64,000 bases of DNA, taken from Halorhodospira halochloris. Its GTDB lineage: Bacteria > Pseudomonadota > Gammaproteobacteria > Nitrococcales > Halorhodospiraceae. How positions within the stretch are numbered: position 1 is the first letter of the stretch; every line of letters begins with the position of its first letter. The stretch lies in NCBI RefSeq assembly GCF_002356555.2, contig NZ_AP017372.2:2210501-2274500 (forward strand), read 5' to 3'. A program made the translations under genes and the position numbers. Shown piece after piece: positions 1 through 64,000 of this stretch. The notes beneath the pieces were generated by a model. The model ran no database searches, was not told the origin of the DNA, and saw only the letters and a program-made list of their open reading frames with translations.

Positions 1-1
1 A

Positions 2-1675
2 CTAGAACATCATGAGGTGCTTAAAGCGCGCATGCTCAAATGGCTCAAAGGTGATGACAACGGGGAAGGCAAAGAAGGCACTTATACAGCCTGCGCCCGC
101 ATCTGGGAGGCCTGCTCGGCCATGGATGACTACTGGGAGGACGCACTTGCGGAGGCGGCAGGAAAGAACAAGGTGAATGTTTACGAGGCAATCATTGAAC
201 ACAAGATATGGAGATCGGGAGCTTTAGGAGGGAGTGTTCTGAGTTCTGTTGCCTTGAGCGGGAAGGCGGCTATCGATCTCTGTCGACCCAAGGATGTTGC
301 CCAGAATTCGGATCCAGCCAAGGATGAGGTGAGCTTGGAAAAGCTTGTCAAAGATTGGGGAAATGCGAGTGATCTGCCAAGCAATACTGACAAGGCGGGT
401 GATGGGGATCATGCAGAGAAGCAGAGTTCCGCAAGCCTGATCAGCTTCCCGATGCTCCTACTGCACACCTTGAGGATTTGGCTCCACCGTCATGGTCCCA
501 AGGGCGCCGATCTCGAAAGATTCGATAGCTTTAAGCTGCTCGAAACCTTCGATGCCCTGCTGCTCTCAGATAACAGCATGTCCCATCCACTCCCAGATAT
601 CCGCGAGCGGGTAAAAAGTTTCATCGAGCTTCTCTGGGAAGTCCGCTTCCTGCTAGATCAGTACATCATCCGCTGGGTTGAGTTGAAGGAAGGGGGAGAA
701 TGGGGACACCGGATCCTCAGACTTGAGCAGAATAAGAGCACGAGTCTGCGTCGCGCTGACGCCGAGCAGTCTGGTGACAAGGAACTCTCGCTGCTCCAGA
801 GTATGCTCTATCACAGTCAAGATATTCGCCAGTTGCTCTGGCTGACACCGCTGCTCGGGTATCTGCACTCCCGAACCTTCCCCACTGAAGAACGATCAGG
901 ACAAACGGCTCTGGTACCGTCCGAGCAAGGCACAGAAAGCGATCTAACGGTCTTCATGCGCCACCTTGATAATGGCCTGTTCAGCAGCCCCTCGCTAGGT
1001 TCTAAAAACTCTGAAACTGAAGCAGAGTCCCTGCTGCAGCGCAGCCGCGCCTTCCTTGAAAAACCCTGGCGCTCGTTCAAAAAACCTACTATCGAGCCTC
1101 TTCACGGGGGGTTCCACGGCACCGATGACATGCCCCGAACATCCCACTACTGGTACTATAAGGCCGATTTTGTCATCTGGCGCCGTTATCAAGGGGGCTC
1201 GCAATCTAATGAGTCGTTACCGCAGCTCCAAGGCCAGAACGACGTAACCCAAGGCCAGCTTGAAGATGCGTGGCAGCATTTCCGGTTCACGGCTCGCGCC
1301 TCAGTAGAACACATCCGCCCTCAGACCTCACAAGAAGAAGGTCAGGAGAAAGAAGGCTGGGGCGATGCCCTGCACTCTTTCGGCAACCTTGCCCTAGTCT
1401 CGCGTGAACGCAACTCCGAGTTTAGCAACAAGCCATACCATGAGAAGCGAGTTAAATATTTGACGCGACTTCGACAAAAGGATCTACAATCCCCGAAGCT
1501 AGCCTTGGTGTACCTTTACGGCGGTGTGCCTGAACCTTCAGGCCTAGGCCTGAAACATGGAGAGTGGGGAGCCGAGCATGCCAAGGCACATATGGAGTGG
1601 ATAGAGAGAAGCATGGAAGAGTATTTCAGCCTTGCGGGATATTCCGGTAAAAAGATTGCGGACACCGAGCCTTAG
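2..1675 (+). CDS. GmrSD-like DUF262/DUF1524 restriction protein, 5' truncated by window edge
   Basis: The reading frame is open from base 2, so the N-terminus lies outside the window. The first visible residues (HHEVLKARML) match the stretch that in DUF262 proteins lies inside the gene, after the DGQQR nucleotide-binding motif. The C-terminal part holds the DUF1524 HNH-type motif (VEHIRPQ near residue 432, followed by FGNLALVSRERNS). Families of this kind (GmrSD, BrxU, SspE) are NTP-dependent nucleases that restrict modified phage DNA. The protein resembles the gene at 48634-50571, including the LLWEVRFLLDQYIIRWVELKE segment versus LWEVRYQFDRWVVKWVERS there. It may therefore be the second gene of a similar two-gene unit. 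A GTG at 17 is not a credible start. The family call is firm; the substrate is unknown. Confidence 0.82.
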   Translation, partial: LEHHEVLKARMLKWLKGDDNGEGKEGTYTACARIWEACSAMDDYWEDALAEAAGKNKVNVYEAIIEHKIWRSGALGGSVLSSVALSGKAAIDLCRPKDVAQNSDPAKDEVSLEKLVKDWGNASDLPSNTDKAGDGDHAEKQSSASLISFPMLLLHTLRIWLHRHGPKGADLERFDSFKLLETFDALLLSDNSMSHPLPDIRERVKSFIELLWEVRFLLDQYIIRWVELKEGGEWGHRILRLEQNKSTSLRRADAEQSGDKELSLLQSMLYHSQDIRQLLWLTPLLGYLHSRTFPTEERSGQTALVPSEQGTESDLTVFMRHLDNGLFSSPSLGSKNSETEAESLLQRSRAFLEKPWRSFKKPTIEPLHGGFHGTDDMPRTSHYWYYKADFVIWRRYQGGSQSNESLPQLQGQNDVTQGQLEDAWQHFRFTARASVEHIRPQTSQEEGQEKEGWGDALHSFGNLALVSRERNSEFSNKPYHEKRVKYLTRLRQKDLQSPKLALVYLYGGVPEPSGLGLKHGEWGAEHAKAHMEWIERSMEEYFSLAGYSGKKIADTEP

Positions 1676-1994
1676 CGGTTGCGGCAACTAGCTAGCCGGC
1701 GACACTAATGCAGCTTATCATTCCAACAAGGCAGATGGCTTCTCGCCAGCCTAATAGCGCTATGCTCCCCAGCAGCGCTGGGATTTAACATCGATATGGG
1801 TGCCACGGTAACCGAGGAGTTTCTTTACACAGGCGGGCCTGACGGCTCCAGTGAATTCGAACCTGAAAGGTCTTCAAGTACACTGTTGCCCGAGAGGAGC
1901 TTTCCTATGGATTGTTTTATCGACTCGAGCTGTAGTTCGCTCATATCACCCTAGAACACCGTGGATAACCCAGTGGTGCAGCTTAGCCGACGCT

Positions 1995-3146
1995 ATGGAC
2001 CACTCAGAAGATCGCCGCATCGCCCATCTCGATATGGACGCCTTTTTCGCCTCCGTCGAGCTGCTGCAGCATCCCCAACTGCGCGGCCAAGCGCTGGTTA
2101 TCGGCGGTCGGAGAGCAGCAAGATCGTCGACTGGCGATTATCTGCGCCTGCGCGATTATTCCGGTCGAGGCGTGGTGACCACAGCCACCTACGAAGCGCG
2201 GGAGTTGGGAGTCAGATCGGGCATGGGACTCATGAAAGCGGCGCAGCTAGCCCCCGACGCCATCCTGCTGCCGCCAAATTTCGATGCCTACCGCGACTAC
2301 TCACAGCGCTTCAAGTCCGCGGTCTCTACAATCTCCACACAAATCGAAGATTTAGGCATCGACGAGATCTACATAGACCTGACTGGGCTGCCGGAAGAGA
2401 GCGTGGCCCTAGGCCAACGCATCAAAGCCGCCGTTACCGACGCCACCGGACTGACCGCCTCGATCGGCATCAGCCCCAATAAACAGCTAGCTAAGCTCTG
2501 TTCCGACCTGGATAAACCCGACGGCCTAACCGTGCTACAGCGCTGCGATATACCTTCCCGAATCTGGCCACTGCCGGTCGGCAAGATTAACGGCATCGGG
2601 CCACGCACCACTGCCCGCTTACAACAGCTTGGAGTGCACAGTATTGGTGATTTGGCTGCTTTCACGCCCGCTTGGCTGATTGAGCAGTTCGGTGCCTCAT
2701 TTGGCCACTTCCTGCACCGGGCCGCTCACGGCATAGACGATCGCCCCGTGGTGACGAAAAGAAGAGCCCCGAAGTCGGTTAGCCGCGAGACTACGTTTGA
2801 ACGCGATCTGCACGCCCGCCACGATCGAGCAGAACTTGCGCAGATCTTCACCTCCCTCTGCGAGCGCGTTGCCGACGATCTACGCCGTAAGGGCGTTCGC
2901 GGACGTACTATCGGCATCAAGTTGCGCTATGCCGACTTTAGTACGCTCACCCGCGATCATTCGATTGACCAGCCGACCCGTGACCCGCAGCGTATCCGCC
3001 GCGCCGCCGGTGAGTGCCTGAAACGGGTGCCACTTGAGCAACGCTTGCGCCTACTCGGCGTACGCGTCTCGGGGCTGATCAGCGAAGAGCAGGCCGCTGC
3101 CGCAGAACCATTACAGCTGGAGTTCGATTGGACGGGGTGCACATAA
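1995..3146 (+). CDS. dinB: DNA polymerase IV (Y-family translesion polymerase)
   Basis: 383-residue Y-family polymerase that inserts nucleotides opposite damaged bases. The catalytic palm motif HLDMDAFFASVE lies near residues 10-21. The second acidic motif is GIDEIYIDLTG and the fingers/palm motif is SIGISPNKQLAKL. A helix-hairpin-helix thumb follows (KINGIGPRTTARLQQLG), then the little-finger domain. The frame stays open upstream to 1851, but the ATG at 1995 gives the usual N-terminus, with the first catalytic Asp about 12 residues in. The C-terminus ends without an obvious beta-clamp motif. No LexA box was recognised upstream. It stands alone, 30 bp before the DsrE gene. Confidence 0.93.
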   Translation: MDHSEDRRIAHLDMDAFFASVELLQHPQLRGQALVIGGRRAARSSTGDYLRLRDYSGRGVVTTATYEARELGVRSGMGLMKAAQLAPDAILLPPNFDAYRDYSQRFKSAVSTISTQIEDLGIDEIYIDLTGLPEESVALGQRIKAAVTDATGLTASIGISPNKQLAKLCSDLDKPDGLTVLQRCDIPSRIWPLPVGKINGIGPRTTARLQQLGVHSIGDLAAFTPAWLIEQFGASFGHFLHRAAHGIDDRPVVTKRRAPKSVSRETTFERDLHARHDRAELAQIFTSLCERVADDLRRKGVRGRTIGIKLRYADFSTLTRDHSIDQPTRDPQRIRRAAGECLKRVPLEQRLRLLGVRVSGLISEEQAAAAEPLQLEFDWTGCT

Positions 3147-3176
3147 AGGCCTAAGCCACGCGAGGAGGAGGACGCC

Positions 3177-3536
3177 ATGCACTTCCTGATCATCATCAAC
3201 GACACGCCCTACGGTACCGAGCGCTGCTACAACGCCCTGCGCCTGGCCACGGCGCTGCTCAAGCGCTCGGAGGAGAACCAGGTCACGGTCTTCCTGATGG
3301 CCGACGCTGTGGGCGGCGCCCAGGCCGGCCAGAAGACGCCGGACGGATTTTTCAACATCGAGCGCATGCTCAAGGGGATCCTGACCAAGAAGGGGCGCAG
3401 CCGGGTTCTGCTCTGCGGGACCTGCATGGACGCCCGCGGCATGACGGAGGATCACCTGATGCCCGGCCCCGAGCGCAGCACCATGGACGAGCTCGCCGAG
3501 GTCACGGTCAATGCCGACCAGGTGCTGGTATTTTGA
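3177..3536 (+). CDS. DsrE-family small sulfur-relay-like protein
   Basis: 119-residue single-domain protein of the DsrE/DsrF-like superfamily (YchN type). The N-terminal strand MHFLIIINDTPYGTER is followed by a helix (ALRLATALLK) and the strand VTVFLMADAV. A conserved cysteine lies in LLCGTCMDARGM, the position used by DsrE/TusD proteins for persulfide transfer. It is preceded by a strong ribosome-binding site (gaggaggagg, 3161-3170). Its partner proteins (DsrF, DsrH, TusA) are not in the window, so the role in sulfur transfer or redox is inferred from family only. Confidence 0.82.
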   Translation: MHFLIIINDTPYGTERCYNALRLATALLKRSEENQVTVFLMADAVGGAQAGQKTPDGFFNIERMLKGILTKKGRSRVLLCGTCMDARGMTEDHLMPGPERSTMDELAEVTVNADQVLVF

Positions 3537-3556
3537 TACCACGAGGAGGATCAAGC

Positions 3557-3791
3557 ATGAGCGAGCTAGCAAGGACCTGGCTCCAGGACACCTATCCGGT
3601 GCGCAGCCTGGAGCTGCCCAAGGGCGGCCAAGGACCCAGTGGTTCCACGAACTGGCGGAGGAGGCGGAGCCGGCCTCCTGCTCGGGGCTCTTGCGACCCC
3701 CTTCTATGTTGAGGGCCTGCTAGGCGCGCAGATCGACGTTGATTTTTGGGTCATCGCCCAGCAAGTGCTGGTGATCGTAGCGCTTAGGTGA
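3557..3791 (+). pseudogene. Remnant of bile-acid:sodium symporter/ACR3-like permease behind an unknown N-terminal stub
   Basis: After a ribosome-binding site (gaggagg at 3543) a short frame starts MSELARTWLQDTYPVRSLEL and soon degenerates. In another frame, up to the stop at 3789-3791, the sequence reads GLLLGALATPFYVEGLLGAQ and then DVDFWVIAQQVLVIVALR. This looks like two membrane segments from the middle of a bile-acid:Na+ symporter or ACR3-type arsenite permease. The two halves are in different frames and the rest of the permease is missing, so this is a join of two gene fragments and not a functional gene. The family call on the second half is moderately secure; the first half is unrecognised. 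Confidence 0.5.
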
Positions 3792-3820
3792 CGACACATA
3801 AGACAGCCCGGGGGCGGCGC

Positions 3821-6800
3821 TCAGCCGCCCCCGTAGCCGCCGCCACCGGGGGTCTCGATGACGATCCGATCTCCCGCCCCAAGCTCCCGGGTGGCGGTGC
3901 CCGGCAGCTCCTCGACGCTGCCGTCGCTGCGCTCGATGGCGTTGCGCCCGCACGCCGCATCGCCGCCCCCGGCCAGCCCGAAGGGCGGCACCCGGCGCCG
4001 GTTCATCAGCGTGACCACCGTCATCGGCTCGAGGAAGCACAGCCGCCGGATCACCCCCGCCCCGCCGGGATACGCCCCAGCGCCGCCGCTGCCGTGGCGG
4101 ATGGCAAAACACTCGACGCGCACCGGGTAGCGCCACTCGAGGACCTCCGGGTCTGTCAGGCGCGAGTTGGTCATGTGCGTGTGCACCGCCGAGCTACCGG
4201 CGAACCCCGGCCCGGCCCCGGCACCGCCGCACAGGGTCTCGTAGTACTGGTGGCGCTGGTTGCCGAAGGTCAGGTTGTTCATGGTGCCCTGGCTGGCGGC
4301 CATCGCCCCCAGCGCCCCGTAGAGGGCATCGGTGACGGCCTGGGAGGTCTCGACATTGCCGGCGACCACGGCCGCCGGATGGCACGGATTGAGCATCGAG
4401 CCCTCGGGCGCGGCGATCTCCAGCGGTTGCAGGCAGCCGTCGTTGAGCGGGATGTCGTCATCGACCAGCGTGCGGAAGACGTAGAGACTAGCCGCCCGGG
4501 TGATGGCCAGCGGCGCATTGAAATTGCTTTGCAACTGCTCGGACGTGCCGGCAAAGTCGATGCGCGCCCGGCGGGCGGCGTGATCAGGGCGCACCGCCAC
4601 GCGGATCCGCGCCCCGCTGTCCATCTCGACTGTGAAATCACCGTAACTGAGCCCATCGATGACCCGGCGCACGTGCTCGGCGGCGTTCTCCTGGACGAAC
4701 CCCATGTAGGCCTGGACCACCGACAGGCCGAACTGCTCGACCATGCGCCGCAGCTCGGCCACGCCCTTCTCGTTGGCGGCGATCTGCGCCTTCAGATCGG
4801 CGATATTCTGCGCCACGTTGCGCGCCGGATACGCCCCGGCGCCCATCGCCGCGGTGAACGCCTCTTCCAGCAAGCGCCCCTCGGCGACGACCTGGAGGTC
4901 GTTGATGAGCACCCCCTCCTCGCTCACGCAGGTGGAGTCCGCCGGCATCGATCCCGGCGTGCGGCCGCCGACATCGGCGTGGTGGCCGCGGCTGGCGCAG
5001 AAAAAGAGCAGCTCCACGCCATCCGCGGAGAAGACCGGCGTCACCGCCGTGAGATCCGGCAGGTGGGTGCCGCCGTGGTACGGGTCGTTGAGTAGATAGA
5101 CATCGCCGGGACGCATGCTCGCGCCGCGGGTGCGCAGGATAGCGCGCACCGACTCCGACATCGAGCCGAGGTGGACCGGGATGTGCGGGGCGTTAGCCAC
5201 CAGGTTGGCCTCGGCGTCGAAGAGCGCGCAGGAGAAGTCGAGCCGCTCCTTGATGTTCACCGACTGCGCCGTGCCGGCGAGCGTCGTCCCCATCTGCTCG
5301 GCGACGGAGCGGAACAGGTTGTTGAACACCTCCAGCAGCACCGGATCGGGACGGCGGGTGTCGACTTGCGGCGTCCGCGCCGGCACCGCCTTCTCGGCGG
5401 TCACCGAACGGCGCAGGATCAAGTGATCGCAGGTGGCGACCTCGCCCTCCCAGCCGGCATCGATCACCGTGGTAGCATTCTCCTCCTGGAGGATCGCCGG
5501 CCCCGGGATGCGCATCCCCGGCACCAGGTCGGCGCGGGCGTAGACCGGCTGCTCGGTCATCCGTTGCCCGTCCCAGGCCTGCACCCGGGCCAGTGGCTGC
5601 GGCGGGTCCGCCGGTGACGGCGCCTCATCCTCCGGGGCCTCGACGGCCGCGGCGCGGTGGATCGCCTCGACGCTGAGCGCCTCGATCACCCGCGGGCGCT
5701 CCTCCAGTACAAAGCCAAAGCGCTGCCGGTGAGCCCGGGCGAAGGCCTCGTCCAGGGCGGCCACATCCGCACCACCGGGGACCACCAGCGCGGTGTCGGT
5801 GCCGGCGTAGCGCACATGGGCCTGCACGTGCACCATCGTCGCAGCGGCGGCCAGCCCCTGCTCGGCCAGCTCGGCCCGCGCCTCGGCGGTGAGCTCGTTG
5901 ATGACGCGCTCAAGCAGCGGCCCGCTAGCCGGCTCCAGCGGCGCCTCCACGCTGCGCTGGGCCATGGCGGTGATATCGGCCAGGCCCATGCCGTAGGCCG
6001 AGAGCACCCCCGCCAGCGGATGGATGAACACGGTGCGGATGCCCAGGCAGTCGGCCACGGCGCAGGCGTGCTGACCGCCGGCACCGCCAAAGCAGTTGAG
6101 GGCGTAGCGGGTCACATCGTGGCCGCGCTGCACGGAGATCCGCTTGATCGCCTGCGCCATATTCTCCACGGCGATGCGCCGGAAGCCGGCGGCCACCTCG
6201 ACCGGGTCGCGGGCGTCACCCGTCTCGGCGCGGATCCGCTCGGCAAGCTCGGCAAAGCCCTGGCGGACCCGGTCGGCATCCAGCGGCTGATCGGCGTCGG
6301 GGCCGAAGAGGTGCGGGAAGAACGCCGGCCGGATGAGGCCGAGCAGGACGTTGCAGTCGGTGACCGTCAGCGGGCCGCCCCGGCGATAGGCCGCCGGCCC
6401 CGGGTCGGCGCCGGCGGAATCGGGGCCCACCCGGTACTTCATGCCGTCGAAGTGGCAGATGGAGCCGCCGCCGGCGGCGACGGTGTGTATCTGCATCATC
6501 GGCGCGCGGATGCGATTGCCGGCGATCTCGGTCTCGAAGGTGCGCTCATAGGCGCCGTCGTAGTGGGCTACGTCGGTGGACGTCCCACCCATATCGAAGC
6601 TGATCAGCCGCTCGAACCCGGCCATCGCCGCCGTGCGCACCGCCCCGACGATGCCGCCGGCCGGACCCGAGAGGATGGCGTCCTTGCCCTGAAAGTGCGC
6701 GGCACTGGTCAATCCGCCGTTGGACTGCATGAATAGCAGCGGCACATCGCCGAGCTCCGCGGTCAGGCGGTCGACGTAGCGGCGCAGCACCGGCGAGAGG

Positions 6801-7459
6801 TAGGCATCCACAACGGCGGTGTCGCCGCGGCCGACGATCTTCATCACGGCGGCGGCCTGCGCACTGGTCGAGACCTGCGTAAAGCCCACCTCGCGGGCGA
6901 TACGCGCCACCGCCTGCTCGTGCCCGGCATCCCGCCAGGCGTGCATGAGCACCACCGCCAGCGCCCGGTAGCCGGCGGCGTGGGCGGCGGCCAGGCGCTC
7001 GCGCACGCAGGCCTCATCCAGGGGGCGGAGCACCGCGCCGTCGGCACCCAGACGCTCGGGGATCTCCAGAACCTGCGAGTAGAGCATCTCCGGCAGGCGC
7101 ACCCGGCGATCGAAGAGATCCGGGCGGTGCTGATAGCCGATGCGCAACTGATCGGCGAACCCCTCGGTGATGGCGAGCACAGTGGGCTCGCCGCGGTGCT
7201 CGAGCAGGGCGTTGGTCGCCACCGTGGTGCCCATGCGCACCGCCTCGATCCGTTCAGCCGGGATCGGGGCGTCGGCAGGAAGGCCAAGGATCGAGCGGAT
7301 CCCGTGGAGGGCGGCGTCGCTGTACTGCTCGGGGTTCTCGGAGAGGAATTTGCGGGCGATCAGACGCCCATCGGGGGCACGGGCAATGACATCGGTGAAG
7401 GTACCGCCCCGGTCGATCCAGAACTGCCAGCGCTCTCCCATCACACGGCCTTCCACCAT
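3821..7459 (-). CDS. Hydantoinase/5-oxoprolinase, fused A and B subunits
   Basis: 1212-residue ATP-dependent amidohydrolase that opens 5-oxoproline or hydantoin-type rings in the cytoplasm. The A half (about residues 1-690) carries the sugar-kinase/actin-type ATP motifs [11 protein letters not shown] near residue 18 and [12 protein letters not shown] near residue 290. The B half (about 700-1212) starts near [19 protein letters not shown] and includes [17 protein letters not shown] and the C-terminal ETPGGGGYG. HyuA and HyuB are separate genes in many bacteria; the fused order A-B and the total length match 5-oxoprolinase (OplAH type). Two starts are possible (7459 or 7441), each with a purine-rich upstream stretch. 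Substrate cannot be decided from sequence. It is isolated, with no neighbouring transporter except the permease remnant at 3557-3791. Confidence 0.9.
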
Positions 7460-7580
7460 GGCCCTCTCCTACGATCCAAACAACCCTGTATTCTCGCACA
7501 CCGCACGGCCAGGAGCATCCTGGATCGCCCGTAGCGGCCTTAAATTGCCCAAGTCAATTACCAAGTCAATTAAAGGTAAG

Positions 7581-7616
7581 CTCTGAATCTGGCCCTGTTT
7601 GAGAAGGGAATAAGAC
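7581..7616 (+). CRISPR. Solitary CRISPR repeat, relic of an array
   Basis: One 36-base unit matches the repeat of arrays A, B and C with two differences (first base C for G, and AATAAGAC for ATTAAGAC at the end). No spacer and no leader precede it. It is followed immediately by the same sequence that follows arrays A and B. The simplest reading is an array collapsed to its last repeat. Confidence 0.85.
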
Positions 7617-7920
7617 TACGAGTGGGCATTGACCAACCTATAGAGGGATTTTTGGCCCTTGACATTTGCTTGTCAACACTTCCCAGCCAAGCAAGTTATG
7701 CACAGGGCTCATGCTTTGCGATTTAAACGAATAATTAGCCTGTGATAAAGCGCAAGCATCGCTTCAAATCTCAGATAATCATCATAAGTACCTGATATTA
7801 GTCTTTTCACTGCTTGTATGAACAAGAACTATCCAAACCCGCCAAATGCCCGTTCTGATTAGGCAGATGGAAATTCTCCACAAAGTTTTCCACAGCTTTT
7901 GTGGACAACTGCAGAGGCGG
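7617..7920 (+). repeat. CRISPR-trailer repeat R1, copy 1
   Basis: About 300 bases closely similar to 26732-27036, 44677-44981 and 41930-42170. It contains an inverted repeat TTGACA-N6-TGTCAA-like core (7658-7675) and two sites fitting the DnaA-box consensus TTWTNCACA: TTATGCACA at 7696-7704 and TTTTCCACA at 7886-7894. There is no open reading frame of note. The role is unknown; a DnaA-binding or replication-linked element is a guess. Confidence 0.75.
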
Positions 7921-7930
7921 AGATACGCTG

Positions 7931-8003
7931 ATACGAAACAAATTATATAAGGCTGCTAGCGACCTCTGCCCAAGGCACCCCTGCCTTGCCGAGTACATCA
8001 GTG
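7931..8003 (+). repeat. Chimeric relic: start of CFI-box gene plus 40-base repeat
   Basis: The stretch acaaattatataaggctgct resembles the 5' end of the gene at 27883 (KLYKAA). The following bases (cctctgcccaaggcacccct and on) match 27411-27450. A third copy of the KLYKAA-type segment lies at 9256-9275. These are short dispersed copies without coding potential of their own. Confidence 0.45.
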
Positions 8004-8013
8004 AAATCTGCAC

Positions 8014-8328
8014 TCAGGCGGCAACAAGCTTCTTGACCTTAAGCTCTTTACGGTGCTGTTCAGCATGCCAGAGCTCATACTGGGACTGCTGGTCCAGCCA
8101 ACTCTCTGCCGAAGTATCAAACGCAATGGAAAGCCGAATGGCCATCTCCGGACTAATACCGGCCTTACCGTTCAACACGGCACTCAGGGTTTTTCGGCTT
8201 ACTCCCAGGGCTTCTGCAGCGGCCGTTACAGAGAGACCCATGGGCTCCAGACAAAGCTCACGCAACACTTCTCCAGGATGCGGGGGATTGTGCATCAACA
8301 TCGACGGCACCTCAGTGGTAATCTTCAT
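8014..8328 (-). CDS. higA: HigA-family antitoxin
   Basis: 104-residue addiction-module antidote. The helix-turn-helix covers roughly residues 33-58 ([20 protein letters not shown]) and is preceded by the family hallmark [12 protein letters not shown] near residues 13-24. HigA binds and neutralises the HigB mRNA interferase and represses its own operon. In HigBA modules the toxin gene lies first and the two overlap. That overlap is preserved here: the toxin remnant ends at 8312, inside higA. Because the toxin is reduced to its tail, this is an orphan antitoxin. Its own promoter is not evident. Confidence 0.9.
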
Positions 8329-8458
8329 AGTTCACTATCTCGGCGTCTCCGTCCTCGAACCGGAAGGTCACTCGCCAGTTTTCGTATCGTTCGTCCAGGT
8401 TTCGGATGATGAGGCTACCGAGTTGGCGGGTGTCGAGGGGGTTCCCATTGCCGTTTAG
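8312..8458 (-). pseudogene. higB: HigB toxin, C-terminal remnant
   Basis: Reading the minus strand in the frame that overlaps higA gives [20 protein letters not shown] and DYH before the stop at 8314-8312. This is the typical tail of RelE-fold HigB toxins, where WRVTFRFEDGDA is the last beta-strand pair and the final His is conserved. The upstream part is not HigB-like and no start codon gives a full protein (about 92 residues expected). The toxin is therefore dead and replaced upstream by a phosphatase-gene fragment. Confidence 0.75.
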
Positions 8459-8506
8459 CAGGCTTATATTGAACTGCCCGGCCAGACCCCGGAGGGCCGG
8501 GTGTTA

Positions 8507-8580
8507 ACACAAAAAGAGCAGCTGGATTACGTGATGAAACTGCCTGAACTTCCAGCGGTTCAGAAGAGAATTAGACACTT
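8507..8580 (+). pseudogene. 3' fragment of PTP-like phosphatase gene
   Basis: About 70 bases match the end of the phosphatase gene at 41734-41802 (KEQLDYV.RLPELPAVQKRI). It is a relic only, one of several dispersed pieces of that gene (see also 9206-9256 and 28460-28505). Confidence 0.7.
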
Positions 8581-8627
8581 CACAGGGCAACTAACTGAAG
8601 TCCCAACGCCAAAATAGAACAAGTCTC

Positions 8628-9113
8628 ATGAGAGCTAGATCCACTCAAATAAATTCGTTAGCAAAGGCACTACTGCTTGCAGTGTTACTCAGCGTAGGTT
8701 GCGAACAAGGTGGGCAACATAATACCTCCGGCAACGCCAATAATTATGATGATGGAACGTACCGAGGCGGATTTTTTGATCGCGATGAGATACAAGTAGT
8801 AGTTGAGGTGACCCTAAAGGATAATACCGTCACTCAAGCCAACTTTCGCCATCTTAGTTACTCCGGTGTGGACTATCTAGGTAGCGATAATGAAGCCGTA
8901 ACAGGCATCGGCAAGCAGTATAAGGCACTGCTCAAACAGCTAATCGATAACGACATTGACAGCGTCCTACCTCGACTCTACGAACCAGGTGAGCTGCTTG
9001 GTGAATACGATGATGTAGATGGAGTAAGTGCGGCCACGATCCGCTCCGCCAAGGTTATTTCGGCGATCCGCGATGCTTTGAACCGTGGTATATACTCTCA
9101 TCCGGATCATTAA
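8628..9113 (+). CDS. FMN-binding-like lipoprotein, copy 1
   Basis: 161 residues. The N-terminus is a lipoprotein signal (LAKALLLAVLLSVGC, cleavage expected before the Cys near residue 25), so the protein should be anchored in the membrane facing the periplasm. The body fits the FMN-binding domain pattern: DGTYRGGFFD near residue 43, two strands, and DDVDGVSAATIRSAKVISAI near residues 126-146, which corresponds to the D..SGATxSS flavin-binding motif with A in place of G. Such domains occur in electron-transfer proteins (RnfG, NqrC, NosR). A nearly identical inverted copy is at 12628-13146. It has no operon partners. Confidence 0.62.
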   Translation: MRARSTQINSLAKALLLAVLLSVGCEQGGQHNTSGNANNYDDGTYRGGFFDRDEIQVVVEVTLKDNTVTQANFRHLSYSGVDYLGSDNEAVTGIGKQYKALLKQLIDNDIDSVLPRLYEPGELLGEYDDVDGVSAATIRSAKVISAIRDALNRGIYSHPDH

Positions 9114-9517
9114 GATAGCCTGTAAAACTCCTCTGAATCGTGGGTTTATCTCTCTTACGCTGCACTTCCAAGCTGGCACTGCTCCAGTGTGCGCTTATTA
9201 AGCAGTTGAAACTGGGAGCCTTTTGCTGACGACCTGCGCTCCTGGCTGGGCGAAAGCATATAAGGCTGCTAGCGAAGTTGCTAAGCTGACGTCGCAGCCC
9301 TGGCCAGAAGTTAGTCCAGGTCATGGATACACAAGCGAGTTAAACCTAGGATCGAAATATCAACGTCCTCTCTCGGAACCCCACGGCTGGCACCCTCCCG
9401 GTGGGTATCGAAAGTAAGCGGCTATAGCCCGCCGCATGTAATCGTCGCTCATCGGCTTTGCCTTCTACTGCAAGAATGTATCTCAATAGCAGATGCTGCA
9501 TGTTATATCGTCAAGTA
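9114..9517. other. Non-coding mosaic with gene fragments
   Basis: 9116-9190 continues the inverted repeat shared with 12540-12630. 9206-9256 matches an internal part of the phosphatase gene (41548-41595, NWEPIADDLHSCLGAG region). 9256-9275 matches the KLYKAA start of the CFI-box gene. From 9280 to 9517 no gene or repeat is recognised. Confidence 0.6.
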
Positions 9518-9690
9518 GGGGTAGACCCAACAGTCGTGTCACCAGCCGCCACTTCTCTCAAGGCAGGGCCAATCGAGTGTGAACCGCCCATACGGATTGA
9601 CGTATTCCCAGATCAGTGGTGTCAGCGCCGCATAGTCGCGCGACGTGAACCGTCCCTGCCAATGTGGTCTTGCCAGCACTGCCCTGGCCG
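9518..9690 (-). pseudogene. Tn3-family tnpA 3' end with GGGGTAGACC terminus, copy 1
   Basis: Read on the minus strand, this gives LTPLIWEYVNPYGRF, the C-terminal signature of a Tn3-family transposase, followed by a terminus starting GGGGTAGACCCAACAGTC when read from the plus strand. The same terminus occurs at 11589, 43886 (inverted), 50580 and 52488, with a diverged version at 45005. Tn3 elements place the end of tnpA at or inside the terminal repeat, which fits. Only the last 50 or so codons are present. Confidence 0.6.
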
Positions 9691-10149
9691 TTAGTCCGTC
9701 ACGAGGGCATATCGGCTCACGTACCGAATGGCTTCAATGTGCCACTCCGGCAGTCCGTGCTCGATCGCACCGTCGAGTACGTAGCGGTAGTAAGTTGCTG
9801 TCGGCTGGAGTCCGTCCATAACGGCGTCGGGTTTTGCCCGGTAGGTGAAGGCCTCAATGGGCTTGTCGTTGTCGTTTTGGACGGTGACGTCGATGCGGTC
9901 ATAGCGCGGGCCTTCGGCGTCGTCGAGTGCTGGCAACTGCGCGGCATCCATGCGAAAGATGACTCCCGGCAGCCAGTGTTCCGGCTGTCCCGTCCAGTAG
10001 GCGTTGCATTTGGCTGAGCCGTCGGCGCCTCGTTTGTGAAAGGCGAGTTGGTGGCCCTGCAAAAATGCCCGACCCACAGGGGTGGCCGAAGGCACCCGCG
10101 CCTGGAGTCTGCTAGTGAGCATGTTGGAGCCAAACGCGAAGTAGAGCAT
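9691..10149 (-). CDS. Gamma-glutamylcyclotransferase-like (GGCT/AIG2) protein
   Basis: 152 residues from the ATG at 10149, which has a strong ribosome-binding site (gggagggg). The hallmark YFAFGSNM at residues 3-10 forms the substrate loop of the GGCT fold. The expected catalytic acidic residue lies in LPALDDAEGPRYDR. Family members convert gamma-glutamyl amines or peptides to 5-oxoproline plus a free amine. The presence of a 5-oxoprolinase-type gene at 3821-7459 is suggestive of a shared pathway, although the two are not linked in an operon. Substrate unknown. Confidence 0.85.
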   Translation of the reverse strand: MLYFAFGSNMLTSRLQARVPSATPVGRAFLQGHQLAFHKRGADGSAKCNAYWTGQPEHWLPGVIFRMDAAQLPALDDAEGPRYDRIDVTVQNDNDKPIEAFTYRAKPDAVMDGLQPTATYYRYVLDGAIEHGLPEWHIEAIRYVSRYALVTD

Positions 10150-10318
10150 TACCCCTCCCGGTAAAACCGCTGCACCGGGGCCCACTGTTCATGGCCCAGG
10201 CGAGTCTGCAAAGTTCCAGCCCCAATCCGGCACGCCGAATCGAGCCTGAGCAACACCACCAGCGATTGTAGCGAGTGGCGTGCTTGCCAAGAGTATACCC
10301 CGTCCGTCCATGGGGGGA

Positions 10319-10415
10319 TACCGCCTCGGAGACGGCTCGCTCGGCGAGGGAATGGAGAGCGTCCTGGGTCTTCGGTTCTTCCAGATGCGACGCGTAAAGC
10401 TGGTAAAAGCGCTGC
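10319..10415 (-). pseudogene. DUF488 gene fragment
   Basis: About 97 bases are nearly identical to an internal part of the DUF488 genes at 24995-25435 and 53683-54123 (encoding FYQLYASHLEEPKTQDALHS). The ends are abrupt, with unrelated sequence on both sides. This is a relic. Confidence 0.8.
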
Positions 10416-10485
10416 GAAGAGGATTAGCATAGACGAGCATGTTCGTCTATCTTTTTTTGCAACTGCTTGAACCCCTTGTTTGACC

Positions 10486-11358
10486 ATGAACGACGACGAC
10501 ACCGATCACCACCCCGCGCTGCTGATCACCGGCTGTTCCAGCGGCATCGGCGAGACCGCTGCAGCGCACATGGCCCTGCGCGGCTGGCGGGTCTTCCCCA
10601 GCGCCCGCCGAAGCGAGGACGTGGCCCGCCTGCGCGAGGCCGGCTGGGAGGACGCCCTGGTGCTGGACCTGGCCGACAGCGCCTCCATTGACGGCGCGGT
10701 GGAGCAAGTCGCCGAGCGCACCGGCGGGCGCATCGACGCTCTGTTCAATAACGGCGCCTATGGCCAGCCCGGCGCGGTGGAAGACCTCTCCCGCGCGACC
10801 CTGCGCGAGCAGCTGGAGACCAACCTGCTCGGCACCCACGAGCTGACCACCCGGGTGCTGGCACACATGCGCCGCCAGGGCCGCGGGCGCATCGTGCAAA
10901 ACAGCTCGGTGCTCGGCTTCATCGCTTTGCCCTACCGCGGCGCCTACGTCTGCTCCAAGTTCGCCCTCGAGGGGCTCACCGACGCCCTGCGCCAGGAGCT
11001 ACGCGGCAGCGGCATCCACGTCAGCCTGATCCAGCCCGGACCCATCGCCACTCGCTTCCGCGACAACGCCCACCGCGCCTTCCAGGCCCGGATCGATCCA
11101 CAGAACAGCGCCCACGCCGCCACCTATCGCGCGGTGGAGCAGCGCCTGGCCGGCGCCGGCGCCTCGACGCCCTTCACCCTCGAGCCCGAGGCGGTGGCCA
11201 TCAAGCTGGCCCAAGCCCTGGAGCACCGGCGCCCGAAGGCCCGCTACCACGTCACCGTGCCCACCCACCTCTTCGCTGCGCTCAAGCGCCTACTGCCCAC
11301 GCGCTGGTTGGACCGGCTCCTGCTGGCGGCCACGGCCTCGGAGCGCCGCACTCGCTAG
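10486..11358 (+). CDS. Short-chain dehydrogenase/reductase
   Basis: 290-residue classical SDR, an NAD(P)-dependent oxidoreductase. The cofactor motif is TGCSSGIGE near residue 16. The NNGAYG motif (NNAG equivalent) lies near residue 87, the catalytic Ser in QNSSVLG near residue 141, and the YxxxK pair in YRGAYVCSKFALEGL near residue 154. A TTG two codons upstream could be read as a start, but the ATG at 10486 is preferred. GC-rich coding sequence contrasts with the relics on both sides. Substrate unknown; it resembles the short SDRs annotated as retinol-dehydrogenase-like. Confidence 0.9.
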   Translation: MNDDDTDHHPALLITGCSSGIGETAAAHMALRGWRVFPSARRSEDVARLREAGWEDALVLDLADSASIDGAVEQVAERTGGRIDALFNNGAYGQPGAVEDLSRATLREQLETNLLGTHELTTRVLAHMRRQGRGRIVQNSSVLGFIALPYRGAYVCSKFALEGLTDALRQELRGSGIHVSLIQPGPIATRFRDNAHRAFQARIDPQNSAHAATYRAVEQRLAGAGASTPFTLEPEAVAIKLAQALEHRRPKARYHVTVPTHLFAALKRLLPTRWLDRLLLAATASERRTR

Positions 11359-11364
11359 CCCTGC

Positions 11365-11588
11365 TCAGACCACCTCGCCCTCGACCACCGGCTCGCCGCG
11401 CTAGAAGCGGAACGCGCAGTCCTGCACATCGACCCGGATGCGATCGCCCTACCCGAAGTTGCCCTTGAGTATCTCCCGGGCCAGCGGGTTCTCGACCTCG
11501 TGCTGCAGGATCGGCTTGAGCGGGCGGGCGCCGTAGACTGGGTCGAAGACCGCTTCGCCGATGCGGTCCGGGGCCGCTTCGCTGAGTT
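11365..11588 (-). pseudogene. clpB: clpB 3' remnant with in-frame stops
   Basis: The minus strand encodes EAVFDPVYGARPLKPILQHE then VENPLAREILKGNFG, stop, GDRIRVDV, and after a second stop VVEGEVV. This is the C-terminal D2-small domain of the ClpB disaggregase. Two internal TAG codons and loss of everything upstream show it is dead. It abuts the GGGGTAG terminus of a Tn3-type fragment at 11589, so transposition or recombination there may have cut the gene. Confidence 0.85.
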
Positions 11589-11702
11589 GGGGTAGAACAA
11601 GCAGTCATGTCACCAGCCACCACTTCTCACAAAGCCGGACCAGCCGAGTGTTCATGTCGAGTTCGAACCGCCCGTACGGAGTGACGTGCTTCCAGATCAG
11701 TG
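11589..11702 (-). pseudogene. Tn3-family tnpA 3' end, copy 2
   Basis: Minus-strand translation gives [20 protein letters not shown] followed by the terminus shared with 9518, 50580 and 52488. It joins the clpB remnant on the left and the msrA fragment on the right without spacer. Confidence 0.6.
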
Positions 11703-11834
11703 AACCTGGGCTACCTCGGCGTGTCCGGTACGGCCGCTGCAAACCTCGCGGTAGCTTGGGTCGGGCGACTCGCCGCCGGCATAGCCGGAGATGGCTTGGT
11801 GTACTGCAGGAAGCTGCTGAAAGACGCCTTCGAT
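11703..11834 (-). pseudogene. msrA 5' fragment
   Basis: About 130 bases match 54603-54732, the N-terminal half of the intact msrA ([20 protein letters not shown] region). It lacks both the start with the catalytic Cys and the rest of the gene. Relic. Confidence 0.82.
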
Positions 11835-11920
11835 AGCAAAGCAAGCCTAAAGGAACAAAGAGCCAATCGAACGGGGTGAGGCATCACTCCTCTCACTGAA
11901 GGCGAGACGAAAACCGACAG

Positions 11921-12331
11921 CTACAATCTGATCAGCCCCGGCAGCTCCGTGCGCAGGCTATCCAGGTCCATCATCATCTCCGCTGTCGGCGGCCCGCCGG
12001 TGCCGTAGGCCAACTGCTGCGGCGTGTATGCCTCGAGCAGGAGGATGCCGCCGGGGCGCAGGCCGCGCGCGGCGCGGCGATGCACCGCCGGGCGAATCCC
12101 GGATGGCAGGTGACCGAAGATCGATACGATCCCCGCCCAGGCGCCGGGCTTGATCGGGTGCTCGGCGAGGTCCGCGTGGACGGTTTCCAGGCTGACGCCC
12201 CGCTCGGCGGCGAGCCGACGCGCCTTCTCGAGCCCGACGGCGGAGGCGTCAACCGCGGTGACGGGGTAGCCGCGCTCGGCGAGCAAGACGGCATTGCGCC
12301 TGTACTGCCCAGAAATGTTGAGAGACGCCAA
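11921..12331 (-). pseudogene. Class I SAM methyltransferase fragment
   Basis: 136 codons. AERGYPVTAVDASAVGLEKA is motif I/II of a Rossmann methyltransferase (TehB/UbiE-like), and GLRPGGILLLEAYTPQQLAY is the post-motif region. The glycine-rich motif I that normally precedes it is replaced by SGQYRRNAV, and the frame stops soon after TELPGLI, where the family continues for another 50 or so residues. Both ends are therefore missing. It could be expressed but should not bind SAM. Confidence 0.7.
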
Positions 12332-12544
12332 TGGGTTGAACAGGCCCTGCCGAACGAAGGCTTGGTCTAACGTACACTGCGGATTGCGCTAAGTCGCAGC
12401 CTTCAAGTCGCACAGTGCCGAAGCTCTACGAAGGGGACTCGGTCGCTCGCCCCGGCCTCGGGGCGTTGGCGCGGTCTGGATAGGCTGCTTCGGCACTGCT
12501 CCAGGCCTTACGCGATGACTGACCTCTTGGTAGCGCTCCAACGG
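12332..12544. other. No gene recognised
   Basis: This stretch holds no convincing reading frame. It contains a GC-rich palindrome near 12450-12470 (ccccggcctcggggcg). From about 12545 onward it joins the inverted repeat shared with 9116-9205. Confidence 0.5.
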
Positions 12545-12627
12545 TCAATTGGCGCAGTGCCAACTCGGAAGCGCAGCGTAAGAGAGATAAACCGACGATT
12601 GATTCAGAGGAGTTTTTCCAGGCTCTC

Positions 12628-13146
12628 TTAGTGATCCGGATGTGAGTATACACCACGGTTCAAAGCATCGCGGATCGCCGAAATAACCTTGGCGGAGCGG
12701 ATCGTGGCCGCACTTACTCCATCTACATCATCGTATTCACCAAGCAGTTCCCCTGGCTCATAGAGTCGAGGTAGGACGCTATCAATGTCGTTATCAATTA
12801 GCTGTTTGAGCAGAGCCTTATACTGCTCGCCGATGCCTATTAAGGTCTCATTATCGCTGCCTAGATAGCCCACACCAGAGTAACTAAGGTGGCGAAAGCT
12901 GGCCTGAGTGACGGTATTATCCTTTAGGGTCAACTCAACTACTACTTGTATCTCATCGCGATCAAAAAATCCGCCTCGGTACGTTCCATCATCATAATCA
13001 TTGGCGTTGCCGGAGATATTAGGTTGCCCACCTTGTTCGCAACCTACGCTGAGCAACACTGCAAGCAGTAGTGCCTTTGCTAAAGAATTTATTTGTGTGG
13101 ATCGAAATCTTGTGAGGCTTGTTCTACTTTGGCGTCGGGACTTCAT
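12628..13146 (-). CDS. FMN-binding-like lipoprotein, copy 2 (inverted)
   Basis: 172 residues from the ATG at 13146. It is nearly identical to the protein at 8628-9113 from STQINSLAKALLLAVLLSVG to the end, with a longer N-terminus (MKSRRQSRTSLTRF). It keeps the lipobox Cys, DGTYRGGFFD and DDVDGVSAATIRSAKVISAI. An upstream extension of the frame to 13260 encodes a hydrophobic stretch (LKVALLLVLLNFF) that copy 1 lacks. The two copies together with their downstream flanks form an inverted repeat about 3.5 kb apart, so inversion of the intervening DNA is possible. Function as for copy 1. Confidence 0.6.
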   Translation of the reverse strand: MKSRRQSRTSLTRFRSTQINSLAKALLLAVLLSVGCEQGGQPNISGNANDYDDGTYRGGFFDRDEIQVVVELTLKDNTVTQASFRHLSYSGVGYLGSDNETLIGIGEQYKALLKQLIDNDIDSVLPRLYEPGELLGEYDDVDGVSAATIRSAKVISAIRDALNRGVYSHPDH

Positions 13147-13266
13147 GTCAATAGTGGCACTATGCGGATTGGCGAAGAAGTTGAGTAAAACTAGCAGCAA
13201 GGCTACTTTGAGGAATCCTCTAATCCATCGAAATGTACCTAGCGTGCAGACAGAAAGCAAGGTCAG

Positions 13267-13938
13267 CTAGGCCGAGCCCCCCGATTGTATCAATTCCTGG
13301 CCATCGTTCTGTGGCCTATTAACGGCTGTCGATACTCGCCAATACTGCAGCCGAGCCGCGGGCAGCCGTCGAGAGGCCTGGCGCACCGCGGTGCGCGTGG
13401 TGCGCTCCGGACTCAGCCACTCCCAGCGGCAAGCAGGGTCGAGGACAACCGGTTGCCGCGGATGGATCGTCTCAAGTGCCGGCGCCGCCGGTTCGGTCAG
13501 CACGACACAGCAAGCTCCAGGGGGCTCGTCAAGTGGCTCCCACAGCCCGGCGAGAAAGATTACCCGCTCTGCGTCCTCTTCTTTAAGTGTTATGTAGTAA
13601 GGTTGCTTGGTGCCGTTTTCCTGCCGCCACTCATACCAGCCGCTAGCAGGGATCAGACAGCGACGACGCTCGAAGGCCTCTCGGAAGTAGCGACTGGTCG
13701 CTGCCTTCTCGGCACGAGCGTTGATCGGCTGTGGGGCATGCTGGTCAGCCCAGCGCGGGCGAAACCCCCAGCGTGCCCAGCTACACTCAACTGCACCTGA
13801 CTCCCCGGTGCGTATGGTAGCGATAGCAAGGCCAGGGGCAATGTTAAACGAAGGGGTAAATTCCTCAACGCCGCTGATGTCGAAGTAGTTGGCGGCGATC
13901 TCGGCCATCGGTGTTGTGAGCGCAAAGCGACCGCACAT
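13267..13938 (-). CDS. SRAP (HMCES/YedK) abasic-site processing protein
   Basis: 223 residues. The catalytic Cys is residue 2 (MCGRFALTT) and forms a thiazolidine link with abasic sites in single-stranded DNA. The conserved INARAEKA lies near residue 72 and RCLIPASGWYEW near residues 93-104. The second active-site His lies in ETIHPRQPVVL near residue 160. HMCES/YedK shields abasic DNA during replication or repair. The usual motif is IHxRMP; here it reads IHPRQP, a small variation. Stand-alone gene. Confidence 0.93.
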   Translation of the reverse strand: MCGRFALTTPMAEIAANYFDISGVEEFTPSFNIAPGLAIATIRTGESGAVECSWARWGFRPRWADQHAPQPINARAEKAATSRYFREAFERRRCLIPASGWYEWRQENGTKQPYYITLKEEDAERVIFLAGLWEPLDEPPGACCVVLTEPAAPALETIHPRQPVVLDPACRWEWLSPERTTRTAVRQASRRLPAARLQYWRVSTAVNRPQNDGQELIQSGGSA

Positions 13939-14233
13939 GGGGCAGGCCCCCTCTGGTGCAACTACAACTACATGCTACACAACCGCGTATTGCATAACTA
14001 AGTGCGCATTATGTACGCGACTATAGCGTAGCTAAAGGGGGAGCATTGGCGGCATACCGCTTTACCGGCGAGCAGCAGATATGTGAAGAATGTTTCGAGG
14101 CGGTGCAGGCAAGCAATGTCATATGAGGTTAATGTGCAATAGCCATACAAGCTTGCTAGCCTGCGATAAGGTACAGTTGCTAAAACTTATGCCCGAAATC
14201 GTTTAGCCAGGCCACTGCGAATCGGACTCGGCC
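13939..14233. other. Intergenic, no gene recognised
   Basis: 295 bases between two minus-strand genes. The segment at 14178-14208 resembles 51420-51450 (gctaaaa..t..ccgaaatc), a short dispersed repeat. Nothing else is recognised. Confidence 0.5.
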
Positions 14234-15232
14234 TCAGTCATAGGCGTGCGCCGCCGCCCTGAGCTCCGCGGCTATCTCCTCACGCAGCGCTTGCGGCTCG
14301 AGGACCTGGACAGCCTGACCAAAGCCGAGCAGCCACCAGCGCAGCTGCGCTGTCAGCGGAACCGACGCCCACAGGGTACACCAGCCGTCGTCGCAGGCCT
14401 CAATCACCTGATCCGTGGCAAGGGGCGCCTCGCCCAGGTGCTCGGCGACTCCAGCACTGATCCGCAGTTCTAGATCAATCGGTTCACCTTGCTCGGGAAG
14501 GTCGAAGGCACGCTCCTCCTCGATATAGGCATCGACGTCGAACCCCTCGGGTGGCACGACCGGATCCTCGAGCAGTTCCGCCGCCTCGACGCGGTGCAGG
14601 GCGAGCTGACGGACATCCGTGTAATCGCGGAGTGTCGCAACCAGATAGGTGACAGGGTCACGCGATACCAGCGCGAAAGGGTGCACCCGGTAGCTCTTCA
14701 GTTCGTTGCCCCGGCTGCGTGTTCGGTATTGGGCATAGAGCTGACGCCCTTCAAGCAGCCCCTGGCAGACCCGGTCGTACACCTCCTGGTCTATGGGAGG
14801 CGCAAGCAGCGGCTGCGAGCGACTGATCACCCGCACCCGGTCCGGCCAGTTCGCCAGTTGCGAGCCACCATGGGCCAGCACGCGCTTGGCGGCCTCGAAG
14901 TGTGGCTGCAGCGCCCGCAGGGCCTCGGGAGCGAGCAGCCCACTCAGGTGCAGTTCGGCCAGACGGAAGGCCAGTGCGGCTGCCGGAGATAGGCCGGGGA
15001 CGTCGAGCACCGGCGCATCGGGCCGCCACGACCAGCGCTGCTCATTGCCCTGGCGCTCACAAAGCAGGGGGAATTCCAGCGAGAGGGTGTTGAGATCCCG
15101 CTGCACGGTGCGCAAGCGGATGTCGTAGCCTTCGCTGAAGAGCCGCTCATGCAGCCCAGGGGCACTGACCCCTCGCGGGTAGCGGGGGATGGCCTGGAGC
15201 ATCGTCCACTGGCGCAGGATGGTGTCGGTCAT
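14234..15232 (-). CDS. WYL-domain transcriptional regulator
   Basis: 332 residues. An N-terminal winged helix covers about residues 1-60 (YDIRLRTVQRDLNTLSLEFP), the WYL domain about 140-215 (YRVHPFALVSRDPVTYLVAT then LHRVEAAELL), and a WCX-type C-terminal domain follows (WWLLGFGQAVQVLEPQALRE). WYL proteins bind nucleic-acid ligands and often control phage-defence loci (BrxR, CapW). It is divergent from the gene at 15524, with 291 bp between starts, and is the natural candidate to regulate that operon. The BREX genes at 19.6-24.4 kb are separated from it by an IS, so it could also once have been a BREX regulator. Confidence 0.88.
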   Translation of the reverse strand: MTDTILRQWTMLQAIPRYPRGVSAPGLHERLFSEGYDIRLRTVQRDLNTLSLEFPLLCERQGNEQRWSWRPDAPVLDVPGLSPAAALAFRLAELHLSGLLAPEALRALQPHFEAAKRVLAHGGSQLANWPDRVRVISRSQPLLAPPIDQEVYDRVCQGLLEGRQLYAQYRTRSRGNELKSYRVHPFALVSRDPVTYLVATLRDYTDVRQLALHRVEAAELLEDPVVPPEGFDVDAYIEEERAFDLPEQGEPIDLELRISAGVAEHLGEAPLATDQVIEACDDGWCTLWASVPLTAQLRWWLLGFGQAVQVLEPQALREEIAAELRAAAHAYD

Positions 15233-15523
15233 CGCTCGTTCCCTGGGCTATTAGCGGGATTCCAGCGAGCATTATGCGGGATCCGACGTGTCCGAGCCAA
15301 GCCCGTCAGGCCGTCGCGGCGCCCCCCCGGCACAGGCCGATGCACAGTGTCACAAGAAATGTGGAAGAATCGGTGGAGTGAACTGACGCCCGCGGGCGAA
15401 AGCCGCATCCGCAGGGTATACGAGCCTGCAGAAAGCTTGCATCCGCATCCGGGCAGCCACCGACGACACAATTTGTCGCCCCCTTCCGGCACCCTGTTAC
15501 ACGTTCATCAAGGAGAACGTGCC

Positions 15524-17260
15524 ATGGCTTGCCTATCCCTGACTCGCGAAATACAGCATGAGCGCCGAGTCGTGCAGCCCGAACCTGACCGTAACGGTGG
15601 GGCGCGGCTTACCGATCTCGGCGAGCGCAGCGTACGCATTGAGGCGGCCTCGCTGCATGCCCTGGATCTGCTTGACGCACCGCGGCTGGAGCATCTCGAT
15701 CTTACCGGCTGCCGACCGGGTCTCTTCCTCGCCCTAGCGCGCTGCCCGCATCTGCAGCGCATCGACCTGCCTGCAGGCGAACCCGGAGCCGTCATCCACT
15801 GGGATCAGCACGGAGTGATCGATAACGAGGCGGTGATTTACGGGGCGGTGGAGCATCTAGATCTGTGTGGTCGCGGCTACGCCTTCGGTCTACCTAGCAC
15901 CGGCGCCGCGGCGCGCAGCTGGCAGGGGGCGCGTATCTGTACAACGCCGGCGAGCTGGTTTGCAGCCACCGAGCAGGCCCTGATCTGGCTCGGCAGCGAG
16001 TGCACGCCGGTGAAGCTGAAGATCCCGCAGCCGGCGCGCAGTATCGCCATCCATGGCCCGGGGGTCGAGGCGGTAGAAGCTAGAGAGGATGCCGCCTTGG
16101 AAGCAATTGATCTGCATCAGGCACTGGATCTGCGCCAGATTACCCTTGCCTCACCGCTTTATGGGCTTGCCATTGAGCGCGCCGAACGTCTCGAACGGGT
16201 TCTGGCTAGCGGCGAGGCGCTTCAGCTCAAGTACTGCGGGGATCTGCTCAGCGGCGTCCTCCTGGAAGGCACTTGGTCCCACGCGCTGCTGGCTGACACA
16301 ACCATTCGCGACGATACTGCGCCGGTCCTAGAGCAGGTCGTGGTCCGCGGCGGTGAGCGCCCCATCGGTCAGGGCCAAGCCCGGCACGTCCATCCGTGGC
16401 TGCCGGAGAACCGGCGCACCCCTTTACTCGCTAGCGAAATCCCGCTGCTGCTTGAGGCCGCCCAGGCCGGTGAGCGCCGCGCCAGCACCGCGCTGATCCG
16501 CTGGGCCGAAGCAGTGCCCCGGCGCAATGTCCTGTTCGCGCTGCAGACCCTTTACAGCCTGCTGGAGCGTCCCGATCCTCCCTTCGAGCGTATCTGGCAG
16601 GCTCGGCAGACCCTGGCCCGGCGCTTTAGCAGCAGCCAAAGACCGCGTCCAGAGTGGGGCTGGAATCTGCCGGAGGATCTCATCGAGGAGGCCCTGCGCA
16701 TGGACTTGCGTCTCTTTGCTCGTTGCCGGGGCCAGGTGACCGCGACCATGCGCCTGGATGTCCACCTGCGCAACGCCCCACGTTCTCAAGTCTTACGGAT
16801 TTTGGCGGCGATCGCTGCTGATCGCGGCGTGCCGACCGCGGAGCGCAGTGTGGCGCTAGATTTGCTGCGCGAGGCGCTAGCGGTGGCTGCGCGCGGCTTT
16901 ATCGCCCGCCCCCGCGGCGCCGAATACCAGGGGCCGCCGAGCGATCTCGGTCCGCTGGTGCGCGTGATCATCGAACAGGCTGATCGCTCCATGGCCGACG
17001 ATCTGCTCACCTGGGGCGAGCGCGTCGTAACACTCAGTAAGCGGGTGCGCTACCTCGGCGAGTTCGCCGCCCATGGCCACGCGCCGAGTCGAGCGGCAGC
17101 ACTGGCCATTGGGCTGCAGTGTCCGCCCTCGGGTCAACACCGGCGCTGGGGTGCTGAGCAAGCGCAGGCGATCCGGCAGCAGGCAATGGCTGCCGCCCTG
17201 ACCCCGCCCCGCAGTGACCGGCTAGCCGACCTCAATGCCAATCAGGAGGCCCGATCATGA
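15524..17260 (+). CDS. Uncharacterised 578-residue protein, first gene of operon with MoxR-like ATPase
   Basis: The ATG at 15524 has a good ribosome-binding site (aaggaga), so the longer open frame upstream is not used. Residues about 40-80 look leucine-rich (LDLLDAPRLEHLDLTGCRPG, then HLQRIDLP). The middle has further irregular LxxL repeats, and residues about 300-560 are helical and Arg-rich. The stop overlaps the start of the ATPase gene (ATGA), indicating translational coupling. Upstream lies the divergent WYL regulator. A regulator, an unknown large protein and a MoxR-type ATPase together resemble chaperone-like or defence cassettes, but I do not recognise this protein and assign no function. 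Confidence 0.75.
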   Translation: MACLSLTREIQHERRVVQPEPDRNGGARLTDLGERSVRIEAASLHALDLLDAPRLEHLDLTGCRPGLFLALARCPHLQRIDLPAGEPGAVIHWDQHGVIDNEAVIYGAVEHLDLCGRGYAFGLPSTGAAARSWQGARICTTPASWFAATEQALIWLGSECTPVKLKIPQPARSIAIHGPGVEAVEAREDAALEAIDLHQALDLRQITLASPLYGLAIERAERLERVLASGEALQLKYCGDLLSGVLLEGTWSHALLADTTIRDDTAPVLEQVVVRGGERPIGQGQARHVHPWLPENRRTPLLASEIPLLLEAAQAGERRASTALIRWAEAVPRRNVLFALQTLYSLLERPDPPFERIWQARQTLARRFSSSQRPRPEWGWNLPEDLIEEALRMDLRLFARCRGQVTATMRLDVHLRNAPRSQVLRILAAIAADRGVPTAERSVALDLLREALAVAARGFIARPRGAEYQGPPSDLGPLVRVIIEQADRSMADDLLTWGERVVTLSKRVRYLGEFAAHGHAPSRAAALAIGLQCPPSGQHRRWGAEQAQAIRQQAMAAALTPPRSDRLADLNANQEARS

Positions 17261-17497
17261 GCACCACCCCTGTCTCCCTGAAGGATGCTCACGCTATCTT
17301 GCATCATCAGGCCTCGGCGCTGCTCGCCGAACCGAGCCGCGCCCATCAGCTGCCTCCGACCCTGCTCTGGGGGCCGCCGGGGGTGGGCAAGAGCAGCGTC
17401 ATCCGCGACGTATGTGATGAACTTAACATCGGTTTTATCGATATCCGTCTCTCCCAACGCGAGCCGGTGGATCTGCGCGGATTACCCGTCCCCCGGG
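17257..17497 (+). pseudogene. MoxR-like AAA ATPase gene, cut by IS insertion
   Basis: About 80 codons survive: the N-terminal helix, Walker A (LLWGPPGVGKSSVIRDV near residues 40-56) and the following DIRLSQREPVDLRGLPVP, typical of MoxR-family AAA+ ATPases. At 17498 the sequence enters the terminal inverted repeat of the IS, and the Walker B, sensor and lid parts are missing. The rest of the gene is not on the other side of the IS, where brxC begins, so sequence has been lost. Non-functional. Confidence 0.85.
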
Positions 17498-19656
17498 CTG
17501 GGCGTGACACACAACTCCGCTGGACACTGCAGCTCTGCCCCTGTACTCTGCCGCCATGGATACTGGAAGAGACATGGCGGCATTGGAGGACTGGGCTACG
17601 GCGCATCGTGGGCGACCTGTGCTCGAGCACCGGCTCAGAGATCTGGGGCGAATCGAGTGCTACCCGGTTGAAAGCGATGAGGATCTGCGGCTCTGGGAGG
17701 AGCTACTCGAAGCCGAGCACTTTCTTGGCTCCGGCCCGCTGGTCGGGCGGCGCCTGCGCTATCTCGTGCGCAGCGAGAACTTTGGCGACGTAGCGGCGCT
17801 CGCCTTTTCGGCGCCAGCTTTGCGGCTTGGCGCCCGCGACGGCTGGATCGGTTGGAGCGATGTTACCCGCGCCGAGCACCTCGATCGGGTGGTTTGCAAC
17901 ACGCGCTTTCTGGTCCGGGGGCACCTGCGTGTGTCGGGACTGGCGAGCCATGTGCTTGGTCAGATCCTGCGCCGCCTGCCCGAGGACTGGGCCGCTAAGT
18001 ACGGCGAGCCCCCGGTTTTGGTCGAGACTTTCATCGATCGCAGCCGCCATCGTGGCGGTTGCTACCGGGCGGCGAACTTCATCTATATCGGCGACACCGC
18101 CGGGCGTGGGCGTAATGATCGCTACCATGAGGGCGGTGCCGGGGCGAAGGCGGTCTATCTCTACCCGCTGTGCTCCGACTGGCGTCGCCGGTTGGGTGCC
18201 CCAGAGCAGCCGCCCTGCACGCCGGATATTGACGATTGGGCCAGGCATGAGTTCGCCCATGTGAGCTTGGGGGATCAGCGTCTGCAGCAACGCTTGATCC
18301 GCGTCGGCCGCGCATTGGCCGCACAACCGACGGCCTCTTTGCCCCAGGCCTGTGGCAATCGGGCGGCGACTCAGGCAGCCTATCGGCTATTTGCGCACCC
18401 GAGGGTCACCATGAATTCTATTCTCGGCTCACACTACCAGGCCACCGTCTCACGCTGCCACGCCGAACCGGTGGTGCTCGCCGTCCAGGATACGACCACG
18501 CTCAACTATGTCGCGCACCCGCTGAGCGAGGCCGGATTCGGCCCGATCGGCTCGCGAGCTGACGGCGCCCATGGGCTGATCGTCCACGACACCCTGGCGA
18601 TCAACCCCTCCGGCACGCCGCTCGGGCTAATCGACGTGCAGGCTTGGGCGCGGGAGACGGAGGATCACGGCTTGCGTCGGCTCGGGTCCGACGAGTGGAC
18701 TCTGGATAACAAAGAGTCCGGCAAATGGACGGACAGCCACCAGCGGGCGAGCGAGCTCCAGCAGCAGCTCGACACCGGCACCCGGGTAGTCAGCGTCGCC
18801 GACCGCGAGGGCGATCTCTTTGAGCTGCTCACCGCTGCGACCGATCCCGAGCGCGCTGACCTGCTAGTCCGGGCCAAGCACGACCGCCCCCTAGCCGATG
18901 GCTCGGGTCGGTTGTTTGGCCATATGAAGGCGCTCGACGCCGCCGGCGTCCAGGAGCTGACGCTGCCGAAGCGGGGCAACCAGAAGGCACGCACCACGCG
19001 CATGGCCGTCACCTTCGATCGGGTTACTCTCCAGCCCCCGAAGAACAAGCGCGGCCAGGAGCCGGTAACCCTCGATGTGATCCGTACCACGGAAATCAAT
19101 CCACCGAAGGGGGCACAGCCGGTAACTTGGACCCTGTTGAGCACGGTGCCGGTAGAGACGCTTGAGGACGCCTGCGAGCGCCTCGCCTGGTATACAAAAC
19201 GCTGGCAGATCGAGGTCTATCACCGGACCCTCAAGTCCGGCTGCCGCATCGAGGAGCGCCAGCTCGGCAGCGCTGACAGCCTCGAAGCATGCCTGGGCGT
19301 GGATCTGGTCGTCGCCTGGCGGGTATCGCTGCTCACCCATCAGAGCCGTGAAGATCCGAACGCCCCCTGCACAGTATTTTTTACCCCGGACCAATGGAAG
19401 GCGCTATGGGTGCGCACCGGCGCCGAGGGCATCCCGGAGGACAATGATGAACCCACGCTTCGGGAAGCCACGCGAACCGTCGCCACACTCGGCGGATTCC
19501 TGGGCCGTAGGAGCGATGGCGAGCCTGGGGCTCAGGCCCTTTGGAAAGGCCTGCAGCGACTCGATGACATCACCGAAATGTTCTGCATCATGATCGAAAG
19601 GGCGAGGTCAGGCCGCGCTCCGCCATGATGCCAGCCTACTTGTGTGTAAAGCCCAG
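17498..19656 (+). mobile_element. IS4-type insertion sequence with DruA-like N-terminal domain
   Basis: The element is bounded by imperfect 26-base terminal inverted repeats at 17498-17523 and 19631-19656. They share CTGGGC, ACACACAA and GCTGG in the same register, and they enclose one intact transposase gene. Flanking bases show no target duplication. The left flank is the MoxR-like ATPase gene and the right flank is brxC on the other strand, so the IS now bridges two different loci. This suggests an IS-promoted deletion or recombination between two copies. Confidence 0.85.
17556..19628 (+). CDS. IS4-family transposase with N-terminal DUF4338 (DruA-like) domain
   Basis: 690 residues. Residues about 15-215 match the DUF4338 domain known from DruA of Druantia and from a class of transposases (HFLGSGPLVGRRLRYLV, FSAPALRLGARDGWIGWS, NTRFLVRGHLRVSGLASHVL, GRGRNDRYHEGG). 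Residues about 220-690 are a Tn5/IS4-type DDE transposase, with ANPxx replaced by NRAATQAAYRLFAHPRV, the first Asp in VLAVQDTTTLNY, and the C-terminal YREK-type signature in YHRTLKSGCRIEERQL. It is full-length and probably active. The 3' end overlaps the truncated brxC frame on the other strand. Confidence 0.9.
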   Translation: MDTGRDMAALEDWATAHRGRPVLEHRLRDLGRIECYPVESDEDLRLWEELLEAEHFLGSGPLVGRRLRYLVRSENFGDVAALAFSAPALRLGARDGWIGWSDVTRAEHLDRVVCNTRFLVRGHLRVSGLASHVLGQILRRLPEDWAAKYGEPPVLVETFIDRSRHRGGCYRAANFIYIGDTAGRGRNDRYHEGGAGAKAVYLYPLCSDWRRRLGAPEQPPCTPDIDDWARHEFAHVSLGDQRLQQRLIRVGRALAAQPTASLPQACGNRAATQAAYRLFAHPRVTMNSILGSHYQATVSRCHAEPVVLAVQDTTTLNYVAHPLSEAGFGPIGSRADGAHGLIVHDTLAINPSGTPLGLIDVQAWARETEDHGLRRLGSDEWTLDNKESGKWTDSHQRASELQQQLDTGTRVVSVADREGDLFELLTAATDPERADLLVRAKHDRPLADGSGRLFGHMKALDAAGVQELTLPKRGNQKARTTRMAVTFDRVTLQPPKNKRGQEPVTLDVIRTTEINPPKGAQPVTWTLLSTVPVETLEDACERLAWYTKRWQIEVYHRTLKSGCRIEERQLGSADSLEACLGVDLVVAWRVSLLTHQSREDPNAPCTVFFTPDQWKALWVRTGAEGIPEDNDEPTLREATRTVATLGGFLGRRSDGEPGAQALWKGLQRLDDITEMFCIMIERARSGRAPP

Positions 19657-22565
19657 AGCCGCTGCGGGGCATCAGAGGCGTCTGCCTCTTGCATCTCGAC
19701 CATGGCCTGCGTGAGGTTGCCCAACCGTTCCCCGCCTGGCAACTCCAGGCTGGTCAGCTTGGCGCTAAGCTGGGCGAATCGCTGCTGGAGCTTCGGGAAC
19801 AGGCCCATCGCGGTCCGGCTAATCTCATCCTCTAGGGGGACCACCGACTCGCCGGTAAACTCCGTGAGGCGCTCGGCTGCGAGGGCTAGCATCTCGTTGG
19901 ACGGGCTGTCATCGCGCAGCGATACGCCCACGTTCTTGAAGGCGTTGTTGGTCTTGAGCGCTTCCTGCGCCTGCTGGCCGTTGACCGTGACGTCCCGTCC
20001 TCCCACGCGGAGCTTGATGACTCCAGCCATCAGCATTGCGGCAACCAGATACCGCAAGGTGTCCTGGGACCAGCCGAAGGGCGCCTCGGAGAAGCGTTTG
20101 GTCAGGCTCTTGCCCTCCACCTGGCCCACCTTATCCACATGATCGCGGATGCTCACGATGGCGCGGTTCTGGGTGTTGATCTGTGGTTGACCGTTCACGG
20201 TTTGAACCAGGCCCAGCGGATCGAGCTGGCTGGTGACGCCGTTGAGATTACCTACGCGCAGAAAACGCTCGGCAAGATCGGTATTCGCGCAGACCGGTGC
20301 CTCGCTGTAACGATCGAACACCTGCGTGGCCACTTCAGCGAGATGCTTGCGCGCCGCCTCTATCAGATCGCTGCTCAGGGTCTCTACCGCAGTCACCTGC
20401 CCGCGGAAGATGAACGAGCCCTGGACGAGGCTGCGCTTGAGTTGGCGCTGGAGCTCGCCCTGCAGGCGGGCGGCCCGGTCCTGCTGGCTCTTGCAGTACT
20501 CCTTAACCTCCTGGTCCGGCTCATTGCGGTATTTGTTGGCAATCTCTTGGCTACGATGGATCTCAGCTGTGAGATCGTCAATTTCCGTCGGATAGCGGCC
20601 GATCAAAAGCACCTGCTGCTCCGCATTACGCGTTACGGATTCATCGGTGAGCCGGGTGCGCGCTGCTTCGTAGTCGGCCGGATCCACCAGCTCGACGAGG
20701 GTCTGGATGGAATTGCGCTCGCCCGCCAGGGAAGTCGGTAGACCACCATTCTGTACCTTGAGTCCAGACTGCACCGACAGGGAACCCCCGAGCTGGGTGG
20801 TCGGCAAAGGCGAGAAGGCCTCACCCAGGGCTATGTTAATGAGGCGCTTGCGCTCCGCCTGACGGATCGGCAGTTTACTCCGCTCTTGCTCGATGTCGTT
20901 GAGCTTCTCGCTGAAGAAGCGCAGGCCGCCGTTCTGTTCACCAAATGGCACGTAGCTGTCGCCGATGAGATCCTCGATGGCGCCTTCCACTTCCGTTGCC
21001 TCGCTCGGCTGAGTGGCGTCCGGATGCATCAGACTGGCCACGTTTCGACGAGTTATGGGGAGATTGCCAAGGATCTGTAGTACTGCCACAGTCTTAGCCA
21101 CCCGTTGGTGCAGCTCGGATGCCACGTAGTGGGTCTTATAAACGTTGGCGACCGCCTTGTGGATGGTCGGAAACGCCCGTTCGATATCCTTTTCAAGGGC
21201 GTCGTAGAGGATGACGTTGTTCGCGAGCCAGCCAACGGGCCGGTCGGCCACCGGGGTGCGATTACCGGTCTCATCGACAAGGATGTCCTGAATCACCTTG
21301 ATGGCCGACCGCAGACCAATACCGCCAGTAGAGCGCGCTAACGAACCGAGTAGGTGCAACAGGATGTCGAAGTGCGCCGGCAGGAAGGGGTACAGGTCGA
21401 TGAAGGTCTGGCGGTCAAAATCGGCGCCGTAGGCCCGCGCATCCTCGAGCTTGGTGCTCTGGCGCAGGGCCTGGCCGTACTGATCAAAGAGCTCGCCGAT
21501 CTGCCGGCTACCCTCCGCGGACTTGCCGAGCAGGCGGCGGTAGCAGATCTCCTTAATATCATCCGCTTGCAGATTAATATTGATCGGGAAGCGGTCCTTG
21601 AGCTTAAACAGCTCCTGGGAATTGACCGAGGCGCCCGGAACGTCCTCAGTAAGGGTCTGCTGGCCCGTACCAATAATCCAGACCTTGCCCTGCCCCTGGG
21701 CCTTGATGTTCTTGGCAAGGCCGTCGAGGTTGAGGATCATCTGCGGCCTTGAGCCGACGTACTGGCCTACCTCGTCGATGATGAAGATGACGTATTCCTT
21801 GCCGGAGGCCTCGCGGACGATCTCCAGCATCTCCTGCACGCGGTCGTTCTCGAAACGAACTACGTCAGTAGACTCGGTGTTGAAGGCCTGCTGCGTGGGA
21901 AAAAGCTGTGGATAGAGCTCGTGAGCGATCTCGGGGATCAGGCTGTCGATCACCAACTCGTCGTTGCGGTAACCTGACCAATCCTCCCCGTTGGTTTTCT
22001 CCCGGAACATTTCCAGGAATTCCTCGTAACGACCCTCCTGCTTCAACCGCCGTTCCAGGTAGGCCACCTTGAGGTTACGACTGTAGCCCGCCCACTGGAG
22101 AACTTTGTAGTAAAGAACACTAGAGACCTCCGCCATGGTTGCACCCGACACCTGCTCCGTCGCCAAGTCCAGCATGAGAACGGCTGCCGGGAAGCGTTTG
22201 GCGACGTTATTCAACAGCTGCCGGGTGCTAGAGCTCTTGAGCCGGTCCTGCAGGTGCTGGCGAAACGGGACCCCATCAACCGTGACGCTCTCGTCAAAAG
22301 CGAGCCCGAGGTATTTCGTAAACGAGCTCTTGCCCGAGCCATAGAAACCGGAGACCCAGACACCCACCTCGTTCTCTCCGCCGGCGTCCATCGCAGCCTG
22401 CATCTTGCGCAGCAGGTCATTGAACTGCTCGTCGATGGCGTCGGTCACAACATACTCGGCGATCTCCTTCTTGAGCCGCTCTTCCTGGGAGACGCCGAAA
22501 GCGATTACCTTCTCAATGCTGCGATAGATGTCCCGGCTGGGGTCGAATAGGTCTTTGATTGCCAT
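19608..22565 (-). CDS. brxC: BrxC, BREX P-loop ATPase, C-terminus replaced by IS sequence
   Basis: 985 codons; BrxC proteins are usually about 1,150-1,250 residues. Walker A is GFYGSGKSS at residues 73-81 and Walker B is in VIFIIDEVGQYVG near residue 258, followed by an AAA+-like region (WIIGTGQQTLTEDVPG). BrxC is an essential ATPase of BREX, which methylates host DNA and blocks phage replication. About 969 residues are native; the last 15 or so codons (from about 19656 down) come from the end of the IS, and about 200 residues are missing. Downstream pglX, pglZ and later genes are absent. The locus is therefore a broken BREX remnant unless parts lie elsewhere. Confidence 0.92.
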   Translation of the reverse strand: MAIKDLFDPSRDIYRSIEKVIAFGVSQEERLKKEIAEYVVTDAIDEQFNDLLRKMQAAMDAGGENEVGVWVSGFYGSGKSSFTKYLGLAFDESVTVDGVPFRQHLQDRLKSSSTRQLLNNVAKRFPAAVLMLDLATEQVSGATMAEVSSVLYYKVLQWAGYSRNLKVAYLERRLKQEGRYEEFLEMFREKTNGEDWSGYRNDELVIDSLIPEIAHELYPQLFPTQQAFNTESTDVVRFENDRVQEMLEIVREASGKEYVIFIIDEVGQYVGSRPQMILNLDGLAKNIKAQGQGKVWIIGTGQQTLTEDVPGASVNSQELFKLKDRFPININLQADDIKEICYRRLLGKSAEGSRQIGELFDQYGQALRQSTKLEDARAYGADFDRQTFIDLYPFLPAHFDILLHLLGSLARSTGGIGLRSAIKVIQDILVDETGNRTPVADRPVGWLANNVILYDALEKDIERAFPTIHKAVANVYKTHYVASELHQRVAKTVAVLQILGNLPITRRNVASLMHPDATQPSEATEVEGAIEDLIGDSYVPFGEQNGGLRFFSEKLNDIEQERSKLPIRQAERKRLINIALGEAFSPLPTTQLGGSLSVQSGLKVQNGGLPTSLAGERNSIQTLVELVDPADYEAARTRLTDESVTRNAEQQVLLIGRYPTEIDDLTAEIHRSQEIANKYRNEPDQEVKEYCKSQQDRAARLQGELQRQLKRSLVQGSFIFRGQVTAVETLSSDLIEAARKHLAEVATQVFDRYSEAPVCANTDLAERFLRVGNLNGVTSQLDPLGLVQTVNGQPQINTQNRAIVSIRDHVDKVGQVEGKSLTKRFSEAPFGWSQDTLRYLVAAMLMAGVIKLRVGGRDVTVNGQQAQEALKTNNAFKNVGVSLRDDSPSNEMLALAAERLTEFTGESVVPLEDEISRTAMGLFPKLQQRFAQLSAKLTSLELPGGERLGNLTQAMVEMQEADASDAPQRLWALHTSRLASWRSAA

Positions 22566-22580
22566 TATTGTCTCTTGTAG

Positions 22581-23153
22581 TTAGCCACCGACGTGGACCG
22601 AGCGATAATTGCCGTCCTCGGGATAAAACCCCAGGAACTTGAGCCGGGTATCGCCGGTGCGGATCCCCGGGTAGAAGAACACGGTCGGCACCTGGAACCG
22701 ACCTTGGAGCTGGCCCTCGATGACGCCGATTCGCATATAGGGATGAAGGGCCTCGAGATCTGTAACCAGCAGGATCGCGTGTTGATTGCCTTCCAGCGGC
22801 TCGAGGGTGGCCTCCAAGCGCTGCTGTAACGCCCCGTTGGCGATGGCATTCGCGAGCGAGCTGTTGGTCTTGTCCCAGTCAACGGGCTTGCGTCGATCCG
22901 CCATAAGCCAGGTCTGACGCATGGGTGCGTTGCTCAGGATCTCGTCGACCGCCTGCGCGATCGAGAAGGTATGGACCTCCCACCCTTCGTTGGCCAGGCG
23001 GCTCGTCCACGCATGCATCTTCCGCTTGACAGACAGGATTTCCTCCGGACTGAACACAAGGTAGAAGATCGGCTCGAAGCTGGCATGGCCGAATTCACGC
23101 CCACGTCGGATCCGCTCCATAAGCTCGTTAAAGTTAATGTCCAGCGAGGGCAT
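22581..23153 (-). CDS. brxB: BrxB (DUF1788) BREX protein
   Basis: 190 residues, the usual size for BrxB. Characteristic segments are GHASFEPIFYLVFSPEEIL near residue 22, EGWEVHTFSIAQAVDEIL near residue 57, and VPTVFFYPGIRTGDTRLKFL near residue 155. BrxB is a small BREX core protein of unclear biochemical role. It overlaps brxA by 20 bases upstream and lies 15 bases before brxC, so brxE-brxA-brxB-brxC form one minus-strand operon. Confidence 0.93.
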   Translation of the reverse strand: MPSLDINFNELMERIRRGREFGHASFEPIFYLVFSPEEILSVKRKMHAWTSRLANEGWEVHTFSIAQAVDEILSNAPMRQTWLMADRRKPVDWDKTNSSLANAIANGALQQRLEATLEPLEGNQHAILLVTDLEALHPYMRIGVIEGQLQGRFQVPTVFFYPGIRTGDTRLKFLGFYPEDGNYRSVHVGG

Positions 23154-23919
23154 TCACTGCCTCCCCCATGGTGCGATAGCCCCAGGTGATCTGCGTTACA
23201 TCACCAGCGGATTGCACAATGAAATGCCCCTCGGGGGCAAGGCGTTTGAGCTGCTGGCGGACGTCATCACCCTCCAAACCAAACAGTCCCCAATCAGGGT
23301 GGCGTATTATCTGTCTGTCTGCAAAACCCAATCCGCGGAGGTTATAGGCGAGGTATGTCGCCACTCGGGGATGGATACGAACCGGCCTTATTGGCCGTGG
23401 CGGTAAGCGACAATTGCCGAGCAGCCCAAAATCCGTGCACGTCCCCAGCAGATAGGACGCGACACGCCGCACCGTGCTCGGTGCCCAGGGTTTTTGAGTT
23501 CTGCCCTCTCGCACTGCAGCTTCGACAAAGGCTGTTGCATCGTCTCGGGAAAGCTCATCAAAACCAGCCATGTATCGGGGCCAAAAGACCTCACGGATGA
23601 AATCCGCCAGTATGCAATTGGCCCGCGCCGTATACAGCATAAACAGCTGGATGAGCTCGTCGCGCTGCCAATACTCCGCGAGACGCTTTAGTATGGCAGC
23701 CACCTCGGGATCCTCCATATACCGCGGCGCGAACCCTTCCTGTACCAAGTTTAGCAAACGACGTGCTGTCATCGTCGGAAAGCGCCCGGAGTCCAGAGCA
23801 GCTGTGTAGAGCTCGCGCACCGACATGCCCGAGCGGTAGAGCTCGAGCAGCGCGAGGGTCTCATCAACGAGGCCTAGGCCCGCTTGCAACCGCGTTGTGT
23901 AAAGTCTAGCCTCACTCAC
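23134..23919 (-). CDS. brxA: BrxA (DUF1819) BREX protein
   Basis: 261 residues from the GTG at 23919, which overlaps the brxE stop (GTGA). The frame stays open further upstream inside brxE, but the GTG gives the family-like start VSEARLYTTRLQAGLGLVDE. Other family segments are WPRYMAGFDELSRDDATAFV and STVRRVASYLLGTCTDFGLL. BrxA binds DNA and is part of the BREX core. Translational coupling on both sides supports the operon. Confidence 0.92.
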   Translation of the reverse strand: MSEARLYTTRLQAGLGLVDETLALLELYRSGMSVRELYTAALDSGRFPTMTARRLLNLVQEGFAPRYMEDPEVAAILKRLAEYWQRDELIQLFMLYTARANCILADFIREVFWPRYMAGFDELSRDDATAFVEAAVREGRTQKPWAPSTVRRVASYLLGTCTDFGLLGNCRLPPRPIRPVRIHPRVATYLAYNLRGLGFADRQIIRHPDWGLFGLEGDDVRQQLKRLAPEGHFIVQSAGDVTQITWGYRTMGEAVNALAGH

Positions 23920-24407
23920 TCTGCGTGCCTCAGGTAGGGATAGGCCCGTCGATTCTCGTGGATTGCGGCCGCATAGTGACCGGCCATCTTCCCAAGCGAG
24001 AGGGCCAGGTCCTCGTCCCACCCGCCTACCAATACCGGCCCTTCATTGGGCTCGACGGGATAGGCGAGTGCGGACAGCCGCTGCATGGCCTCTTCCCGGC
24101 TGCCAAGATGGGCAAGGACTTGATCAATGCCCGTGGCGTCACGCAGGACCGCCGCGGCCGCCTGCTCGTGAAGTTCAGGCATTCGAAACAGGTGCACGAT
24201 ACGGCCCACGCCGATACGTTCGTCATGTGCCCTGGCGGCGGCTACGGTAACGCCCTGATACTGACTCAGAGGCAGCGAACGGGGAAAGACCGGCATTAAA
24301 AAAGTGCGAGAAGAACGCGCAAAAAACTGGCTGCCCCACCAACCATGCTCCTCTCCCAGATAACCCACAAGGGCCCTCAACTCGGCGAGGACTTCGATTG
24401 CCCGCAT
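23916..24407 (-). CDS. brxE: BrxE family protein (BREX type 6 marker)
   Basis: 163 residues. The start MRAIEVLAELRALVGYLGEE and the GWWGSQFF, LMPVFPRSLPLSQYQGV and IGVGRIVHLFRMPE segments match BrxE, which occurs as the first gene of type 6 BREX loci. Its function is not known. It is the promoter-proximal gene of the brxE-A-B-C operon here. The upstream 280 bases (24408-24685) contain no recognisable gene and should hold the operon promoter. Confidence 0.85.
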   Translation of the reverse strand: MRAIEVLAELRALVGYLGEEHGWWGSQFFARSSRTFLMPVFPRSLPLSQYQGVTVAAARAHDERIGVGRIVHLFRMPELHEQAAAAVLRDATGIDQVLAHLGSREEAMQRLSALAYPVEPNEGPVLVGGWDEDLALSLGKMAGHYAAAIHENRRAYPYLRHAE

Positions 24408-24685
24408 GAACGTCTCTCCAATTCCACCATCGATCCTACCTGCTGATTCTCACCGCTGGATGGCTGCAGAGTCACGCATTTTCTTAGTCGAGCACGGCCA
24501 GCACCATAGGGTTCGATTAAAATGAGATGGCAGCTTCCGATGAGCACAAGCGTGGCGTCGACCACTTACGCCAAAGGAACCTGCCATCGCTGTGAGAGGT
24601 AACGCATTTGCCGAGCTGATACAAGCCCCGCCGGTGGATCTTGAGTCGCACGCCCGGAAGCGCGGTGCCTTGCAACGCTCCCGCA

Positions 24686-24869
24686 ACTTGCCGGTGATCC
24701 GCTCGCGAGCCTGCGCTATACGTCGAAGACGCACGCATCAGCGGCACGAAGCGTGCGGATCCTAGCTGAACGCTGGGCTGAAGGTCGGTTGTTAGCGCTG
24801 GGTGGCGACGGCTACGACTTGTCGAACATCGCTGCAGCCTGGACTGCCGTTGTCCGGGAACTCGCCTGA
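24686..24869 (+). pseudogene. 3' fragment of histone-deacetylase-like gene
   Basis: About 180 bases match the end of the intact gene at 52623-53555 from DPLASLRYTSKTH to the stop (GGGGYD replaced by GGDGYD here). The rest of the gene is missing. The match continues past the stop into the DUF488 gene, so this is the edge of a large duplicated block (24686-26588 versus 53370-55891). Confidence 0.85.
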
Positions 24870-24994
24870 GGTTGGCACGCGTGGATGTTCCCAGTCGGCT
24901 TAGAGGCCGTGGAGAGCAACCCAGCGGACGTGCGCGAAGTCCGCGAATCGGCGGCGGCCTACGCTCGCGTGGGCGCCTATCTGTTGCCACATGC

Positions 24995-25435
24995 TCATCC
25001 TGCCAGGTGATGCGATGCGAGTTTGTGGCTTCGCTCCAAGCGCTCCGCGATCAACAGCCGATGACACTCTGCCGGGTCCCGCTCGTAACAGAGCAGGGCT
25101 ACCGCCTCGGTGACGGCTCGCTCGGCGAGGGAATGGAGAGCGTCCTGGGTCTTCGGTTCTTCCAGATGCGACGCGTAAAGCTGGTAAAAGCGCTGTGCGT
25201 CCCCCGCCTTGGCGGCGTCACGGGCGGCTTGAGGGGCGCCGAGGACCGGCCAGCTCTCGTAGCCGATGCCGGCGCCAGGGAGTTCCCTGGCGAGGTGCTT
25301 GAAGGCGAATTCCCGCCGACGGGAGTGGGGGCTGGCCCGCACGTCGATGATGGTGGCCACGCTAGCCCTCTGCAGGGTTGCAATGAAGGCCTCGAGATAA
25401 GTGCGCTCGTAGCCGATGGTGTAGAGCGTGTGCAA
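24995..25435 (-). CDS. DUF488 family protein, copy 1
   Basis: 146 residues starting at a TTG aligned with the GTG start of copy 2. HTLYTIGYERTYLEAFIATL at the N-terminus, IDVRASPHSRRREFAFKHLA near residue 30, and the C-terminal CYERDPAECHRLLIAERLE with two conserved Cys are the family landmarks. DUF488 proteins are small, of unknown function; the CxxxxxxxCH motif suggests a rhodanese-like or metal site. It is nearly identical to 53683-54123. Here it is followed upstream by yjbQ directly, while copy 2 has msrA between. Confidence 0.88.
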   Translation of the reverse strand: MHTLYTIGYERTYLEAFIATLQRASVATIIDVRASPHSRRREFAFKHLARELPGAGIGYESWPVLGAPQAARDAAKAGDAQRFYQLYASHLEEPKTQDALHSLAERAVTEAVALLCYERDPAECHRLLIAERLERSHKLASHHLAG

Positions 25436-25523
25436 GATTACCGACTCCTGCTGCGTTCTGGTGGCGCTGTGGCAGCACTAAAGTGGCGGCGTCCCCCTTG
25501 CAGCGCCTCTTCGGCTAGACTAT

Positions 25524-25922
25524 TCAATTCAGCGTACATACCACCGTGCGCTCACGGCGAGGCCCATCAAACTCGCAGAGGAAGATACCCTGCCAAGTGG
25601 AGAGCCCCATTTTGCCGTTAATTATGGGTATGGTCTCACTCGGCCCAATGAGTCCGGCCTTAAGGTGAGAGTCGCCATTGCCATCTTGTGCATCGTGCTC
25701 CCAGACCCCGCGAGGTACAAGCTGCTGCAAAAGGTTGACGGCATCGCGGGGGACGCTCGCATCCCAATTCTCCTGGATCATAATGGCCGCGGTGGCGCCC
25801 TGCACATAGAGCGCTAGCAGGCCGTCGCTAACTTCCGCCTCCGCGACGGCTCGCCGGATCGGTTCAGTGATGTCAACGAGCTCCTCGCGTTGATGGGTAG
25901 TCACAGTGATGGTAGTGCGCAT
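25524..25922 (-). CDS. yjbQ: YjbQ/UPF0047 family protein, copy 1
   Basis: 132 residues. ENWDASVPRDAVNLLQQLVP near residue 52, HDAQDGNGDSHLKAGLIGPS near residue 76 and the C-terminal GPRRERTVVCTL are the family core. Members show weak thiamine-phosphate-synthase activity in vivo and bind metal through conserved His/Asp residues. It lacks one residue (Ala after FL) and differs at the C-terminus from copy 2 at 54816-55223. Probably intact. Its gene lies directly before the CRISPR A leader, transcribed away from it. Confidence 0.88.
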   Translation of the reverse strand: MRTTITVTTHQREELVDITEPIRRAVAEAEVSDGLLALYVQGATAAIMIQENWDASVPRDAVNLLQQLVPRGVWEHDAQDGNGDSHLKAGLIGPSETIPIINGKMGLSTWQGIFLCEFDGPRRERTVVCTLN

Positions 25923-26107
25923 AACTTTACCCCTGCTCTAATGGTTGCCGGAGATGTCGGAGCACTGATTCGTCCTGAGGATGTGTTCGGCGCTCCAGCC
26001 TACTTCCCCATTCTTCCACCATGCTACCCTTGCTCTTAGCCTGTCCCGCCGGCGATTCGGTGGTGATAAGCCACCCAGGCTGACCCCGTCAAGCGCCTTA
26101 TTTCAGC

Positions 26108-26552
26108 ATCAGCCAAGAAGCAACCAAGGGCAAGCGACATGATATGACGCTCCCGTATGCTCCTCTGGTTGGGTTAGCTTGGGGATTATTTACAAATACT
26201 TTCATGATATATACGCTTATTCTTGTGCCCTCCCCCCGGGCTATGTCAGACACCAATGCCGGAGCGATCCGGCGTTGGCATTCGTTATGTCGGGATGGCA
26301 CGCTCTAGTTGCACGGGCCTGGCGGTAGCGTGGTCATTGTTGAAGGTGATCTGACCTACTGTCCACAGAACGGACTCTTAAAGCGCTCTAGCCTGACTTG
26401 GTTACAGACGGTATGATCAAGTATAGGTGTTGGAGTTCTTTAAAAATGAGAATGGAGTGCAACTGCCAGCGTATGTTAAGTATTCGGGCACCTCGATTTC
26501 TGTCAAACCCCCTTATAGCTATCTGTTTTGAAAGGGCTTATAGAGCCGAGGA
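26108..26552 (+). promoter_or_regulatory. CRISPR leader A
   Basis: About 445 bases closely similar to 44047-44497 and 55408-55855, each ending directly at the first repeat with the conserved gccgagga. It is AT-rich in the middle (atttacaaatactttcatga). A plausible sigma70 promoter for the pre-crRNA is TTGGTT at 26398 with TATAGG 18 bases downstream. Similarity to copy C extends further left into yjbQ, but similarity to copy B starts near 26108, which sets the leader length. Confidence 0.8.
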
Positions 26553-26731
26553 GTCTGAATCTGGCCCTGTTTGAGAAGGGATTAAGACTAGTTGTTGTTG
26601 CTATTCTTGAAGACCAATCCATTGTCTGAATCTGGCCCTGTTTGAGAAGGGATTAAGACCTTCCTCTTTTTGACTTTCTAGGCGAGCGCGTGTAAGTCTG
26701 AATCCGGCCCTGCTTGGGAAGGGAACAAGAC
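26553..26731 (+). CRISPR. CRISPR array A, 3 repeats and 2 spacers
   Basis: Repeats of 36 bases at 26553-26588, 26624-26659 and 26696-26731; spacers of 35 and 36 bases. Repeats 1 and 2 are identical to those of arrays B and C. Repeat 3 is degenerate (at least five changes), which together with the leader on the left fixes transcription as left to right. There are no cas genes nearby. The crRNAs could be processed by the Cas6 encoded at 58503. Confidence 0.95.
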
Positions 26732-27191
26732 TACGAGTGGGCATTGACTAGCCTATAGAGGTTTTTTTGGCCCTTGACATTTGCCTGTCAACACCACTCA
26801 GCCAACTAAGTTATGCACAAGGCTCAATGCTTGCGATTTGGACCAATAATCAGCCTGTAATAAAGCGCAAGACCCACTTTGCATCCTGCATTACAGTCAT
26901 AAACCACTGATTTTAATGATCCCAGTGTCTTCCTGAACAAAAACTATCCAAACCCGCCAAATGCCCGTTCTTATTAGGCAGATGGAAAATCTCCACAAAG
27001 TTTTCCACAGCTTTTGTGGACAACATTCAGTAGCTCTCCCGCCTTCAGATCCACCCTACTCTAAGGCCGCGCCTACCCTTAGGCTCTCCGATGGACATGA
27101 GCACTCAAGCATCTCCTTTACCGCTCAGCCGCCGCTCTCCCCTCCTCTCTCGCCTGCTCCGTTCACCCCATCTATCTACCATGTCCGTTCA
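26732..27191 (+). repeat. CRISPR-trailer repeat R1, copy 2 (long form)
   Basis: 460 bases directly after array A. The first 305 match copies at 7617 and 44677; the whole of 26765-27191 matches 41930-42333. It contains the TTGACA-N6-TGTCAA inverted repeat near 26774 and DnaA-box-like TTATGCACA (26811-26819) and TTTTCCACA (27000-27008). The right part has short reading frames only. Confidence 0.78.
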
Positions 27192-27479
27192 TAATCCAAC
27201 TCCCCGGTCACTTGCATAGTGGTTACCCGCCCCGTGACTCGCATCCAGGGCATATTCCCAGGGGTTGCGCCCCATAGATACACCTTGGATTGGATGCGGT
27301 TTGCGCGCCAAGCTTAAAATATAGCGGACGCTCTAGGCAGCCACTTTTGTAGCAGTGTCATCCCATAATTGGATTATTCACTGAATTGCTCTTCATGCAA
27401 TCGAACGGCAACCTCTGCCCAAGACACCTCTGCCCTGCCGAGCGCATCAGAGCTGTGATTACTATGTTCTATATAGGCA
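27192..27479. other. No gene recognised
   Basis: The segment 27408-27450 matches 7959-8000. The rest has no recognisable coding sequence. Confidence 0.5.
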
Positions 27480-27745
27480 CCATGTTCCCGAGCCAGCTTA
27501 TCCACTCATCAGGATGACGGCGCTGCGCCTCCTGACGCAGTTCAGCGGCTGGCTCCACCGCCACAACATCATGCCCTTGCTCAGCCAGCCAAGCTGCGTC
27601 CCGCCCAGATCCGGCACCTATATCAAGCACCAAAGCACCACCACCGCTGGGCAAATAATCACGCAACCAGCCGTGTACCAGATCAAAGTAGAGCTGCTCA
27701 TATTGATCGGCAATCTGCGCGGCGCGGTTGTTTTACCAGGCGATG
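27480..27745 (-). pseudogene. SAM methyltransferase N-terminal fragment
   Basis: The minus strand reads AAQIADQYEQLYFDLVHGWL, then ALVLDIGAGSGRDAAWLAEQ (motif I, intact) and HDVVAVEPAAELRQEAQRRH, and then ends abruptly after DEWISWL. It corresponds to about the first third of a class I methyltransferase. No start codon precedes the family N-terminus and the remainder is missing. Confidence 0.7.
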
Positions 27746-27882
27746 TTTGGGGGTTGGGTGTCGGGCATTGGTAGTTTGGCTTAATTAGCTTATGGTTGGT
27801 GTTGTTGGGCAAGCATATCAAGCCATGACGGGCCACACTAAATAGAAAGCCATTGGAGCTATTAGATTTAAGGGGGAGTGGA

Positions 27883-28269
27883 ATGAACAAAACAAGGAGC
27901 AAACTATATAAGGCAGCGCGTATCTTAGGGGATGTACAAGCCGTTAAACGCGGACGCGTTGGGCAGCGCATAGCCCGGCGCTCAGTGGGCAGGGCTGTAG
28001 GACGTGGTTTGGGCAAAAGTGGGTGCTATATTGCAAGCTGTGCGTACGCCGATGCTAAACACCCTGACGTCGAGGCATTACGCCACTTCCGGGACGGCTT
28101 TCTGATTCAGAAAAAATGGGGCAGGAAGTTTATTGCATTCTATGAGAAAACTGCTCCAGGTCTGGTAGCTCGGCATGGGCATCGCCAGTGGCTTAACAAG
28201 CTGATCTACGTTTGTCTTAGTAATCTCGTTGTACCGGTGCTGAGACTATCGTCTAGGCACAATGAGTAA
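27883..28269 (+). CDS. CFI-box-CTERM domain protein
   Basis: 128 residues from the ATG at 27883 (aggggga upstream). The N-terminal part (about 1-45) is rich in Lys/Arg/Gly (GRVGQRIARRSVGRAVGRGLG). The C-terminal part, SGCYIASCAYADAKHPDVEA then LRHFRDGFLIQKKWGRKFIA and FYEKTAPGLV, fits the CFI-box domain with its Cys-Tyr-Ile-Ala core. It ends with a hydrophobic segment (LIYVCLSNLVVPVLRL). The domain is common at C-termini and may be a sorting or maturation signal; function unknown. Short copies of its 5' end lie at 7931 and 9256. Confidence 0.65.
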   Translation: MNKTRSKLYKAARILGDVQAVKRGRVGQRIARRSVGRAVGRGLGKSGCYIASCAYADAKHPDVEALRHFRDGFLIQKKWGRKFIAFYEKTAPGLVARHGHRQWLNKLIYVCLSNLVVPVLRLSSRHNE

Positions 28270-28831
28270 AAAGTGGCGTAACTAGCTCCGCCAGCGGGAT
28301 GCATCCATCCGTCCTCTGCAATCCATGCCTTCGTGCCTCCCTGCGGGCAACTCCGCTAAAATTTGTGTTCGCTCCTGGCTGAAGGCATCGAGCGCTTTTG
28401 GTCGAACAGATTTATTGCCGCCAAGAAACACGCCACAAGTGCCTTGGCTCATTGCCATAAAAGATGAGGCTCTCGGTAGATTCCGGAAGGCCCGCCCCCG
28501 GCTTAACCTGAGCTTGACATTTGTATGTCTATTCGATTCAACTTCGATAAAGTTTACCTAGGGGACCTCTAGAAGCCGTCTATTAAGTCGCTATTGTCTC
28601 TGGAAGTGATCGATCAGTCTCGTAGAATGGATTCATTATCATGATAGGACTTTTAAGACGACGCGTAGTGTCGCGCAAATACACTAAAATGACTGAAGTG
28701 CTTTAGTTAATGCGCTCACTTGTGCTGCATTTAGTCAATACGGACACTTGTCAAGGTGTGGGGTTCCTTCACCCACGGTACATGCGCCATATCTGCAATG
28801 TCATTAACCGTTTATCCAGCCAGAGTCACTA
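28270..28831. other. Non-coding region with phosphatase-gene fragment
   Basis: 28460-28505 resembles the PTP gene at 41685-41716 (DEALGRVRQARP) and is followed by a TTGACATTTGTATGTC segment also found at 41929. The rest is AT-rich with no gene recognised; the promoter of the 28832 operon should lie here. Confidence 0.55.
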
Positions 28832-29791
28832 ATGAACAAAACTAGTCCCCACGAACATCGCATCCCAATCAACCGCAAGGAGAGCTTCTACACTGGAACC
28901 ATCTTCCCCATGCTTGCCGCTGAGGGCGGATTCGAAGCACTGCGTAGAATTATCACGGAGGTGTATCCGGCCTCTCTGGATATCCCTTTGCTGAAAAAAC
29001 CGTGGCGCCAGGGGTGGGACATGCAGTTCTTCACTGAGTACAGCCTAAAAGAGTCAATCGTCCCCGACACGCCTAACAAGATGTTCGAGAATATAGAGCT
29101 GAGCGGATCTAAAGAAACCCCGGATATTGTCCTTTACTTTTACCCCAATGACACTCAAGCAAGTCCTTTACGCGGCACCCTAGTAGGCATCGAAGCCAAG
29201 ATGTTCACGCAGCCTAGCCTTCCCGACCTGGAGGGACAGATATCGGCTCAGCGACAGATCCTGCAACAGATGAGTGAGAAACTCGATAACTGCGATCTAT
29301 ACCAGCTCGTACTAATCCCTGAGGAAACGATCAAAAAATACGATGAACAAAAGCTCTCGGATTCTGTGCAAGAAGGCAGGTTCCAAGGCTGGTTGACCTG
29401 GAATTCGGTGCTTGACGCTTGGCAAAAAGCCAACGGTGACTATGCGTCCCCAGCCGGACTGTTCGCCAAAGACCTAGAATTTGCCTTAGAAAATTTCGAC
29501 TCTCTAGTCTCTGAAGTATCCAGGAGCGGTCAGAACTGCGATGCTAAGCTGACAGGCAAAGCCATTTATAATGGGTTCAAGGAAGGCTCTACCGATTTTA
29601 CCTATAAAATCATGGGGTGCAGCGGGGGACTCAATGGAAATAGGCTTAACAACCATATTGAAAAATCAGAATGGCAATATCAGGAATACGAGGTTAGCAA
29701 CCAACACGAACCTTTTAACCACAACTGGTTTTCAATCGATGACTTCGTAAAGAAGATCGACAATCGATGCCCGAAATCAGATGACCATTGA
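28832..29791 (+). CDS. Candidate PD-(D/E)XK nuclease-like protein
   Basis: 319 residues, not matched to a named family. A putative PD-(D/E)XK core is visible: ETPDIVLYFYP near residue 95, then GTLVGIEAKMF near residue 114 (E-A-K), with QPSLPDLEGQISAQRQIL after it, as in restriction-type nucleases that place a Gln in the following helix. The N-terminus (RKESFYTGTIFPMLAAEGGF) is helical. The stop overlaps the start of the DUF2779 gene by 11 bases, so the two are translated together. Lower GC than neighbours suggests recent acquisition. A role in DNA defence is inferred from motif and partner only. Confidence 0.55.
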   Translation: MNKTSPHEHRIPINRKESFYTGTIFPMLAAEGGFEALRRIITEVYPASLDIPLLKKPWRQGWDMQFFTEYSLKESIVPDTPNKMFENIELSGSKETPDIVLYFYPNDTQASPLRGTLVGIEAKMFTQPSLPDLEGQISAQRQILQQMSEKLDNCDLYQLVLIPEETIKKYDEQKLSDSVQEGRFQGWLTWNSVLDAWQKANGDYASPAGLFAKDLEFALENFDSLVSEVSRSGQNCDAKLTGKAIYNGFKEGSTDFTYKIMGCSGGLNGNRLNNHIEKSEWQYQEYEVSNQHEPFNHNWFSIDDFVKKIDNRCPKSDDH

Positions 29792-31286
29792 TCTCACTCA
29801 GAAGGCTTCCACCGCACCTCGCCTGTCCAAGTCCCGATTTATCGCCGGCTGGCAGTGCCCTCTGCGGCTCTGGTATGCCGTCCACCATCCGGAACTGGCA
29901 CCGCCTCCCGACGATCGCCAGCAGGCGATTTTCGATAGAGGTCACAAGATCGGTGAACTGGCCCAGCAGCGCTATCTGGGTGGTAGGCTCGTTGCCGCCG
30001 ATTTCCGCCACATCGAGGCGGCGATTGACGAAACCAACGCCCTGATGGCGAAGCCGGAAGTGCCTGTACTCTACGAACCAGCCATCCTTCACCGCAATGT
30101 CCTCACCAGGGTCGATATTTTAGCGCGCTTCGCATCCGGTTGGGACATAATAGAGGTTAAATCGTCTACCAGGGCCAAGGAGGTCTTCAGGGTCGATTTA
30201 GCTGTTCAGTACTGGATCCTCCGTGGGGCCGGGGTGCCGATAGACAGAGCAGGCCTGCTACTGCTCAATCGTGATTACGTCTACCCGGGAGGCGAATACG
30301 ATCTGCAGTCTTTATTCCGCTTCGAGGAACTCACCGAGCAGTGCCAAGCTCGCCAGGGCTGGGTTGAGGAGCAGGTTGAGCGGTTTCAAGCAATCGTCGC
30401 AGGAGCATCGCCACCTGCTATCGAACCGGGGGAGCAGTGCACTACCCCATATACCTGCCCCTTTACCAGCCATTGCTGGCGTGATCGCGAACAGGCCGCC
30501 AACCCAATTACGCTCCTGCCAAACCTTGCCAGTAGTCGCGTTGCCTCGCTGCGCGAGAAGGGCATCGAAGCCATTGAGGATCTACCTCCCGATTATCGCT
30601 TGACCGACGTACAGCAGCGTGTGCGCCAAGCAACTCTAAGTGGTTTATCTTGGCAGTCGAGTGGCCTAAAAGCGGCGCTGGAGAAGGTAAGCTGGCCGCT
30701 GTTCTACCTTGATTTCGAGGCGGCAATGATGGCGCTACCCCCCTATGCGGGGATGCGACCTTACGATCCTGTGCCCTTTCAGTACTCCTGCCACATCCAG
30801 CGGCGGCCCTATGGATCTCTGGAACATCAAGAATTCCTGGCCACCGAAGACGGTGATCCCCGGACGCTGCTAGCCGAGTCGCTACTTGATACCCTCGGGG
30901 ATAGCGGCTCGATCATCGTCTACTCCGGCTACGAGCAGGCGACCATAAACCGGCTAGCACAGGCCTTGCCGGATCAGGCGGGGCGGTTGCGCGCCCTGAT
31001 TCCGCGGCTGGTCGATCTCCTGGCGATCGTTCGTAACCACTATTACCATCCGGATTTCAGGGGTTCCTTTTCGATCAAGAAGGTATTACCGGCCTTGGTC
31101 GAAGGTATGGATTACCTGGATATGGAGGTGGCCGACGGAGAGGCAGCAGGCCGCGCTTGGCAGCAGATGCTGGCTAGCGAGGACACAGCGGAGCAGGAGC
31201 GCTTGGCCGCGGCCCTACGTGCTTACTGCCGACAGGACAGTCTGGCGATGTACAGGTTGCGTGAGGCGCTGATGGAACTGACGTAG
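29781..31286 (+). CDS. DUF2779 protein: Cas4-like Fe-S nuclease domain plus DEDD exonuclease domain
   Basis: 501 residues. The N-terminal half resembles Cas4/AddB-type PD-(D/E)XK nucleases with an Fe-S cluster: Cys near residue 26 (GWQCPLRLWY), catalytic RVDILARFASGWDIIEVKSS near residue 115, and the trio CTTPYTCPFTSHC near residues 219-231. The C-terminal half is DUF2779 with a DEDD-type exonuclease signature (FYLDFEAAMMALP near residue 307, YSGYEQATINRLA, and YCRQDSLAMYRLREAL near the end). Proteins of this family are uncharacterised. It overlaps the upstream candidate nuclease gene. Confidence 0.85.
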   Translation: MTIDLTQKASTAPRLSKSRFIAGWQCPLRLWYAVHHPELAPPPDDRQQAIFDRGHKIGELAQQRYLGGRLVAADFRHIEAAIDETNALMAKPEVPVLYEPAILHRNVLTRVDILARFASGWDIIEVKSSTRAKEVFRVDLAVQYWILRGAGVPIDRAGLLLLNRDYVYPGGEYDLQSLFRFEELTEQCQARQGWVEEQVERFQAIVAGASPPAIEPGEQCTTPYTCPFTSHCWRDREQAANPITLLPNLASSRVASLREKGIEAIEDLPPDYRLTDVQQRVRQATLSGLSWQSSGLKAALEKVSWPLFYLDFEAAMMALPPYAGMRPYDPVPFQYSCHIQRRPYGSLEHQEFLATEDGDPRTLLAESLLDTLGDSGSIIVYSGYEQATINRLAQALPDQAGRLRALIPRLVDLLAIVRNHYYHPDFRGSFSIKKVLPALVEGMDYLDMEVADGEAAGRAWQQMLASEDTAEQERLAAALRAYCRQDSLAMYRLREALMELT

Positions 31287-31323
31287 GTAGGAGTGACGAA
31301 GCCGCTCAGTGATCTTTTCATCC

Positions 31324-31730
31324 TCAACCGAGGGCAGTGACAGAAACCGTCTCCGGCAAAACCCAGCCCTTTTGGGCCTCCTGGTGCTTGGGCAACTGCG
31401 GGATAGAGGCGCGAAGCATGGGCATGAAAAGCCGAATCCAGGTAAGAGCCACCAAGCCCATATGCAGCTTTATCTTGTCGTTATCATCAACGACCGCTAG
31501 ACCATCAGCACCGTCAGCTATCCGGCATAGTGTGCGCAGCAAGGCAAGTTTATTCGTGGAGCTTTTGTTATCGTTGAGAATGATATGGCGCAGCAGCGGT
31601 AACGACCCTGTCCCATCATCCGGCAACCGAATGGCAACGAAGACGGGAGGGTAGGATCCGGTACGCGAAATTGCAGCGCGTCTTCGTTGAAAAATGGTTC
31701 CCGCTCCGCCATCTTCTTGTTCAAGGGTTG
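31324..31730 (-). pseudogene. Frameshifted fragment of an uncharacterised protein
   Basis: Minus-strand frames read EREPFFNEDALQF, then in another frame RTGSYPPVFVAIRLPDDGTG and SSTNKLALLRTLCRIADGAD, and later LHMGLVALTWIRLFMPML. The composition looks like real protein split by a frameshift near 31670. I have seen similar text in large hypothetical proteins but cannot name the family. The gene is truncated at both ends. Confidence 0.45.
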
Positions 31731-31997
31731 GAGACTGACAAGAAAATCATCCTTTTTGGAGAATGGCGCATTATGCTATACGACGACGGTGTGTTTAATG
31801 AGGACGCATTGCAGGAGCTTAACGCTCAAATAGACTGGCCTTTAGACCTTGAACGTTATCCAATTGTGCATACCGCCGTAAGGCCACCCGCGACCTAAAC
31901 GGCGCGGAGACTTTCAAAAGAGCTTATTTACGGCCGAATGTTTGCGATCATCAGAGTCATGATGCACTAGCGGTCTGCTACTTTTCCTACAACCTTT
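31731..31997. other. No gene recognised
   Basis: A short plus-strand frame (31773-31898) gives GVFNEDALQELNAQIDWPLD but no family is recognised. The sequence is AT-rich. Confidence 0.35.
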
Positions 31998-32777
31998 TTA
32001 TCCAGTCGTTATCACACGCTGTCTTACTAACGCAAATATGCTTGCTTCAATATCGCACAAACGCCATTCTTGTAGGTAGTCATTTTTTATTTTTACCAAA
32101 TCATTCATGAACAGATTGTATCCTTGCGGGGTGAGAGCATACCCAAGCCCCTCACTAAGAACAGAGTCAAGCACGGCAAATCTTGATGGGTCTAATAGCC
32201 GCAAATGCTTACTCGCAAATGACACCCCTAGCCCTCTTATAGACACTCCTTGTGATATAGGGTCTATATAGCTGTCGTAGTTTCTAACCGAAGACAACCA
32301 CGATGATATTGCTTCGCCTAATTGCGACTGACTGTAGTGTTGATTAAGACGGCCCCACACTCTCATTCCTCTACCCCATCGGCATACCTCTTCAGAGAAT
32401 TTCAGGGCGTCTTCTCTCCTCTGCACATTCAGATTCGAAAGTTTTTCCTCGAATTGCTGTGCTTCCTCATGATAAACAAGATTTGTATAGGCGCCCTTAA
32501 GCGCCCGCTCCGTAAAGCGTATATTGATTAAATCAATTATATTATAACTATTTTCTCTCGGGGTTAGTTCATGATCATGAATAGTCATAGATAGTCCATC
32601 ATTACGGATAAACGGGTATCCATGAGTCAGCTCCATCCCCAACATGTAGGCATGCTCATTTAGATCTAAAACCACTTTTTGATTTGGTCTTGCCTTAGGG
32701 TCGGCCACAGCTGCCCTAAAGTGGTTTCTAGCTTTTTCAAAGCTGCGGCCATCAATCCAAAAGTTTGTATAATTCAT
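31998..32777 (-). CDS. Uncharacterised protein, possible OGG-fold DNA glycosylase relative
   Basis: 259 residues, AT-rich. The C-terminal part (GVSIRGLGVSFASKHLRLLD then SRFAVLDSVLSEGLGY) resembles the region around the helix-hairpin-helix and catalytic loop in OGG-fold proteins, where a VLDS sequence recurs. The N-terminal part (YMLGMELTHGYPFIRND) is unrecognised. No Lys/Asp catalytic pair can be assigned with confidence. It stands alone with AT-rich, gene-free flanks, consistent with horizontal acquisition. Confidence 0.5.
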   Translation of the reverse strand: MNYTNFWIDGRSFEKARNHFRAAVADPKARPNQKVVLDLNEHAYMLGMELTHGYPFIRNDGLSMTIHDHELTPRENSYNIIDLINIRFTERALKGAYTNLVYHEEAQQFEEKLSNLNVQRREDALKFSEEVCRWGRGMRVWGRLNQHYSQSQLGEAISSWLSSVRNYDSYIDPISQGVSIRGLGVSFASKHLRLLDPSRFAVLDSVLSEGLGYALTPQGYNLFMNDLVKIKNDYLQEWRLCDIEASIFALVRQRVITTG

Positions 32778-33170
32778 GATCTTTCCTTTAGATATTTAGC
32801 AGCCGTTTTTTAGATAGGATCTGGCTCTCAGGCCTCTACATACCTCGCGCTTGGCTCGATAACCCTTCGATACCAGGGACGGCGGTTGTAGTTTATAGAT
32901 TACCCCCTTTGATAGCATGTACCGAAGTTGAAGATTTAAAAGGTTCCCTAATCACTCCAAGATAGGAGCACTGCAACAGGCCTAGGGAGAGGGGGGAGGC
33001 CGCAATAGCCAACGTATATACTGTAGAGGGCTTTGTAAACTCCCCTCACCCACAGAACCTCTTCTCACCAATGAAACATACAGAAGCGACAGCTCATGTC
33101 GCGTACTTTAACTCGTACAATCTCTTCTATAAATTGCTTACAGAGCCATTCATATCTCCACGGCCTCCGA
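32778..33170. other. AT-rich intergenic region, no gene recognised
   Basis: About 390 bases upstream of the 31998-32777 gene. It should contain that gene's promoter (minus strand). No repeat or RNA gene was recognised. Confidence 0.45.
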
Positions 33171-33174
33171 GTGC

Positions 33175-33530
33175 GACTCACTGCACTTTGAGGATGTCTT
33201 TGACCCCACTAACGCCGAGCGTGATGTCTATGCCGATAAGGGTTATACCAGCGCCACGCGCTAGGCCGCGCTGCGCGAGAGTGGCTGAGGACCGAAAATT
33301 CAGCACAAGGCACCGCCACTGGGAATCCTGTCGATGGGTTAGCAAGATCGCAATCAACGTAGTGCACAGTTCCGCGCCCGGGTAGAGCATGTCTTCGGTA
33401 GCATGCATGAGGCACATGGAGGCGCTTGTGCTGAATACAATCGGTCTCGGTCGGGCCCGCTTCCAGTTGACCCTGCGCTGCGCGGTGTACAAGCGGTGTA
33501 CAACATGCGCCGGGCTACACAGCTTGAGAC
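33175..33530 (+). pseudogene. IS5-family transposase remnant
   Basis: The plus strand reads HFEDVFDPTNAERDVYADKG and, after in-frame stops, QHKAPPLGI and FRARVEHVFGSMHEAHGGAC. These are the DKGY...RarVEHvFG blocks of IS5-family DDE transposases. At least two stop codons lie inside the frame and the N-terminal half is absent. Confidence 0.78.
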
Positions 33531-33649
33531 GGCAGGGGCAAGACCGTTCCAGCCTAACAAAAATAGGTGGCTCCGATAGACAAATTGGATCTTGCGCTTT
33601 GATCTCAGCCTCAATTGTAGGCTGATAGACAGTTTATAGAGGCTCCCTA

Positions 33650-33993
33650 TAGTCGACCGCTACCGCTCCTTAGCTGATATCGAGCGCGGATTTCGGGCCT
33701 TGAAGAGCACCCTGCAGATCGCACCAGTGCATCACCGCTTGCCGGATCGAATGCGGGCTCACGCGCTGATCTGCTTTCTAGCCTTGATTCTATACCGTGT
33801 ACTGCGCATGCGCCTTAAGGCCAATAAGTCAGAATATAGCGTCGAGCGCGCACTAGAAGCGCTGGAATCAGTGCAATGGCATAGGGTCAAGATAAACGGC
33901 GAGTCACATACCGGCGTTTCGGTTAGCAATCTGCAACGTAAGCTATTTAAAGATATGGAGGTGAAGCCGCCGAAACAAGCAACCACCGCCTAA
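33650..33993 (+). pseudogene. IS4/IS1634-type transposase C-terminal fragment
   Basis: The frame encodes YRSLADIERGFRALKSTLQI then APVHHRLPDRMRAHALICFL and ALILYRVLRMRLK, the C-terminal YREK-type region of IS1634-like transposases. The N-terminal two-thirds are missing. It lies right after the IS5 remnant, so the area is an IS graveyard. Confidence 0.82.
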
Positions 33994-34204
33994 TGTTGTG
34001 CCAAGATTGATTTGCGCCCCCGGCGCATCAGGTGCTTATGGCTGTGGCTGTTGAAACTGGGAGCCCCCCGCCGGCGTTGCCGGCGGCATTATAGAAGTTT
34101 GGTAGTGGGTGCTTCGGCTATCCTGGTAGCGGCTGCATCTTGGTTAGCCGTCCCATCAAGCGGTTCCAGTAGGTCGCAGCCCGTCGCTCGATATCGATCT
34201 GGAT

Positions 34205-34362
34205 ACACCTAGCGTGAAAACGAACCGGTCGTTTGCTACTCGTTCTTTCTGTTTGACGGTGTCAATCTGGTGAGCCAGCAGGATGTCGACGCCTTTTTGG
34301 ATGCCCTCAAGAGAGAGCTCGACGACGCCATTCAGGCCAACAAGCGGATTCACCTACGCTGA
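34205..34362 (+). pseudogene. C-terminal fragment of an unidentified protein
   Basis: The frame reads RENEPVVCYSFFLFDGVNLV then SQQDVDAFLDALKRELDDAI and QANKRIHLR, stop. This type of tail (acidic helix then KRIxL/R at the very end) is reminiscent of the extreme C-terminus of BrxC-like P-loop proteins. BrxC in this window lacks its C-terminus, but the link is only a guess. Confidence 0.3.
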
Positions 34363-34445
34363 GCGATTTTACTTGACAAGGCAGCGGCACTTAATCAAAC
34401 CTGTCCCGTGTCCTAGGACGCGGGACAGGAAGGGTTGGTGACGTT

Positions 34446-35099
34446 TTGAAAAGTCAAGATATTGGTCTGCTTTTGAAGTTGGTAGCCCTGAGAAGCAGGG
34501 AGGGCCATGGCCACGACACTCACGCCAGCAAGGGAGCAAAGGCGCTTCCCGATGACTGGCGGGACTGGGCTCTGGATGATGTCGGCAGCGACTTGTGCCA
34601 AGAGAGCATGCCTGGGCTCGATGACGATCAGCTGCTCTCCCGCTACAGCGTGCGAGCCTTGGCCGAGGAAACCGGCATCAGTAAGAGCCAGGTGAGCCTA
34701 GCCCTGCAGCGCTGCCTGGAGGTAGGCCTGGTCCGCAAGGAGCGCAGCACCGGCGTGCCGCGCGCCAATGTCCGCGCCTTGTTAAAATTCATCGTGCATG
34801 GAGTGCGCTATGTGTTCCCGGCCAAGCCCGGCGAAATAACCCGCGGCATCGCGACGACCTTCGCGGCACCAGTGCTGGAGGGCCAGCTGTATAGCGCGGG
34901 TGAACTGCCGATGGTGTGGCCAGACGCCCGGGGCAACAGCAAAGGCCAGGCCATCGAGCCGCTGTTCAAGAGTGTGCCCTTTGCGGTGCGTCGCGACCCC
35001 GAACTGTACGCCATGTTGGCCCTGGTCGATGCCATTCGACTGGGCCATCCCCGCGAGAGCAAGGTCGCTGCTGAGCGGCTGGCAGAGTATCTGGAGTAA
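34446..35099 (+). CDS. Winged-helix protein, first gene of NTase-PP2C operon
   Basis: 217 residues with a TTG at 34446 as likely start; an ATG at 34507 in another frame is not used. Residues about 65-100 form a MarR/ROK-like helix-turn-helix (LSRYSVRALAEETGISKSQV). The region after it (LLKFIVHGVRYVFPAKPGEI and TTFAAPVLEGQLYSAGELPM) is conserved-looking but unnamed. Three bases separate its stop from the next ATG. It could repress the operon, or act as an antitoxin to the nucleotidyltransferase as AbiEi (also winged-helix) does for AbiEii. Not AbiEi by sequence as far as I can see. Confidence 0.7.
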   Translation: MKSQDIGLLLKLVALRSREGHGHDTHASKGAKALPDDWRDWALDDVGSDLCQESMPGLDDDQLLSRYSVRALAEETGISKSQVSLALQRCLEVGLVRKERSTGVPRANVRALLKFIVHGVRYVFPAKPGEITRGIATTFAAPVLEGQLYSAGELPMVWPDARGNSKGQAIEPLFKSVPFAVRRDPELYAMLALVDAIRLGHPRESKVAAERLAEYLE

Positions 35100-35102
35100 A
35101 CG

Positions 35103-35807
35103 ATGAGCCTATTTGACGATCAGCGCGCCATGCTGCGTCGGGTGGCTGAGGGCCTCGGGACCGAACTGCGCGACCAAGTGGCCTTCGTTGGGGGCTGCAC
35201 GACTGGGCTACTGCTTACCGATGCGTTCACCCGTGAGCAGGTACGCAGCACCGACGACGTGGATCTGATTATCAGCGTCATGACCTATGCGCACCTGAAT
35301 CGCTTCAAGGAAGCGCTGAAGACCAAGGGGTTCAAGGATCCCTCTCCGATGGACGGGGAGATGCCTATCTGCGCCATGAAACTGGGGGAACTACGCATCG
35401 ACTTGATCCCGGACCATGACGAGGTGCTCGGCTTCAGTAACCACTGGTACCCATTGGCGCTGAAAACGGCAGAGCCCGTCTCATTGGGAGGCGATCTCAC
35501 GATTCGCGTGGTCACGCCGCCGCTGTTCATCGCCACTAAGCTGGAGGCCTACAAGGGGCGCGGCGAGAGTGATCCTTTGTCGAGCAACGACATCGAGGAC
35601 ATCCTCAATCTGGTAGATGGCCGTCCCGAACTGCTCGATGAGGTGCGAGCAGCCGACAGCGCACTCCAGGCCTACATCGCCGCCGAGCTCAGCGAGCTCC
35701 TTGGCAAAGATGATTTTAGCTATGCCGTGCAGAGCCAAGCTGGCGACCCGGACCGGGAGGCACTGCTCTTCGAGCGCCTAGAGATCTTGACCGGGGTGCG
35801 TGGCTGA
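35103..35807 (+). CDS. AbiEii/AbiGii-type nucleotidyltransferase
   Basis: 234 residues. The nucleotidyltransferase core is VAFVGGCTTGLLLTDAFTRE near residues 26-45, followed by the paired acidic motif STDDVDLIISV near residue 49 and a third acid in ELRIDLIPDHDEV near residue 95. A Lys/Tyr-rich helix follows (FIATKLEAYKGRG), with NDIEDILNLVDGRPELLDEV near residue 160, a pattern typical of AbiEii/MenT-like toxins. Such enzymes transfer nucleotides to tRNA or proteins and arrest growth. It is tightly coupled to both neighbours (3-base gap upstream, TGATG overlap downstream). Confidence 0.85.
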   Translation: MSLFDDQRAMLRRVAEGLGTELRDQVAFVGGCTTGLLLTDAFTREQVRSTDDVDLIISVMTYAHLNRFKEALKTKGFKDPSPMDGEMPICAMKLGELRIDLIPDHDEVLGFSNHWYPLALKTAEPVSLGGDLTIRVVTPPLFIATKLEAYKGRGESDPLSSNDIEDILNLVDGRPELLDEVRAADSALQAYIAAELSELLGKDDFSYAVQSQAGDPDREALLFERLEILTGVRG

Positions 35808-36505
35808 TGCAGGCCCGCTGGTTCAGCCAGCAAGGCCGCGAGCGTGCCCGCAACAGCGATGCCGCAGCAGTGGGTCAGCAAGGCCAGCACCTATTGGCGG
35901 TGCTGGTCGACGGTGCGGAAAAGGGGCCACGAGGCGCGGAACTGGCACGGCACTGGGCCGATACCGTGATGCAGGCGCTGGCCGAGGCATCCACTCGCTC
36001 GCAGGCAACGGTTGGTGCACGCCTCAGACAGGCACATGCCCAGCTCCGCCACGACTTTCTCCACGATATCGCCAGCTACTGCATGGTCAGCCTCGACCTG
36101 GAGACGCTGGCGATGCACGTCTGGCACTGTGGTGACTGTCGTGTAGGCCTGCGGCGTCCGACCAAGACGCGCTGGCTGACCACGCCACACCTCCTGGTAC
36201 ATCAGCCCGGCCTGCCATCTTCATGCTCACCTGAAGAGCAAGAACGCCGGGAACAGCAGCTAACCCGGAGCCTGAACGCCAGGCGTTTCTGCCCTCCCGA
36301 GAACCACGTTTTTTCGCTGTGTCAGGACCAAACGCTGCTGCTCAGCACCGATGGCTACTGGCAGGAGCATCTTGAAGCAGGTACGCCACGCGACTGCTTG
36401 CAGGACGATGCCAGTCTTCTCACCTTGCCGGTCAGACCCGGATCGCTTGCTCACGTCGAGCAGGCGTCGGATACCGACAATCTCAGGTACGTTTCACCTG
36501 CATAA
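35807..36505 (+). CDS. PP2C-family serine/threonine phosphatase
   Basis: 232 residues. The PP2C metal-site motifs are present in order: RERARNSDAAAV near residue 11, LVDGAEKG near residue 34 (usually DGMGG), HCGDCRVGL near residue 105 (usually GDSR), LLLSTDGYW near residue 172 and DDASLLTLP near the end. PP2C enzymes are metal-dependent protein phosphatases. Its start overlaps the nucleotidyltransferase stop, so a linked role such as resetting a phosphorylated toxin or antitoxin is plausible but unproven. No kinase gene is present. Confidence 0.85.
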   Translation: MQARWFSQQGRERARNSDAAAVGQQGQHLLAVLVDGAEKGPRGAELARHWADTVMQALAEASTRSQATVGARLRQAHAQLRHDFLHDIASYCMVSLDLETLAMHVWHCGDCRVGLRRPTKTRWLTTPHLLVHQPGLPSSCSPEEQERREQQLTRSLNARRFCPPENHVFSLCQDQTLLLSTDGYWQEHLEAGTPRDCLQDDASLLTLPVRPGSLAHVEQASDTDNLRYVSPA

Positions 36506-36644
36506 TCGCGGCCCCCCGGTCCGGAGCTGACCTAATCTCCTGCATTTGCTTTTTGGCCGCTGACACGAGTGAGACCCTTGATCCAGGCCGGGATATGACG
36601 TCTTTTAACTCAACACGTTACGACAGATGTTGACATTTCCACAG

Positions 36645-37292
36645 CTATCTGTAGACTACCCCGTCGTAGCTATAGGCGGATCTGCGCCTCAAGCTCTTTG
36701 GATATAGCCATATCCTTACACTCCATATGCTCGGCGAGATGAGCGCAGAAACATGCGCCTCGGGCTTAGCGCAAGGCAATTCTCGCCGGATCTCAGGGAC
36801 CCGAGGGGCGCAACGGCTCGCGGCGAGAATAGCGGCGCAGGGTATTTGTGCGGACAAATACCGAGCACGGGCGAGCGCAGAAGTCACAGCGCGGGGCGCT
36901 CTCTGTAGTCGGCGCGCTTGCTGATAATCGGGCCGCTGAACAGGCCGTGCTCGAGCTTGGTTATCTGGCTGCGAGAGCTTAAGTGAAGCATCACTATCAA
37001 CAGGTGTGGAACCCTGATGCGTCACTTTTTTGTCTCGGCTTAGGGATAGGGATAGGGGTCGAGTCCGGGCCCTGGCTCGATAACGACTCTGGCGCTCTGC
37101 ATGCTTGGCTTTGCCTCGCCTAGAGTCTTGATAACGCCTACCCGCCTCGCGCAGGGACTGGCGGCGGGCAGCAGTTGCGCATTGCTGACTACAGTAGCGA
37201 TTGCCGCGATCGCATTGACTGCAGATCATGACCTGTCGATTGCAGCAATCGCAAAAGAAAAGTCGGCGGGTCAATGCTTTAGGCTGGTTCAT
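36645..37292 (-). CDS. Zinc-ribbon-like protein of the kind found beside mobile elements
   Basis: 215 residues from the ATG at 37292. The N-terminus has seven Cys in pairs (FFCDCCNRQVMICSQCDRGN then RYCSQQCATAARR), a probable zinc-binding module. It is followed by an Arg-rich stretch (REAGRRYQDSRRGKAKHAER, then QSRYRARARTR) and KVTHQGS. I recall this arrangement in hypothetical proteins encoded near transposases but cannot name a family. The C-terminal 90 residues are low-complexity Arg/Ala/Ser and may be out-of-frame read-through. Confidence 0.55.
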   Translation of the reverse strand: MNQPKALTRRLFFCDCCNRQVMICSQCDRGNRYCSQQCATAARRQSLREAGRRYQDSRRGKAKHAERQSRYRARARTRPLSLSLSRDKKVTHQGSTPVDSDASLKLSQPDNQARARPVQRPDYQQARRLQRAPRAVTSALARARYLSAQIPCAAILAASRCAPRVPEIRRELPCAKPEAHVSALISPSIWSVRIWLYPKSLRRRSAYSYDGVVYR

Positions 37293-38531
37293 CGGGGCGC
37301 TTATCCAGGTAAATTGCAAACACTGGACAACGGCGCTAAACCCGAGGATACTGATAAGTGCCGTGTCGCAGGACGCGGTGGGCGTGGCATCAGGAGGGTT
37401 GTCAGCCTCTGGTTACCTGATGTCGCGTCGCCCTTACTACTTGCCTACCGATTCTCACCCTCTTATAAGCAAATCTCCATTACTTTTAGCTGCATAAGCA
37501 ATAGCTCTGTGGACTTGTGGACGAGCGCTTCGCGCCGCCCTGAGCCCTACGGGCCGTGTGGACAGCCCGTGGACAACCCTGCGGGTTGCCCACCGCCTGC
37601 CCACACTCTCAGGGCTCTCGCCCACAGGGCCCACAGAGCCAGTTACTGGTTTATAAGGAAAAGAAGGGACAAGCGAAAGCAGAAATCGACACAGTGTGTG
37701 GTAGCTAGTCTTAGCTTTTAGCTACCCAGTAGTTATGCGTGTTCTTGAATCCTCCGCCAAATATGTACGGATTTTGGCAGCCAACAACATACGAGGCGCT
37801 ACGGGCGCGGGGCGCCGATCTCGAGCTCCGGGCCCTGCCGCCGCGGGATCCCGCCGCCGCGGGCCGGCGCGGCCGGGTCGCCTTCCACGTCGCGGGCCGC
37901 CGGGCGCACTACCTCGACGGCGAGCGCTTTGAGGTGGTGGCGGCCGACGGCAGCCGGCGGGAGCTGCCCCGGGAGGTCGCGGCTGAGGCGCTGGCCGGCG
38001 CCCAGGGGACCGACGCACCCTAGGCGCGGTTTTCCCCAGAACCTGTGGAAAAGTCTGTGGAGGAGACGCAGGGTCCCGGCGCAATGAGCAGGCTCGGGGC
38101 CCGCTGAGCAATCGGTGACCAAGAGCCGATCCCGTCCATAATCAGGATCTTGCACTTGACATTCGGCGTGGCGCGGCTCTCGGAGCGTTGCGTTCTCCGC
38201 CTGTGCAGAATCGCGTAGCGCGTGCAACGGGCACACGGGGCAGTGTCAGCACGATCCGCTCTTCGCCCTCTCGGCGAGACCAGCGACCTCACCGGGCACG
38301 CAGACTTGCTCACATAGCGAACGGGCCAAACCGCGGTTCTAGTGGGTAAGCGGGTCGGCGGAGCGGAACGCATGCCGGCGGTGCACGCGAAGTGGCGATT
38401 GCCCACCATCAGGCACTGCTAGCGCTTTCATGGTTGCCCCCTTTGATATGCACCCTTCTTGTCTACTTGTGATGGACGTTTCAGATCCTCATCAAAGATC
38501 CACGTGACAGGCTCTTTGCTTATGTGCGATT
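37293..38531. other. Long region without a convincing gene
   Basis: 37500-37600 is dense in GTGGAC words (tgtggacttgtggacgag, gtgtggacagcccgtggaca). A GC-rich frame at 37739-38023 (94 codons, Arg/Ala-rich) could be a gene tail but is not recognised. The stretch 37757-37797 resembles 42397-42431. 38031-38125 contains TTTTCCACA-type words and resembles 40535-40630. From 38130 to 38531 nothing is recognised, apart from the expected abiE promoter near the end. Confidence 0.45.
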
Positions 38532-39362
38532 ATGTCTACTATGAGTAGACAAAAAAGAGACAACCTCAAGAGGTTGCTGGAAGCGGTGCCCGCAGGCTTC
38601 CTTGTGGACTCTGCTTGGCTGGAGCGCCACGGCATAGGCCGCCGCTCGACCTATGCCTACGTCAAGAACGGCTGGCTGACACGCGTCCATCGCGGCGTCT
38701 TCCGACGCCCCGCGCCAAACGCCCCCAAGACCGGCGTAATCGACTGGAAGGTCTGCCTGCTCTCGATGCAATACGTTATGGGCTACGATGTCCATGTTGG
38801 CGGCACGAGCGCCCTCGGGCAGCACGGCTTCGACCATTATCTGCATCTGGGCAGCAACGTACCGGTTCGGGTCTATGGGGACGCCATACCAACCTGGCTC
38901 GTCAGATTGCCCCTGAGCGCCCCGATAGAAACCCGCAGAACATCTTTGTTCGTGGATCGCGCCCTCGGTCTGACCAAGGACAATAAAGATGCGGCAACCA
39001 TCCTGTCATGGGACTGGCAACTGAGGATTTCATCTCCCGAACGGGCGGTAATGGAAGCCATGGACGAGCTGCCGACGCATGAGACCTTTCACAACCTCGA
39101 CAGGATCTTCGAAAGCCTGACAACACTGCGCCCGCGCACACTCTCGGCGCTGCTGCACAGCTGCAAGAAAATCAAGGTCAAGCGCTTGTTTTTCGTCTTC
39201 GCCGACCGCCACGACCACCCTTGGCGCAAGCGCTTGGATGCGGAAGAATTCAACCTCGGGAGCGGCGACCGTGCACTGGTCAGTGGCGGCAGGATGCACC
39301 CGCGCTATCGCATCATGGTGCCAGAAGATTTCGTAAAGCCGGAGGTAAGCGATGGCGCGTAA
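38532..39362 (+). CDS. abiEi: AbiEi antitoxin (type IV toxin-antitoxin)
   Basis: 276 residues. The N-terminal winged helix (about residues 10-55; GFLVDSAWLERHGIGRRSTY then VKNGWLTRVHRGVFRRP) and the C-terminal domain with RISSPERAVMEAMDELPTHE near residue 170 identify AbiEi. It represses the operon and antagonises the nucleotidyltransferase toxin AbiEii without binding it. It overlaps the next gene by 11 bases, the normal AbiE arrangement. Intact, although its toxin partner is frameshifted. Confidence 0.92.
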   Translation: MSTMSRQKRDNLKRLLEAVPAGFLVDSAWLERHGIGRRSTYAYVKNGWLTRVHRGVFRRPAPNAPKTGVIDWKVCLLSMQYVMGYDVHVGGTSALGQHGFDHYLHLGSNVPVRVYGDAIPTWLVRLPLSAPIETRRTSLFVDRALGLTKDNKDAATILSWDWQLRISSPERAVMEAMDELPTHETFHNLDRIFESLTTLRPRTLSALLHSCKKIKVKRLFFVFADRHDHPWRKRLDAEEFNLGSGDRALVSGGRMHPRYRIMVPEDFVKPEVSDGA

Positions 39363-40252
39363 AACCTATGAAGCCCAGGTTGCGCTGCTCGTCCGCATAC
39401 TCCCGCATGTCGCCAACGAACCGATCTTCGCCCTCAAGGGTGGGACGGCGATCAACCTGTTCTACCGCGACCTGCCACGCCTGTCGGTCGATATCGACCT
39501 GACCTACTTGCCGATCAAGGATCGCGAGACTAGCCTCGCCGAATCAATGAAGCGATGGATCGCCTTGCATTATCCATCGAAGACGCTATCGTGGGCGCCA
39601 AAACCCAACTCATCAAGGTCGGAGGTGGTACCACACGCTTGCTTGCCCGTCTCAAAAGCGCCGAAATCAAAGTCGAGACCTCCCCCGTCATGCGTGGCGT
39701 CGTCCATGAACCAGAATCCCGCGCAGTTACCGAGGCCGTCGAAGATGAATTTGGGTACGCGGAGATGCAGATCGCCGCATTCGAAGACCTGTTCAGCGGA
39801 AAGCTCCACGCCGCCCTCGATCGCCAGCATCCACGCGACATCTATGACATCAAGCTACTCTACGAGCACGAAGGGATCACGGACGATCTATTCCGCACCT
39901 TCCTGATTTACATTGCCAGCTCACCACGCCCGGTGCACGAACTTCTCAATCCGAATCTTATTGATCTTGACAGGAATTTGAGGGGATGACGAAGACACCC
40001 GTCACCCTTAACGAACTCCTATTAACCCGCAAGAAGGTGGTCACGGACATCCAATCCCGCTTAGGCGAGGATGCGAAACGCTTTCTGGTCAGCCTGCATG
40101 ACGGCGCGCCCGACTTCGATATCATCGACCGCCCGCAGGCAGCCAATCTGCCCGCTGTGCGCTGGAAGATTCTGAACATCAAGAAATTGATGACTGAAAA
40201 CCCCGAAAAACACGCCGAACAGCTTACCCAACTTGAGGAATTGCTCGGGTGA
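39352..40252 (+). pseudogene. abiEii: AbiEii nucleotidyltransferase toxin with two single-base deletions
   Basis: The first frame (from 39352) gives AKGG-type core FALKGGTAINLFYRDLPRLS and the acids VDIDLTYLP, then is lost near 39545, where inserting one A in gccgaatcaatg would restore AEINEAMDRLALSIEDAIV. The second frame (39555-39987) is lost near 39975, where adding one T in aggaatttgagg restores DRNFEGMTKTPVTLNEL. The third frame (39986-40252) supplies the normal C-terminus (FLVSLHDGAPDFDIIDRPQA, LPAVRWKILNIKKL). All parts of a full-length toxin are present. Either the toxin is recently dead or two homopolymer-length errors exist in the assembly. Confidence 0.88.
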
Positions 40253-40295
40253 CGTTATCCATCGCGGCATAAAATCCTTTTTGGTGATCGAAGAG

Positions 40296-40530
40296 CATCA
40301 GTGCTCGTGCTCGCGCATCACCCGCAGAACCCGCTTGCGGGAGGTGTAGACCCCGCGCAGCTGGCGCAGCTTGGCCCAGACCTTGCGGTGGCCCTCGCCG
40401 GTGAACGCGCTGCCCTGGATGAGCGCCCGGATCTCCTGGTGCAGCTGCTCGTCGCTCAGCCTCGGCCGGGGCCCCGGCCTGCGCTTGCGATGAGCCTGTG
40501 CAGCGCGCTGTGCGCATGCAGCTTGCTGTC
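40296..40530 (-). pseudogene. IS3-family transposase orfB fragment
   Basis: Minus-strand translation ends SAFTGEGHRKVWAKLRQLRG VYTSRKRVLRVMREHEH before the stop, preceded by RLSDEQLHQEIRALIQG. This is the N-terminal HTH region of IS3-family OrfB, and the catalytic DDE part is missing. Confidence 0.8.
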
Positions 40531-41041
40531 ATTGTTCACAAAAACTGTGGAAAACTCTGTGGAGACAACCCCACAAGCCCTGACTCCTGCAGCTTAAAGG
40601 CTTGCTGAGTAATCTTTGACCAGTAGCCTATAAGAGAACCGAAAATCAATCTGTTAGGGGCAACTGAAGTCATGGCAGTTATCACATGCCGTAACTCAGT
40701 AGATAAGAGCGTAGCGTAGCCATCTTCTGTGCAAAAAGACCTAACGCCAAGTCTGCTAGCAAAGTTTTTGAGCGTAATTGGAGCAAGCTCGGCACCATAA
40801 CCGCCAAAGCATGGGGGAAATGCGAAGCAAGGTAGCCTGGAAGTGGGTTCTGCTTGAGTGAGCATAGACGGGTCATCCTTGAGTCCTGTTGTCAGCGCCT
40901 CTGTCCCTGGGCACTTAGTTGTGATCGGTGGAATACTAAACCTAACTTCTGTGCTTCGCTAGCCCCAGTGTGAATTTTTTGTAACCCACACCCCCACCTA
41001 CTAACCAATCGATCAACGATCCTGTGGGGGTTAGGGGTAGG
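40531..41041. other. No convincing gene; R1-like DnaA-box words
   Basis: 40547-40566 (aactgtggaaaactctgtgg) contains a TTTTCCACA match on the minus strand and resembles 38046-38068 and the inside of R1. A minus-strand frame near 40892-41122 (GVVHLVQGGGAPDAHQ, INESKPTPN) resembles the low-complexity linkers of plasmid or phage helix-turn-helix proteins but has no complete gene. Confidence 0.4.
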
Positions 41042-41162
41042 TTTAGATTCATTTATAGATTCAGTTCTAGATTGGTGTGCATCTGGTGCACCACCCCCCT
41101 GCACGAGATGCACTACCCCCATGCAGCAGGTGCACTACCCTAATGTGCCTGATGCACCATGC
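41042..41162 (+). repeat. AT-rich direct repeats followed by four iteron-like repeats
   Basis: 41042-41073 contains three TAGATT units at about 12-base spacing. 41078-41162 contains four units of 21-22 bases with a core like RTGCACYACCCCC (41078, 41099, 41121, 41142). AT-rich repeats next to two-turn iterons resemble a plasmid replication origin. The alternative is that the repeats are codons of a Gly/Ala/His linker on the minus strand (VVHLVQGGGAPDA). No Rep gene is recognised nearby. Confidence 0.5.
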
Positions 41163-41241
41163 AGCTAACCCCAAAGCCAATATTTTCATACTCACGAATT
41201 ATGCTAGCTTCGCGTTTAGGCAAGCAGATAGAAAGCAGAGT

Positions 41242-41802
41242 ATGGCTACCGAACCTCTCCGTGTAGACAGCATCCTCCTCCCAAGCGGTGGACGCATTGG
41301 GATGACGCTCTGCCCTGGCAAAATCGGGCCCGGGCGAGTCCATCCTTGGCAACGCAAGCTCGATGATGATATCGAAAGCATCGTGCAGTGGGGTGCGAGC
41401 CGGGTAGTCACCTTGATGGAAAACAGCGAGCTCGTCAGTTTTGGGGTTGGCGATTTAGGCGCCCGAATTCGCGAACGACTTGGCGATCACTGCTGGCATC
41501 ACCTGCCGATAATCGACGGCTCGGTGCCTAGCGCCAAGGCGGAGAAGAACTGGGAGCCTATTGCTGACGACCTGCACTCCTGCTTGGGCGCAGGAGAAAG
41601 GATCTGCATACACTGCCTCGGCGGTCTGGGACGTACTGGAGTTATAGCCTGCCGGCTGCTTGTCGAACTTGGTTTCAGCCCTGATGAAGCTCTCGGCCGA
41701 GTCCGGCAGGCCCGCCCCGGGGCAGTTGAAACCAAAGAGCAGCTGGATTACGTTACGAGACTGCCTGAGCTTCCAGCGGTTCAGAAGAGAATTAGCAATT
41801 AG
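41242..41802 (+). CDS. Tyrosine/dual-specificity phosphatase-like protein
   Basis: 186 residues from the ATG at 41242. The PTP-loop HCLGGLGRTG (HCx5R) lies near residues 122-131, with the preceding acidic loop in IIDGSVPSAKAEKNWEPIAD near residue 90 and a helical tail (YVTRLPELPAVQKRIS). It resembles the CDKN3/KAP-like phosphatases that often sit beside ADP-ribosylglycohydrolase genes, though none is here. Fragments of this gene are found at 8507-8580, 9206-9256 and 28460-28505, so the gene has been copied piecemeal. Confidence 0.85.
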   Translation: MATEPLRVDSILLPSGGRIGMTLCPGKIGPGRVHPWQRKLDDDIESIVQWGASRVVTLMENSELVSFGVGDLGARIRERLGDHCWHHLPIIDGSVPSAKAEKNWEPIADDLHSCLGAGERICIHCLGGLGRTGVIACRLLVELGFSPDEALGRVRQARPGAVETKEQLDYVTRLPELPAVQKRISN

Positions 41803-41929
41803 CGCTTGCCAAAAAATCTCTGTGGTATGCTCCAGCTTCTAGCAGACGACATGCAGGCACGGAAAACCCGCCACTAAGCAGCTCGGGTCGGGCGGCCCGC
41901 CCCGGCGTAGCCGGAGCTTGACATTTGTA
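41803..41929. other. Spacer with GC-rich hairpin
   Basis: Near 41882-41922 the sequence gtcgggcggcccgccccggc is followed by gtagccggagc, with several self-complementary stretches that could form a terminator-like stem for the phosphatase gene. There is no T-tract. Confidence 0.35.
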
Positions 41930-42333
41930 TGTCAATACCAATTAGTCACGTAAGTTATACACAAGTCTAAATGCTTGCGATGAGGATCAATAATCAGCCC
42001 GCGATAAAGTGCAAAATCCACTTTTTGGCCTGGATGACGGTCATAACTCACTGATCTTAATGTTCTAACTGCTTTTCTGAACAAAAACTATCCAACCTCG
42101 CCAAATGCCCGTTATGCTTAGCCAGATCGAAAATCTCCACAAAGTTTTCCACAGCTTTTGTGGACAACTTCAGTAGCTCTCCCGCCTTCTGACCCACCCT
42201 ACTCTAAGGCCGCGCCTACCCTTAGGCTCTCCAATGGACATGAGCAATCAAGCATCTCCTTTACCGCTCAGCCGCCACTCTCCCCTCCTCTCTCGCTTGC
42301 TCCGTGCACCCCATCTATCTACCATGTCCGTTC
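41930..42333 (+). repeat. CRISPR-trailer repeat R1, copy 3 (no CRISPR repeat attached)
   Basis: 404 bases matching 26768-27191, including TTGACATTTGTATGTCAA (palindromic ends), a DnaA-box-like TTATACACA (41953-41961) and TTTTCCACA (42143-42151). Unlike the other copies it is not preceded by a CRISPR repeat. Confidence 0.75.
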
Positions 42334-42444
42334 ATAATACACCTTCCCGAGACATGGACGGGTGCGGTCAGATTCCTCTAAAAGAATCCTTCACCAATTA
42401 TGTACGTATTTTGGCAGCCAACAACATACGGGTGGTGAGTCTAG

Positions 42445-42530
42445 TTGAGATGCTTTATAAGCGCGCGTAAGTTAGCGGCAGCATTTGATGAACCAGAGCA
42501 ATGTGTCCGTTACCATTGGACCACAACATC
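42445..42530 (+). repeat. Dispersed 90-base repeat, copy 1
   Basis: Shares gcgcgcgtaagttagcgg and ccagagc..tgtccgttacc with 51303-51400. The minus strand could encode NGHIALVHQMLPLTYARL, perhaps the end of a transposon-encoded protein. Unrecognised. Confidence 0.45.
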
Positions 42531-42568
42531 CCGAAGCTGTACCGTTGGGTACCGACCTCAGCGAATGC

Positions 42569-42606
42569 CCTAGCGTACGATTTTTTCCTTTTTCTGAGAG
42601 GGCCCC
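42569..42606 (-). repeat. 38-base Tn3-family terminal inverted repeat
   Basis: Ends in GGGCCCC and contains TTTTTTCCTTTTTCTGAGA, as at 50911-50948. It is the inverse of 50668-50705 and a near match to 46833-46870. The layout (GGGG end, AGAAAA core, CGTACGCTAAG end) is that of Tn21/Tn3-type inverted repeats. Here it abuts, and supplies, the stop codon of the RES gene. Confidence 0.82.
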
Positions 42607-43308
42607 TAGTAGTTCGTTTCCCGGAGTTCGACGACGGCCGTGATCCGCTGACCATCCCAGCGATATTCGAAGTGCTTCCCCTGGCGCGTCGGGCCAAGTG
42701 CCGGAGGGCGGAATACGGCGGCACAGTCGCCTCCCTCCTGGTCTCTGACGCTGGGGTAGGCCAGTCCGTAATGATCGTGCATGCGGGCAATCGCGCCGAG
42801 CCGTTGGCTGTTGGCATAGCTGTCGGGATCTAGGTACGAGGTGGCCAAGTTGGTATCACCGCGCAGGTCGAGCAGGTCGGCGTCGAGTTCCGCGATGTAA
42901 ACGCGCATCTCCACCGCCATGGGTGGCTCATTGGACTCGGCTTGGAAGCGCTCACGATGGTATCGCGTCTCAGCGACGGCCGTGCGCTCATTGTCTGCGC
43001 AGTAGTACACGCCGAAGCTGCAATCGGTGAACCGGCTGGGCCGCGGATAACACAGGGCGGCCATGATCGGTGACCATCTCGGCCCGTAACGCCGATCCTC
43101 CTGCTTGATCAGGTGGATTTCGCCCGCCTCTTCGCGTAAGCGGTTTGCTGTCAGGCCCTCGAGTTCGTTCAATGCATCGAGATCAGCGGGATCACCGGCA
43201 ATGCCCTCGAACAGGGCAATTGGAGGGAAGCGAGAGGTAACGATGCGGTACGATCACGGCCAGAGGACCGGGGAAACAGGGAACAGGTCGCACTCGTCAG
43301 CCACGGGC
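42606..43308 (-). pseudogene. RES-domain toxin gene with nonsense codon near its 5' end
   Basis: The natural start appears to be a GTG near 43308 overlapping the antitoxin gene (VPVADECDLFPVSPVLWP), but an in-frame TGA lies at 43256-43254. After it the family sequence resumes (SYRIVTSRFPPIALFEGIAG). The remaining frame can only restart at a TTG at 43172, giving 188 residues without the conserved SRFPP block. Later RES motifs are intact (RYGPRWSPIMAALCYPRPSR, FGVYYCADNERTAVAETRYH). RES toxins deplete NAD+. The 3' end runs into a Tn3 terminal repeat at 42606 and may be clipped by a few residues. Confidence 0.8.
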
Positions 43309-43680
43309 ACCGTCCAGATGCTGGCGCACCGCCACGAGATCGCCCACCTGACCTCCCAGCATGCGCTCAAGTGGGGTGTGTCCGGCGAACAAGGGGTTCG
43401 TGTTCGGGCGTCGTACCCAGCTGTTCGCAGCGTCCTCGCGCGGAAGCAGGATGTGCAAATTCTTGTGGATCCCCAGGATCAACGACAACCGCTCTAGGTG
43501 GTTTACGTCGAGACTGGCGCGCTCGGGGTTGCGCTTCCACCGCCGGTAGGTGCTTTCCGGGGCGCCGAGTAGCCGCGCGGCCTGGGTTTCAGTAAGCCCC
43601 CATGCGCGGGCAATGTTGGGATAGGCGCGAAGGCCGGCGGCACCGAGCTGATGCTGCTTTCGAGCGGTCATCTGTTGCAT
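43297..43680 (-). CDS. Xre/MbcA/ParS-type antitoxin (DUF2384)
   Basis: 127 residues. The Xre-like helix-turn-helix lies about residues 25-50 (ARAWGLTETQAARLLGAPES then TYRRWKRNPE), and the C-terminal toxin-binding region is typical (SWVRRPNTNPLFAGHTPLER MLGGQVGDLVAVRQHLDGARG). It neutralises RES toxins and represses the operon. The gene lies just upstream of, and overlaps, the damaged RES gene. An alternative start is at 43671. Intact. Confidence 0.9.
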   Translation of the reverse strand: MQQMTARKQHQLGAAGLRAYPNIARAWGLTETQAARLLGAPESTYRRWKRNPERASLDVNHLERLSLILGIHKNLHILLPREDAANSWVRRPNTNPLFAGHTPLERMLGGQVGDLVAVRQHLDGARG

Positions 43681-43769
43681 GGCGTATACCCGAGATCTCG
43701 TTCAGTATTCCTTTATTGTACATCCAAGTAAGCTTTCACGGCAAAAAATCGCTCATTTGGTCGATGTTT

Positions 43770-43890
43770 GTTTTTGGGGAGCGCGTCAATCTGTATGGGC
43801 GGTTCGATCTCGATATGAGTACCCGGCGCGACCTGTCGTGGTCGAGATGGCCCCTGGTGACACGACTGTTGGGCCTACCCCTACTACCGA
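43770..43890 (+). pseudogene. Tn3-family tnpA 3' end, copy 3
   Basis: Plus-strand frame reads GERVNLYGRFDLDMSTRRDL then RWPLVTRLLGLPLLP, matching the tail of the tnpA fragments at 9518, 11589, 50580 and 52488, with the shared terminus in inverse orientation (gttgggcctacccc). Only the last 40 or so codons are present. Confidence 0.6.
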
Positions 43891-44046
43891 ACCTAACAGG
43901 CAATAGTTACCCTTCGGCGTTTGTTGAGTCGGCCCGGGGAGCCTATCCAGAGCCGCTCTAAGAACCTTGCGTGACATACTGGCTTCTCCTTGCTGGCGAC
44001 CTTGGGTTCTCACAGTTCTACTTCATAGAGACATCCAGCGAAAAAA

Positions 44047-44497
44047 CCATCGGCCAAGAAGTGACCAAGGCTAAGCGACACGAGGGGACGCTCCTGTAAG
44101 ATTTTCTAGGTATGAAGAGTTTGGTGAAGGATTTACAAATTCCTTTACAACATATACGTTTACCTTGTGAGCCCTCCCCCCGGGCCATGCTAACGACCAA
44201 TGCCGGAGTGATTCGGCAGTGGTTATGGCTATTTCGGGATGGCACGCGCGAAATTGCACGGGCCCGGCGGTAGCGTGGTCAGTGTTGAAGGTTATATGAC
44301 CTACTGTCCACAGAACGGACCCTTAAAGCGCTCTAGCCTAACTTGGTTACAGACGGTATGATCCAGTATAGGTGTTGGAGTTCTTTAAAAATGAGAATGG
44401 AGTGCAGATGCCAGCGTATGTTAAGTATTCGGGCACCTCGATTTCTGTCAAACCCCCTTGTAGATATCTGTTTTGAAAGGGCTTATAGAGCCGAGGA
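44047..44497 (+). promoter_or_regulatory. CRISPR leader B
   Basis: About 450 bases similar to leaders A and C up to the first repeat. Its left half is more diverged than A versus C. It includes the same gtgttggagttctttaaaaa segment and the final gccgagga. The candidate promoter TTGGTT/TATAGG of leader A is conserved here. Confidence 0.8.
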
Positions 44498-44676
44498 GTC
44501 TGAATCTGGCCCTGTTTGAGAAGGGATTAAGACCCTGCGGGCGGCTTTCTTTACCTCCCTTCGGCACTGTCTGAATCTGGCCCTGTTTGAGAAGGGATTA
44601 AGACTTTTTGACACCGGCTAATCGTCTACGCGATAGCCCTGTCTGAATCTGGCCCTGTTTGAGAAGGGATTAAGAC
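44498..44676 (+). CRISPR. CRISPR array B, 3 repeats and 2 spacers
   Basis: Repeats at 44498-44533, 44569-44604 and 44641-44676, all identical to the array C consensus; spacers of 35 and 36 bases. No repeat is degenerate, unlike arrays A and C. No cas gene is nearby. Confidence 0.95.
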
Positions 44677-45003
44677 TGCGAGCAGGTATTGACCAACCAA
44701 TATAGGGCTCTTTGCCCTTGACATTTGCCTGTCAACACCACTCAGCCAACTAAGTTATGCACAAGGCTCAATGCTTGCGATTTGGACCAATAATTAGCCT
44801 GTGATAAAGCGCAAGACCCACTTTGTACCCTGAATTACAGTCATAAGTCACTGATTTTAATGCCCCCACTGCCTGCCTGAACAAAAACTATCCAAACCCG
44901 CCAAATGCCCGTTGTGATTAGCCAGATAGAAACTCTCCACAAAGTTTTCCACAGCTTTTGTGGACAACTTCAGTAGCTCTCCCGCCTTCTGATCCACCCT
45001 GCT
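44677..45003 (+). repeat. CRISPR-trailer repeat R1, copy 4
   Basis: About 325 bases matching 26732-27050, directly after the last repeat of array B. DnaA-box-like TTATGCACA (44754-44762) and TTTTCCACA (44945-44953) are conserved. It is cut on the right by the Tn3-type fragment that begins at 45005. Confidence 0.78.
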
Positions 45004-45004
45004 C

Positions 45005-46870
45005 GGGGTACTGCAACAGTTGTGTCACCAGGGGCCATGCCGCTACGCGCCAGAATTCCTTGCCGTGCTCAAGCTGCGGGCCGCGCCCGCAGCCAAGGAT
45101 GTGCTCGATGCCATTGAGGTGCTGCGCGGCATGAACAGCAACAACGCCCGCAAGGTGCCCGCTGACGCGCCAACCGACTTCATCAGGCCGCGCTGGCAAA
45201 AAATAGTCATGACCGACACCGGCATCGACCGGCGTTACTACGAACTGTGTGCATTATCGGAGTTGAAGAACGCGCTACGCTCCGGCGATATCTGGGTACA
45301 GGGGTCACGCCAGTTCAAAAACTTCGACGACTACCTGGTGCCGCCCACGACATTCGCCAGCCTCAAGCAGGCCAGCGAACTGCCGCTGGCCGTGGCCAGC
45401 GACTGCGACCAATACCTGCATGAGCGTCTAACGCTGCTGGAAACGCAGCTCGCCACCGTCAACCGCATGGCGCTGGCCAACGAACTGCCGGACGCTATCA
45501 TCACCGAGTCGGGCCTGAAGATCACACCACTCGATGCGGCGGTGCCCGAGACCGCGCAGGCACTGATCGACCAGACGGCGATGATCCTGCCGCACATTAA
45601 GATCACCGAACTGCTGCTGGAGGTAGACGAGTGGACCGGCTTTACCCGTCACTTCACGCACCTGAAGTCAAACGACCCGGCTAAGGACAAAAAACTGCTG
45701 CTGACCACGATCCTGGCCGACGCGATCAACCTGGGCTTGACCAAGATGGCAGAGTCCTGCCCCGGTACGACATACGCCAAGCTCGCTTGGCTGCAAGCCT
45801 GGCACATCCGTGACGAAACCTACGGGGCGGCATTGGCCGAGCTGGTCAACGCGCAATTAAGACATTCCTTTGCCGAGCACTGGGGAGACGGGACCACATC
45901 ATCGTCGGACGGCCAGAACTTCCGCACCGGTAGCAAAGCTGAGGGCACGGGCCACATCAACCCGAAATACGGCAGCAGCCCCGGGCGAACGTTCTACACC
46001 CACATCTCCGACCAGTACACGCCGTTCCACACCAAGGTAGTAAACGTCGGTGTGCGCGATTCGACCTACGTTCTCGACGGCTTGCTGTACCACGAATCCG
46101 ACCTGCGCATCGAGGAGCACTACACCGATACAGCCGGCTTCACCGATCACGTCTTCGCGCTGATGCATCTGTTGGGCTTCCGCTTCGCGCCGCGCATTCG
46201 CGACCTTGGCGACACCAAACTCTACATCCCGAAAGGCGAAGCTGCCTACGAAGCACTGCATCCAATGATCGGTGGCACACTGAACATCAAGCGCGTCCGA
46301 GCCCATTGGGACGAAATCTTGCGGCTGGCCACTTCAATCAAGCAGGGTACGGTGACGGCTTCGCTGATGCTCAGGAAACTCGGCAGCTACCCACGCCAGA
46401 ACGGTCTGGCTTTGGCGCTGCGCGAGTTGGGACGCATCGAGCGTACGCTGTTCATCCTCGATTGGCTGCAAAGCGTCGAACTGCGCCGCCGCGTGCATAC
46501 CGGACTGAACAAAGGGGAGGCGCGCAACGCGCTAGCCCGCGCGGTGTTCTTTAACCGCCTAGGCGAAATCCGCGACCGCAGTTTCGAGCAGCAGCGCTAC
46601 CGAGCCAGCGGCCTCAACCTAGTAACGGCGGCCATCGTGCTGTGGAACACAGTCTATTTGGAGCGGGCCGCGAACGCTTTGCGTGGTCACGGCCAGACCG
46701 TCGATGACGCCTTATTGCAGTACCTGTCGCCACTGGGCTGGGAGCACATCAATCTGACCGGCGATTACCTCTGGCGCAGCAGCGCCAAGATCGGCGCTGG
46801 CAAGTTCAGGCCGCTACGGGCGTTGCAACTGCCTTAGCGTACGATTTTTTCCGTTTTCTGAGACGACCCC
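45005..46870 (+). mobile_element. Truncated Tn3-family transposon
   Basis: The right end is complete: tnpA runs into a 38-base terminal inverted repeat at 46833-46870, which contains the tnpA stop. The left end is a short GGGGTACTGCAACAGTTGTG terminus related to the GGGGTAGACC family, joined at about 45040 to the interior of tnpA. About 385 N-terminal codons, the resolvase and the true left end are missing. Not autonomous. Confidence 0.8.
45050..46837 (+). pseudogene. tnpA: Tn3-family transposase TnpA, N-terminally truncated
   Basis: About 595 of roughly 980 residues. [20 protein letters not shown] at the start belongs to the middle of TnpA. DDE-region sequences include [40 protein letters not shown] and [13 protein letters not shown]-like text ([20 protein letters not shown]). 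The C-terminus [20 protein letters not shown] is the family signature. The catalytic core is largely present but the DNA-binding N-terminus is gone, so it should not transpose. Confidence 0.88.
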
Positions 46871-46874
46871 TCAT

Positions 46875-47010
46875 TGAGCTGGCGAGCGGCTTCATTGTCG
46901 CAGATGGCATAGGCGATTTCATCCAGTTGCTTGAAGGTCACGCCGGGCTTGAGGTATTGCTCGGCGTTGGCCAGCGACTTCAGCTTTTCGTAGGGCGTCG
47001 CCATATCTTC
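46875..47010 (-). pseudogene. Transposase/integrase C-terminal fragment
   Basis: Minus strand reads KRYRYEDMATPYEKLKSLAN then AEQYLKPGVTFKQLDEIAYA and ICDNEAARQLNE. This resembles the tail of integrase-type transposases (TPYEKLKSL.xA..YLKPG). It is cut by the Tn3 terminal repeat at 46870. Confidence 0.55.
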
Positions 47011-47231
47011 ATAGCGGTAGCGCTTTCGGCGCCGGCCTTTGGTGTTTTTTCTTGAATTATCCGGGACAATGTGAAGGAATAAGGAGCCAAGGAGACTATT
47101 ATGGTTAACCGAACCAACGAACGGGCTGCGGAGGTGTCCATCGAACTGCCACTTGAACAGATGGGCCTGACCAGGACAGGCAAGGCAACGTACATGCAGA
47201 GTGCAGCGATTGATGATAACAGGGCTGGCTT

Positions 47232-48641
47232 ATGACCGTCGTTGTCGCCAGTTGTACCGTTGCCAAGCTTTTTTCAGGTGAGACCTTCGAGGCCAGCGAC
47301 GGTACATTGATCGAGGGCAACCTGCATCTTCCCGAATACCAGCGCCCCTACCGATGGGGGGAGGCCCAAATCAGACGCCTGCTGGAAGACTTACGCCGAT
47401 ATTTTTGCCCGCCTCACCCTGGTTCGTCACCAGCGCACCTGTTTTATCTGGGCAGCATCATCCTGCATCAGGACGGGGAAGGTCGTCTCAACATCATCGA
47501 TGGCCAGCAACGGTTGACGACAATGGCTCTTCTAATGTGGCAGCAGGCGCCCGGCAGTGAACCGAAGTTACGCTATGAGTCGCCACTCAGTCATGCACAG
47601 ATTCGGAAAAACCAAGAGTGGCTGAAACAGCAGGAAAACTGGAACCGGGCGTGGCTGAAGCTAGAACGCATTAACATCACCGTGGTGGTCACCCGTAGCG
47701 AGGACGATGCCTACTGCTTTTTCGAAACCCAGAATACCGGCGGTGTACGCTTGAGCGGGCCAGATATCATCAAGGCCCATCACCTGCGGGCCACACCTCG
47801 CAGCCGGCAGGACCGCTATGCACGTCTCTGGGAGAGCCTCGGCGATCTGAACCCGGTGGTGGATGCGGTGCTCAAGGCTCGCTCTTGGAATGCACTTAAT
47901 TTCCGGCACGTCCCATCCCGCCGCGAGCCGCTCAGTGTACGCGAGACTGTGGTCACGGAGCTGGCTGAGAATACCGGAGAGGGGCACGCCGATGTGGCTT
48001 ATGGTCTAACCGCAACCTCTCGGACCCCGGACGGTGCGGTAGTGCAGGTGGCTCATGCAGACGGATACGCCATGCGCCAGCCCCTCAACGCAGGTATTAA
48101 CTCCATTCACTATCTGGAATATTTTGAGAGCCTTCGCCGAATACTCCTGACTAACCACCGAGAGCCGGATCTAGACTCTTTCCACAACTTCTATCAGGGG
48201 CTGATCGTCGGCCGGCAAGGGTGTAGCTACCTGAAGAAGCTCTACGACAGTTGCTTGCTGCTTTACGCCAGTCATTTCGGGCGGAGCCAACTCTTCGAGG
48301 CTAGCTTACGGCTGTTTCGGGTTGTCTATGCTCCGCGAGTGACCAACGAAAAGACCGTCAAGGAAGCTACAGCTTCCAAATTTGTTCGTGAAAACCCCGT
48401 ATTCGACTGGATACTGATGAGCTACACCCACGAACAATGTATGGAGCGCCTGCGTCTGTTCGAGGTAAAGGTCAGTGCTAAGAACCTTGGCCAGAGTGAT
48501 GATGGTGTCAAAAAACGCTTCGTCCAGGCCGTGAACGAATGGTTCAGTCTGGAGCTGCCAAAGGATCGGATGGCGGAACAATATGACGATGCGCTGCAGA
48601 AAGCGATCAAATCTACGCTGGAGGTGGTGAACCATGGATAA
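47232..48641 (+). CDS. DUF262 protein, first gene of two-gene GmrSD-like unit
   Basis: 469 residues. DUF262 motifs are clear: LHLPEYQRPYRWGEAQIRRL near residue 31, LFYLGSIILHQ near residue 73, the nucleotide-binding IIDGQQRLTTMALL near residue 89, and CFFETQNTGGVRLSGPDIIK near residue 158. No C-terminal HNH (DUF1524) motif is seen, so this is likely the NTP-sensing partner. Its stop lies inside the start of the next gene (ATGGATAA), so the two proteins are made together. The unit sits between two Tn3-type terminal repeats. Confidence 0.88.
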   Translation: MTVVVASCTVAKLFSGETFEASDGTLIEGNLHLPEYQRPYRWGEAQIRRLLEDLRRYFCPPHPGSSPAHLFYLGSIILHQDGEGRLNIIDGQQRLTTMALLMWQQAPGSEPKLRYESPLSHAQIRKNQEWLKQQENWNRAWLKLERINITVVVTRSEDDAYCFFETQNTGGVRLSGPDIIKAHHLRATPRSRQDRYARLWESLGDLNPVVDAVLKARSWNALNFRHVPSRREPLSVRETVVTELAENTGEGHADVAYGLTATSRTPDGAVVQVAHADGYAMRQPLNAGINSIHYLEYFESLRRILLTNHREPDLDSFHNFYQGLIVGRQGCSYLKKLYDSCLLLYASHFGRSQLFEASLRLFRVVYAPRVTNEKTVKEATASKFVRENPVFDWILMSYTHEQCMERLRLFEVKVSAKNLGQSDDGVKKRFVQAVNEWFSLELPKDRMAEQYDDALQKAIKSTLEVVNHG

Positions 48642-50571
48642 TTGTGTTTTGACGCAGGTGCAGGCCCCGGCGGCAATTCTCGACGAGGACATCGCCTTCG
48701 TTATTCCCAGTTACCAGCGCCCGTACGTCTGGCCCGATGACGCGGTAGTGAAGCTGTTTGACGACATTTTCCGCGCATGGCAGTGGGATGCTTGTTCCAA
48801 CTATTACATCGGAACCGTTCTGACCGCGCCGATTTCTCACATTGAAGGTGCTGCCTACGAGCTTATAGACGGCCAGCAACGCATTACCACGCTGATGCTG
48901 ATCGCTCTGGCCTTTCGTGTCACAGGACAGGAGACCGCTCTGAATCCACTGGCCGAACGGGGGAATGCGCCACGCCTGACCTTCGCCATCCGTGAGCAGG
49001 TCCAGGCACTACTGGGCTATTGGTCAGGGCTGGACGGCTACCAGTATCCTGGTGAAGATGCGGTGAAAACAAATCCTTATCTGACACGTCTTGACGACGC
49101 GCTGAATGTGCTAAAGCAGTTGGTAGGTGCCATAGAAAAGGACCGTCGGATCGAGTTGGCTGGTTACATCCATACCAATGTGCAGTGGGTGAATAACACC
49201 ATGCCTGGGAGCATGGACCTGAACCGCCTCTTCGCAACCATGAATACCCGGGGAGTACAGCTGGAACAGTCCGATATCCTGAAATCCATGCTGCTTAGGC
49301 GAATTTCCACGGATAAATCCCGCTACGAAGCCATCTGGCAAGCCTGCGAGCAAATGGACAACTACTTCGAGCGGAACGTCCGGCAGATTTTTGGAGGTAC
49401 CGACTGGTCGGATATGCTCCCAGAGCATTTGCGCCATTTCGACCCAGCGCGTTTTTTGCTGTCCGAGGAGCAAAATCTTGAAGCGGAAAGGCCGGGTTCT
49501 GGGCTCACCATCAGCCAACTGGCAGATAGCTCCTACCCCGATGAGAACGAAGGATCTAGTGCTCTGGATCTGGACGATACGGTCTACTGCCAGTCAATCA
49601 TAGGTTTTCCTCTTCTTCTGATGCACGCACTCCGTATCTACACCGCCCGTTCTGGCTATGCCGACATTGGTGGCCGTCTCCACAGCGAGCGGCTTATCGA
49701 CAGCTTCAGCGTTCTTGTCGACGCATCAGAGACGGAGGTCAAGGAATTTGTAGAATGTCTCTGGGAAGTGCGTTACCAGTTTGATCGCTGGGTCGTGAAG
49801 TGGGTAGAGCGGTCTGATGAGGATGAGAGGCAACTCCGGCTGACGGATATTAACCGCAGCCCGTCGAATGGTAATTGGTATCTAACCCGTAGTGTAAAAA
49901 AGCTCTTCGAGCTAGTACCACTCCAAAGCGTTCGCCACTTCACTGGCGAACACAGTGCCCAATACTGGCTGACTCCGTTTCTCGGGCTTTTGTGCATGGA
50001 AACAAACCCCTCGGAAAACACAGTTCTGGACATTATGGAGCGAATTGATAACCAGCTTTCCCTTGCAGAAGCATCCCAGAAACAAGCAAGTTTTGAGCTG
50101 CTTTCGGGTGATGTCTCTGCCCAACGGTCGGTAGCTGCCATCATTGAATATCTGAAAACCCCCTGCGGAACCAAGTTCGAACACTACTGGTTCCAGAAGC
50201 TGGAATACCTTCTTTGGAAGAGGGATCACAGCCAAGATGAGAAGGTGCTCAATTACCGCATCGTATCACGCAACTCCATTGAGCATGTTTACGCTCAAAA
50301 TGAGGAGTTTAAAAATGAGATGAAGCGGGATTACCTTGATGCTTTTGGGAACTTGGTACTACTCAATCCCAGTGAAAACTCGTCTTACGGCTACCAATCT
50401 GTAAACAAGAAAAAGGCAGACTTTAAGGACAGAAGCCATTATAATGGAAGTTATGACTCACTCAAACTTAAGGAAATATTCTCACTAATGGGCCAAGGCG
50501 AATGGAGTCCCAACCTTGTTGAAGCCCATCAAGAAGCCATGTTTGAGTTAATTTCGTGTCATTACAGCTGA
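48634..50571 (+). CDS. DUF262-DUF1524 (GmrSD-like) nuclease, second gene of the unit
   Basis: 645 residues. N-terminal DUF262: FVIPSYQRPYVWPDDAVVKL near residue 22, YYIGTVLTAP, ELIDGQQRITTLML near residue 75 and LNRLFATMNTRGVQLEQSDI near residue 195 with LKSMLL. C-terminal DUF1524 HNH: SRNSIEHVYAQ near residue 545, FGNLVLLNPSENSSYGYQSV near residue 569. GmrSD-type enzymes use NTP hydrolysis and cut modified DNA. It is homologous to the truncated gene at the start of the window. Both motifs intact, so probably active. Confidence 0.88.
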   Translation: MDNCVLTQVQAPAAILDEDIAFVIPSYQRPYVWPDDAVVKLFDDIFRAWQWDACSNYYIGTVLTAPISHIEGAAYELIDGQQRITTLMLIALAFRVTGQETALNPLAERGNAPRLTFAIREQVQALLGYWSGLDGYQYPGEDAVKTNPYLTRLDDALNVLKQLVGAIEKDRRIELAGYIHTNVQWVNNTMPGSMDLNRLFATMNTRGVQLEQSDILKSMLLRRISTDKSRYEAIWQACEQMDNYFERNVRQIFGGTDWSDMLPEHLRHFDPARFLLSEEQNLEAERPGSGLTISQLADSSYPDENEGSSALDLDDTVYCQSIIGFPLLLMHALRIYTARSGYADIGGRLHSERLIDSFSVLVDASETEVKEFVECLWEVRYQFDRWVVKWVERSDEDERQLRLTDINRSPSNGNWYLTRSVKKLFELVPLQSVRHFTGEHSAQYWLTPFLGLLCMETNPSENTVLDIMERIDNQLSLAEASQKQASFELLSGDVSAQRSVAAIIEYLKTPCGTKFEHYWFQKLEYLLWKRDHSQDEKVLNYRIVSRNSIEHVYAQNEEFKNEMKRDYLDAFGNLVLLNPSENSSYGYQSVNKKKADFKDRSHYNGSYDSLKLKEIFSLMGQGEWSPNLVEAHQEAMFELISCHYS

Positions 50572-50579
50572 ACGGAATT

Positions 50580-50667
50580 GGGGTAGACCCAACAGTCGTG
50601 TCACCAGCCGCCACTTCTCTCAGGGCAGGGCCAGCCGAGTGTTCATGTCGAGTTCGAAACGCCCGTA
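50580..50667 (-). pseudogene. Tn3-family tnpA 3' end, copy 4
   Basis: Begins with GGGGTAGACCCAACAGTCGT, as at 9518 and 52488, and continues into gttcatgtcgagttcgaaac, encoding the NTR/DMN tail on the minus strand. It abuts the 38-base inverted repeat at 50668. Confidence 0.6.
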
Positions 50668-50948
50668 GGGGCCCTCTCAGAAAAAGGAAAAAATCGTACG
50701 CTAAGCATGCGCTGACGCCGGCGTCCAGCGGTACAGCGGCCGAGTGCCTTGGCAACGTGATTGGGCGGCACCCCTCTGGCCAGCAGCTTCTTGACTGACT
50801 CGAACTCGCTGCCTGTCATTTTTGGCTTGCAACTGCCCTTGTGACCGGACTGCTTGGTGACTTTCAGACCGGCGCGAGCAAGTTCAGGCGAATACGGCCG
50901 CTGCAGCTGCCCTAGCGTACGATTTTTTCCTTTTTCTGAGAGGGCCCC
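50668..50948 (+). mobile_element. Miniature Tn3-derived element with resolvase fragment
   Basis: 281 bases bounded by 38-base inverted repeats at 50668-50705 and 50911-50948 that differ at only one or two bases. The interior encodes on the minus strand the C-terminal helix-turn-helix of a Tn3-type resolvase (KMTGSEFESVKKLLARGVPP NHVAKALG), without start or catalytic domain. Size and structure fit Tn3-derived miniature elements (TIMEs), which can be mobilised by a related transposase. No 5-base target duplication was found. Confidence 0.8.
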
Positions 50949-51305
50949 AATGAGATCGCCAACGAGCGAGACAGCTACCAGCAGCGCGCCGAGAAGCTCG
51001 AAGATCAGCTCAAGCAGGAAACGAAAATGCTGCAAAGGAAACTAGACAGCGCCCATCAGGAACGCAACCAAGCAGAACACGAGAGGCATCGGCTCGAAAA
51101 GGACTACGCTAGTCTGCAGAGCCAGGTTGATCGCCATAAGGAGCGGATTGAGCAGTTGCAGGCTGAGGTAATGCAGGAGAGAGAGCGGCACCAAGAGGCA
51201 CAGGAGCTAGCTCGCTACCATCAGGAGCAAAGCCAGGCCTTGATGGAGGTGCTGCGCAGGGGGGATGGCACAGGTGAGGAAATGGAGGGTGGTGGGTATA
51301 GTTGA
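50949..51305 (+). pseudogene. Coiled-coil protein tail (KfrA/TnpT-like), 5' truncated
   Basis: An open frame from the end of the miniature element reads NERDSYQQRAEKLEDQLKQE, then a long heptad-rich region (RHRLEKDYASLQSQVDRHKE, RIEQLQAEVMQERERHQEAQ) and ELARYHQEQSQALMEVLRRG. It resembles the coiled-coil tails of KfrA-like plasmid proteins and TnpT of Tn3-family elements. The N-terminal DNA-binding domain is missing. Confidence 0.6.
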
Positions 51306-51400
51306 GGTGCTTTGTAGGCGCGCGTAAGTTAGCGGATGCATTTGCTGAACCAGAGCGAGGTGTCCGTTACCTTTGAACCACAACAAGGGCTTGGCCCCGG
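51306..51400 (+). repeat. Dispersed 90-base repeat, copy 2
   Basis: Matches 42445-42530. It lies right after the coiled-coil fragment here and just before the Tn3 terminal repeat in copy 1, so it is probably a transposon-derived segment. Confidence 0.45.
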
Positions 51401-51464
51401 CGGAAGTATGCTGAGGTAAGCTGCTAAAATTGGTGTCCGAAATCATTTTGACCAGAACAGAGAT

Positions 51465-52439
51465 ATGTGGCTTTGCTCGCCCACGATCTGCACCGCCGCC
51501 GCTGCAGCGCTACTCGCTCCGGCTTTGGCTGGCCCATCCACGGCTAGCGCGGGGCCGGGAGACCGGGAGCGCGCGCTGCACCGTTACGAGGCGCCAGCGC
51601 AGGTAGAGGTCGTCGGAGGCGTTTACCACGTTCCGGTGAAGCCTGATGAAGCTCTCGCCGAGGTAGCTGAGCGCGAGGGCGTGGGCGTTGAGCGTCTTCG
51701 TGCCGCGAATCCGCACACGGCTACAGAGAACGCATCAGAAAGGGCGCTGCGCATTCCGGCCCGACATGTGCTGCCCGATACGCCGCGCGAGGGTCTGGTC
51801 ATCGACGTCGCCGGCATGCGGCTTTTCCATTATCCCGAAGAGACGGATGCGGTCGAGGTCTTCCCGATCAGCACCGGCCGGGAGGGATGGCCGACGCCCG
51901 TAGCGATGAAGACCGAGGTTGCCGAGAGGCTTGAGAACCCGGCGTGGTATCCGCCGGAATCGATCCGTGACTCACGAGCCGCTAGTGATGAAAGCGGCTC
52001 TTTGCCGCGCATGGTTCCGCCGGGTGCTGAGAATCCGCTCGGGGAACACGTACTTATACTTGAGGTCGACGGCTACCTCGTCCACGGTACTAACGAGCCG
52101 CACAGCATCGGCGAGCGTACCTCGCACGGCTGCGCACGGATGCATCCGCAAGATATAGAGCACCTATTTGAGCGTGTCAAGGCGGGGACACCGGTGCGCT
52201 TCGTCGATCAGCCTTTCCGGATCGGACGCTCGGCGCGGGGCGAGGTTTGGGTCGAGAGCCATCCGTCGGCGCCCGACGGGTCGAATCCGGAGCTTGACCG
52301 GCGTTTCGTCCGCGCCCTGCCTGATATAGCCGGTGAGGGTGTCGCCATCAACGGCGCACGCTTGATCGAAGCGGTGAATGATCAGGACGGCATCGCCGTG
52401 CGTGTTTCTGTAGGCGAAGAGGGCGCCGGGAAGCGCTGA
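51465..52439 (+). CDS. L,D-transpeptidase (YkuD/ErfK type)
   Basis: 324 residues. A hydrophobic N-terminus (AAAAALLAPALAGPSTASA) is a likely signal peptide. A LysM-like segment follows (EALAEVAEREGVGVERLRAA near residue 60). The YkuD domain has VIDVAGMRLFHYP near residue 112 and the catalytic motif HGTNEPHSIGERTSHGCARM near residues 204-223, with the nucleophilic Cys. Such periplasmic enzymes form 3-3 peptidoglycan cross-links or attach lipoprotein to peptidoglycan. It is a housekeeping-type gene, GC-rich and isolated. The usual motif is SHGCIRM. Confidence 0.92.
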   Translation: MWLCSPTICTAAAAALLAPALAGPSTASAGPGDRERALHRYEAPAQVEVVGGVYHVPVKPDEALAEVAEREGVGVERLRAANPHTATENASERALRIPARHVLPDTPREGLVIDVAGMRLFHYPEETDAVEVFPISTGREGWPTPVAMKTEVAERLENPAWYPPESIRDSRAASDESGSLPRMVPPGAENPLGEHVLILEVDGYLVHGTNEPHSIGERTSHGCARMHPQDIEHLFERVKAGTPVRFVDQPFRIGRSARGEVWVESHPSAPDGSNPELDRRFVRALPDIAGEGVAINGARLIEAVNDQDGIAVRVSVGEEGAGKR

Positions 52440-52487
52440 TAGCCTTCCGGGATAACTTCGTTAGGCAGTAAGCGGTCATTCTGACAT

Positions 52488-52560
52488 GGGGTAGACCCAA
52501 CAGTCGTGTCACCAGCCGCCACTTCTCTCAAGGCAGGGGCAACCGAGTGTTCATACAGAT
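52488..52560 (-). pseudogene. Tn3-family tnpA 3' end, copy 5
   Basis: GGGGTAGACCCAACAGTCGT and the following 45 bases match 9518 and 50580; similarity ends near gagtgttcata. Only the extreme end of the element is present. Confidence 0.58.
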
Positions 52561-52622
52561 TCTGATCAAGTTAGCGCACGCTGCTGCTTCTGGCCATGTT
52601 GACGATCTGCGGAGGTAGAGCC

Positions 52623-53555
52623 ATGACGGGCGTACCGCTGCGCATCGCTACCGATAAGCGGCTCGGGGCCTACCACTTCGGACCTGGCCATCCGTTTGGC
52701 CCAGGGCGGATGGCGGCATTCCTCGAGGCGCTCGATGAACTCGAGCTTGCGTATGAGGCGCTGCCGCTAGCGGAGGCTGATACGGCGACGCTGACGCGTT
52801 TTCATGCGCGGGAGTACGTCGAGCGTGTCCAGTCGCTGGCTGGCACGGGTGCGCCGCTGGACCTGGGAGATACGCCGGCCGTGCCCGGGATCGACGGCGC
52901 AGCCAAGCGTGTCGTGGGGACCGTGGCCGCCGCGGTCGACGACTTGCTGGCAGGGCGCGTGCGGCGGGCCTTCGTCCCGATTGCCGGGCTTCACCACGGC
53001 CAGCGCGACCGGGCGAGCGGCTTCTGTGTCTACAACGACTGTGGTGTGGCTCTGGAGACGCTGCTTGCCGCCGGAGTAGCGCCTGTCGCCTACGTGGATA
53101 TCGACGTCCACCACGGCGACGGGGTTTACGATAGCTTCGAGACCGACCCACGGGTGATCTTTGCGGACATCCACCAAGATGGTCGCACGCTATTTCCGGG
53201 CACTGGCGCCGCCGAGGCGCAAGGAAAGGGGGCAGCGCACGGCACGAAGCTCAACGTCCCCCTGCCTCCCGGCGCAGACGACGACGCGTTTGTCGAAGCC
53301 TGGGAGCGCATCGAAGCGCATCTTGAGAGACACCAGCCGAAGGTCATCGTGATGCAGTGCGGTGCCGACGGGCTTGCCGGGGATCCGCTCGCGAGTCTGC
53401 GCTATACGTCGAAGACGCACGCATCGGCGGCACGACGTCTGCGCGTTTTGACTGAACGCTGGGCTGAAGGTCGGTTGTTAGCGCTGGGTGGCGGCGGCTA
53501 CGACTTGTCGAACATCGCTGCAGCCTGGACTGCCGTTGTCCGGGAAATCGCCTGA
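52623..53555 (+). CDS. Histone-deacetylase-family (AcuC/HdaH-like) amidohydrolase
   Basis: 310 residues from the ATG at 52623 (ggaggtag upstream). Zinc-hydrolase motifs: GLHHGQRDRASGFCVYND near residue 121, VDIDVHHGDGVYDSF near residue 158 with the metal-binding Asp/His, QCGADGLAGDPLASL near residue 243 with the third metal ligand Asp, and LALGGGGYDLSN near residue 285. The active-site His-His pair and Tyr equivalents are in place. Substrates are acetylated lysines, polyamines or acetoin-related compounds; unknown here. A 3' fragment of this gene is at 24686-24869. Confidence 0.92.
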   Translation: MTGVPLRIATDKRLGAYHFGPGHPFGPGRMAAFLEALDELELAYEALPLAEADTATLTRFHAREYVERVQSLAGTGAPLDLGDTPAVPGIDGAAKRVVGTVAAAVDDLLAGRVRRAFVPIAGLHHGQRDRASGFCVYNDCGVALETLLAAGVAPVAYVDIDVHHGDGVYDSFETDPRVIFADIHQDGRTLFPGTGAAEAQGKGAAHGTKLNVPLPPGADDDAFVEAWERIEAHLERHQPKVIVMQCGADGLAGDPLASLRYTSKTHASAARRLRVLTERWAEGRLLALGGGGYDLSNIAAAWTAVVREIA

Positions 53556-53682
53556 GGTTGGCACGCGTGGATGTTCCCAGTCGGCTTAGGGGCCGGGAAG
53601 GGGCAACCCAACGGCAGGTGCGCGAAGTCCTCGAATCGGCGGCGGCCTACGCTCGCGTGGGCGCCTATCCGTTGCCACATGC

Positions 53683-54123
53683 TTATCCAGCCAGGTGATG
53701 CGATGCGAGTTTGTGGCTTCGCTCCAAGCGCTCCGCGATCAACAGCCGATGACACTCTGCCGGGTCCCGCTCGTAACAGAGCAGGGCTACCGCCTCGGTG
53801 ACGGCTCGCTCGGCGAGGGAATGGAGAGCGTCCTTGGGCTTCGGTTCTTCCAGATGCGACGCGTAAAGCTGGTAAAAGCGCTGTGCGTCCCCCACCTTGG
53901 CGGCGTCACGGGCGGCTTGGGGGGCGCCGAGGACCGGCCAGCTCTCGTAGCCGATGCCGGCGCCGGGGAGTTCTCTGGCGAGGTGCTTGAAAGCGAATTC
54001 CCGCCGACGGGAGTGGGGGCTGGCCCGAACATCGATGACGGTCGCCACGCTAGCCCTCTGCAGGGTAACGATAAAGGTGTCGAGATCGGTGCGCTCGTAG
54101 CCGGTGGTGTAGAGCGTGTGCAC
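53683..54123 (-). CDS. DUF488 family protein, copy 2
   Basis: 146 residues from a GTG at 54123. Nearly identical to 24995-25435 (TTGYERTDLDTFIVTLQRAS versus TIGYERTYLEAFIATLQRAS). Keeps IDVRASPHSRRREFAFKHLA and the C-terminal CYERDPAECHRLLIAERLE. It lies between the HDAC-like gene (convergent) and msrA (same strand, 108 bases upstream). Confidence 0.88.
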   Translation of the reverse strand: MHTLYTTGYERTDLDTFIVTLQRASVATVIDVRASPHSRRREFAFKHLARELPGAGIGYESWPVLGAPQAARDAAKVGDAQRFYQLYASHLEEPKPKDALHSLAERAVTEAVALLCYERDPAECHRLLIAERLERSHKLASHHLAG

Positions 54124-54230
54124 GATTACCGACTCATGCTGCGTTCTGGTGGCGCTGTGGCAGCACAAAAAAGTGTCGTACGGCGGACGTTGAGAAGCGT
54201 TGCCACCTCACAATATGTCCTTCCCGCTGG

Positions 54231-54773
54231 TTAATTTGCCCAGCCATCAAACAAGCGAGGAAAACGCTCACGGGCTTTGGCGATCTTAGGTGCAATCATC
54301 GAGCGACAGTAAGGCGCCTCCGGTGCCGCCTCGTAATAGCGCTGATGCATTTCTTCCGCCGGATAGAAAGTAGTTAACGGAACCAACTCGGTAACGATGG
54401 GCGCGGAGTATTCGCCTGCTGCCCCTATCTCTTTGATGACGGCTTCGGCGGTCTGCCGCTGCTCCTTATCGGCATAGAGAATGATCGAACGATACTGTGA
54501 CCCTACATCGGGACCCTGGCGATTGTGCAGGGTCGGGTCGTGGATAGCAAAGAAGAGCTCCATCAGGGCTCGCTCCTCGACCTGCTCCGGATCAAAGTTA
54601 ACCTGCACTACCTCGGCGTGTCCGGTACGGCCGCTGCAAACCTCGCGGTAGCTTGGGTCGGGCGACTCGCCGCCGGCATAGCCGGAGATGGCTTGGTGTA
54701 CTGCTGGAAGCTGCTGAAAAACGCCTTCGATGCACCAAAAACAGCCGCCGCCTACTGTGATAGAGCGTGACAC
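54231..54773 (-). CDS. msrA: Peptide methionine sulfoxide reductase A
   Basis: 180 residues from a GTG at 54773. The catalytic [19 protein letters not shown] begins near residue 10 with the nucleophilic Cys. The rest is typical: [20 protein letters not shown] near residue 30, GHAEVVQVNFDPEQ, ELFFAIHDPTLHNRQGPDVG near residue 73 and QYRSIILY. MsrA repairs oxidised methionine using thioredoxin. The copy of this gene block at 24.7-26.6 kb lacks msrA, and a fragment lies at 11703-11834. Confidence 0.95.
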   Translation of the reverse strand: MSRSITVGGGCFWCIEGVFQQLPAVHQAISGYAGGESPDPSYREVCSGRTGHAEVVQVNFDPEQVEERALMELFFAIHDPTLHNRQGPDVGSQYRSIILYADKEQRQTAEAVIKEIGAAGEYSAPIVTELVPLTTFYPAEEMHQRYYEAAPEAPYCRSMIAPKIAKARERFPRLFDGWAN

Positions 54774-54815
54774 CCTGATCTCTCCTCGCTGCCGTTAGGT
54801 CTTTACCTTGCTAAA

Positions 54816-55223
54816 TCACATAGCAATCAGCGTACATACCACCGTGCGCTCACGGCGAGGCCCATCAAACTCGCAAGCGAGGAAGATACCCTGCCAAGTG
54901 GAGAGCCCCATTTTGCTGTTGATTATGGGTATGGTCTCGCTCGGGCCGATGAGCCCGGCTTTAAGGTGAGAGTCGCCATTGCCATCTTGCGAATCGTGCT
55001 CCCAGACCCCGCGAGGCACAAGCTGCTGTAAAAGGTTGACGGCATCGCGAGGGACGCTCGCATCCCAATTCTCCTGGATCATGATGGCCGCGGTGGCGCC
55101 CTGCACATAGAGCGCTAGCAGGCCGTCGCTAACTTCCGCCTCCGCGACGGCTCGCCGGATCGGTTCAGTGATGTCAACGAGCTCCTCGCGTTGATGGGTA
55201 GTCACGGTGATGGTCTTGCGCAT
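54816..55223 (-). CDS. yjbQ: YjbQ/UPF0047 family protein, copy 2
   Basis: 135 residues, nearly identical to 25524-25922 but with GIFLACEFDGPRRERTVVCT and an extra LIAM at the C-terminus. The family core (ENWDASVPRDAVNLLQQLVP, HDSQDGNGDSHLKAGLIGPS) is intact. It is transcribed away from the CRISPR C leader, exactly as copy 1 is from leader A. Confidence 0.88.
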   Translation of the reverse strand: MRKTITVTTHQREELVDITEPIRRAVAEAEVSDGLLALYVQGATAAIMIQENWDASVPRDAVNLLQQLVPRGVWEHDSQDGNGDSHLKAGLIGPSETIPIINSKMGLSTWQGIFLACEFDGPRRERTVVCTLIAM

Positions 55224-55407
55224 AACTTCACCCCTGCTCTAAAGGTTGCCGGAGATGTCGGAGCACTGATTCGTCCCGAGGATGTGTTCGGCGCTCCAGC
55301 CTACTTCCCTATTCTTCCACCATACTACCCTTGCTCTTAGCCTGTCCCGCCGGCGATTCGGTGGTGATAAGCCACCCAGGCTGGCCCCGTCAAGCGCCTT
55401 ATTTCAG

Positions 55408-55855
55408 CATCAGCCAAGAAGCAACCAAGGGCAAGCGACATGATATGACGCTCCCGTATGCTCCTTTGGTTGGGTTAGCTTGGGGAATTATTTACAAATA
55501 CTTTCATGATATATACGCTTATTCTTGTGCCCTCCCCCCGGGCCATGCTAGCGACCAGTGCCGGAGTAATCCAGCAATGGTTATGGGTATGTCGGGATGG
55601 CACGCGCGAAATTGCACGTGCCCGGCGGTAGCGTGGTCAGTGTTGAAGGTTATATGACCTACTGTCCACAGAACGGACCCTTAAAGCGCTCTAGCCTGAC
55701 TTGGTTACAGACGGTATGATCCAGTATAGGTGTTGGAGTTCTTTAAAAATGAGAATGGAGTGCAACTGCCAGCGTATGTTAAGTATTCGGGCACCTCGAT
55801 TTCTGTCAAACCCCCTTGTAGCTATCTGTTTTGAAAGGGCTTATAGAGCCGAGGA
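55408..55855 (+). promoter_or_regulatory. CRISPR leader C
   Basis: Nearly identical to leader A over its full length and beyond (55224-55855 versus 25923-26552), ending at the first repeat with gccgagga. A plausible promoter is TTGGTT at 55702 with TATAGG 18 bases on. Confidence 0.8.
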
Positions 55856-56386
55856 GTCTGAATCTGGCCCTGTTTGAGAAGGGATTAAGACCCTATAGTT
55901 CGTTGAAATATATCAATCGCTTCCCTGTCTGAATCTGGCCCTGTTTGAGAAGGGATTAAGACCTGGACCTTGACAGGATTTTGGTTGCCTACACTATCGT
56001 CTGAATCTGGCCCTGTTTGAGAAGGGATTAAGACGGCGTCCTTTTGGACGTAGGGCACCGCCTTCATCACGTCTGAATCTGGCCCTGTTTGAGAAGGGAT
56101 TAAGACGCGCACTCCGGGCTTATTTCGTCACGCTCGAGTTGGTCTGAATCTGGCCCTGTTTGAGAAGGGATTAAGACCCCACCAGTGCGTAAGAGTTGTC
56201 ATACGCGGATGTCTGAATCTGGCCCTGTTTGAGAAGGGATTAAGACAATTTTATGTTGAACCATTCCGTGTCCTGGTCCGTCTGAATCTGGCCCTGTTTG
56301 AGAAGGGATTAAGACAATTCCTTTCTGATAGCTGTTAACGATTCAACAGCCGTCTGAATCTGGCCCTGTTTGAGAAGGGATTAGAG
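55856..56386 (+). CRISPR. CRISPR array C, 8 repeats and 7 spacers, linked to type III-A genes
   Basis: 36-base repeats start at 55856, 55927, 55999, 56071, 56142, 56211, 56280 and 56352; spacers are 35, 36, 36, 35, 33, 33 and 36 bases. Repeats 1-7 are identical. Repeat 8 is degenerate at its end (ttagag for ttaagac), marking the leader-distal side. The longest array here and the only one beside cas genes. A long frame through it is a repeat artefact, not a gene. Confidence 0.97.
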
Positions 56387-56548
56387 TATAACTGGCTGCA
56401 CAAAATCGCTAATTCTGCAGAGCCGGAATATTGCTGTACTGGGATGTTATGCGGCGGGGTTACTTTAAAGCTCAGAACAAATAAACACGCAGATTGGGAC
56501 TTAATTAAGTATCTACAAGAAGTTCAATCGAGTGATTTTTTGGATGAG
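56387..56548. other. Post-array spacer
   Basis: 162 AT-rich bases between array C and csx16. It differs from the R1 trailer found after arrays A and B. No gene is recognised. Confidence 0.5.
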
Positions 56549-56839
56549 TCACTTTTTCTCTACGTGAAAGCGCTCGATCCTGGCACCAGCTAATTCCATG
56601 TCATCTTCACTAAGTTCCTTACCGCGCATATCTAGAGGCAGCTCCAGCGACAAATGCCAATAGGCAGCACCGCGCTGGCAGATCATCGCAGCGATATGGA
56701 CCGGTAGTGTCCCTATAACAGCATCTCCTCGCTCGACCGCTGCCCAATCCAAGTGCTCAACAAACCTGTCCACTTCTATTCCTTGACGCTCGGCCCAAGC
56801 CGCTGCTCCAGGATGACGGGAAACAAACCAAGTAGTCAT
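56549..56839 (-). CDS. csx16: Csx16 (VVA1548 family), CRISPR accessory protein
   Basis: 96 residues. MTTWFVSRHPGAAAWAERQG then VDRFVEHLDWAAVERGDAVI and GTLPVHIAAMICQRGAAYWH are the family text, ending in a helix (DMELAGARIERF). Csx16 occurs with type III systems and has been predicted to be a ring-nuclease-like regulator that lowers cyclic oligoadenylate signalling. It is on the strand opposite to the csm operon, 140 bases from the next gene, with divergent promoters in 56840-56978. Confidence 0.88.
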   Translation of the reverse strand: MTTWFVSRHPGAAAWAERQGIEVDRFVEHLDWAAVERGDAVIGTLPVHIAAMICQRGAAYWHLSLELPLDMRGKELSEDDMELAGARIERFHVEKK

Positions 56840-56978
56840 AAAACCTCCGATTTCTCAATCCCTATAGAGAGTAGTTGTGCGCTACACAGAGCCAGAAGTT
56901 GGCAAGCTTGCAGGGTTCAGGGCCAAACATGCATTATCCTATACTTATGGCAAATCATAGCTCATAAAGGAAACCCTC

Positions 56979-58106
56979 ATGGCAACCGAGGGCAAGAATA
57001 CGCTTCTGTGTATCGCCGGGCTAACGCCGCAAGTGGTTACAGAGACGCTGTATGCAATCACCATTGAGAGCCAGGGTGCCTTACCCGACCGCCTGGAAAT
57101 CATTACAACCACGGAGGGACGAAGGCGTCTTCTACTAACCTTGCTATCTAAGGATGGTGGACATGGCTACCTGGATCGTTTTTATCAAGACTACGGCCTT
57201 GATCGAGCAAACTTGGCTTTTGATGAGTCATGTGTGCATGTAATCCACGGCTTAGATGGGGAACCATTGGCAGACATAGTTACTGAGCAGGACAACTGCG
57301 CCGCAGCTGACTTAATCCATGAGCGCATACGTCAGCTCACCCAGCAGACGCAGAAACTCCACGTCTCTATTGCCGGGGGCCGCAAAACCATGGGCTTTTA
57401 TGCTGGTTACTCGCTCTCGCTATACGCACGACCGAGTGACCGCCTCAGCCATGTGTTAGTCAACGCACCTTTTGAGTCGCATCCGAGCTTCTTTTATCCC
57501 CCGCCGCAGCCACTGACTTTGCAGCTTCCCGGTCGTAACGACATCATCAGCACCGCCGAGGCGCAGGTGCGTCTAGCAGACCTCCCGTTCGTGCGCCTGC
57601 GTGAGGAACTAGGTGAGGATTTACCTTATGCCGGACTTTCCTTCAGTGAAGCTGTTGAGCGTGCACAACAAGTTATCACGCCAGCTCAGCTTGCCCTCGA
57701 TTTAGCCGAGCGAACCGCCAATCTCCAGGGTCAGGTAATAAAGCTCTCCCCTACCCACTTCGTCTGGTTAACCTGGTTTGCCGATCGCGCCCGACGAGAA
57801 AAGCCACCTCTGCGCTTTGATCACGAAGCAGCGAAGGAATTGGAGCGCTACATAGATTGGCTCGACGGCAGCAATTCGCCGCTTCACGAAAGCCTCCACT
57901 CAGCGCGCGAAGAACTAGAATCGGAGGGGTGCTCCAACTACTTCGAGCGCACCCGCTCGCGACTTAACAAAGCGCTCGCCGAGCGCAGCGGTTTACCGGC
58001 TCGGGCGGTAGCGCGCTATCAGATTCACGCATGCAGCAACCGCCCGCAAAGCACTTATGCCCTCCGCTTAACTCCTGAACAGATCCGCATGGTGGGGGAG
58101 CCTTGA
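56979..58106 (+). CDS. NE0113-family CARF protein (annotated in databases as ring nuclease Csm6)
   Basis: 375 residues. The N-terminal CARF-like domain covers about 1-190: TLLCIAGLTPQVVTETLYAI near residue 7, EIITTTEGRRRL near residue 39, and SIAGGRKTMGFYAGYSLSLY near residue 130, the expected cyclic-oligoadenylate pocket. LVNAPFESHPSFFYP near residue 157 is typical of the NE0113 family. The C-terminal part (about 200-375) is helical with a possible winged helix (NKALAERSGLPARAVARYQI); no R-x4-6-H HEPN motif is apparent. It likely binds cA4 or cA6 made by Cas10. Confidence 0.85.
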   Translation: MATEGKNTLLCIAGLTPQVVTETLYAITIESQGALPDRLEIITTTEGRRRLLLTLLSKDGGHGYLDRFYQDYGLDRANLAFDESCVHVIHGLDGEPLADIVTEQDNCAAADLIHERIRQLTQQTQKLHVSIAGGRKTMGFYAGYSLSLYARPSDRLSHVLVNAPFESHPSFFYPPPQPLTLQLPGRNDIISTAEAQVRLADLPFVRLREELGEDLPYAGLSFSEAVERAQQVITPAQLALDLAERTANLQGQVIKLSPTHFVWLTWFADRARREKPPLRFDHEAAKELERYIDWLDGSNSPLHESLHSAREELESEGCSNYFERTRSRLNKALAERSGLPARAVARYQIHACSNRPQSTYALRLTPEQIRMVGEP

Positions 58107-58502
58107 GCCGGCAAGCTTGCCAATGTCTTTTTACAGTTGTTGTTGTGCAACCATTTGCCCTATCAAGATCGGCTCATGCATGCGTAAAACGATAGAGTGA
58201 ATGTTATGCCCTTCAGGATCCATATTGGCAAGTCTTTCCAAACACACATGCATACCCGGCAGGCCTTCCTGATGCTGCGGCACTACTGGCGGATAAGCTT
58301 TAAGCATTTTATGAATCAGCAAGCCGGAACAACTCCTGTTGTGGATATTAAAAATAGCTGTGCCGGGGCAGCACGTGCTAGTTTACCCCAGCATGAAGAG
58401 ATTGAGGCTGACTTAGCCAGTAGTAGCGTGTCCCGCCGTCAGCTTCTTAGTTTGTTTACTGAAGCTCGAGCAAGACTAATTTAGTAACCCGCAGAGCCCG
58501 TA
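58107..58502. other. Gap in the csm operon without a recognised gene
   Basis: A 95-codon frame at 58197-58484 (RRQLLSLFTEARARLI at its end) and a minus-strand frame at 58131-58322 exist. Neither resembles a known family and neither has a clear ribosome-binding site. It may be a relic of a lost accessory gene. Confidence 0.4.
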
Positions 58503-59480
58503 ATGTTTCCTGAGATGCCAGTAGCCCACTATCGCTTCACCTTCCGTGCTCAAGAAGACGGACGACTGCCGCGCTACCTCGGGTCCGCCTGGCGGGGGTT
58601 ATTGGGACACACTTTTAAACGCCATCTGTGCGTAACAGGCAAGCGTACATGCGAGCTATGTCTTTTATACCGGCATTGCATCCATGCTGATATTTTTGAA
58701 ACGCCCACACCTGCTCCCGATAAATTAGGTAAAGATATGGTTAAATGGCAGGCGCGCTATCCTAAGGCGCCTCATCCCTTTGTACTTGGCTTGTCGCTAA
58801 ATAGTGGTGGCCAGGTTAGCGCTGGCGAAAAACTTTCCCTCGGCGTCACCCTGCTAGGCAGAGCGACCGGCACCATTCCCTACTGGGTCCATGTCTTGCA
58901 GGCTGCCGGCGAGCAGGGGCTAGGCCCGCAGCGTGTGCCGCTGGCTCTGGAGACGGTGCACCAGGAGTGCGGGCCAGGTGATGGGGATTGGGCGCTGGTG
59001 TACCTTCCTGGCGAGACGTTTGAGCCGCAACCAGCGCAGCACCCGAAACCACCGCCGGTGCCTAATCGCGTGCGGCTGCGCCTGCACACTCCGCTGCGAG
59101 TTCGTCGTGGAGGCAGGCACGTTTCGGCACAAGAGCTGGCTTTCCACGACCTGTTCCGTACCCTGCTAAGGCGGCTGTCCATGCTCAGCCAGTTCCACGG
59201 CCCAGGCCCCCTGGAAGGAGATCCCCGCACCTTGGTTGAGATAGCGCGCGGCATAGCTTGGCAAAAGACTGACTGGAGGTGGCACGATTGGCAACGCTTC
59301 TCGGCTCGGCAAGGCAGACGCGTTCCTATGGGGGGAGTCATCGGCGAAGCCCTGCTTGATGGTAACGACCTGGTGTTCATCTGGTCACTGCTTTGGTTCG
59401 GCCAGTGGGTTCATGCTAGCCGTGGGGCTAGTATGGGTCTTGGTCGCTACGAGATCATAAGCGAGGACGCGATATCATGA
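58503..59480 (+). CDS. cas6: Cas6 pre-crRNA endoribonuclease
   Basis: 325 residues. The N-terminal RAMP fold starts HYRFTFRAQEDGRLPRYLGS with GLLGHTFKRHLC, and a Cys-rich stretch (CELCLLYRHCIHADIFETP near residue 55) is typical of this Cas6 branch. The C-terminal glycine-rich loop is WVHASRGASMGLGRYEI near residues 300-317. Cas6 cuts within the repeat to release crRNAs and can serve all arrays with this repeat. It overlaps cas10 by 4 bases (ATGA). Confidence 0.92.
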   Translation: MFPEMPVAHYRFTFRAQEDGRLPRYLGSAWRGLLGHTFKRHLCVTGKRTCELCLLYRHCIHADIFETPTPAPDKLGKDMVKWQARYPKAPHPFVLGLSLNSGGQVSAGEKLSLGVTLLGRATGTIPYWVHVLQAAGEQGLGPQRVPLALETVHQECGPGDGDWALVYLPGETFEPQPAQHPKPPPVPNRVRLRLHTPLRVRRGGRHVSAQELAFHDLFRTLLRRLSMLSQFHGPGPLEGDPRTLVEIARGIAWQKTDWRWHDWQRFSARQGRRVPMGGVIGEALLDGNDLVFIWSLLWFGQWVHASRGASMGLGRYEIISEDAIS

Positions 59481-62107
59481 GCACGGAGCAAATAAAAACC
59501 AGCTGGCGTACGCAAGATCATGTTGTGCTCGGCGCCCTGATCCACGACATCGGCAAGCTCTTCGAGCGAGGCGACTTGCTCGACAGCTATAGAAATGATG
59601 AGGATATGCTTCAAGCATACTGCCCTTTTCAAATAAGGGGCCGTTATTTTAGCCACAAGCACGCTGTTCATACTTTGGCCTGGGCCGAGCGCCTTGCAGA
59701 GCGAATACCTGCGCTTGATCCAGAGCACCTCGGGATTGGTACGGATCACTGGCTAAACTTGGCCGCCCGGCATCACAAGCCCTCGAGCGCCCTGGAGGCT
59801 CTCATAAAGAGAGCCGATGATCTAGCAAGCCAGGAGCGGGATCCGCTAGGCATCGACGCTCGCTTTATCAGCCGTAAAGTCCGGCTCGAGCCTATCCTGG
59901 AGCGCGTAACCCTCGAGGCCGATCCCGGTCGAGCGCGCACCACGGAAACCCGCGTCCCCCTGACACCGATGGAGCCAGGGTCGCCCTACTTCCCGGAGCA
60001 TGCTCACAAAATGGATCCGCCCATGAACTGGGATCGTGAAAAATGCGCCTGGGTAAGCCAGCAGGATCTGGGGGACGCCTACGCACGGCTTGGCCAAGAC
60101 CTACTCGGCCAGCTTGAGCAACTCCCCACCGCCGAGGCCCCGCCCAGCGCGATCATAGGGACACTACTTACTCTGCTCGAGCGTTACACCGCCCAGGTGC
60201 CCTCGGCAACTAACACCGCGCACCCGGACATCTCGCTGTTTGACCACTTGCGGGTGACGGCTGCCATCGCCGAGGGGCTGTACACCTATCACCAAGACCA
60301 AGGCGACGGCCTGGAGAACGTCGAGAAAAGGGACCAGACCGCCAAGTGGGCATTGGTATGCGGTGATCTCTCAGGCATCCAGCGCTTCATCTACCGTATC
60401 ACCAGTCGCGGAGCAGCTCGCGCGTTGCGGGGGCGTTCGCTGTACCTGCAGCTTCTCACCGACGGTCTAGCCAGCCGCATGCGCCGCGAGCTTGACCTGC
60501 ACGCACCGGCGCAGATATACGCCTCGGGCGGCAAATTTTTCTTGCTTATCCCCAGCACCCGCGTGGATCAGGCTCGTCAGGTCGCCGCGACCATCAACGA
60601 TGAGCTTCTGGCCCCCTTCCAGGGCCAGCTCCGCCTAGGCCTGGGCACCGCACACCTCGCCCCGAATCACTTCCGGGCGGGCCATATGGGCGAGCGCTGG
60701 CAGGCGACGATAGATGACCTCCACCGGGACCGCACGCGCCCCTGGGCAGGACGCATGGCGCATCCCCCAGAAAAGGAGGATCAGGATTTCTTTGCCCCCG
60801 AATCTCCGTCCGAAGACGGGCACTGCCACGCCTGTGGGCGCGACGATCCGCCGGGCGACATCTGCGATCGCGGAGAAGGCCGCAGGCTCTGCCAACAGTG
60901 CAATGATCTTGAGCAGCTAGGCTTGGCCATCCGGCATGCGAGCGCGATTACCTGGCACGAGCCGGGCACGCAGCGACGGGGATGGGAGCTTCCCGGCACT
61001 GGCCGCGTCATTCGCCTGCCCAGCCGCGAGGATCCGGAGAGCCTCCCGCTCGCCGCCGGCGACGTTTTGGAGCGCCTGGAGGGTTGGCCAGAGCTGGCCG
61101 AGGCCCGCCCCGGGATCGCCTACAGCGCCCGCTTCATAGGTCGCTGGCAGGAGAGCTGCGGGGAGAGCGAGCTTGAGGAGCTCGCGGCATCCTCGCAGGG
61201 CATTAAGCGGCTCGGCATCCTGCGCATGGACGTTGATAATCTCGGGCAGATCTTCGCCCGTGGGCTGCGCTTCGGCAGCACCACCGAAACCGAAAGCAGC
61301 GCCGATATGGGGTCGCTGTCGCGCACCGCTACGCTATCGCGGCAGCTGCACTGGTTCTTCAGCACTCACCTCACCCGCCTGCTCGAGCAGGCAGAGGCCC
61401 CAGCGCAAATCATGTACGCCGGCGGCGACGATCTCTTTATCGTCGGTGCCTGGCACGCGATGCCGGAGTTGGCGGTACGCATCCAGCACGATCTGCAGCG
61501 CTTTGCCAGCCACAACCCGGTCTTCTCCCTCTCTGGTGGTATCGAGCTGGTGGGCGGGCGCTACCCTATCGGACACGCCGCGGAACTCGCCGGAATCCAG
61601 GAGGAGCACGCCAAGGGTCATCGACGCAGCGATAAAGAGGGCCAAACCCGCGACAAGTGCGCCCTCGCCTTCCTCCATACCCCGGTCGGCTGGGAGCAGA
61701 TGGAGCACGTCGAGGGAGTGCGCGAGCAGTTGGAGAGATTCCTCGAGGCGACGGGCAATCGCGCTGTCCTTGGCTATCTGCGTCGCGCCGTGGCGGACAT
61801 GGAGGGCCTGCAGCGGCGCTATGCGCAGGGGCGCTGGAGCGATACCGAACTTCACGCGCTTGTCGAGGCGCAGCGCTGGCGCTGGCAGCTGTTGAGCCGT
61901 TTGCGGCGGCTGCGCCGTCGGCATCAGCATCACACCGAAGCGGTCGGGGCGATCGATCGGCTCCAGGAAGTTTTCATCGAGCAGCAACAGCCACACAAGC
62001 CACCGGACCCGCACCTGCTAGGCCTGCCCGGGCGATGGGTCGAGCTCAAGTACCGGCAAAGCGGTAATTATCTTCCAGATAGAGGCGAGGAGGTACACGC
62101 ACCATGA
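59477..62107 (+). CDS. cas10: Cas10/Csm1, type III-A polymerase-cyclase subunit
   Basis: 876 residues. HD nuclease domain near residues 14-80 (VLGALIHDIGKLFERGD and the later LAARHHKPSSALEALI), which degrades single-stranded DNA. A first Palm domain starts near CGDLSGIQRFIYRITSRGAA (residue 295). Zinc-binding four-Cys knuckle lies near residues 449-475 (CHACGRDDPPGDICDRGEGR and CQQC). The second Palm has LRMDVDNLGQIFARGL near residue 583 and the catalytic YAGGDDLFIVGAW near residue 646, which makes cyclic oligoadenylates. Both HD and GGDD are intact, so DNA cleavage and signalling should work. Confidence 0.96.
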   Translation: MSTEQIKTSWRTQDHVVLGALIHDIGKLFERGDLLDSYRNDEDMLQAYCPFQIRGRYFSHKHAVHTLAWAERLAERIPALDPEHLGIGTDHWLNLAARHHKPSSALEALIKRADDLASQERDPLGIDARFISRKVRLEPILERVTLEADPGRARTTETRVPLTPMEPGSPYFPEHAHKMDPPMNWDREKCAWVSQQDLGDAYARLGQDLLGQLEQLPTAEAPPSAIIGTLLTLLERYTAQVPSATNTAHPDISLFDHLRVTAAIAEGLYTYHQDQGDGLENVEKRDQTAKWALVCGDLSGIQRFIYRITSRGAARALRGRSLYLQLLTDGLASRMRRELDLHAPAQIYASGGKFFLLIPSTRVDQARQVAATINDELLAPFQGQLRLGLGTAHLAPNHFRAGHMGERWQATIDDLHRDRTRPWAGRMAHPPEKEDQDFFAPESPSEDGHCHACGRDDPPGDICDRGEGRRLCQQCNDLEQLGLAIRHASAITWHEPGTQRRGWELPGTGRVIRLPSREDPESLPLAAGDVLERLEGWPELAEARPGIAYSARFIGRWQESCGESELEELAASSQGIKRLGILRMDVDNLGQIFARGLRFGSTTETESSADMGSLSRTATLSRQLHWFFSTHLTRLLEQAEAPAQIMYAGGDDLFIVGAWHAMPELAVRIQHDLQRFASHNPVFSLSGGIELVGGRYPIGHAAELAGIQEEHAKGHRRSDKEGQTRDKCALAFLHTPVGWEQMEHVEGVREQLERFLEATGNRAVLGYLRRAVADMEGLQRRYAQGRWSDTELHALVEAQRWRWQLLSRLRRLRRRHQHHTEAVGAIDRLQEVFIEQQQPHKPPDPHLLGLPGRWVELKYRQSGNYLPDRGEEVHAP

Positions 62108-62553
62108 ACGCAGCCAATGCCAACCACCCTAGGCATAAGCAACAGGGACCTTCGGGTTCCGATCCAGCCACCATCCGCGGCTTCATCGAGGACGATCAGG
62201 CGGACCAGCTCGTAGCTACGGCGGAGCGTCTAGGCCAGGACATGGGCAAACAGGTCTCTACTAGCCAGGTGCGCAACATCTTCTCCTCCATCAAGCGCCT
62301 AGAAATGCGCGAGCAGCAACACAGCCCTTCCGGGGATGCACCCCTCTCTCCGAACGTGCGACGCGAACTGCTGCTACTCAAGCCACGCCTTGCCTACGCC
62401 ACCGCGCGAGAGAACAGACTCAAGCCGCTCCATGATGCGGTAACAACCGCCCTCGATGTCGTAGCCCAGCAAGGCGACCAGAACGCGCTACGGCGCCTGA
62501 GCGCCTTCTATGAGGCCATCGTCGCTTATCATCAGTACCACGGAGGCAAGTAG
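62104..62553 (+). CDS. csm2: Csm2, small helical subunit
   Basis: 149 residues, mostly helical (IRGFIEDDQADQLVATAERL then KQVSTSQVRNIFSSIKRLEM), with the conserved LLLLKPRLAYATARENRLKP near residue 85 and YEAIVAYHQYHGGK at the end. It forms the inner filament of the type III-A complex with Cas10. It overlaps cas10 by 4 bases and is followed by csm3 after 2 bases. The N-terminus has a 30-residue extension of low complexity. Confidence 0.93.
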   Translation: MNAANANHPRHKQQGPSGSDPATIRGFIEDDQADQLVATAERLGQDMGKQVSTSQVRNIFSSIKRLEMREQQHSPSGDAPLSPNVRRELLLLKPRLAYATARENRLKPLHDAVTTALDVVAQQGDQNALRRLSAFYEAIVAYHQYHGGK

Positions 62554-62555
62554 CC

Positions 62556-63359
62556 ATGACGGATGTCAGCCAATACGCCACACTGCAGTCCAAGGTGTTT
62601 CTACGCGGCGAGCTGCGCGCCGAGACGGGGCTGCACATCGGCGGCAGTGAAACGGGGCTGGGCATCGGCGGTGCGGACAGCGTAGTGGTCCGCGACCCGC
62701 TCGACCATACGCCATACGTCCCCGGAAGCTCCCTGCGGGGCAAGCTGCGCTCGCTACTTGAGCGTGCTCGCGGGCTGGAGGGTGCGAATGGTAATGCCGA
62801 GGGCGGCTTTGCGCTAGGCAAGAACAACGCCGGGGTGCCCGGGCGTGATCCGAGCACTGCGCTCGCCCAGCTCTTCGGGATCACTGCGGACCAGAACGCC
62901 CGCGGCCCCTCGCGGCTGATTGTGCGCGATGCCCGGCTCACACCGGATAGCTATCAGGCACTTATGGATGCCCCGGGCACCGACATGCCCATGACGGAGG
63001 TCAAGACTGAGGTCAGCATCGACCGCATCACTTCCGCCGCCATGCCTCGGCAGCTCGAGCGCGTTCCCGCGGGCGCCCGCTTCGACTTTGAGCTCGTCAT
63101 TACTGTCATGGTCGCCGACGACCGGCAGCAGTGGCTCAACCTCATCCTTGAGGGTCTGGACCTGCTCCAGGACGATACGCTCGGCGGCAACGGCTCGCGC
63201 GGCTACGGTCGGATCAGCGTGGACCTCCGGGAGCTCCTGGAGCGCGACAGCCAGGCCTACCGGGAGGGCCGCGAGGCAATCCCCATCACGGATCTGGATA
63301 TCCCGCCAGCGCTCCAGGGGCACCCGGAGGCAACCTCCCCATCCACGGCCACCGCCTGA
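62556..63359 (+). CDS. csm3: Csm3, backbone RNase subunit
   Basis: 267 residues, RAMP protein. TGLHIGGSETGLGIGGADSV near residues 26-45 contains the Asp expected to cut target RNA at 6-base spacing. Then PLDHTPYVPGSSLRGKLRSL near residue 51, RVEHK-like EVKTEVSIDRITSAAMPRQL near residue 150, and GNGSRGYGRISV near residue 212, the glycine-rich loop. Longer than most Csm3 by a C-terminal tail of about 25 residues (ATSPSTATA). Multiple copies line the crRNA. Confidence 0.95.
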   Translation: MTDVSQYATLQSKVFLRGELRAETGLHIGGSETGLGIGGADSVVVRDPLDHTPYVPGSSLRGKLRSLLERARGLEGANGNAEGGFALGKNNAGVPGRDPSTALAQLFGITADQNARGPSRLIVRDARLTPDSYQALMDAPGTDMPMTEVKTEVSIDRITSAAMPRQLERVPAGARFDFELVITVMVADDRQQWLNLILEGLDLLQDDTLGGNGSRGYGRISVDLRELLERDSQAYREGREAIPITDLDIPPALQGHPEATSPSTATA

Positions 63360-63373
63360 CGGGGAGTAGCGCC

Positions 63374-64000
63374 ATGCGTTGCTACCGCCTACACTTTCGA
63401 GCGCCCCTACACATCGATGACCGAGGAACCGGTTATTACGAGGCTAGTGACCCGTTCGTCCGGTCCGATACCGTGAGCGCCGCGCTGCTGACGACCTGGG
63501 GTCAGCTGGACCCCGAGAACGCCACGGCACGTGCCGCGAAGCCGCCGTTTCGGGTTAGCTCGGCGATGCCATGGTTAGAAGGTACGCCGCTGCTACCGCG
63601 CCCAGTCCCGCATCGTGCTGCCCCAGCCCCGCAAGGCGATCCGGCGTTGGCTAAAGTAACCAAAGGTGTTCAATGGCTATCCCCCCGGTTATGGCACCGG
63701 ATCTGGCATGAGGGGTGGCAACAGGCCCTTCATCCCGATACGGTTTGTACCCCGCAAAAAGAGATCGCACTCGCCCGGGATGAGGCGTCTGAGCCTTCCC
63801 CCGCCTGGGCGCAGGAGCGACGCCCCCGGCTGAACGTAGACCGCATAACCGACGGCCCGGTGGAGGGGCAGCTCTTCGAGTTCGGGCGCATTCACTTCCT
63901 CCCCTCGGCGGGTCTGTACCTGCTCGCAGAGCACGCCGATGAAACTGCTCGACAAGGGTTCGAGGCAGCCCTGTCGCTACTCGGTGATACGGGCCTCGGA
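63374..64000 (+). CDS. csm4: Csm4, crRNA 5'-handle-binding subunit (3' truncated by window edge)
   Basis: 209 codons visible from the ATG at 63374. RAMP N-terminus MRCYRLHFRAPLHIDDRGTG fits Csm4/Cas5-like proteins, followed by DPFVRSDTVSAALLTTWGQL and FRVSSAMPWLEGTPLLPRPV. RPRLNVDRITDGPVEGQLFE then FGRIHFLPSAGLYLLAE is the second characteristic region. Csm4 binds the crRNA 5' handle and Cas10. csm5 and any cas1/cas2 or effector genes would lie beyond the window. Confidence 0.93.
   Translation, partial: MRCYRLHFRAPLHIDDRGTGYYEASDPFVRSDTVSAALLTTWGQLDPENATARAAKPPFRVSSAMPWLEGTPLLPRPVPHRAAPAPQGDPALAKVTKGVQWLSPRLWHRIWHEGWQQALHPDTVCTPQKEIALARDEASEPSPAWAQERRPRLNVDRITDGPVEGQLFEFGRIHFLPSAGLYLLAEHADETARQGFEAALSLLGDTGLG

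What the first reader, a model, noticed from the sequence alone, without database searches (positions are those of the whole stretch)
47232..50571. Overlapping pair of DUF262 genes, the second with DUF1524
Two DUF262 proteins are translated as a unit; only the second has the HNH motif (SIEHVYAQ). GmrSD is usually one polypeptide or a GmrS/GmrD pair with DUF262 in only one. A homologous C-terminal half at 2-1675 suggests a second copy of the same kind of unit upstream of the window. The pair is enclosed by Tn3-type ends, as cargo would be.
Basis: partly seen in the sequence, partly recalled or inferred. Interest (0 to 1): 0.62.

Follow-up and report, generated by a model that had tools for sequence, protein, structure and literature searches.

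The report
Two-gene TgvAB-type anti-phage restriction system
Two overlapping bacterial genes encode what looks like a known kind of two-protein enzyme (TgvAB) thought to destroy phage DNA carrying chemical modifications; this bacterium carries two distant versions of it in one defence-rich stretch, which is of modest interest.

Summary
In detail: gene A (47232-48641; DUF262+DUF7834) and gene B (48634-50571; DUF262+DUF1524) overlap by 8 nt. The architecture is published as TgvAB of Vibrio cholerae (PMC11411939, 2024). In both the A and the B tree the window pair falls in one clade (support 100) with pairs embedded in type I restriction-modification loci; it is 51% (A) and 47-48% (B) identical to unnamed Vibrionaceae pairs whose B carries H571 and N602, the residues mutated in published TgvB. 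The left pair is a distant member. A 44-aa ORF before A resembles the start of the HsdR that normally follows TgvB, a possible scar of former embedding. The Tn3-cargo claim fails: the nearest Tn3-type ends belong to elements lying on either side. [quoted passage not shown] No activity was tested. New member of a known kind.

The parts
47232..48641 (+). gene A (TgvA-like, 469 aa): DUF262/GmrSD_N (aa 31-185) + DUF7834 (aa 193-414)
   Evidence: QR at aa 37-38, DGQQR at 90-94, F164 and N168 invariant in 46 of 46 aligned A proteins
48634..50571 (+). gene B (TgvB-like, 645 aa): DUF262/GmrSD_N (aa 16-220) + DUF1524/GmrSD_C (aa 512-638)
   Evidence: DGQQR aa 79-83, H551, N573, N582 invariant in 46 of 46 aligned B proteins
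48634..48641 (+). 8-nt overlap ATGGATAA of the two genes (translational coupling inferred)
50284..50286 (+). codon of the His-Me finger histidine H551, equivalent to H571 of published TgvB
   Evidence: alignment A4: H551 aligns with H571, and N582 with N602, of L148 and L149
47101..47235 (+). 44-aa ORF whose stop overlaps the start of A (ATGA); its first ~24 residues resemble the start of the HsdR that follows TgvB in type-I-embedded clusters: possible scar of former embedding
   Evidence: weak but positionally specific; see full report
1..1675 (+). C-terminal part of gene B of the second (left) TgvAB-like pair; the rest and its gene A lie left of the window (L006:9898-14176 = C1:2207897-2212175)
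46833..46870 (-). Tn3-type 38-bp terminal repeat at the 3' end of a truncated Tn3 transposase gene (45020-46837); outer end faces the pair
50668..50948 (.). 281-bp Tn3-type mini-element (terminal repeats 50668-50705 and 50911-50948) with a stretch similar to recombinase genes; flanks CCGTA/AATGA do not match

Best explanation
[quoted passage not shown] Shown here: two overlapping genes; a DUF262 NTPase/sensor domain with intact motifs in both; a DUF1524 His-Me nuclease domain with intact catalytic residues only in B; membership by tree and alignment in the clade that holds type-I-embedded TgvAB; A and B inherited together across several bacterial phyla. Inferred from published TgvAB, GrwAB, BrxU and SspE work: A and B act together (probably as a complex). 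Their DUF262 domains bind and hydrolyse NTP and sense hypermodified bases (sugar-modified hydroxymethylcytosine for TgvAB), and this licenses B's nuclease to cut incoming phage DNA. A does not look like a decayed spare copy: its DGQQR is invariant and it has its own conserved C-terminal domain. The substrate of this particular pair, and whether it differs from that of the divergent left pair, is not known.
For: Domains and overlap. Second pair in the same genome. E. coli plasmid pLAO4 has the same five-gene order with A 46% and B 46% identical to the window. Trees of 46 pairs: an 11-row clade with the window and the embedded pairs, SH-aLRT 100 in A and in B. A and B tree distances correlate at r = 0.953 (0 of 2000 permutations as high); 27 of 43 splits are shared (largest of 500 shuffles: 2). 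DGQQR 46 of 46 in both; H551, N573, N582 46 of 46 in B. The predicted B structure (mean pLDDT 87.8) matches SspE (Z 19.0, rmsd 9.7, 516 aligned), DndI (Z 17.0, rmsd 16.1, 487 aligned) and BrxU (Z 11.5, rmsd 9.8, 414 aligned). An ORF just before A resembles the start of the clade's HsdR.
Against: No activity was measured here. The pair is not embedded in a type I locus; the only HsdR_N match in the genome is at C1:924145, about 1.3 Mb away. Window B has Ala next to the catalytic motif (A554) where 43 of 46 B proteins have Pro (2 of 46, window included, have Ala, 1 Ser). The structural matches of B have high rmsd, and A's match by sequence is confined to the DUF262 part. Identity to the rows outside the 11-row clade is only 18-29% (A) and 21-32% (B). 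The trees flag long branches (including the left pair's B) and unlike composition in several rows.
Confidence: 0.85

Rival explanations
1. A tandem of two independent single-chain GmrSD-like genes, the first having lost its nuclease; A is a dying copy without function.
For: A has DUF262 but no DUF1524; the A and B DUF262 domains are homologous (profile probability 99.9-100).
Against: A's QR, DGQQR, F164 and N168 are invariant in 46 of 46 and A has its own C-terminal family, DUF7834, with invariant G288 and R369. That part does not match B's C-terminal half by profile comparison (probability 0.2). A and B trees agree. Published TgvA is needed for protection (PMC11411939).
Confidence: 0.04
2. 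A GrwAB-type pair (broader substrate range including 7-deazaguanine DNA).
For: GrwAB is also two DUF262 proteins with DUF1524 in one (PMC12137116 passages).
Against: In GrwAB the partner without DUF1524 (GrwB) is encoded by the second gene and has several unknown C-terminal domains. Here the nuclease gene is second and the partner is a 469-aa DUF262-DUF7834 protein, in the clade of type-I-embedded pairs.
Confidence: 0.04
3. A phosphorothioate sensor like SspE or DndI.
For: The closest solved structures of B and A are SspE and DndI.
Against: The match reflects the shared DUF262/DUF1524 build. SspE and DndI belong to Ssp/Dnd modification systems (entry titles and PMC10952713 passages). Among the window proteins scanned with PADLOC, apart from the DUF262 genes themselves, the only such match was a weak SspC hit (E 4.3e-08) of a protein that is far better a BrxC; the whole genome was not searched for Ssp/Dnd genes.
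Confidence: 0.05

Closest known systems
TgvAB (Vibrio cholerae VPI-2; VC1767/VC1766; PMC11411939)
   Same: Two adjacent genes, DUF262 first and DUF262+DUF1524 second; QR, DGQQR and FxxxN in both; His-Me residues at equivalent places (H551/N582 for H571/N602); same clade as type-I-embedded pairs; 51% (A) and 47-48% (B) identity to five-gene clusters of the Vibrionaceae sample that carry H571/N602.
   Different: The window pair is not inside a type I operon (at most a scar of an hsdR start before A); it lies between Tn3 remnants in a defence-rich stretch; its substrate is untested.
GrwAB (V. cholerae WASA lineage; PMC12137116)
   Same: Two-protein GmrSD-like system, DUF262 in both, DUF1524 in one.
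   Different: Reverse gene order; partner protein with a different, extended C-terminus.
GmrSD / Eco94GmrSD / BrxU / SspE / DndI
   Same: DUF262 NTPase/sensor and DUF1524 His-Me nuclease; gene B has this build.
   Different: Described as single proteins (or separate GmrS and GmrD) without a second DUF262 partner.

Membership tests
TgvAB | Two adjacent co-directional genes, both with N-terminal DUF262 | tested here: met
TgvAB | DUF1524 only in the second gene product | tested here: met
   GmrSD_C in B (E 8.7e-18), none listed for A at E up to 1
[quoted passage not shown]
   A: Q37 R38, D90-R94, F164/N168; B: Q28 R29, D79-R83, F200/N204; each invariant in 46 of 46
TgvAB | His-Me nuclease residues of TgvB (H571, N602) | tested here: met
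   H551 and N582 of window B align with H571 and N602 of L148 and L149 B
TgvAB | Full-length homology and common clade with type-I-embedded pairs | tested here: met
TgvAB | Direct alignment with VC1767/VC1766 themselves | not tested
   no named V. cholerae chromosome was reached; unnamed five-gene clusters of the Vibrionaceae sample used instead
TgvAB | Embedding between hsdS and hsdR (name-giving, not defining: 79 five-gene hits against 1,341 tgvAB hits in PMC11411939) | tested here: not met
   the only HsdR_N match of the genome is at C1:924145; a possible hsdR-start scar lies before A. In the 11-row clade 6 of 11 pairs have hsdM, hsdS and hsdR around them (L013, L039, L148, L149, L150, L152; in L150 hsdR is about 3.5 kb downstream); the other 5, window included, do not in the stretch held
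TgvAB | Both proteins needed; restriction of phages with sugar-modified hydroxymethylcytosine | not testable with these tools
   needs phage assays
GrwAB | Nuclease gene first, partner with long multi-domain C-terminus second | tested here: not met
   nuclease gene second; partner 469 aa with DUF7834
Classical GmrSD (single chain, or GmrS + GmrD with DUF262 in one only) | DUF262 in only one polypeptide | tested here: not met
   DUF262 in both proteins
Tn3 transposon cargo | Pair lies between inward-reading terminal repeats of one element, with a 5-bp target duplication | tested here: not met
   nearest repeats 46833-46870(-) and 50668-50705(+) have their outer ends towards the pair; flanks TCATT and CCGTA differ; the only other repeats within 12 of 38 mismatches in the window are 42569-42606(-) and 50911-50948(-)

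The most novel reading that the evidence does not exclude
The genome keeps two anciently diverged TgvAB systems about 46 kb apart, on either side of a truncated BREX locus, as complementary sensors with different DNA-modification specificities. The A subunit is an obligate second sensor/NTPase whose own invariant residues (H184 in the DUF262 domain, where B proteins have L, M, F or I; G288 and R369 in DUF7834) gate the nuclease of B across a heteromeric interface. The left pair, with L033 and L034, would be a sub-family of its own with an untested substrate; the window pair would be an escapee from a type I cluster, still carrying the start of its hsdR.
Probability: 0.3. Interest if true: 0.45.

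Novelty: new member of a known kind. Interest (0 to 1): 0.27.

Why it matters
It also supplies residues for testing the question left open in print: why TgvB needs TgvA. A genome with two diverged pairs is a natural comparison for substrate range. It does not reveal a new kind of system.

Tried and rejected
Tn3 cargo: rejected on the orientation and flanks of the terminal repeats.

Recent tandem duplication of the pair: rejected. The two pairs share 24-28% identity, against 42-51% between the window pair and the other rows of its clade, and they sit on different branches in both trees.

Hidden homology of A's C-terminal part to B's linker or nuclease: not found by profile comparison (probability 0.2). 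A structural overlap of most of A with DndI (Z 11.9, rmsd 6.0, 379 aligned) is left open; mostly helical models give middling Z easily.

44-aa ORF before A: no NCBIfam match. A first conservation search used the wrong frame and found nothing beyond the window's own copies except noise; the frame was corrected and the search repeated, which changed the result (see full report).

Solved structure of a close relative of A or B: none found by sequence. Best PDB matches to A were a DUF262 protein 20yv (E 4.8e-08) and 9jfl (E 7e-07); for B 9jfl (E 4.4e-06).

Literature: DUF7834 occurs in 0 papers of the library. A broad search on DUF262, heterodimer and structure (622 papers with at least 3 of 5 terms, 15 listed) listed nothing on a TgvAB complex. 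A search aimed at the second TgvAB study, by Gomez and Waters, did not list it, so it is known here only as cited in PMC11411939 and PMC12409362.

Rows left out: the alignments A3/A4 and the trees hold 46 pairs with two complete genes. Complete pairs left out are L051, L053, L057, L062, L063, L066, L067 and L087 (most with N-terminally extended reading frames; L057 as near-copy of L055) and L151 (near-copy of L149); also pairs cut by contig ends (L028, L035, L044, L052), the Vibrionaceae loci L123-L147 that were not extended, and L012, whose second gene is not in the stretch held.
Full report
Observation. Gene A (47232-48641, 469 aa) and gene B (48634-50571, 645 aa) are as described, on the + strand, overlapping by ATGGATAA. 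Pfam gives GmrSD_N + DUF7834 for A and GmrSD_N + GmrSD_C for B. In PADLOC the best matches are HEC-06 and Orf5 models for A (E 7.9e-23 and 5.2e-20) and for B (E 3.1e-30 and 7.3e-29), best stretch in the DUF262 part. The genome is one contig of 2.83 Mb with five GmrSD_N matches: four over the cut-off, all in two pairs, and a fifth of 25.3 bits in an N-terminal fragment elsewhere. It has two DUF7834 matches. The left pair is L006:9898-11706 (A) and 11699-14176 (B, ATG start chosen), also with an 8-nt overlap, and runs into the window as 2-1675.

How common. Among 40 genomes (the window's own and 39 relatives) only the window's own has DUF7834. In the class sample 11 of 369 genomes have it, the window's own included. 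Of the other 10, 8 have a DUF262 gene directly behind it (7 with the nuclease profile; in L028 the second gene is cut by the contig end), one ends at the contig edge (L036) and one (L037, 35 bits) is a single-chain DUF262-HNH protein. In the family of G406 (the genome of L049, Photobacterium malacitanum) 23 of 296 genomes have 25 matches; 24 of 25 have the DUF262 partner adjacent, and the exception (L145) is a partial 31.5-bit match to a single-chain protein. All 9 regions of this sample that I fetched carry the nuclease domain in the second gene. By my own profiles 37 of 80 contain a DUF7834-type A: 32 of 37 have a second gene with DUF262 and the nuclease, 2 (L044, L052) have a second gene cut by the contig end, and 3 (L041, L060, L070) end before it; L041 appears to be the same contig as L036. 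Two further loci (L048, L054) pair a DUF262 ORF with a nuclease ORF without a DUF7834 match. The 24 tree rows with a told phylum are Bacteroidota 8, Pseudomonadota 7, Bacillota 6, Actinomycetota 2, Myxococcota 1. Among plasmids 998 records match A by protein search, 903 of them Klebsiella, all below 60% identity and 2 covering 80% or more of A; of the 40 listed one has 45.6% and the rest 23.8-27.4%. All 5 regions opened hold a pair.

Identity. The build is that of TgvAB (PMC11411939: outline and abstract, passages, sections 9 and 20): TgvA DUF262, TgvB DUF262+DUF1524, both required, DGQQR of both required, TgvB H571 and N602 required, protection against Tevenvirinae in E. coli, 1,341 tgvAB hits in 41,142 genomes. 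A second two-gene type, GrwAB, is described in PMC12137116 (passages) and reviewed in PMC12409362 (passages). Machnicka et al. 2015 (PMC4619093, outline and passages) had already noted DUF262 enrichment beside GmrSD homologs; PMC10952713 (passages) reviews the single-protein members. Three unnamed loci (L148, L149, L151) show hsdM-hsdS-A-B-hsdR with B carrying H571 and N602; window A is 51% and window B 47-48% identical to them. E. coli plasmid pLAO4 (L013) and Alcanivorax profundi (L039) show the same five-gene order.

Trees. For 46 pairs the A and B trees (IQ-TREE quick search, SH-aLRT support, midpoint root) both put the window pair in the same 11 rows (L011, L013, L038, L039, L040, L148, L149, L150, L152, L153, window; support 100) and the left pair with L033 and L034 (support 99 in A, 87 in B). 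Patristic distances correlate at r = 0.953 (0 of 2000 permutations as high) and 27 of 43 splits are shared (500 shuffles: mean 0.12, largest 2). This shows joint inheritance. It is not by itself proof of contact, because neighbouring genes are inherited together anyway, and the 46 were chosen as pairs. The programs flag long end branches (four rows in A; seven in B, the left pair among them) and unlike letter make-up in several rows, so deep placements, the left pair's included, are less sure than the 11-row clade. The genes overlap in 34 of the 46 pairs; in the other 12 the gap is 12 nt or less (with start codons as I chose them).

Residues. In A: Q37, R38, DGQQR, F164, N168, G171, K181, H184, W200, G288 and R369 are invariant in 46 of 46. 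In B: Q28, R29, DGQQR, F200, N204, S548, E550, H551, Q555, N573 and N582 are invariant in 46 of 46. By profile alignment K181 of A corresponds to K217 of B (46 of 46), whereas H184 falls where B has L, M, F or I. A's C-terminal part is unlike B's by profile (probability 0.2), while the DUF262 parts match at probability 100. Models: A mean pLDDT 86.0, B 87.8. B matches SspE, DndI and BrxU over its length, with large rmsd. A matches SspE (Z 13.1, rmsd 17.8, 368 aligned), DndI (Z 11.9, rmsd 6.0, 379 aligned) and, weakly, BrxU (Z 6.0, rmsd 15.1, 313 aligned); I rely on this only for the DUF262 domain.

A possible scar. The 44-aa ORF at 47101-47235 ends on the start of A (ATGA). In a translated search over all 157 loci held, its only matches at E <= 1 other than the window's own copies were L013 (43.6% over 39 aa, E 0.046) and L153 (61% over 18 aa, E 0.23). 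Both lie at the start of the hsdR reading frame that directly follows B: in L013 an intact hsdR, in L153 a frame that starts like it and soon ends. Against the first 80 residues of the seven HsdR of this clade its alignment score was reached by 0 (L013, L148, L149, L150, L151), 1 (L152) and 2 (L039) of 1000 shuffles; against two HsdR beside pairs of other clades by 631 (L033) and 250 (L029). The seven are homologous, so this is one observation, not seven, and the E-values are weak. If right, the window pair came out of a type I cluster by rearrangement; the fragment now stands before A instead of behind B, which I cannot explain in detail.

Setting. The pair has 53.1% G+C against 58.8% for the window; the left pair has 54.5%. 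Tn3-type repeats lie at 42569-42606(-), 46833-46870(-), 50668-50705(+) and 50911-50948(-). A 16-base core with up to 2 mismatches has 4 places in the whole genome, all in the window (1 for the backward control); 0.12 are expected in the window by chance with up to 3 mismatches. The second repeat closes an element lying to its left, the third opens one to its right. The pair therefore sits between remnants, not inside an element bounded by them, and the flanking 5-mers (TCATT, CCGTA, AATGA) differ. The stretch is defence-rich: BrxA, BrxB and a C-terminally short BrxC lie between the two pairs, and a type III-A CRISPR set with a Csx1-like protein lies to the right.

Mechanism. Shown: gene build, intact motifs, clade, joint inheritance. 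Inferred from published relatives: NTP-regulated sensing of modified DNA by both DUF262 domains and cleavage by B. Unknown: substrate, complex formation, and why A is needed. Verdict: a well-supported new member of a known two-gene family; modest interest.

Noticed in passing
L006:9898-14176 (C1:2207897-2212175), ending at window 1675: Complete second TgvAB-like pair, only 24-28% identical to the window pair, between a small antitoxin-like gene and a dinB-like gene (these two names from reading the sequences, not from a search).
   Followed up: yes
window 47101-47235 (+); L153 around 5188-5135 (-): Fragments that begin like the hsdR of type-I-embedded TgvAB clusters: before A in the window, behind B in L153 (an unembedded relative).
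   Followed up: partly
window 19608-24021 (-): BREX genes brxA, brxB and a brxC whose match stops at 974 of 1212 profile positions, next to a DruA/Tn5-type transposase ORF (17556-19628): a truncated BREX locus.
   Followed up: partly
window 56979-63359 (+): Type III-A CRISPR set: Csx1-like CARF protein, Cas6, Cas10/Csm1, Csm2, a RAMP protein; runs towards the window's end.
   Followed up: partly
window 50668-50948: 281-bp Tn3-type mini-element with 38-bp terminal repeats (1 mismatch from each other) and a stretch similar to recombinase genes of plasmids (about 76%).
   Followed up: partly
window 50575-50670, 9518-9580, 11584-11679, 52487-52554: Short dispersed repeat (63-96 bp, 86-96% identical copies; a weaker 77% copy at 43794-43881) right behind gene B and elsewhere.
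   Followed up: no
L008:6530-6871 (C1:2286559): N-terminal fragment of a further DUF262 gene (25.3 bits, below the cut-off).
   Followed up: no
L075, L091, L106, L117: Pairs in the other order: a DUF262 gene (weak nuclease match in L075 and L106) followed by a 724-794 aa DUF262-like gene, which resembles the published GrwAB layout.
   Followed up: no
L016:3621-12290 (Aliarcobacter cibarius plasmid): A TgvAB-like pair sandwiched between a PD-(D/E)XK nuclease gene and a UvrD-helicase gene with overlapping ends, another kind of embedding.
   Followed up: no
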